From positions 1 through 20,087 of IMG/VR virus record IMGVR_UViG_3300037091_000497: a stretch of DNA of 20,087 nt. The stretch is one strand, 5' to 3'. This document shows positions 1 to 20,087 of the stretch, in pieces (position 1 is the first letter of the stretch; the number at the start of each line of letters is the position of its first letter). The position numbers were made by a program, and so were the translations under genes. The DNA comes from a virus. Under the pieces are notes generated by a model, which made no database searches, was not told the origin of the DNA, and saw only the letters and a program-made list of their open reading frames with translations.

Positions 1-8
1 ATGGCAGA

Positions 9-191
9 GTGAACCTGAGCAGTGATGTTTATCTGAGGGCCAAAGCCAACTTCCCGGAAGTCGCGCGTGAAGTGGATGCCTACCTCTCCCGGAACATCTC
101 TGTGGTAAAGGAAGAGGGTACGGGGCCGCCCACTCAAATCAGCCGTGTAGAGAAGATAACCAGGATATTTCACTTGGGGAGGAGAGGATGA
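9..191 (+). CDS. Small hypothetical protein, early region
   Basis: I do not recognise this 60-residue protein. It starts at a GTG (9-11) that overlaps the TGA (10-12) of an upstream reading frame of which only three codons are visible, and it ends in an ATGA overlap with the next gene. Both junctions suggest translational coupling in a compact phage early operon. The N-terminal half (about residues 4-27) is mixed charged and helix-prone; the C-terminus is basic (ends RRG). There are no Cys pairs, no membrane segment and no clear domain. The overlaps are the main reason to believe it is translated. Confidence 0.5.
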   Translation: MNLSSDVYLRAKANFPEVAREVDAYLSRNISVVKEEGTGPPTQISRVEKITRIFHLGRRG

Positions 192-394
192 CACCCACGA
201 TCACAAAGTTAGCTTACAACATTTCAGAAGTAGCGGTGCTACTTGGCATATCCGAAACCTCGGCCCGGGAGGGTGCACGCCGGGGTGAAATACCTTCAAA
301 AAAAGTGGGGCATCGCGTGCTCGTGCCTGTGGCGGCGTTCAACAAGTGGTTGGACGCCATCAATAATCCGCCTTACAAGGGCGAAGGTATCTGA
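188..394 (+). CDS. MerR/excisionase-type HTH DNA-binding protein
   Basis: This 68-residue protein has the layout of the HTH_17/excisionase (MerR-like) family: an N-terminal 'YNISEVAVLLGISETSARE' helix-turn-helix (about residues 10-28), a basic turn (ARRGEIPSKKVG, 30-41) and the 'HRVLVPVAAFNKWL' strand-helix that closes the domain. Family members bind DNA as excisionases, small regulators or replication accessory proteins. Here it sits in a chain of overlapping genes (ATGA at 188, TGATG at 392-396) upstream of replication genes, so a regulatory or replication role is as likely as excision. No integrase is visible in the window to pair it with. The domain call is firm; the exact role is inferred. 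Confidence 0.75.
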   Translation: MTPTITKLAYNISEVAVLLGISETSAREGARRGEIPSKKVGHRVLVPVAAFNKWLDAINNPPYKGEGI

Positions 395-642
395 TGAACG
401 CCCGATGCGTCCAAGCCGCGGCTTATGAGGCCAACCTTCACACCGCCACCCAAAGGCTAAAGAAGGAGTGCTGCGTTTGCCATCAGCGTTTTGAGCAGGG
501 TGAGCTTTACTATTCCGTTAGGTATTGCATCGGCGTCGATGCGCACCCGCACGCGGTTCATACGCAGGAACTGACACAGTTTGCCATAAAAAGCCGTGAA
601 GGCTGGGAGTATCCATTTAAGGAGAATAAAAAGAATGTCTGA
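394..642 (+). CDS. Small Cys/His-rich hypothetical protein
   Basis: An 82-residue protein of unknown function. Its start overlaps the preceding stop (TGATG at 392-396). The visible feature is a candidate metal site: C26-C27-x-C29-H30 followed by C45 and a His cluster (H51, H53, H56), consistent with a small zinc-binding fold. It could be one of the many small phage zinc-finger proteins found near replication genes. Its last codons overlap the Shine-Dalgarno and the start of the next gene (ATG at 635), so the two are probably co-translated. No enzymatic motif is seen. Confidence 0.55.
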   Translation: MNARCVQAAAYEANLHTATQRLKKECCVCHQRFEQGELYYSVRYCIGVDAHPHAVHTQELTQFAIKSREGWEYPFKENKKNV

Positions 643-1120
643 ACAAATAATCACCATCAAAGAGATCGCAGAGAAGCCGGGGAAGAACGGGCCGTTCAAG
701 ATTGTAACCTCAGAGAACGGGGCCAAGTTCTATGCCTTTGAGGCCGCGACTTTTAATTCTCTGAAACCCGGGGCCAGCGTCAAGTTAGATATAGAGAAAC
801 AGGGGGATTATAACCATATCAAGGGCGTGGTGATAGCCGGCGCCCCGACAAGCCAACCGGCACAGCCGCCACAAGCCAAACCTGTGCCTGTCACACCTTC
901 AGCGGCGCCGATTACACGGGAGGCAAGCATCGAGGCCCAGGTGGCTGTTAAGGCGGTAGCCGAGATGGTATCCAGCGGCAAGCTTGATGTGAACGGGCAG
1001 GCCGGGCAGTACGCCGTTGGGTGGTGCATCATCAAACTGCGCGAGGCATTGCCGGCTGTGGTTGTTGAAATGATAGACGCCCGGGTTAAAGAACCGGTCA
1101 AGACCAAAGCTAAGGAATAA
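635..1120 (+). CDS. OB-fold-like protein, possible ssDNA-binding/replication accessory
   Basis: Protein of 161 residues when started at ATG 635, which has AAGGAG (619-624) about 10 bases upstream; an in-frame ATG at 596 lacks such a site and lies inside the previous gene. Residues 5-65 alternate short strands in the pattern of an OB-fold nucleic-acid-binding domain (ITIKEI... GPFKIVTSENGAKFYAF... GASVKLDIEKQG.. HIKGVV). Residues 67-95 are a Pro/Ala/Gln-rich linker, and the rest is helical (EAQVAVKAVAEMV..., WCIIKLREAL). Similar architectures occur in phage single-strand-binding and recombination accessory proteins. Its position directly before the primase-helicase fits that role. The OB assignment rests on pattern only, without a diagnostic motif. 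Confidence 0.6.
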   Translation: MSEQIITIKEIAEKPGKNGPFKIVTSENGAKFYAFEAATFNSLKPGASVKLDIEKQGDYNHIKGVVIAGAPTSQPAQPPQAKPVPVTPSAAPITREASIEAQVAVKAVAEMVSSGKLDVNGQAGQYAVGWCIIKLREALPAVVVEMIDARVKEPVKTKAKE

Positions 1121-1123
1121 GCC

Positions 1124-1264
1124 GTGGTTGAAATGGATGTTGAATCTGCCCCGCGGGGTTCTAAATCTTGCGGGGACTGCCGTTATTACAAGGGTAACAA
1201 GCATTGCGAGTGCCGGGAAATCGAAGACATGGTTGAAAGCGGTTGCCGGGACTGGAGACCATGA
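1124..1264 (+). CDS. 46-aa Cys-rich mini-protein (zinc-ribbon-like)
   Basis: A short gene between the OB-fold-like protein and the primase-helicase. It starts at GTG 1124 (ATG 1133 is an alternative) and its stop overlaps the next start as ATGA at 1261-1264. The protein carries CGDCRYYKG, then H-C-E-C, then a final C before RDWRP: five cysteines in a pattern seen in small phage metal-binding proteins of the type 'C-x2-C ... C ... C-x-W'. Function is unknown. The conserved spacing, the coupling to the essential replication gene and the lack of intergenic space support it being real. Confidence 0.6.
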   Translation: MVEMDVESAPRGSKSCGDCRYYKGNKHCECREIEDMVESGCRDWRP

Positions 1265-3246
1265 TCAAAGGCATTGAGAATGTCCTCGACCGTATGACGG
1301 GGGTCAAACGGCTGCCCTCCGGCGCTTACCAGGCGCATTGCCCTGCCCATGACGACAGGCGCGCGAGCCTATCTATCACGCAGGCAGGCGACAAGATACT
1401 GATGAATTGCCATGCCGGATGCCGGACCGAGGCGATACTGGGGGTGATGGGGCTGGAGATGGAAGATTTGTTTATTGATGAAAAGAGGCCCCGCCAGGAA
1501 CCGAAGATATTAACCACCTACGACTATACCGACGAGGCCGGCACCCTGCTGTTCCAGGTGGTGCGTACCGACCCCAAAGGATTCTTCCAGCGGCATAAGA
1601 ACGGTGGCGGTGAATGGTTAAACAAGATGGACGGGGTGAGGCGGGTAATCTACCACCTGCCTGAAGTCCTGGCAGGAGACAAGATATTTAATGTTGAGGG
1701 CGAAAAGGATGCGGATGGCCTGCGGTTACATGGGCTGACAGCCACTACCTCGCCCGGTGGGGCAAACGCATGGAAGGCTGAATATGCCAATTGCTTTAAG
1801 GACAAGGATGTAACCGTCATCCCCGATAACGACGAACCCGGGTATGAATACGCAAGACAGGTAGTCAATTCCATCAAAGGGACAGCCAAAAGCATCAAGG
1901 CCATCATACTCCCCGAAGGCAATAAAGACGTGAGCGAATGGCTGGATAACGGAGGCGACATAAACCAGCTGGAGGTCCTCGAACAGGATGTTACGGTGCT
2001 GTTCGGTATGCGGAAAGCAGAAGTTAAAGAGAGAACCGGCGGCTATGACTTTGAATGGGCCAAAGAACATGTAAAGGTAGAATGCCGGCGCCTCGCACTG
2101 CACTCGGGAGAACTCAAGGGCGAGATAACCATCTTGCATGCGGGCCAGCATATTTACCAGGCAAGCTTTAACTTCTCAAGCGGACAGTCACGTGAGCGGC
2201 TGTCATGCTCGCTCAAAAAGAAGCTCGACATCAGTTGGGCCGAGATGTTCGAACAGGTGTGCACGGAAACCCTCGAACGCTTTCGCAAGGGGGAGGTGGT
2301 AGTTGAGCTGAGCTCCATCAATGAAAACATAAAGCCTCCTGAATATCTGCTGAGGCCTTTTATTATCAAGAACTATCCCACCATCATATTCGGGGATCCG
2401 TCATCATCCAAGAGTCTTAACGCTCTTATCATGACAATCTGCATGGTGCTGCCCTGGTATGACAATCCGATGGGGTGGGACGCCCCGCAACGCCCTATCC
2501 GGTGCCTCTACCTGGACTGGGAGACAGACAGCCAGACCGTTGAATGGGCGCTGTCATGCGTCTCAAAAGGCATGGGGCTGGGACCCTTGTGTGTTAACTA
2601 CCGCCGGTGCAGTCATCCCCTGGCGACCGACGTGGAGCAGATCGCCAAATGGATAGACGAAACCCGGGCGGAATTCACAATCTTTGACTCGCTGGGCATG
2701 GCGGCCGGGGGAGATCTTAATGCCACCGAACCGGCATTCAACTTCTGGGCGGCATGGCGCAAGCTCAAAACAACGTCACTCATCCTGGCCCATACGTCCA
2801 AGAACAGCGATGACAAGAGGACCCGTTCCGTATACGGCAACCAGTATTACTCTGCCGAAGCCCGCTGCATCTGGGAGGTTAAAAAGTCGCAGGAGAATGA
2901 CAGCTCGGAGATGGACGTAGCTTTATTCAACCGCAAGCCGCCGCCGTTTGCCAAACTGCACGGCCCATTGGGTTTGCATATCAACTTTCAGGGCGGCGAT
3001 ATAAGCGACAAGACCATTATTACCCGGAGTCAACCGCAGTCCGTGAGTGAGTTTGTGGCAGCAATGGGCACTCAGGCCGAAATAGAACAACTCATCAAGG
3101 AAAACACCAAGATGACGAATGCCCAGATTCAGGAAGCACTAACTTTGTCTCCGGATAATATCCGCCATGCCTTGAAAAGACTAAAGGACAAGCAAAAGAT
3201 TATTAAGCTTGATGACGGGTCGTGGGGGTTAAATTATCGTGTTTAA
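1261..3246 (+). CDS. Phage primase-helicase (zinc site, TOPRIM, RecA-like ATPase)
   Basis: A 661-residue replication protein that should make RNA primers and unwind DNA at the phage fork. Domain order: a CHC2-like zinc site (C27-x2-H30 ... C50-x3-C54); a TOPRIM domain with the acidic residues E146 (VEGEKDAD) and D189/D191 (IPDNDEPG); an insert of about 110 residues (about 260-365) that I cannot assign; then a RecA/RepA-like ATPase with Walker A GDPSSSKS (378-385), a strand RCLYLDWE (414-421), Walker B ending in D476 (FTIFDS) and a sensor-like H511 (LILAHTSK). The C-terminal 60 residues look like a winged helix. The start is ATG 1261, which overlaps the previous stop; an upstream TTG (1243) lies inside that gene. 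It follows the HTH and OB-fold genes and is followed by a repeat cluster. Confidence 0.9.
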   Translation: MIKGIENVLDRMTGVKRLPSGAYQAHCPAHDDRRASLSITQAGDKILMNCHAGCRTEAILGVMGLEMEDLFIDEKRPRQEPKILTTYDYTDEAGTLLFQVVRTDPKGFFQRHKNGGGEWLNKMDGVRRVIYHLPEVLAGDKIFNVEGEKDADGLRLHGLTATTSPGGANAWKAEYANCFKDKDVTVIPDNDEPGYEYARQVVNSIKGTAKSIKAIILPEGNKDVSEWLDNGGDINQLEVLEQDVTVLFGMRKAEVKERTGGYDFEWAKEHVKVECRRLALHSGELKGEITILHAGQHIYQASFNFSSGQSRERLSCSLKKKLDISWAEMFEQVCTETLERFRKGEVVVELSSINENIKPPEYLLRPFIIKNYPTIIFGDPSSSKSLNALIMTICMVLPWYDNPMGWDAPQRPIRCLYLDWETDSQTVEWALSCVSKGMGLGPLCVNYRRCSHPLATDVEQIAKWIDETRAEFTIFDSLGMAAGGDLNATEPAFNFWAAWRKLKTTSLILAHTSKNSDDKRTRSVYGNQYYSAEARCIWEVKKSQENDSSEMDVALFNRKPPPFAKLHGPLGLHINFQGGDISDKTIITRSQPQSVSEFVAAMGTQAEIEQLIKENTKMTNAQIQEALTLSPDNIRHALKRLKDKQKIIKLDDGSWGLNYRV

Positions 3247-3253
3247 TACTTAC

Positions 3254-3347
3254 CATGACAGCATGTCATGACACCCCCTCTAAAGAGGGGGGGTGTGTCA
3301 TGTCATGGAAAACATGACTGTCCGTGACAGGGTGTCATGGTGTCATG
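3254..3347 (+). repeat. Cluster of TGTCATG / CATGACA heptamers
   Basis: The 130-base gap between the primase-helicase and the VRR-NUC gene holds seven exact copies of one heptamer: CATGACA at 3254-3260 and 3267-3273, and TGTCATG at 3264-3270, 3296-3302, 3301-3307, 3333-3339 and 3341-3347. Near-copies are CATGACT (3313-3319) and CGTGACA (3323-3329). Copies occur in both orientations and partly overlap. Such density is unlike coding sequence and resembles iterons or a multi-site operator. The adjacent primase-helicase makes a replication origin or an autoregulatory site plausible, but nothing here proves either. Confidence 0.7.
3267..3302 (+). repeat. GC-rich hairpin inside the heptamer cluster
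   Basis: CATGACACCCCCTC (3267-3280) can pair with GAGGGGGGGTGTGTCATG (3285-3302) across a TAAA loop, with small bulges on the right arm. The hairpin lies 20 bases after the primase-helicase stop. No T-run follows, so it is not a typical intrinsic terminator. It could stabilise a transcript end or be part of an origin. Confidence 0.55.
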
Positions 3348-3376
3348 CAACTACCCAAGTAGAGAAGAAAAGATAA

Positions 3377-3745
3377 ATGGCCAAAGTGATTAGCGGGCTA
3401 GTTAAAGAGATATCAACCAGTAACAAAATGTCAGAAGCGCAACTGCAGTCGGCCATCATCGAGCTGGCCCATGCACTGGGTTATCGGGCGGCCCACTTCC
3501 GGCCGGCGCTCACATCTAAAGGCTGGCGGACACCGGTATCGGCCGACGGGAAAGGTTTCCCAGACTTGAACCTTGTTAAGAAGGGTCGCGTCATCTACAT
3601 CGAGTGCAAAAGCGAGAAGGGGAAGCAATCACCGGAGCAGATGGAGTGGGAGCAAGAGATCAGGGCTAGTGGTGCCGAGTATTACTTGTTCCGACCCTCC
3701 GACTGGCTGAATGACAGCGTAGAGAAGGCTTTACAGACGAAATGA
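3377..3745 (+). CDS. VRR-NUC family nuclease
   Basis: A 122-residue protein with the PD-(D/E)xK arrangement of phage VRR-NUC nucleases: an N-terminal helix with E20 (SEAQLQSAI), then GFPDL with D63, a strand IYIECK with E76 and K78, and the typical GKQSPEQ..W loop after it. These are the catalytic residues of the family, which cuts branched or structured DNA and often stands alone next to phage replication and recombination genes. Start ATG 3377 has only a weak AGAAAAG upstream; ATG 3428 (residue 18) is possible but would sit just ahead of E20. The stop overlaps the next gene as ATGA at 3742-3745. Confidence 0.85.
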   Translation: MAKVISGLVKEISTSNKMSEAQLQSAIIELAHALGYRAAHFRPALTSKGWRTPVSADGKGFPDLNLVKKGRVIYIECKSEKGKQSPEQMEWEQEIRASGAEYYLFRPSDWLNDSVEKALQTK

Positions 3746-3924
3746 AAAAGACGTCCTGCATCTGGCTTAAAGAGAAATGCCCGGAAGGTAAATGCGGCGG
3801 CGACCTATATCTAGAGCACGACGCCTGGGGCCGTGTCAAGAAGAAGTGCCTGCTGTGTTCCCGGGAGTTCGAATTGACCAAAAGACAACTCAAGGATCTG
3901 AAGAAGGAGGGCGAATGGTTATGA
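3742..3924 (+). CDS. Small zinc-ribbon-like protein
   Basis: A 60-residue basic protein coupled by an ATGA overlap to the nuclease upstream. Cysteines at 6, 13, 18 and the pair C36-x2-C39 (KKCLLCSREF), followed by a Lys-rich helical tail, suggest a zinc ribbon able to bind nucleic acid. I do not recognise a named family. It overlaps the start of the next gene, whose AGGAGG Shine-Dalgarno (3904-3909) lies inside this coding region. Confidence 0.6.
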   Translation: MKKTSCIWLKEKCPEGKCGGDLYLEHDAWGRVKKKCLLCSREFELTKRQLKDLKKEGEWL

Positions 3925-4406
3925 CCAAGACCCTCCAGCAGAATTCACTAAGAAATGCATCATATGACAGGCCGTACTGGGTTTCCTATTCGGCTTTTCG
4001 CTATAGTGAGCAACAGATTCGCTGGCTCATCGAGAACGAAGAGTATTTTGACGAAGGTTGCTGGCCCAGGGAACCTGCCGGAGAGTACATCACTGAGAGA
4101 TACGACCGGCACGAGAAGCGCTATGTTGAGTGGATAGGCTGCGGCTCGACTATCGAGGACAGCCAGGGCAAGACCTCCATAAAGGGCGAGGCCTCATTCT
4201 GTAAGGCTAAGATTATCCACGGTGACGTGATGCAACGAATCAAGAATGCCGGTACACCTGGCAAACTATTGGTGGCGCAGGTGAGGGCGGGTTATACCTG
4301 CCTGGACGATGAAGCCTATCATGCACTGATATATGTCTGTGGGAAGAATCCTAAAAAGACACCTTACGATACCTGGTTGAGGGGTAGGGAGTACCGAAAA
4401 GGTTGA
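3915..4406 (+). CDS. Hypothetical phage protein, last gene of the early block
   Basis: A 163-residue soluble protein, not recognised. I chose ATG 3915, five bases after AGGAGG (3904-3909); ATG 3921 is equally in frame, and a longer open frame back to 3792 only shadows the previous gene. The protein is rich in aromatic and charged residues at the N-terminus (YWVSYSAFRYSEQQIRWLI) with a helical ENEEYFDEG stretch, and has scattered cysteines without a clear zinc pattern. As the final rightward gene before the strand switch it could be a regulator or structure-specific DNA protein, but no motif supports that. Confidence 0.6.
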   Translation: MVMTKTLQQNSLRNASYDRPYWVSYSAFRYSEQQIRWLIENEEYFDEGCWPREPAGEYITERYDRHEKRYVEWIGCGSTIEDSQGKTSIKGEASFCKAKIIHGDVMQRIKNAGTPGKLLVAQVRAGYTCLDDEAYHALIYVCGKNPKKTPYDTWLRGREYRKG

Positions 4407-4424
4407 TTATTTTCTTTAAGCCCA

Positions 4425-5189
4425 TTAATTGGCGATGATTACATCAAAATTATTTAGGAGGATGGTTTTTCTTTCCAGGGCGTCCGTTACAGTTGTGATT
4501 ATCGAAGATTCTTTGGACTGCCCAAATCTAGTTACGATATCATCATAGATCGCGATTGCATCTGAGACGAGGCCCAGTTGTTCCAGTGAATCCCCCTTGT
4601 CGTAAAGGGTTTTAGCCATTCGTTCGCGCATAGAAGTAGTATTGGTTTTACCAAACCTGGCTATAAAATTATCACAGGCACTAACGGCCTCTTGATGACG
4701 TCCACATTTACCCAAAGCTACGTTCTTGTTGTGCAGTGCCGTGGCCAACATCTCAAGCAGAACGGGTTTTCTAGCCCTGCCGAATCTGACTTCAATGTCT
4801 TCGTATACGGAAAGCTCCTCTACAGTCCTTTCAAGCTTCCACAGAACATCCGCTTTATTTATCAAAGTATTTGCCAAGAGTTCTCGCAATGCAGGGTCTT
4901 TTGATTGTCCGAACCTGGCTATGAAGTCGTCATATACTGCAATTTCATCTTCATATCTGCCAGATTCCCACAGTGCTAGGCCCTTGTTATACAGGGCTTT
5001 TGCCAAGAACTCGCGCAAAGAGGGTGTATTTGACCGATCGACGCAGGTAATGACCACATCATAAGCGGCTACTGCTTGTTCGTAACTGCCCCTGTCCATA
5101 AGCCTATCGCCCCTATTAAGCAGAGTTTGTACCGCGCGTTTGGCGTTAATGGGTCGCCCATTGGGATAAGATAATTTCACCGTTTTCAT
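4425..5189 (-). CDS. Tetratricopeptide-repeat protein
   Basis: A 254-residue protein made of TPR-type helix pairs. The boundary tripeptide RFG recurs at residues 92, 135, 178 and 221, an exact 43-residue period, and each unit has the form 'LxxxLAxALxNKGxxLxxxGRxEEAVxxYDDxIxRFG'. TPR arrays mediate protein-protein contacts; the 43-residue spacing and PALRE/MLATALHNK sequences resemble TPR proteins common in environmental bacteria. No catalytic or membrane domain is attached, so it would act through a partner. It is the last gene of the leftward cassette, 54 bases after a palindrome. It has no strong Shine-Dalgarno, so the start could lie slightly elsewhere. Confidence 0.8.
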   Translation of the reverse strand: MKTVKLSYPNGRPINAKRAVQTLLNRGDRLMDRGSYEQAVAAYDVVITCVDRSNTPSLREFLAKALYNKGLALWESGRYEDEIAVYDDFIARFGQSKDPALRELLANTLINKADVLWKLERTVEELSVYEDIEVRFGRARKPVLLEMLATALHNKNVALGKCGRHQEAVSACDNFIARFGKTNTTSMRERMAKTLYDKGDSLEQLGLVSDAIAIYDDIVTRFGQSKESSIITTVTDALERKTILLNNFDVIIAN

Positions 5190-5219
5190 TGAATCTTTAT
5201 CGTACGTTCACACAGCGTT

Positions 5220-5243
5220 ATTTGGTAAAGAACTTTACCAAAT
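5220..5243. repeat. 24-bp perfect palindrome before the TPR gene
   Basis: Arms ATTTGGTAAAG and CTTTACCAAAT flank a central AA. The palindrome touches the stop codon of the upstream (leftward) small Cys protein and ends 31 bases before the TPR gene start. In RNA it would be an 11-bp stem with a minimal loop, but no T-run follows on the leftward strand. An operator for a dimeric repressor or a processing hairpin are both possible. Confidence 0.6.
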
Positions 5244-5461
5244 TATCGCTTTTTCTCGTAGAGACACTCTATGCAAGCTGAGGGGTTTGCCCATCTTGAA
5301 GGGTCTCTAGGTCCTTGGTTTATTGGGCATCGTGCTTCTACTTCTCCATTTTCGTATACGATTATTATTGCTTGGACTGATGCTTCGTCCAGCATGTGTG
5401 ATTTGCACATTAGGGCGCAGGTTACGAGCTGGGTCGATATTATCTTTGCCTGTTCGCTCAT
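5243..5461 (-). CDS. Small Cys protein A (paralogue of the 5815-6066 gene)
   Basis: A 72-residue protein of unknown function whose start overlaps the stop of the Thr-rich gene (TAATG at 5459-5463). It carries IIST near the N-terminus, then C15/C19, a two-strand segment 'AIIIVYENGEVEARC' and a C-terminal C-x2-C followed by LYE. The gene at 5815-6066 shows the same order of IIST, V-x-C, a 'VxYxxGxxExRC' strand and a late Cys pair with YE, so the two are related copies. The four to five conserved cysteines suggest a small zinc-binding fold. Confidence 0.65.
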   Translation of the reverse strand: MSEQAKIISTQLVTCALMCKSHMLDEASVQAIIIVYENGEVEARCPINQGPRDPSRWANPSACIECLYEKKR

Positions 5462-5622
5462 TAATAGCCTGTTCTTTCACGCTGCTTTTTTTCCCATGAA
5501 TCTGGTTTTGCTGGGACTGGGCCAAATGGGTCACGACGAGGCTCTTCTTTCGGAGGTGGTGTTTTTGTTGTTGTAGTCGTCCTAGTTGTAGTCGTCCTTG
5601 TTGTAGTCTTCTCTTCTGGCAT
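5461..5622 (-). CDS. 53-aa Thr-rich, Pro-rich peptide
   Basis: This small gene has a strong Shine-Dalgarno (GGGGAGGG, leftward strand) a few bases before ATG 5622 and a stop that overlaps the next gene's ATG, so it is probably translated and coupled to it. The first half is a low-complexity run of Thr blocks separated by Arg or Lys (residues 4-21). The second half is PPPKEEPRR...PFGPVPAKPDSW and ends KKQRERTGY. It has no membrane segment and is probably disordered. I know no family for it. Confidence 0.6.
   Translation of the reverse strand: MPEEKTTTRTTTTRTTTTTKTPPPKEEPRRDPFGPVPAKPDSWEKKQRERTGY
5569..5613 (-). repeat. Three 15-bp tandem repeats encoding Arg-Thr-Thr-Thr-Thr units
   Basis: Plus-strand units TGTTGTAGTCGTCCT (5569-5583), AGTTGTAGTCGTCCT (5584-5598) and a diverged third (5599-5613) lie in register inside the Thr-rich gene. 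Being a multiple of three, copy-number change would lengthen or shorten the Thr-rich stretch without shifting frame. Confidence 0.7.
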
Positions 5623-5672
5623 TGTTACCCTCCCCTATTATTATTTCTTTTTAGCTCTAGGCAATTTTGGTA

Positions 5673-5828
5673 TCATTGTACGTAGCTTTTGAAGAGCTTA
5701 GGTATGCCTCTCTGCTCCTTCTTACGTATTGCAATCCCAGAGTATCACCATTGTCCACGAACCGCCCTACTTAGTTTGAACATGGCTGCCACGCCTGGCG
5801 TCCGCTTGAACTCTTCAGTTCCCCTCAT
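5673..5828 (-). pseudogene. Possible broken small ORF (in-frame TGA)
   Basis: Leftward from ATG 5828, overlapping the end of the 5815-6066 gene by 14 bases, a frame runs 27 codons (MRGTEEFKRTPGVAAMFKL...GQW), meets TGA at 5745-5747, and then stays open for 23 more codons (YSGIAIRKKEQRG...SYVQ) to TGA 5673-5675. The composition is basic on both sides of the stop. It could be one small gene with a nonsense mutation, or chance. There is no strong Shine-Dalgarno. Confidence 0.2.
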
Positions 5829-6066
5829 ATGGACAATGTTCCTCAGGACATTCGTGCTTTCCCGTAACGCCCCTTTTTTGTACCATGTCACCATTAAAAG
5901 TGTAAAGAGTTTCTACAATGACCGGTCTCTCCATAGCGCACCTGACTTCCTGGGTGCCATCATTGTAGAAAACGACAAGTGCATCACACTTGCCATAGAT
6001 GCAATGTACCGTCGAAGTACTGATTATTTGATGGTCTTCAGTTGAATGTGCCATCGGAATCTGCAT
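5815..6066 (-). CDS. Small Cys protein B (paralogue of the 5243-5461 gene)
   Basis: An 83-residue protein (or 79 from the second Met, MAHSTED). It shares with protein A the order IIST, V-x-C-x4-C, a 'ALVVFYNDGTQEVRC' hairpin and a late Cys pair (ECPEEHCPYE). Cysteines at about 22, 27, 43, 73 and 78 could form a zinc site. It differs by an insertion between the third Cys and the last pair. The function is unknown. It lies in the leftward cassette between the J-domain gene and the Thr-rich gene. No clear Shine-Dalgarno distinguishes the two starts. Confidence 0.6.
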   Translation of the reverse strand: MQIPMAHSTEDHQIISTSTVHCIYGKCDALVVFYNDGTQEVRCAMERPVIVETLYTFNGDMVQKRGVTGKHECPEEHCPYEGN

Positions 6067-6096
6067 ACCAATCGATCGGTGATTGTTCTTTACCGG

Positions 6097-6183
6097 TCAT
6101 TTTATTAATCGCCTCAGCCCTTCGCTAACGGTTGCCTTTCCAGGCATCTGTTTAGCTCTAAGTTTTGCTTTATCGCCACCCAC
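6097..6183 (-). CDS. Possible 28-aa basic micro-ORF
   Basis: GTG 6183 opens a frame reading VGGDKAKLRAKQMPGKATV... to TGA 6097-6099; that stop overlaps, as ATGA, a second micro-ORF of 20 codons (6038-6100, MTGKEQSPIDWYADSDGTFN). The coupling and the protein-like composition are suggestive, but the frames are tiny, the GTG has no good Shine-Dalgarno, and an in-frame ATG slightly upstream is cut off by TGA after three codons. Treat as a candidate only. Confidence 0.25.
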   Translation of the reverse strand: MGGDKAKLRAKQMPGKATVSEGLRRLIK

Positions 6184-6220
6184 ACCCCATCAGCTAGTCA
6201 TTCCATCTTCTTCGGGCTTA

Positions 6221-7006
6221 TTATTCTTCCCAAAAAATATAAAATACGCCTCTCAATCGCGCCATCGGCGTATCGGTGGAATTTTGCCTGATTGATTCAG
6301 CGGCAACGAAAACCACGAGGATGATAAGCAAAGTTAGCAATATTACCACCCACCATGGCCTGGCCAGCAAAAAGTGAAGGCACGGGAGGGCTATGATAGT
6401 GAATATGGCTAACCAACCATTACCTGTATAAAATAAAGAAGGAATCATAAGACCTAACGATATAGGTAACACCCATGATATTAACTTGAGCCAACCCAGA
6501 TGAGGCCAGTCGGGTAGATGCCTACCAATACCCGTGAAGATGGGATAAAAATCCTTAATAAAAAATATGGACCAAGATATTGCCGCAACGAACGTTACGC
6601 CAATTCCTACCCTTTTGAAGATTAGCAGCGTTCTATCTATATCCCAAACATGTCGCTTTTGTTTGGTAGCAGAATTATCTTTTTGCCTTGGTTTTTGCCC
6701 TTCATATTGATAGAGCGGGCCTTCATTCGATCTGTTCTGCGGGTTGGTAGCCCTAGATGTTCTGTACGTAGAATCGGGCTGGCCTGTGGGTCTACTTGCA
6801 GTTCTACTCGAAGGTTTTGTTAGAAATGTATTGGCTTCGTTTACAAGTTTGAATTCTTCTTCAGCTTTGAACCTGACACGCTCTGGCTTACCTATATTCA
6901 TATCGGGATGAAGAAGTTGAGCCTTATAAAAATATTGTGCTTTTATCTCGGCATCACTCGCTGTTGGGGGAACACCAAGCACACGACAAGCCTCTTCCCA
7001 AGTCAT
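6221..7006 (-). CDS. J-domain protein with four membrane helices
   Basis: A 261-residue membrane protein with an N-terminal J domain (about 1-62) containing the HPD tripeptide (33-35, LLHPDMN), the residues by which DnaJ-family proteins stimulate Hsp70 ATPase. Residues 65-120 are a Ser/Thr/Gln/Arg-rich linker. Four hydrophobic segments follow (about 133-151, 172-193, 197-214 and 219-236). There is no G/F or zinc-finger domain in this chain. A GGTGA lies about nine bases before the ATG. It probably anchors a host Hsp70 (DnaK) activity at the membrane. In the leftward cassette it follows a separate mini-protein carrying a DnaJ-like zinc finger. Use in host physiology, assembly or superinfection exclusion is inference. 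Confidence 0.8.
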   Translation of the reverse strand: MTWEEACRVLGVPPTASDAEIKAQYFYKAQLLHPDMNIGKPERVRFKAEEEFKLVNEANTFLTKPSSRTASRPTGQPDSTYRTSRATNPQNRSNEGPLYQYEGQKPRQKDNSATKQKRHVWDIDRTLLIFKRVGIGVTFVAAISWSIFFIKDFYPIFTGIGRHLPDWPHLGWLKLISWVLPISLGLMIPSLFYTGNGWLAIFTIIALPCLHFLLARPWWVVILLTLLIILVVFVAAESIRQNSTDTPMARLRGVFYIFWEE

Positions 7007-7029
7007 ATTAAATAGTCACCACGGAAACA

Positions 7030-7050
7030 TAGGACAAAAAGTCTGTCCTA
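7030..7050. repeat. Inverted repeat TAGGACA / TGTCCTA
   Basis: Perfect 7-bp arms separated by seven bases lie between the mini zinc-finger gene and the J-domain gene, 24-44 bases before the J-domain start on the leftward strand. It may be a transcript hairpin or a protein site. There is no T-run. Confidence 0.4.
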
Positions 7051-7085
7051 CTGCCCGTTGCTATAGTTACCCAGCGTCCGCTCAA

Positions 7086-7202
7086 CTATTTTTTATTTTT
7101 TCCGACCGTTACCCACCCCGTACCGCGACATGTAGGACACACATTAGCGGGTATACCAATATAACCTTTCCCCCCACAGCGTCCACATTTTCTTGTAGCC
7201 AT
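7086..7202 (-). CDS. 38-aa DnaJ-type zinc-finger mini-protein
   Basis: A very short gene with a good Shine-Dalgarno (CGGAGG, leftward strand) before ATG 7202. The protein reads C6-x2-C9-GGKG then C22-x2-C25-RGTGW, i.e. two CxxCxGxG knuckles. This is the motif of the DnaJ central zinc-binding domain, which normally has four knuckles forming two zinc sites; here one pair remains as a free-standing peptide. It is encoded 80 bases upstream of the J-domain membrane protein, so the two DnaJ parts are split over neighbouring genes. It could help substrate binding or act as a small nucleic-acid or protein binder. The motif is clear; partnership with the J protein is inferred. Confidence 0.7.
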   Translation of the reverse strand: MATRKCGRCGGKGYIGIPANVCPTCRGTGWVTVGKNKK

Positions 7203-7246
7203 TCTAACCTCCGTATACGGCTGCCGCTCTTGGCGTCCGCTTATCT

Positions 7247-7438
7247 CTATCTAGCTCTACGTTTCGCATCATCTGGGTTCCCGTCTGTCTTTCTTGGTCG
7301 TATGACACCAGGATGAGTAACAGGCGGCTTAGGCCACGTTATGATAGGATTATCAGGCATGGGTAACTTCGGACCTACCTTCCTAATAGGGATAGGTTCA
7401 GGCTTTGCCGACTTTGTTGGCATTTTATTAATCACCAT
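7247..7438 (-). CDS. Small Pro/Lys-rich hypothetical peptide
   Basis: A 63-residue basic peptide rich in Pro and Lys/Arg (KPEPIPIRKVGPKLPMPDNP...PKPPVTHPG), probably disordered. The in-frame ATG at 7423 (residue 6) has GGTGAT nine bases upstream and is perhaps the better start than ATG 7438. It lies between a membrane protein and the mini zinc finger, in the same direction and closely spaced. It has no cysteine and no membrane segment. Function unknown; it could be an adaptor tail or a spurious frame. Confidence 0.45.
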   Translation of the reverse strand: MVINKMPTKSAKPEPIPIRKVGPKLPMPDNPIITWPKPPVTHPGVIRPRKTDGNPDDAKRRAR

Positions 7439-7448
7439 CGTCTCACAT

Positions 7449-7817
7449 CTATCCCCAAAGATTTTTCCTTAGTTTCTTCATAGAATTACTCGCTCCCGTT
7501 ATGAATTCTGCCCCATTTCTGTTAACCCTCGGTACATGCCAGTCCATACCTCTTTGAATATCATTTCGTTGACGATTACCGTTTACGACGATGTATGTAT
7601 CCCCAGGTTCCTCATAATAATAAGTGGTTCTTCGTCGTACTTCTCTATTTCTTGGATTAGCCAAGACGTAATATAATACGATTGCGCCAAAGATAATTCC
7701 TAAGACAATCAAAATTTGTTTCCAAAAAACAGCAATAAGAATTATAACCGCCACCATTGCGAGCAATTTACCCCACCAAGGTATTTTGTTAAATAATCCT
7801 CTCATAATAAGTTTCAC
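7449..7817 (-). CDS. Small membrane protein with two hydrophobic segments
   Basis: A 122-residue protein: a short amphipathic start (FNKIPWWGKL), two closely spaced hydrophobic segments (about 15-31 and 34-52), then a basic juxtamembrane stretch (NPRNREVRRR) and a polar tail with TTYYYEE and a Lys-rich C-terminus, likely cytoplasmic. It is the first gene of the leftward cassette, behind a candidate promoter (-10 at 7855-7860). The GGGAGGT on the leftward strand lies only about two bases before GTG 7817 and about 14 before ATG 7805, so the true start is uncertain between the two. No family is recognised. Confidence 0.6.
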   Translation of the reverse strand: MKLIMRGLFNKIPWWGKLLAMVAVIILIAVFWKQILIVLGIIFGAIVLYYVLANPRNREVRRRTTYYYEEPGDTYIVVNGNRQRNDIQRGMDWHVPRVNRNGAEFITGASNSMKKLRKNLWG

Positions 7818-7854
7818 TACCTCCCACTTTTATAGAAAAAAGCTGTCCGCATAC

Positions 7855-7860
7855 ATTATA
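7855..7860 (-). promoter_or_regulatory. Candidate -10 box of the leftward cassette
   Basis: On the leftward strand a perfect TATAAT lies 38 bases before the first cassette gene. The -35 position has no good match, so the promoter may be weak or need an activator. The 19-bp palindrome lies about 100 bases upstream of it. Confidence 0.4.
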
Positions 7861-7960
7861 CACCTCACGTAAATAGCGCTGGCGGATTTGTACAGTCACC
7901 ACTTTGAATGTATATTCGTTTTTTGAATTAAACACCCTGTGCGCTATAGTTTGCGTAAAA

Positions 7961-7979
7961 TGATACGCCTGGCGTATCA
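7961..7979. promoter_or_regulatory. 19-bp perfect palindrome, likely operator
   Basis: TGATACGCC-T-GGCGTATCA is a perfect dyad with one central base, placed between the leftward and rightward transcription units and just ahead of the rightward promoter (first TTGACA at 7987). Its size and symmetry fit a dimeric repressor site. Which protein binds it is not shown; the HTH protein at 188-394 is one candidate, a repressor outside the window another. Confidence 0.65.
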
Positions 7980-7995
7980 CCTATACTTGACAAAA

Positions 7996-8008
7996 TAGGC
8001 ACGAAAAG
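7996..8008 (+). promoter_or_regulatory. AGGCAC(G/A)AAAA motif, copy 1
   Basis: TAGGCACGAAAAG directly precedes the -35 box of the rightward promoter. Its TAGGCA half is mirrored by TGCCTA at 8018-8023, so the -35 box lies between inverted half-sites. This is the first of four intergenic copies. Confidence 0.45.
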
Positions 8009-8037
8009 TTGACTCAATGCCTAAACCGGGGTAAAAT
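8009..8037 (+). promoter_or_regulatory. Rightward sigma70-type promoter of the HNH/late region
   Basis: TTGACT (8009-8014), a 17-base spacer and TAAAAT (8032-8037) give five of six matches at both boxes. Transcription would start near 8044, ahead of the HNH gene. A second TTGACA at 7987-7992 lacks a -10 at the right distance. Confidence 0.6.
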
Positions 8038-8047
8038 AATACTATAG

Positions 8048-8084
8048 GGCTGGAAGTCCGCGAGGGTTCTGGCCTTTTTCTTTT
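8048..8084 (+). terminator. Terminator-like hairpin in the late leader
   Basis: GGCTGGAA (8048-8055) pairs with TTCTGGCC (8067-8074), with two G-U pairs and an 11-base loop, followed at once by TTTTTCTTTT (8075-8084). It starts only a few bases after the predicted transcription start, so it would act as an attenuator or an antitermination target rather than end a gene. Confidence 0.45.
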
Positions 8085-8132
8085 GCCCGCTTTTCTCTGA
8101 TCTTGCTACAGGCAATCTCACGGGGATACGCC

Positions 8133-8534
8133 ATGTCACCTTTTCGTCCATCCCGTCCGTGTGCACACTCAGGATGCCCAGAACTAACAACAGATCGGTC
8201 TGGTTATTGTGATCAGCATCTACGTATTGCAAGACAGCAGTATGACCATGATAGAGGCTCTGCAACACAGCGGGGCTACTCATCCCGATGGGCGGAGTAC
8301 TCCAGGCTATATCGGATTGAGCACCCACTCTGTGTGATGTGTGAAGCCCAGGGCAGGGTAACAGCCAGTGAGCACGTGGACCACATCAAGCCGGTGAGTG
8401 GGCCGGGCGACCCGCTGTTCTGGGAACCAACCAACCATCAGGCCCTCTGCCAGTCCTGCCACTCAATCAAGACAGCGAGGGAAGACGGCGCCTTCGGAAA
8501 CAAGCGCAGGGAAAACACGGATAACAGGGGATAA
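8133..8534 (+). CDS. Phage HNH endonuclease
   Basis: A 133-residue HNH nuclease of the kind that sits next to terminase genes and aids DNA packaging and cos cleavage in HK97-like phages. The core is C67-x2-C70, the catalytic DH (D83-H84, VDHIKP), N101-H102 and C106-x2-C109-H110 (CQSCHSIKTARE), so both the zinc pairs and the HNH residues are present. An N-terminal extension carries its own C10/C15/C26/H29 cluster, common in phage forms. I chose ATG 8133; an upstream TTG (8103) adds ten residues with no support. In many relatives this gene directly precedes the small terminase; here a non-coding stretch and a methylase module lie between. Confidence 0.9.
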   Translation: MSPFRPSRPCAHSGCPELTTDRSGYCDQHLRIARQQYDHDRGSATQRGYSSRWAEYSRLYRIEHPLCVMCEAQGRVTASEHVDHIKPVSGPGDPLFWEPTNHQALCQSCHSIKTAREDGAFGNKRRENTDNRG

Positions 8535-8589
8535 CAATGGGCATGTTATCGATATTAGGCACGAAAACAGGATAGATAACAGGATAACA
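8519..8589 (+). repeat. GGATAACA direct repeats at the end of the HNH gene
   Basis: GGATAACA occurs at 8519-8526, 8529-8536 and 8582-8589; AGATAACA at 8574-8581; the inverted core GTTATC at 8545-8550; and one more GATAAC at 8785-8790. The first two overlap the stop codon of the HNH gene. The clustering suggests binding sites or part of a packaging signal. Confidence 0.45.
8556..8568 (+). promoter_or_regulatory. AGGCAC(G/A)AAAA motif, copy 2
   Basis: TTAGGCACGAAAAC lies 22 bases after the HNH stop, between GATAAC repeats. It shares 11 consecutive bases (TAGGCACGAAAA less the flanks) with copy 1. Confidence 0.4.
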
Positions 8590-8732
8590 CCCCTTACCGT
8601 AAGTAAGACACACCCTCACCCAGCGCAGTGGGGAGGGGGGATTAAATCCTTGGGGCTTTGACTCCTCCCAACCGAGTGCGCAGCTACGCGCGCGAAGTCG
8701 CAGTTCAGCCTAGGGGGGGTCCCACGCCTGAG

Positions 8733-8745
8733 CAGGCACAAAAAG
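8733..8745 (+). promoter_or_regulatory. AGGCAC(G/A)AAAA motif, copy 3
   Basis: CAGGCACAAAAAG is followed by GACTCAA and then TGCCTA (8760-8765), elements also found after copy 1 (GACTCAA 8011-8017, TGCCTA 8018-8023) but with different spacing. It lies about 70 bases before the methyltransferase start. Confidence 0.4.
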
Positions 8746-8813
8746 ACTCAAAGGGTCCATGCCTAGCGACTGTAAATGGAACCTGATAACGTTTTATTAA
8801 CCATGGAACCAAT

Positions 8814-9536
8814 ATGATTATTAAAACCATTCCGATAACTCAAATAAACCCTGCCGCATATAACCCGCGCAAAGACCTGCAGCCGGGGGACCCGGAGTAC
8901 AAGAAACTCAAGAAGTCGCTGACCGAGTTTGACTGCGTAGAGCCTCTCGTCTGGAACGAGGGCACGGGCAACCTAGTCGGCGGCCACCAGCGCCTTAAGG
9001 TCCTCAAGGACCTGGGCCGGACCGAGGTCGAAGTATCGGTAGTTCAACTTGATGACGCAAAAGAGAAAGCCCTCAACCTGGCGCTGAATAAAATCTCCGG
9101 TGAGTGGGACCTGCCCCGCTTGAAGGACCTTCTTGAGGAGATTAACACCGGCGCCTTTGATATCGAGGTCACCGGCTTCGATGATAAGGAAATCGAAGAA
9201 CTGATGACGCAGTTCCACGTGCCCGAGGAAGGGCTCACCGACGAGGAAGTCATCCCCGAGGTTGTGGAACCTGTCTGCAAGAAAGGCGACCTGTGGCAGC
9301 TCGGGGCTCATCGCCTCCTCTGCGGCGACGCTACCAAGCCAGGAGATATCGAGCGTCTGATGGCCAGCGAGAAAGCCGATATGGTATTTACAGACCCGCC
9401 CTATAACGTAAACTACGGCTCCATCGTAGGGCATCCGTCCTACAAGAGAACCAAGGGAAGGACCCGGATTAACAAAACCCGCGAAGGACATCCATATTGG
9501 AAAGACAGGGAAGCCAAGGGGATCGGTTACGAATGA
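8814..9536 (+). CDS. ParB-domain/DNA adenine methyltransferase, N-terminal part (frameshifted)
   Basis: The 240-residue N-terminal part of a phage-type fusion. Residues 1-105 are a ParB/Sulfiredoxin-like domain with N17-P-R and GGHQR (56-60). Residues 150-200 begin a methyltransferase domain (GDLWQLGAHRLLCGDAT, then the catalytic DPPY at 194-197). DPPY ahead of the cofactor motif marks a beta-type N6-adenine (less likely N4-cytosine) methylase. The frame ends at TGA 9534-9536 in the middle of the domain, and the rest continues one frame over from 9541. Phages use such enzymes to mark their DNA against host restriction. As written, this fragment lacks the SAM-binding motif and should be inactive alone. 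Confidence 0.85.
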   Translation: MIIKTIPITQINPAAYNPRKDLQPGDPEYKKLKKSLTEFDCVEPLVWNEGTGNLVGGHQRLKVLKDLGRTEVEVSVVQLDDAKEKALNLALNKISGEWDLPRLKDLLEEINTGAFDIEVTGFDDKEIEELMTQFHVPEEGLTDEEVIPEVVEPVCKKGDLWQLGAHRLLCGDATKPGDIERLMASEKADMVFTDPPYNVNYGSIVGHPSYKRTKGRTRINKTREGHPYWKDREAKGIGYE

Positions 9537-9540
9537 CAAT

Positions 9541-10122
9541 ATGTCTCTGGAAGAATGGGACTACTTCGTCCGGGGTTATATGCAGAACCTGATGGACTTT
9601 AACACCGGCGCATTCTACATTTGCATGTCGAACAAGGAGATGTACTCGAACAAACACATCTTTGAAGAACTGGGCGGTCACTGGGCGAGCTTCATCATCT
9701 GGCACAAGGACCTCTTCGTCATGGGGATGCAGGATTACCAGCGGCAGTATGAGCCCCTCCTCTATGGCTGGAAGGAAGGCGGCAAACATCACTGGTGCGG
9801 TGATCGTAACCAGTCTGACGTCTGGGACGTCAAGCGCCCGAGGTCGAGCCCTGAACACCCGACCATGAAACCCATCGCGCTGTGCGAGCGGGCCATCAAC
9901 AACAGTTCCCTGGTAGGGAACATCGTCCTGGACACCTTCGGTGGCTCTGGCTCTACTATGATTGCCGCGGAGAAGCTGGGACGCAAGTGCTACATGTCGG
10001 AACTAGAAGAACACTACTGCGACGTGATCTTAAAAAGGTGGGAAGACTACACCGGAAAGAAAGCCACTCTCACAACGAGCCAGGCCGCTGGTGAAGCGGC
10101 CTGTGGCGGGAAACCGGCCTAG
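9541..10122 (+). CDS. DNA methyltransferase, C-terminal part (frameshifted)
   Basis: A 193-residue continuation of the methylase. The frame already makes sense upstream of its first ATG (N-D-N-M-S-L-E-E-W), which is a family-like sequence directly following the target-recognition side, so this is the severed second half rather than an independent gene. It contains HPTMKP and the SAM-binding motif I DTFGGSGSTMIAAEKLGRK, followed by the closing CDVILKRWEDYTGKK. A net loss of two bases (or gain of one) near 9531-9537 would explain the break. ATG 9541 has no Shine-Dalgarno. Its end lies two bases from the convergent RAMA-like gene. Confidence 0.8.
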   Translation: MSLEEWDYFVRGYMQNLMDFNTGAFYICMSNKEMYSNKHIFEELGGHWASFIIWHKDLFVMGMQDYQRQYEPLLYGWKEGGKHHWCGDRNQSDVWDVKRPRSSPEHPTMKPIALCERAINNSSLVGNIVLDTFGGSGSTMIAAEKLGRKCYMSELEEHYCDVILKRWEDYTGKKATLTTSQAAGEAACGGKPA

Positions 10123-10123
10123 C

Positions 10124-10627
10124 TTACTTGGCAGGGTGGCAGTTAGGGCAGACGGGGTTCTTGATGTCGCTTTTGGCAGGGAAGGGGCTGCTGCAGTCAA
10201 AGCAGTAATATCTGGTTAGCCCTGCCGGCGCACCTTTCTGGTTCGGGAGTTTGTAGACGCCGGACTTAGGCGGTTTGGGCTTTTCGGTTTTCTCCATCTT
10301 ATCGATCTTGGCGACTGTCTCGTCGTAGGTTGGGATGGGTTTCGGCAGTTTAAGTTTCCCTATGCTGGCTGCCTTGTCGATGTGCTGCTCGATATTTGAG
10401 AAGTCGACCGGCTTGGCTTCACCTGCTATCGACCAGAAGTGCCATCCGTCGCAGGCGTGTCCGGTGACCGCTGTTCCTGCGGCTGAAGGGCTCTTGAAGG
10501 CGCGGCCGTCATCGAGTCTGAAGTAAAGCTTTCCATTCTCGTCCAGGTGCGTTTCGCATGTGCGGTCCTGCTTGTGGTAGCGACCTACCAGTTTGGTTCC
10601 TGCGGTTAGATTCCTGTCCTGTATCAT
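10124..10627 (-). CDS. RAMA-like domain protein with C-terminal zinc ribbon
   Basis: A 167-residue protein. Residues 7-66 match the pattern of RAMA/DUF4357-type domains (restriction enzyme adenine methylase associated): a start 'GTKLVGRYHK', a strand pair ending 'DDGRAF', then SPSAA (46-50), VTG and DGWHFW (60-65). A Lys/Pro-rich linker (about 90-135) leads to a zinc ribbon, C142-x2-C145 ... C160-x2-C163. RAMA domains are proposed to recognise modified DNA or accompany methylases; here the gene faces the methylase tail to tail, two bases apart. AAGGAG precedes ATG 10627 by six bases. Its role as a reader of the phage's own methyl mark is inferred. Confidence 0.7.
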   Translation of the reverse strand: MIQDRNLTAGTKLVGRYHKQDRTCETHLDENGKLYFRLDDGRAFKSPSAAGTAVTGHACDGWHFWSIAGEAKPVDFSNIEQHIDKAASIGKLKLPKPIPTYDETVAKIDKMEKTEKPKPPKSGVYKLPNQKGAPAGLTRYYCFDCSSPFPAKSDIKNPVCPNCHPAK

Positions 10628-10675
10628 CTTATTCTCCTTGCCGCCGCCGGTATCCGGCTGTCGCGGGTAATCCCG

Positions 10676-10876
10676 TTATTTGAGATTCAGTTTTGCCATC
10701 AAGTACCCGACTACTTCTTGCGCATGCTTCTGGATGCCGGCGCCGATATAGCCGCTGATGTTCTCGATATGTTCTTCCCAGTCCTGCGAGCCCACGTTGC
10801 AGCGGATGTATTCAGCGACGTTATCGAGGACCTCGAAGTCGGTGGTGAGCTTGGTGCCGTGTTCCAGGTTTATCAT
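10676..10876 (-). CDS. Small hypothetical protein upstream of the RAMA-like gene
   Basis: A 66-residue acidic protein with no recognised family. I start it at ATG 10876, which has a very strong purine-rich GGAGGAGGAG seven bases upstream; the longer frame to 10912 reads through that site. Helical segments dominate (DNVAEYIRC, WEEHIENISGYIGAGIQKHAQEVVGYLMAKL), suggesting a small helical bundle. It is followed after 48 bases by the RAMA-like gene in the same direction, so the two probably form an operon. Confidence 0.6.
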   Translation of the reverse strand: MINLEHGTKLTTDFEVLDNVAEYIRCNVGSQDWEEHIENISGYIGAGIQKHAQEVVGYLMAKLNLK

Positions 10877-10947
10877 TTTGTTTCTCCTCCTCCTGTTTAA
10901 TCCTGACACCATTCATCACTTGTAAAGATCATGAAGTCAAGCGTAAT

Positions 10948-10960
10948 TAGGCACAAAATC
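10948..10960 (+). promoter_or_regulatory. AGGCAC(G/A)AAAA motif, copy 4
   Basis: TAGGCACAAAATC lies in the 119-base divergent gap, 36 bases before the small terminase start. No good promoter boxes are seen in this gap on either strand, so an activator site would make sense here. Confidence 0.4.
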
Positions 10961-10995
10961 ATCATTAGTTTTACAAATAGGGAGTAAAGGCCGTC

Positions 10996-11478
10996 ATGCC
11001 GAATCATAAGAAACCAACAGCCATCAAAAAGTTGGAGGGGAATCCCGGGAAACGTCCTCTCAATGAAAACGAGCCGATGCCGAAAAAGGGAATCCCGACC
11101 TGTCCTTCTCATCTGAATAGCGCGGCCCGAACCGAATGGAAAAGGATCATTCCGCAGCTCGATGAGTTAGGGCTTATTTCCGAACTGGACAGGTCCGCTC
11201 TGGCTGCCTATTGCCAGGCCTACGGGCGTTGGGCCGAGGCGGAGAGGATGATCGCCAAACATGGCACGATCATCAAACACCCTAACGGATCACTGATGAC
11301 CTCGCCTTTTCTAAACGTGGCCAACAAGGCCATCGAGCAGATGTATAAATACCTGATTGAGTTCGGGCTGACCCCAGTTTCCCGGACCCGGGTGAGTGTG
11401 CCCAAGTCCAAAGAGGATGATGCCCTGGAAGATATCATGCAGCAGGCCGAGAGGCTGGCTAGAGAGAAGGGCTTTTAA
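10996..11478 (+). CDS. terS: Terminase small subunit, P27 family
   Basis: A 160-residue P27-type small terminase, which binds the packaging site on phage DNA and hands it to the large subunit. The family hallmarks are present: the N-terminal 'LEGNPGKRPLNENEP' box (residues 14-28), 'CPSHLNSAARTEWKRIIPQL', then the helices 'LDRSALAAYCQAYGRWAEAE' and '...KHPNGSLMTSPFLNVANKAIEQMYKYLIEFGLTP'-like region. A GGGAG lies 11 bases before ATG 10996. The stop directly abuts the large terminase start (TAAATG). Length is normal for the family. Confidence 0.92.
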   Translation: MPNHKKPTAIKKLEGNPGKRPLNENEPMPKKGIPTCPSHLNSAARTEWKRIIPQLDELGLISELDRSALAAYCQAYGRWAEAERMIAKHGTIIKHPNGSLMTSPFLNVANKAIEQMYKYLIEFGLTPVSRTRVSVPKSKEDDALEDIMQQAERLAREKGF

Positions 11479-13011
11479 ATGTGTTTTCAGAACAGGCCGC
11501 TGACAAAGCGGTTAAATTCATCGAATCGCTCAAGCAGTCGCAACCGTATTATCAGGCCGCTGTTCGGTACCCTCAACCCGGACGGCACTCGCCAGTATCG
11601 TACCCTTTTCCTGACCATCCCGCGCAAGAACGGCAAGACAGAGCTCGCCGCGGCCATCGCCAATTACCTTCTGTTTGCCGATAACGAGGGCGGGGCGCAA
11701 ATCTACTGCGCTGCCTCCGACCGCGACCAGGCGGACATCGTCTTTAAAGAGATCGCTGCCATGGTGCGGAGCGCTCCTGCCCTCGAGCGGCGGTCCACCA
11801 TCCTGGATAGCGTCCACCGTATCGTTGTTCAGCAAACCAATTCCTACTGCCGCTCCATCTCGGCCGAGGCCTATAGCAAACATGGCTTCAATTCTCACGG
11901 GGTTGTATTCGACGAGCTGCATGCCCAGCCGAACCGCGACTTGTGGGACGTTCTTACCACATCAACCGGCGCTCGCCTGCAGCCGCTTGTCGTGGCCATA
12001 ACTACAGCCGGGTTCGATCGCAATTCCATCTGTTACGAAGTCTATGACTATGCGCGCAAGGTGCGCGACGGGATTGTAACTGACCCCACCTTCCTGCCGG
12101 TGATCTTCCAGGCCGAGGAAGAAGACAGTTGGGAGGATGAGCAGGTCTGGGCCAAAGCTAATCCGGCGCTCGGGACATTCCGAAGCGTCGACGAGCTGCG
12201 CCAGATGTTTTTCCGGGCCAAAGAAATACCGGCGCTCGAGATGACCTTTCGTCGGCTCTATTTGAATCAGTGGGTCAACTCGGTCGAGCGCTGGCTTCCG
12301 ATGGACAAATGGGACGATTGCACTGATGCAGTTGGAGATCTCTCGGGCAAGCCCTGCTACGCCGGTCTTGACCTCTCCAGTACGACGGACCTGACGGCAC
12401 TCGCGCTTGTATTCCCTGCCGAGGACGGTAGCTATGACGTTTTGTGGCGCTACTGGATACCGGAAGACACCGCCACCGAAAAGGAGCGCAAGGATCGAGT
12501 GCCCTACCGGGAATGGGCCAGGCAAGGGTATATCACGATGACTCCCGGGAACATCATCGACTACGGCTATGTGTTAAAGCAGATCACCCAAGACATGGCC
12601 GGTTACGACCTGCGGGAATTGGCCTTCGACCGCTGGGGAAGCCAGAAGCTTACTACTGACCTGCAGGAGATGGGCTTCTCCGTTGATCCGAAAGTGCAGG
12701 GTGCGCACCTGGTGGCCTTCGGTCAGGGTTTTGCCTCGATGTCATCCCCGACCAAGGAGCTCATGACTTTGGTGTTGAGCAAGAAGATCCGGCACGGAGG
12801 CAATCCTGTATCCCGCTGGTGCGCCGATAACATGGTGGTGGCAACCGACCCGGCAGGCAACCTCAAACCTGATAAAGCCAAGGCGACGCAGAAGATAGAC
12901 GGCATGGTGGCCATGATTATGGCGCTCGACAGGGCGGCCCGTCATACCGGTGCGGACGGCAAGTCAGTCTACGAGACCCGCGGCATCATCAGACTCTCAG
13001 ACCTGGAGTGA
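11479..13011 (+). CDS. terL: Terminase large subunit, N-terminus apparently disrupted
   Basis: A 510-residue packaging motor. Walker A is PRKNGKTE (48-55), Walker B VVFDE (142-146), with the nuclease domain from about 290 (GLDLSSTTDL, catalytic-type D298) and a late KIDG near the C-terminus. The first 22 residues of this frame (MCFQNRPLTKR...) look unlike the family. The +2 frame from GTG 11481 instead reads FSEQAADKAVKFIESLK, a typical large-terminase start, and the present frame becomes family-like only at RIIRPLFG (about residue 23). The usual stretch in between, carrying the adenine-contacting 'LLPWQ'-like motif, is missing. This points to an out-of-frame deletion of about 50-65 bases near 11535-11550. 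If real, packaging is probably lost. Confidence 0.85.
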   Translation: MCFQNRPLTKRLNSSNRSSSRNRIIRPLFGTLNPDGTRQYRTLFLTIPRKNGKTELAAAIANYLLFADNEGGAQIYCAASDRDQADIVFKEIAAMVRSAPALERRSTILDSVHRIVVQQTNSYCRSISAEAYSKHGFNSHGVVFDELHAQPNRDLWDVLTTSTGARLQPLVVAITTAGFDRNSICYEVYDYARKVRDGIVTDPTFLPVIFQAEEEDSWEDEQVWAKANPALGTFRSVDELRQMFFRAKEIPALEMTFRRLYLNQWVNSVERWLPMDKWDDCTDAVGDLSGKPCYAGLDLSSTTDLTALALVFPAEDGSYDVLWRYWIPEDTATEKERKDRVPYREWARQGYITMTPGNIIDYGYVLKQITQDMAGYDLRELAFDRWGSQKLTTDLQEMGFSVDPKVQGAHLVAFGQGFASMSSPTKELMTLVLSKKIRHGGNPVSRWCADNMVVATDPAGNLKPDKAKATQKIDGMVAMIMALDRAARHTGADGKSVYETRGIIRLSDLE

Positions 13012-13013
13012 TT

Positions 13014-14255
13014 ATGAAACTATCAGACATCGCCGTCAGGGCGCTAAAAGCCCCTAGCCTCAAGGACTTCGTCGTCAGCCTGCTGCCGGGCCAGAGGAAT
13101 GACGGGTTAACATCAATCAGTCGAGCCGGCGTCTCTATCAACGAGGCTAACGCCCTTAGCCAGATCACTGTCTTCGCCTGCGTGCGTGTCATCTCCGAGA
13201 CGCTGGCATCCCTGCCGCTGATGCTATACCGCCGCCTGCCGCGGGGCAAGGAGCGCGCCATCGATCACGAGCTCTACCGCATCCTGCACGACCAGCCTAA
13301 CCCCGAGATGGACAGCATGACCCTACGCGAGACGCTCATGGCCCACGTGCTCACCTGGGGCAACGGTTACGCCCAGATTATCTGGGACGACTACACACAC
13401 ATCAAGGAGCTCCGCCCGCTCTACCCCGACCGCATGTGGGTCACGCGCGACCCGGTAACCAAGCAGGTTCTCTATAACTACAGCCCTTCGGGCGGCGGCG
13501 GGCCGGTCACTCTTCCGGCATACCGCGTGCTCCACATACACGGCCTGGGCTTTGACGGGCTGGTTGGCTACTCGCCCATCGCTATGATGCGCGAGGCGGT
13601 CGGGCTTGCCAAAGCCACCGAGCAGTTCGGTTCCACGCTCTTCAAGAACGGCGTCAATGCCTCCGGCATATTCACTTATCCCGGCAAACTCGGGGATGAC
13701 GGACGGAAGAATCTCAAAAAGAGCCTAAAAGAAAACTCCGGGCTTGAAAACGCCTTCGACCCCATGATTCTGGAAGAGGGTATGAAGTGGACGCAAATCA
13801 CCATCCCTCCGGAAGATGCGCAGTTCCTCGAGACCCGCAAGTTCCAACGCGGAGAGATAGCCAGCTTCTTCCACGTCCCGCCGCATATGATCGGCGATCT
13901 CGATCGGGCCACCTTCTCCAACATAGAGGAGCAGGCGCTGGAGTTTGTGGTGTTCACCATGCGTCCCTGGTTGGTGCGCTGGGAGCAAGCCATGAATCTC
14001 AAGCTGCTCTCCGTGGCCGAGCAGAAAGATTATTTCACAGAGCACCTGGTGGACGGGCTGATGCGGGGCAACATGGCCGCGCGCTCGTCTGCCTATGCCA
14101 CTGCCAGACAGTGGGGATGGCTCTCGGCCAACGATATCCGCGAGATGGAGAACATGAACCCGCTGCCTGGCAAGGACGGCGACACATATCTCTCGCCGCT
14201 CAATATGACGCCGGCGGACCAGCTTACCGCCGCGCTTAACAAACCCAAGCTGTAA
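13014..14255 (+). CDS. Portal protein, HK97 family
   Basis: A 413-residue portal protein that forms the dodecameric DNA gateway of the head. Family features: the N-terminal 'SINEANALSQITVFACVRVISETLASLPLMLYRR' segment, 'HELYRILHDQPNPEM', 'TWGNGYAQI', 'GLVGYSPI', a tunnel-region helix and 'GEIASFFHVPPHMIGDL...TFSNIEEQALEFV' that is split here only by my quotation. I prefer ATG 13014, with GGAG five bases upstream, over GTG 13008 which overlaps the terminase stop. The order terminase-portal-protease-capsid is canonical. The sequence appears intact and of normal length. Confidence 0.93.
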   Translation: MKLSDIAVRALKAPSLKDFVVSLLPGQRNDGLTSISRAGVSINEANALSQITVFACVRVISETLASLPLMLYRRLPRGKERAIDHELYRILHDQPNPEMDSMTLRETLMAHVLTWGNGYAQIIWDDYTHIKELRPLYPDRMWVTRDPVTKQVLYNYSPSGGGGPVTLPAYRVLHIHGLGFDGLVGYSPIAMMREAVGLAKATEQFGSTLFKNGVNASGIFTYPGKLGDDGRKNLKKSLKENSGLENAFDPMILEEGMKWTQITIPPEDAQFLETRKFQRGEIASFFHVPPHMIGDLDRATFSNIEEQALEFVVFTMRPWLVRWEQAMNLKLLSVAEQKDYFTEHLVDGLMRGNMAARSSAYATARQWGWLSANDIREMENMNPLPGKDGDTYLSPLNMTPADQLTAALNKPKL

Positions 14256-14265
14256 AGGAGGCAAC

Positions 14266-15078
14266 ATGCCAAAGAAAAAGGACGATGAGATTAAAAACGA
14301 GACCGGAGAACTTGAGCACAAATCTTTCACCGGCATGGAACTCAAAGCGGAGAAGCCGGGAAGCTTCACTGCGCGCATCGCCACCCTCGATGTTATCGAC
14401 AAGGACGGGGACGTCACCATCCCAGGGGCTTTCCCTGCGGGTAAGACCATCCTCATCTCCGCCTATCAACACGGCAGCTGGAGCGGCGGTCTGCCGGTGG
14501 GGAAAGGAGTCATCCGCGAGGCGGGCAGCGACGTCTTTGTGGACGGTGAGTTCAACCTCAAAACCGACACCGGCAGGGAGCATTACGAGACCGTCAAGTT
14601 CGCCCCGGACCTGCAGGAGTGGAGCTACGGCTTCACCGTGAAGGACAAGGAACTCGATACCGAGTGGAACGGAAACAGCGTCAGGCGAGTCTTAAAGAAG
14701 CTGGATGTTTTCGAGGCTTCGCCGGTACTCAGAGGGGCCGGAATGAATACCGGCACCGTGAACATCAAATCCGATAACGAGGGCGCAACCTATGCCGACC
14801 AGTCCGAGGATCTGCTTACAAGAATCCGGGACTGGCTCGAGCGGAGCAAATCGCTTTCCGATCTGCGCCGCAAGCAGGGGAAGGCCCTGGCTATATCCCC
14901 CGTTAACCGGGACCGGGTGGAGGCTCTCCTCAAGGAAATAGGGGCGCTCTCTGCCGAAATCAAGGCCCAGCTGGAACCCACCGCACCCGCACAGGAACAG
15001 CCAGACAGGAAAGAAGTCGAGAGGGTAGTGCTGGCCTACCACAAGCTCAAATTTAAAAATCTGGAGGAATTAACCTAA
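14266..15078 (+). CDS. HK97-type prohead serine protease
   Basis: A 270-residue maturation protease. The fold signature 'GSFTARIATLDVIDKDGDV' is followed by the catalytic His in SAYQHGSW (H69), the 'LPVGKG' strand, and the catalytic Ser in EWSYGF (S120). It cleaves the scaffolding part of the capsid protein and itself during head maturation. After about residue 175 the chain continues into a Lys/Arg/Glu-rich helical tail (185-270), longer than the minimal protease, possibly a capsid-targeting segment. AAAGGAGG precedes ATG 14266. The stop lies one base before the capsid start. Confidence 0.9.
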   Translation: MPKKKDDEIKNETGELEHKSFTGMELKAEKPGSFTARIATLDVIDKDGDVTIPGAFPAGKTILISAYQHGSWSGGLPVGKGVIREAGSDVFVDGEFNLKTDTGREHYETVKFAPDLQEWSYGFTVKDKELDTEWNGNSVRRVLKKLDVFEASPVLRGAGMNTGTVNIKSDNEGATYADQSEDLLTRIRDWLERSKSLSDLRRKQGKALAISPVNRDRVEALLKEIGALSAEIKAQLEPTAPAQEQPDRKEVERVVLAYHKLKFKNLEELT

Positions 15079-15079
15079 C

Positions 15080-16303
15080 ATGAAAACCGAGAAAACTCTC
15101 CGCGAGGAAATCAAGGCCAAATCTGACGCCCTGCACCAGGTCTTCACCGAGGCTGGAACCGACATCGATATGGACAAGGTGAAATGCATCGAGGGCGACA
15201 GTACCGCCAAGGTGGCCAAAGTGGGCGCCATGGAGCATGAACTCGAAGACCTGCATAAGGAATTCGAGACCATCTCCGCCCTCAAGCACGCGCGCCAGGC
15301 CGCTGATGACGGCGCCAAACTGGCAGCCGAACCCGACCTCCGCGGCAATCCCGCGCCCGCCGTTAAAACCATCGGGCAGCTCATCATGAAGAGCGGGGCT
15401 CTCAAAGCGGAGCATAACCCCGTCATGCTGGACGTCGACCCCAAGTCGACCCTGCTCGACGCCGAAGCCAAAGCCAACTTCTTCACCACCTCCGGCTGGG
15501 CGCCCGAGAACCTGCGCATGCCGGGCTTCGTGGGTTCTCCCACCAGGCCCATCGCCGTCATCGACCGCATCCCCATCTACCCTACCACCCAGAACAGCGT
15601 GGTCTACATGCTGGAGAGCACTTTCACAAACTCCGCCGCTGAAAAGGCGGAAGGCGACGCCGCTGCCGAGTCTGCGCTGGCCCTGACCGCGACCACAGAT
15701 GAGGTCGAGGAAATCGGCACCTTCGTGCCGGTCTCCAAGGTACAGCTTGAGGACGTTCCTATGGCTGAGGCCTATCTCACCAACCGTCTCACCTTCATGG
15801 TGCGCCAGAAGCTCGACAAGCAGATCCTGGAAGGCTCCGGTTCTACACCTTCCCTGATGGGCACGCTTCACCTGGCGGCATTGCAGGCTCAGGCCAAGGG
15901 CTCCGACCCGACCCCCGACGCCATCTACAAGGCCTTCGACCTGGTGCGCACCGTGGGCTTCACCGAACCCAGCGATCTCTTCATCAACCCCACCGACTGG
16001 CAGGACATTCGCCTGCTGCGCACCGCCGACGGCATCTACATCTTCGGCAACCCGACTGACACCGGACCGACCCGCATGTGGGGCGTCCCAGTGACCATCA
16101 CCACCGCCGTCACCGTCAACACCGCCCTCTGCGGCGACTATGCCAACTTCTCCTTCCTGGCCATGCGCCGCGGCGTCGAGGTCGAAATGAGCTCCGGCTA
16201 CAGCGACTACTTCGTCAAGGGCAAACTGGCCGTCCTGGCAACCCTGCGCTGCGCCATGGTGCACACCCGCATCACGGCCTTCGCCAAGATCACCGGCATC
16301 TAA
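15080..16303 (+). CDS. Major capsid protein, HK97 fold
   Basis: A 407-residue capsid subunit. Residues 1-95 form a charged, helical delta-like scaffolding domain (EKTLREEIKAKSDALHQVF..., MEHELEDLHKEFE...) removed by the protease. The mature part has the family sequences 'DRIPIYPTTQNSVVYMLE', 'EEIGTFVPVSKVQLEDVP', 'LTNRLTFMVRQKLDKQILEGSG', the P-domain 'LFINPTDWQDIRLLRTADGIYIFG' in two parts and the terminal 'GVEVEMSSGYSDYFVKGKLAV'-like strand. The start at ATG 15080 has GGAGG about 12 bases upstream. A strong hairpin follows the gene. A 403-codon antisense frame here is a by-product of codon bias. Confidence 0.93.
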   Translation: MKTEKTLREEIKAKSDALHQVFTEAGTDIDMDKVKCIEGDSTAKVAKVGAMEHELEDLHKEFETISALKHARQAADDGAKLAAEPDLRGNPAPAVKTIGQLIMKSGALKAEHNPVMLDVDPKSTLLDAEAKANFFTTSGWAPENLRMPGFVGSPTRPIAVIDRIPIYPTTQNSVVYMLESTFTNSAAEKAEGDAAAESALALTATTDEVEEIGTFVPVSKVQLEDVPMAEAYLTNRLTFMVRQKLDKQILEGSGSTPSLMGTLHLAALQAQAKGSDPTPDAIYKAFDLVRTVGFTEPSDLFINPTDWQDIRLLRTADGIYIFGNPTDTGPTRMWGVPVTITTAVTVNTALCGDYANFSFLAMRRGVEVEMSSGYSDYFVKGKLAVLATLRCAMVHTRITAFAKITGI

Positions 16304-16325
16304 ACGTAAAAAGTCGAAAACACCG

Positions 16326-16353
16326 GGAGGCGGGGAATTAAAATCCCGCCTCC
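16326..16353 (+). terminator. Strong hairpin after the capsid gene
   Basis: GGAGGCGGG (16326-16334) pairs perfectly with CCCGCCTCC (16345-16353) over a ten-base AT-rich loop. There is no T-run after it, so it may be a transcript stabiliser or partial attenuator rather than a full terminator. A similar hairpin follows the tail tube gene. Confidence 0.55.
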
Positions 16354-16367
16354 TCCTGTTTCAGGAG
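16353..16367 (+). promoter_or_regulatory. Hairpin covering the Shine-Dalgarno of the next gene
   Basis: CTCCT (16353-16357) can pair with AGGAG (16363-16367), which is the ribosome site of the gene starting at 16374. It shares one base with the capsid hairpin, so pairing could limit translation of the downstream gene. The stem is short (5 bp). Confidence 0.35.
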
Positions 16368-16373
16368 AAAAAC

Positions 16374-17210
16374 ATGAAGCACAAACTGCTCAGGATGCTC
16401 ACGCTCATCCTCACCCTGCCCTTGCTGCTGGTCTTCGGCATCCCGCCTGACAGCGGCGAGACTTCCCTCATCATCGAGGGCAGCCGGAAGCGCCCGTGGC
16501 GCAACGCCGGAGTTCCTACTGATGGGGTCTCCGGCACTTATGCCGCCATCGCCGCCAAGGGCGACCTGCTTATCGATACAACCAACGGAACCATTTATCA
16601 GAACACGAACACCCTGGCTTCGCCCACGTGGACGCAATTGACCGCTTCGACAGTCGCCTATGGTCTGGTCGGTGATATGGCGGCTAGCGGCACCGCAGCG
16701 GCCAACGTCGTCGGCGTGAGCGCGTCCGCCTCCCGGGTCGACCACGTGCATAAAATCGGTGTGCATGACCATTCCGACAATACCAAGGGCTCGCCGATCG
16801 TCGAGGCTGGCATCGCTGCCGCTTCGCTCACCGGTCTGGTGGCCAAGGTCGTGGCCGACGGCAATGTCATCGGCGGCCTCCCGGTAGTTCACCGCGTCGC
16901 CATGGCGGGCGGAGCCACCGCTACCGTCAACGTCCTCCTGACCCACAAAACTCGCGTCACCGACGTCCTGGTGATTAACAAAGCGGCGGGAACGACGAGC
17001 GACACTATCACAGTCAAGAATGTTTCAACGGCCATTACCGATGCCATCTCCATCGCTGGCGGCGACAAGACCATCGCCCGCGCCGGCACGATCGACGATG
17101 CTCAATGGGACGTCGAGGCCGGTACCAACCTGGCGGTCACCGAGACTGACGGAGGCGGTAACGACTCTCCCGCCTGCGACGTCATGATATCCGGTATCCG
17201 CGTGGCCTAA
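16374..17210 (+). CDS. Probable head decoration/fibre-like protein with signal-like N-terminus
   Basis: A 278-residue protein between the capsid and connector genes. The first 22 residues are a charged start and a hydrophobic stretch (LLRMLTLILTLPLLLVFG) that looks like a signal peptide or anchor, which is unusual for a virion protein. Residues 40-135 are Gly/Ala/Thr-rich with 'GDLLIDTTNGTIYQNTN', 'VDHVHKIGVHDHS' and similar motifs of phage fibre and spike proteins. Residues 160-278 form a beta-rich, Thr/Val-rich domain with alternating strands. AGGAG precedes ATG 16374 by six bases. A capsid decoration or head fibre is the best guess from its place; it has no diagnostic domain. Confidence 0.65.
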   Translation: MKHKLLRMLTLILTLPLLLVFGIPPDSGETSLIIEGSRKRPWRNAGVPTDGVSGTYAAIAAKGDLLIDTTNGTIYQNTNTLASPTWTQLTASTVAYGLVGDMAASGTAAANVVGVSASASRVDHVHKIGVHDHSDNTKGSPIVEAGIAAASLTGLVAKVVADGNVIGGLPVVHRVAMAGGATATVNVLLTHKTRVTDVLVINKAAGTTSDTITVKNVSTAITDAISIAGGDKTIARAGTIDDAQWDVEAGTNLAVTETDGGGNDSPACDVMISGIRVA

Positions 17211-17220
17211 AGGAAACAAA

Positions 17221-17391
17221 ATGCAGTGCAAGTGTAAGTATTTTAAGCTCGCCGGAGGCTTGCTGGTCTGCTCTGTTTGCGGCAAGCCCGCCAACACTCC
17301 TTCCGCTCCCGTCATCGAGGACAAGAACGTCCTCCCCGAGGAAAACAAGGCCTCCGCAGCAATCAAGCACGCAGCCAAAAAGCGCAAATAA
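17221..17391 (+). CDS. 56-aa zinc-ribbon-like mini-protein in the head cluster
   Basis: A short gene with AAAGGA before ATG 17221 that ends 12 bases before the connector gene. The protein begins with C3-x-C5 and then VCSVCGK (C17-x2-C20), a four-Cys ribbon, followed by a flexible Pro/Glu/Lys-rich tail ending KKRK. Small zinc ribbons of this kind occur next to phage capsid genes. Function unknown; the basic tail might touch DNA or the capsid. Confidence 0.65.
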   Translation: MQCKCKYFKLAGGLLVCSVCGKPANTPSAPVIEDKNVLPEENKASAAIKHAAKKRK

Positions 17392-17403
17392 CAGGAGGCT
17401 CTC

Positions 17404-18000
17404 ATGGCCTTGAAAGTAATCACCCCGCCCGCCGTCGAACCCGTCAGCCTCACCGAAACCAAACTGCACCTGCGCGTTGACGGTGCGGCGGAAGACACTC
17501 TCATCTCCGGCCTCATCCAGGCGGCGCGCGAGCACATCGAGAACGTGCTGACTCACTGCGCTCTATGCACACAGACGCTGGAGTACGTCATCAGCCAATT
17601 TCCCGACGATTGCGAAGCTATCCAGGTGCCGAGGCCACCTTTGCAGTCGGTCACCAGTATCAAGTACACCGACTCGGCGGACGTGGTCCATACCATGGAC
17701 GCCGGAGACTACTGCGTCAATACCGACGGTAACCCGGGTCTCGTCACTCCGGCCTACGGCCTGAGCTGGCCCTCGGTTTCTCTTGCGTCTTCGGGCGCCG
17801 TGCGCATCCGCTATGTAGCGGGTTGGGGACTGGCAGATGCCGCTCCGCAATCCCTCAAGCAGGCCATCCTGCTCCTGGTGGGGCACCTCTACGAGAACCG
17901 CGCCGTAATGGTCAACAGCCAGGTCCAGGGCGAGATGCCCTTCGCCGTAAGTGCTCTGTGCGACGGATATATGTGCTTCATGTGGGGCATGGAGGACTAG
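17404..18000 (+). CDS. Head-tail connector protein, gp6-like
   Basis: A 198-residue protein of the HK97 gp6-type (DNA-packaging/adaptor) family that forms the ring under the portal. Typical are the start 'VEPVSLTETKLHLRVDGAAEDTLI' leading to 'IQAAREHIEN', a middle beta part ('IQVPRPPLQSVTSIKY'), 'GAVRIRYVAGWG' and the end 'PQSLKQAILLLVGHLYENR'. The Shine-Dalgarno AGGAGG lies eight bases before ATG 17404. It is followed at once by the head-closure gene. Confidence 0.88.
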   Translation: MALKVITPPAVEPVSLTETKLHLRVDGAAEDTLISGLIQAAREHIENVLTHCALCTQTLEYVISQFPDDCEAIQVPRPPLQSVTSIKYTDSADVVHTMDAGDYCVNTDGNPGLVTPAYGLSWPSVSLASSGAVRIRYVAGWGLADAAPQSLKQAILLLVGHLYENRAVMVNSQVQGEMPFAVSALCDGYMCFMWGMED

Positions 18001-18001
18001 C

Positions 18002-18319
18002 TTGGATATCGGGAAGCTGCGGCACCGCGTAACCATAGAAACCCCCACGACGGGCAGCGACGCCTCGGGAGGCGTCACCTATACGTGGAATACCTTCGCC
18101 GTAGTGTGGGGCTACATCGAACCCCTGACGGCCCACAAGCTGTTCCAGGCCAAGCAGGCCAACGCGGACACCACCGGCATCATTCATATACGCTACGTCG
18201 CCGGGTTGTTGCCTATTATGCGCGTCAAGTACGGCTCGCGCATCTTCCTCATCACCTCCATCATCGCAGACGAGCAAAAGTCAGAGACGCAAATCTTATA
18301 CAAGGAAGCGCTCGACTGA
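18002..18319 (+). CDS. Head-tail joining (head closure) adaptor
   Basis: A 105-residue protein of the SPP1 gp16/phage head-tail joining family. The sequence begins 'DIGKLRHRVTIETPT', then 'GGVTYTWNTFAVVWGYIEPL', 'IIHIRYVAGL' and 'RVKYGSRIFLITSII', the usual beta-barrel order. I start it at TTG 18002, which is seven bases after GGAGG (17991-17995) and gives the family's normal N-terminus; a longer frame from 17951 merely runs through the previous gene. The stop overlaps the next start (TGATG at 18317-18321). Confidence 0.85.
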   Translation: MDIGKLRHRVTIETPTTGSDASGGVTYTWNTFAVVWGYIEPLTAHKLFQAKQANADTTGIIHIRYVAGLLPIMRVKYGSRIFLITSIIADEQKSETQILYKEALD

Positions 18320-18771
18320 TGCCTGATGGCATTTCCATAAGCGTCGAAGGTATCGACGAGCTCAAGGCGGAGATGCGTAAGCTGGCCAAATGCGTCGCCG
18401 CCGACAAGGTGGAGCCCCTCCTGCTCGAGGGTGCCCAGACCGTCAGGGACACGGCCAAACTGAATGCACCCGTCGGCCCTACGGGCAACCTTAAGAAATC
18501 ACTCGTTGCTAAATACCTGGCCTCCCTCGGCGTCGGCAAACCGCGCAGCGCCCTGGCGGGCTTCGACCGCAAGAAAGCGCCCCATGCCTGGCTGGTTGAG
18601 TTCGGTTCGCCCGGACGCTACGCCAAGAAGGGCAAGTACAAAGGGCGCTACTACGGCCCGATGCCGGCCAACCCGGTCATGCGAAACGCCTGGGACAGCA
18701 GCAAGGACTGGGTTCTGTCCCGCATCATCCATGAGCTGTGGAAACTCATTGAGGAGAGCGTGAAAAAATGA
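18319..18771 (+). CDS. HK97 gp10-like tail/neck component
   Basis: A 150-residue protein of the HK97-gp10-like family, which joins head and tail. Visible signs: the N-terminal 'VEGIDELKAEMRKLA', then 'DTAKLNAPVGPTGNLKKSL', the 'HAWLVEFGSPG' strand and 'ANPVMRNAWDSSKD'. The start at ATG 18319 overlaps the previous stop and removes the frame's spurious upstream extension. It ends in an ATGA overlap with the next gene, so the neck genes are translationally coupled. Confidence 0.87.
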   Translation: MPDGISISVEGIDELKAEMRKLAKCVAADKVEPLLLEGAQTVRDTAKLNAPVGPTGNLKKSLVAKYLASLGVGKPRSALAGFDRKKAPHAWLVEFGSPGRYAKKGKYKGRYYGPMPANPVMRNAWDSSKDWVLSRIIHELWKLIEESVKK

Positions 18772-19145
18772 GCCTCGAAAGCGAACTCTACACCTGGCTG
18801 AAAACCAATGTCACGCTGGTTGGGAGCCGCGTCTATGCCGTCGTGGCTCCGCAGGACGTCCCCTCTCCGTATCTTGTCTTTACCCGGATATCCGACGTTC
18901 CGGATTACACCCTCGAAGGACCCAGCGGCCTCTCCGTCTGCCGCGTGCAGTTCACCGCTGTCTCGGGAACCTTCGCCTCGACCAGAGCTGTTATCGCCCA
19001 GCTGGAGGCGGAGCTTTCCGGTTTCAGGGGAGTCATGGGAGGGCTTTCGGTCGGCTCGGTATTCAAGGAACTCGAAACCGACAGCTACGAACCGGAGGGT
19101 CTTCTGTATCAGTCCATCGCGGATTATATGTTCACCATCAACTAA
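18768..19145 (+). CDS. DUF3168-type tail completion protein
   Basis: A 125-residue protein of the gp17-like/DUF3168 family that completes the tail end at the head-tail joint. It shows 'LESELYTWLKTN', 'SRVYAVVAPQDVPSPYLVFTRIS', a central 'RVQFTAVSGTFASTRAVIAQLE' and 'YQSIADYMFTIN' at the end. The start overlaps the gp10-like stop (ATGA, 18768-18771). It sits directly before the tail tube gene as in other siphoviruses. Confidence 0.85.
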   Translation: MSLESELYTWLKTNVTLVGSRVYAVVAPQDVPSPYLVFTRISDVPDYTLEGPSGLSVCRVQFTAVSGTFASTRAVIAQLEAELSGFRGVMGGLSVGSVFKELETDSYEPEGLLYQSIADYMFTIN

Positions 19146-19165
19146 TAAATTCAGGAGGTAAAACT

Positions 19166-19894
19166 ATGAGCCCAGTTACTCAAGCGATCGCTGGCTACGG
19201 GACGAGCTTAACCCGGGACGGCCATCCTATCGCAGAACTTACCAAACTTTCGGGACCTAAGAAAAGCGCCGACACCATAGACGTTACCAACTTCGGCAGT
19301 CCCGATTCCTACCGCGAGTTCATCCGAGGCTTCAAAGATGGAGGGGAGGTCGGCATCGAAGGCAACTTCATCCCGGGCGATATCGACGGCCAGGCCGGAC
19401 TGGATGAAGACTACGAGGCCGGTACCGTGCAGACCTTCATCATGACCTTCGTCAACGGAACCACCTGGACCTTCAGCGCCGTGGTCAAGGATCTGGGAAC
19501 CGACACGCCCTTCGACGGCAAGGTGGGCTTCAGCGCTACGCTCAAGGTATCCGGTAAGCCGGTCCTCGGCGTGATGCTCTCGGACTTCCTCAGCGGCATG
19601 GACTTCGAAGACAGTGCGGGCGCCAAGACCAGCATACCCGCTCTCGCGGACGATACGTATACCTATTCACTGACCATCGATACGGATAGCTCGTACATCA
19701 AAATCACTGTCACCCAGGAGGCTGCCGTTACCATCGTGGCGAGCTGCCTCGGCGTCAGTCACAACCTGACCACCGGGGTACAGTCCGGCGAGATTGCGGT
19801 CGGAGATGCCAACACGACTACGCTGCTCACCGTCACCGCCAGCGACACGGGCAAATCACCCAGGGTCTATACCATCTACGTGGTACGTCCCTAA
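19166..19894 (+). CDS. Major tail tube protein with C-terminal cadherin-like domain
   Basis: A 242-residue tail tube subunit. Residues 1-134 carry the tube fold signs ('KKSADTIDVTNFGSPDSYREF', in parts; 'DGGEVGIEGNF'; 'TFIMTFVNGTTWTFSAVVKDLG'; 'GFSATLKVSGKP'). Residues 150-242 form an extra beta-sandwich (TYTYSLTIDTDSSYIKITV..., 'VGDANTTTLLTVTASD', 'SPRVYTIYVVRP') resembling the cadherin-like/Ig-like domains that decorate tail tubes and probably touch cell surfaces. AGGAGG precedes ATG 19166. A strong hairpin follows the gene. Confidence 0.88.
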   Translation: MSPVTQAIAGYGTSLTRDGHPIAELTKLSGPKKSADTIDVTNFGSPDSYREFIRGFKDGGEVGIEGNFIPGDIDGQAGLDEDYEAGTVQTFIMTFVNGTTWTFSAVVKDLGTDTPFDGKVGFSATLKVSGKPVLGVMLSDFLSGMDFEDSAGAKTSIPALADDTYTYSLTIDTDSSYIKITVTQEAAVTIVASCLGVSHNLTTGVQSGEIAVGDANTTTLLTVTASDTGKSPRVYTIYVVRP

Positions 19895-19918
19895 CCAATA
19901 TATTTTTTAAGAAATGAA

Positions 19919-19942
19919 GGAGGGCGGGTGGTCCCGCTCTCC
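19919..19942 (+). terminator. Strong hairpin after the tail tube gene
   Basis: GGAGGGCGGG (19919-19928) pairs with CCCGCTCTCC (19933-19942) with one G-U pair and a TGGT loop. It resembles the hairpin after the capsid gene in sequence and place. No T-run follows, so stabilisation or partial attenuation are likelier than full termination. Confidence 0.55.
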
Positions 19943-19959
19943 CCTTCTCTGGAGGCGTC

Positions 19960-20087
19960 ATGACCGAATTAGTGAAATCCGTCCCTGTTATGCTGGACAG
20001 GCCGCGCATGCTGAGGTTCGACCTTGGCGCGATGGTGCTGTTCGAGAAAACCACCGGCAAGAACGCGCTTGCCATCGGCAACGACCT
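19960..20087 (+). CDS. Tail assembly chaperone, N-terminal part (cut by window end)
   Basis: Only 42 codons are visible. GGAGG precedes ATG 19960 by four bases. The sequence 'RMLRFDLGAMVLFEKTTGKN' matches the start of tail assembly chaperones (gpG-like), which guide tail tube subunits and tape measure and often continue through a ribosomal frameshift. The position after the tail tube is canonical. The frameshift site, if any, lies outside the window. Confidence 0.7.
   Translation, partial: MTELVKSVPVMLDRPRMLRFDLGAMVLFEKTTGKNALAIGND

Follow-up and report, generated by a model that had tools for sequence, protein, structure and literature searches.

The large terminase (TerL) of HK97 (PDB 6z6d) is the only relative with a solved structure that could be found by sequence, at E-values of up to 0.001, for the TerL described here, with which it aligns across both the ATPase and nuclease domains (ORF residues 33 to 487; E 3.9e-79). 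The HK97 residues M27 and Q33 have been assigned to a putative adenosine-binding pocket (PMC9410871), and correspond to residues 37 and 43 of the 6z6d chain minus a 10-residue tag, with both tag and positions counted by hand. Q33 is mentioned once, and not as a mutant, in PMC9410871, so that its essentiality is presumed.

The TerL under study is encoded on IMGVR_UViG_3300037091_000497, a 20,087-base IMG/VR virus record which, in its entirety and with no host genome behind it, forms the window analysed here. An HK97-like morphogenesis block is present in the usual order, comprising HNH endonuclease, ParB-methylase, small terminase (TerS) of the P27 type, TerL, portal, protease, capsid, connector proteins and tail tube protein. 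Twenty-eight of the one hundred listed ORFs were searched against PHROGs and seventeen of these matched a PHROG family. The features relevant to the comparison are the following:

8814-9536, plus strand: ParB-like region and N-terminal half of a DNA methyltransferase, ended by the TGA at 9534-9536
9541-10122, plus strand: remainder (C-terminal half) of this methyltransferase, in a different frame
10996-11478, plus strand: terS, encoding a small terminase of the P27 type (Pfam Terminase_4) in a single open frame
11479-13011, plus strand: terL ORF as written (ATG, 510 aa), with residues 1-22 an out-of-frame reading and residues 23-510 a normal TerL ATPase and nuclease
11481-11534, plus strand: family-like TerL N-terminal helix in frame 3, starting at a GTG and out of register with the ATPase frame (profile columns 4-24)
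11535-11544, plus strand: terL break, 10 nt against 57 nt in the relative L149 (HTKG...W-Q segment), net -47 nt, with ambiguous edges
11545-11574, plus strand: onset of the family-like ATPase frame (RIIRPLFGTL), placed by profile and L149 alignment
13008-14255, plus strand: portal protein, one open frame
15080-16303, plus strand: HK97-type major capsid protein, one open frame

Elsewhere in the window, a minus-strand group (4425-7817) lies between the replication and packaging genes and includes a TPR protein (4425-5189), a DnaJ-domain protein (6221-7006) with apparent membrane helices and a small possible membrane protein (7449-7817), membrane helices having been judged by eye. A RAMA-domain (restriction enzyme adenine methylase associated) protein is encoded at 10124-10627 on the minus strand, adjoining the broken methylase on the opposite strand. 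The tail tube protein (19166-19894) shows a C-terminal match to a cadherin-like beta-sandwich (residues 162-241) that falls slightly under the Pfam cut-off. A scan for promoters and terminators around terS-terL revealed nothing clearly exceeding shuffled sequences.

The terL ORF matched PF03354 (E 4.2e-25), PF20441 (E 3.9e-43) and phrog_9 (E 6.1e-170), and on these ATPase and nuclease profiles (Pfam TerL_ATPase and TerL_nuclease, PHROG 9) its product classifies as an HK97/P27-type large terminase, while no NCBIfam model matched either this ORF or the intact TerL of L149. Both the Walker A (K-x-x-K; K50 and K53) and Walker B (DE; D145 and E146) residues are invariant in an alignment of 32 sequences, as are the nuclease-site aspartates D298, D384 and D474. 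With the tag offset given above, the Walker A lysines are aligned with K57 and K60 of HK97 and are kept, and the three aspartates stand opposite HK97 D302, D388 and D471 (residues named in PMC9410871), as counted by hand in the aligned portions. The window TerL contains no in-frame N-terminal segment with the adenosine-pocket glutamine; the HK97 segment with M27 and Q33 is aligned by the intact L149 protein and is missing from that of the window.

The TerL start was analysed with a 52-column profile, constructed from the TerL N-termini of related loci (115 distinct sequences) and run on six-frame stop-free stretches of at least 15 aa. The best match among the stop-free stretches of the window (i-E 3.2e-5) places columns 4-24 in frame 3 from GTG 11481, which reads VFSEQAADKAVKFIESLKQSQ, while frame 1 picks up columns 40-52 at RIIRPLFG (11545), with an i-E of 0.069 when only these 13 columns are counted, and continues into the remaining ATPase. 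The intervening columns 25-39 (GxWAGxPFxLxPWQ-like, with an H..G...G..F.L..W-Q pattern) were found at neither terL site in this six-frame search. A weak match of columns 21-34 within 8372-8521 (i-E 0.11) was put down to chance, this stretch belonging to a different frame of the HNH gene region at a distance of 3 kb. The helix in its native frame has a profile score of 22.4 bits, ranking 74 of 115 scored rows (median of the relatives 26.0), while the N-terminal peptide of the ATG frame scored last, at -2.6. Given that the frame-3 N-terminus scores like an intact one, the loss is either recent or an artefact. The preliminary description, made from the sequence, had placed a family-like start at GTG 11481 and the ATPase in another frame from RIIRPLFG, with the expected 'LLPWQ'-like segment between them absent, and the division of the profile over two frames bears out this picture. 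It had also proposed an out-of-frame deletion, giving about 50-65 bases as what reads might restore; the deletion agrees with the measured net loss of 47 nt relative to L149, which is slightly below that range.

The size of the loss is set by a single independent syntenic relative, the closest one, L149 (3300028276_000216), since L150 (3300028156_000009) is a near-copy of it (4 differences in 4,165 nt). The TerL of both is 64 % identical to that of the window over residues 21-506, and L149 shares the gene order of the window (ParB-methylase, TerS, TerL and portal), with L150 having all but the left end. From the K of the first helix to the codon aligned with the R of RIIR there are 57 nt in L149 and 10 nt in the window, and the alignment gaps sum to 47 nt, with the deletion edges placed to a precision no better than approximately 10 nt. 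The terL and methylase genes of L149 are each in one frame, with an additional 47 and 17 nt, respectively, at the two breaks of the window, and its TerL frame is open for 526 codons. The capsid in the record of L150 was of no use for auditing the downstream genes, being only 29 % identical.

Among the 149 related TerL loci (L002-L150, of which the viral part represents the best 80 loci), the missing segment lies within one stop-free frame in 145, a count that is partly circular as most of the scored loci had contributed to the profile. The remaining four comprise three in which the TerL match begins at or near the record edge (L014, L103 and L135) and one with a partial, C-terminal match (L148), and the short start was found in none of the readable loci; given the limit of 80 on the viral loci, rarer short forms may exist elsewhere. 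In a profile-free protein alignment of the window with 31 relatives, drawn from 113 full ORFs, the window occupies 4 of the 17 block columns, the next least being 14 (L127), and reads S and S at the positions of the W (30/31 relatives) and the Q (28/31). A first motif regular expression matched 86/132 loci; the other 46 were read by eye, and a W with Q or E after it seems to be missing only from L071 and L076. The profile test was adopted in place of this expression. A second expression, based on spacing, matched 111/132 loci and suggested L007 and L069 as short forms, which proved to be a misreading, with the whole segment present in both. Viral contigs were also searched for an exact junction 28-mer, an internal terL 32-mer and a terS 36-mer, with no records found for each, although own or near records may be omitted from this search. 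Nearer relatives were sought through the methylase, TerS and portal (best 80 loci each) and the capsid, and of the records so found only L230 (IMGVR_UViG_3300036884_000248; 4,710 nt) represents this virus, from a second dataset or assembly (dataset 3300036884). It is 100 % identical to window positions 15215-19924, starts inside the capsid gene and does not reach TerL. Among phage GenBank records there was no near DNA match to 10996-16300, and TerL was matched in 2,491 of these records, all at less than 60 % identity.

A split-hit test, which is blind to a short N-terminal break, detected split TerL matches in 2/147 loci, both of which carry large insertions. In L012 (977-2026) a 350-residue in-frame insertion occurs at ...SAEAY/SKHG..., starting with C and ending with HN before S. 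It has a LAGLIDADG_3 match, as well as weak, below-cut-off matches to intein-bearing NCBIfam models, and looks like an intein with a homing endonuclease. In L131 (6952-8000), a Desulfosporosinus MAG, TerL is split by approximately 1 kb between VIFD and ELHAQPNRDLWD, with a GIY-YIG/NUMOD3 ORF inside; there was no Rfam match at gathering score, and the insertion looks like a self-splicing intron with a homing endonuclease.

An ATG at 11479, lying two bases ahead of the native GTG, was missed in the preliminary description. It opens the ATPase frame and yields an unbroken ORF (11479-13011; 510 aa), and a plain ORF listing thus shows no frameshift. Any functional reading of terL as written is nevertheless considered very unlikely. 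Translation from ATG 11479 could give a TerL that works despite an exchanged N-terminus and the lack of the adenosine-pocket segment, for which the open ORF, the position of the ATG and the retention of the Walker A, Walker B and nuclease residues could be cited. The corresponding out-of-frame reading, taken over 18 codons where the helix is estimated to lie, is, however, also open in 50/108 distinct relatives, so that openness is no evidence of use. Furthermore, the helix shows no degradation in its native frame, the variant is seen in 0/145 readable relatives and AlphaFold2 assigns low confidence to the first 16 residues (pLDDT below 50 over residues 1-16), where the first 20 residues of the L149 TerL, as control, gave block means of 84 and 97. 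Such a functional variant is highly improbable, and that it would represent a working cos-type packaging ATPase, started from a shifted ATG and dispensing with the canonical adenosine-binding segment, is slightly less probable still. A programmed +1 frameshift, joining the GTG-initiated helix to the ATPase frame in a shortened, helix-bearing TerL, would fit with the two frames lying one base apart and their family-like parts 10 nt apart. Such a product would still be without the greater part of the missing segment (H, G, G, F, L and W), no slippery heptamer was recognised by eye at 11529-11545 and the methylase has the same kind of lesion, leaving this as the least credible of the functional readings.

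The ParB-methylase is broken at about 9525-9532, as had been claimed, with a net loss of 17 nt that leads into the TGA at 9534-9536, the rest following in another frame from 9541. This value was measured against L149 only, in which the right part of the methylase is 82 % identical, and relatives such as L158 vary in length there. The break is located approximately 2 kb upstream of that in terL, both losses (47 and 17 nt) are 2 modulo 3, and a second frame-breaking length loss at this distance was counted in favour of loss as the explanation. None of 80 methylase loci (best 80 loci) was split in the split-hit test, which missed the frame break of L158. No third break was seen among the ORFs searched (28/100 against PHROGs, 17 matched), a coarse audit in which family-less genes could hide one, and this speaks weakly against long decay.

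Loss may have occurred in the virus or in the record. In the latter case, terL and the methylase would be intact in the virus, and an assembly or library artefact would have dropped 47 and 17 nt from the contig at two joins that are chimeric or have poor coverage, a reading that is given somewhat less than an even chance. Consistent with it are the occurrence of two length losses within 2 kb with no third seen in the ORFs searched, and the normal appearance of both genes on either side, where differences to L149 are third-position-heavy (137/108/292 by codon position in the TerL body, counted over 478 codons including one stop sign in the L149 stretch, and 27/13/80 in the right part of the methylase). 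Frameshifted or truncated genes in other metagenome virus records of IMG/VR likewise show isolated breaks in otherwise normal genes, as in the window. Those in L004 (66-1592), with a premature stop near the TerL C-terminus, and L158 (4001-4560), with a small frame break in the methylase, are different in kind, the window instead losing 17 and 47 nt. Neither of these losses is of the single-base homopolymer type, and the edges carry no repeat of at least 8 nt to account for a collapse; shorter microhomology could be judged only with an intact copy. An exact 10-nt direct repeat, CAGGCCGCTG, does flank the terL break (11493-11502 and 11553-11562; 60 nt apart); recombination between its copies was rejected as the cause, as both copies are present and the loss would be left unexplained. 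Also against an artefact, the second record, L230, agrees with the window at every base of its 4,710 nt, but it includes neither break and the two may rest on common reads. A real, recent terL lesion, as opposed to one created by the assembly, is given about even odds, and this weighing of real lesion against artefact is a matter of judgement and not of computation. The preliminary description had ascribed the breaks to 'a decaying prophage or assembly errors', thereby naming the two likely candidates; no integrase was matched among the 28 ORFs searched against PHROGs, and an excisionase-like HTH is encoded at 188-394. Either way, this is a plain loss and not a new architecture, with an ordinary explanation.

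As recorded, the 5' end of terL is a net 47 nt short, which puts it out of frame, and the coding sequence between the first helix and IIRPLFG is absent from the site. If the lesion is real, it would be recent and reside in a provirus or a member of the viral population that is defective. By analogy with HK97, loss of the adenosine-pocket segment would be expected to abolish activity, and a protein produced from the 510-aa ORF, which is without the adenosine-pocket glutamine, should not power packaging. The element as written would then form no virions without help. Caution is required in that a plain ORF listing gives an unbroken 510-aa terminase, which hides the loss of the adenosine-pocket segment. 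Should the lesion be real, the element is most likely packaging-defective.
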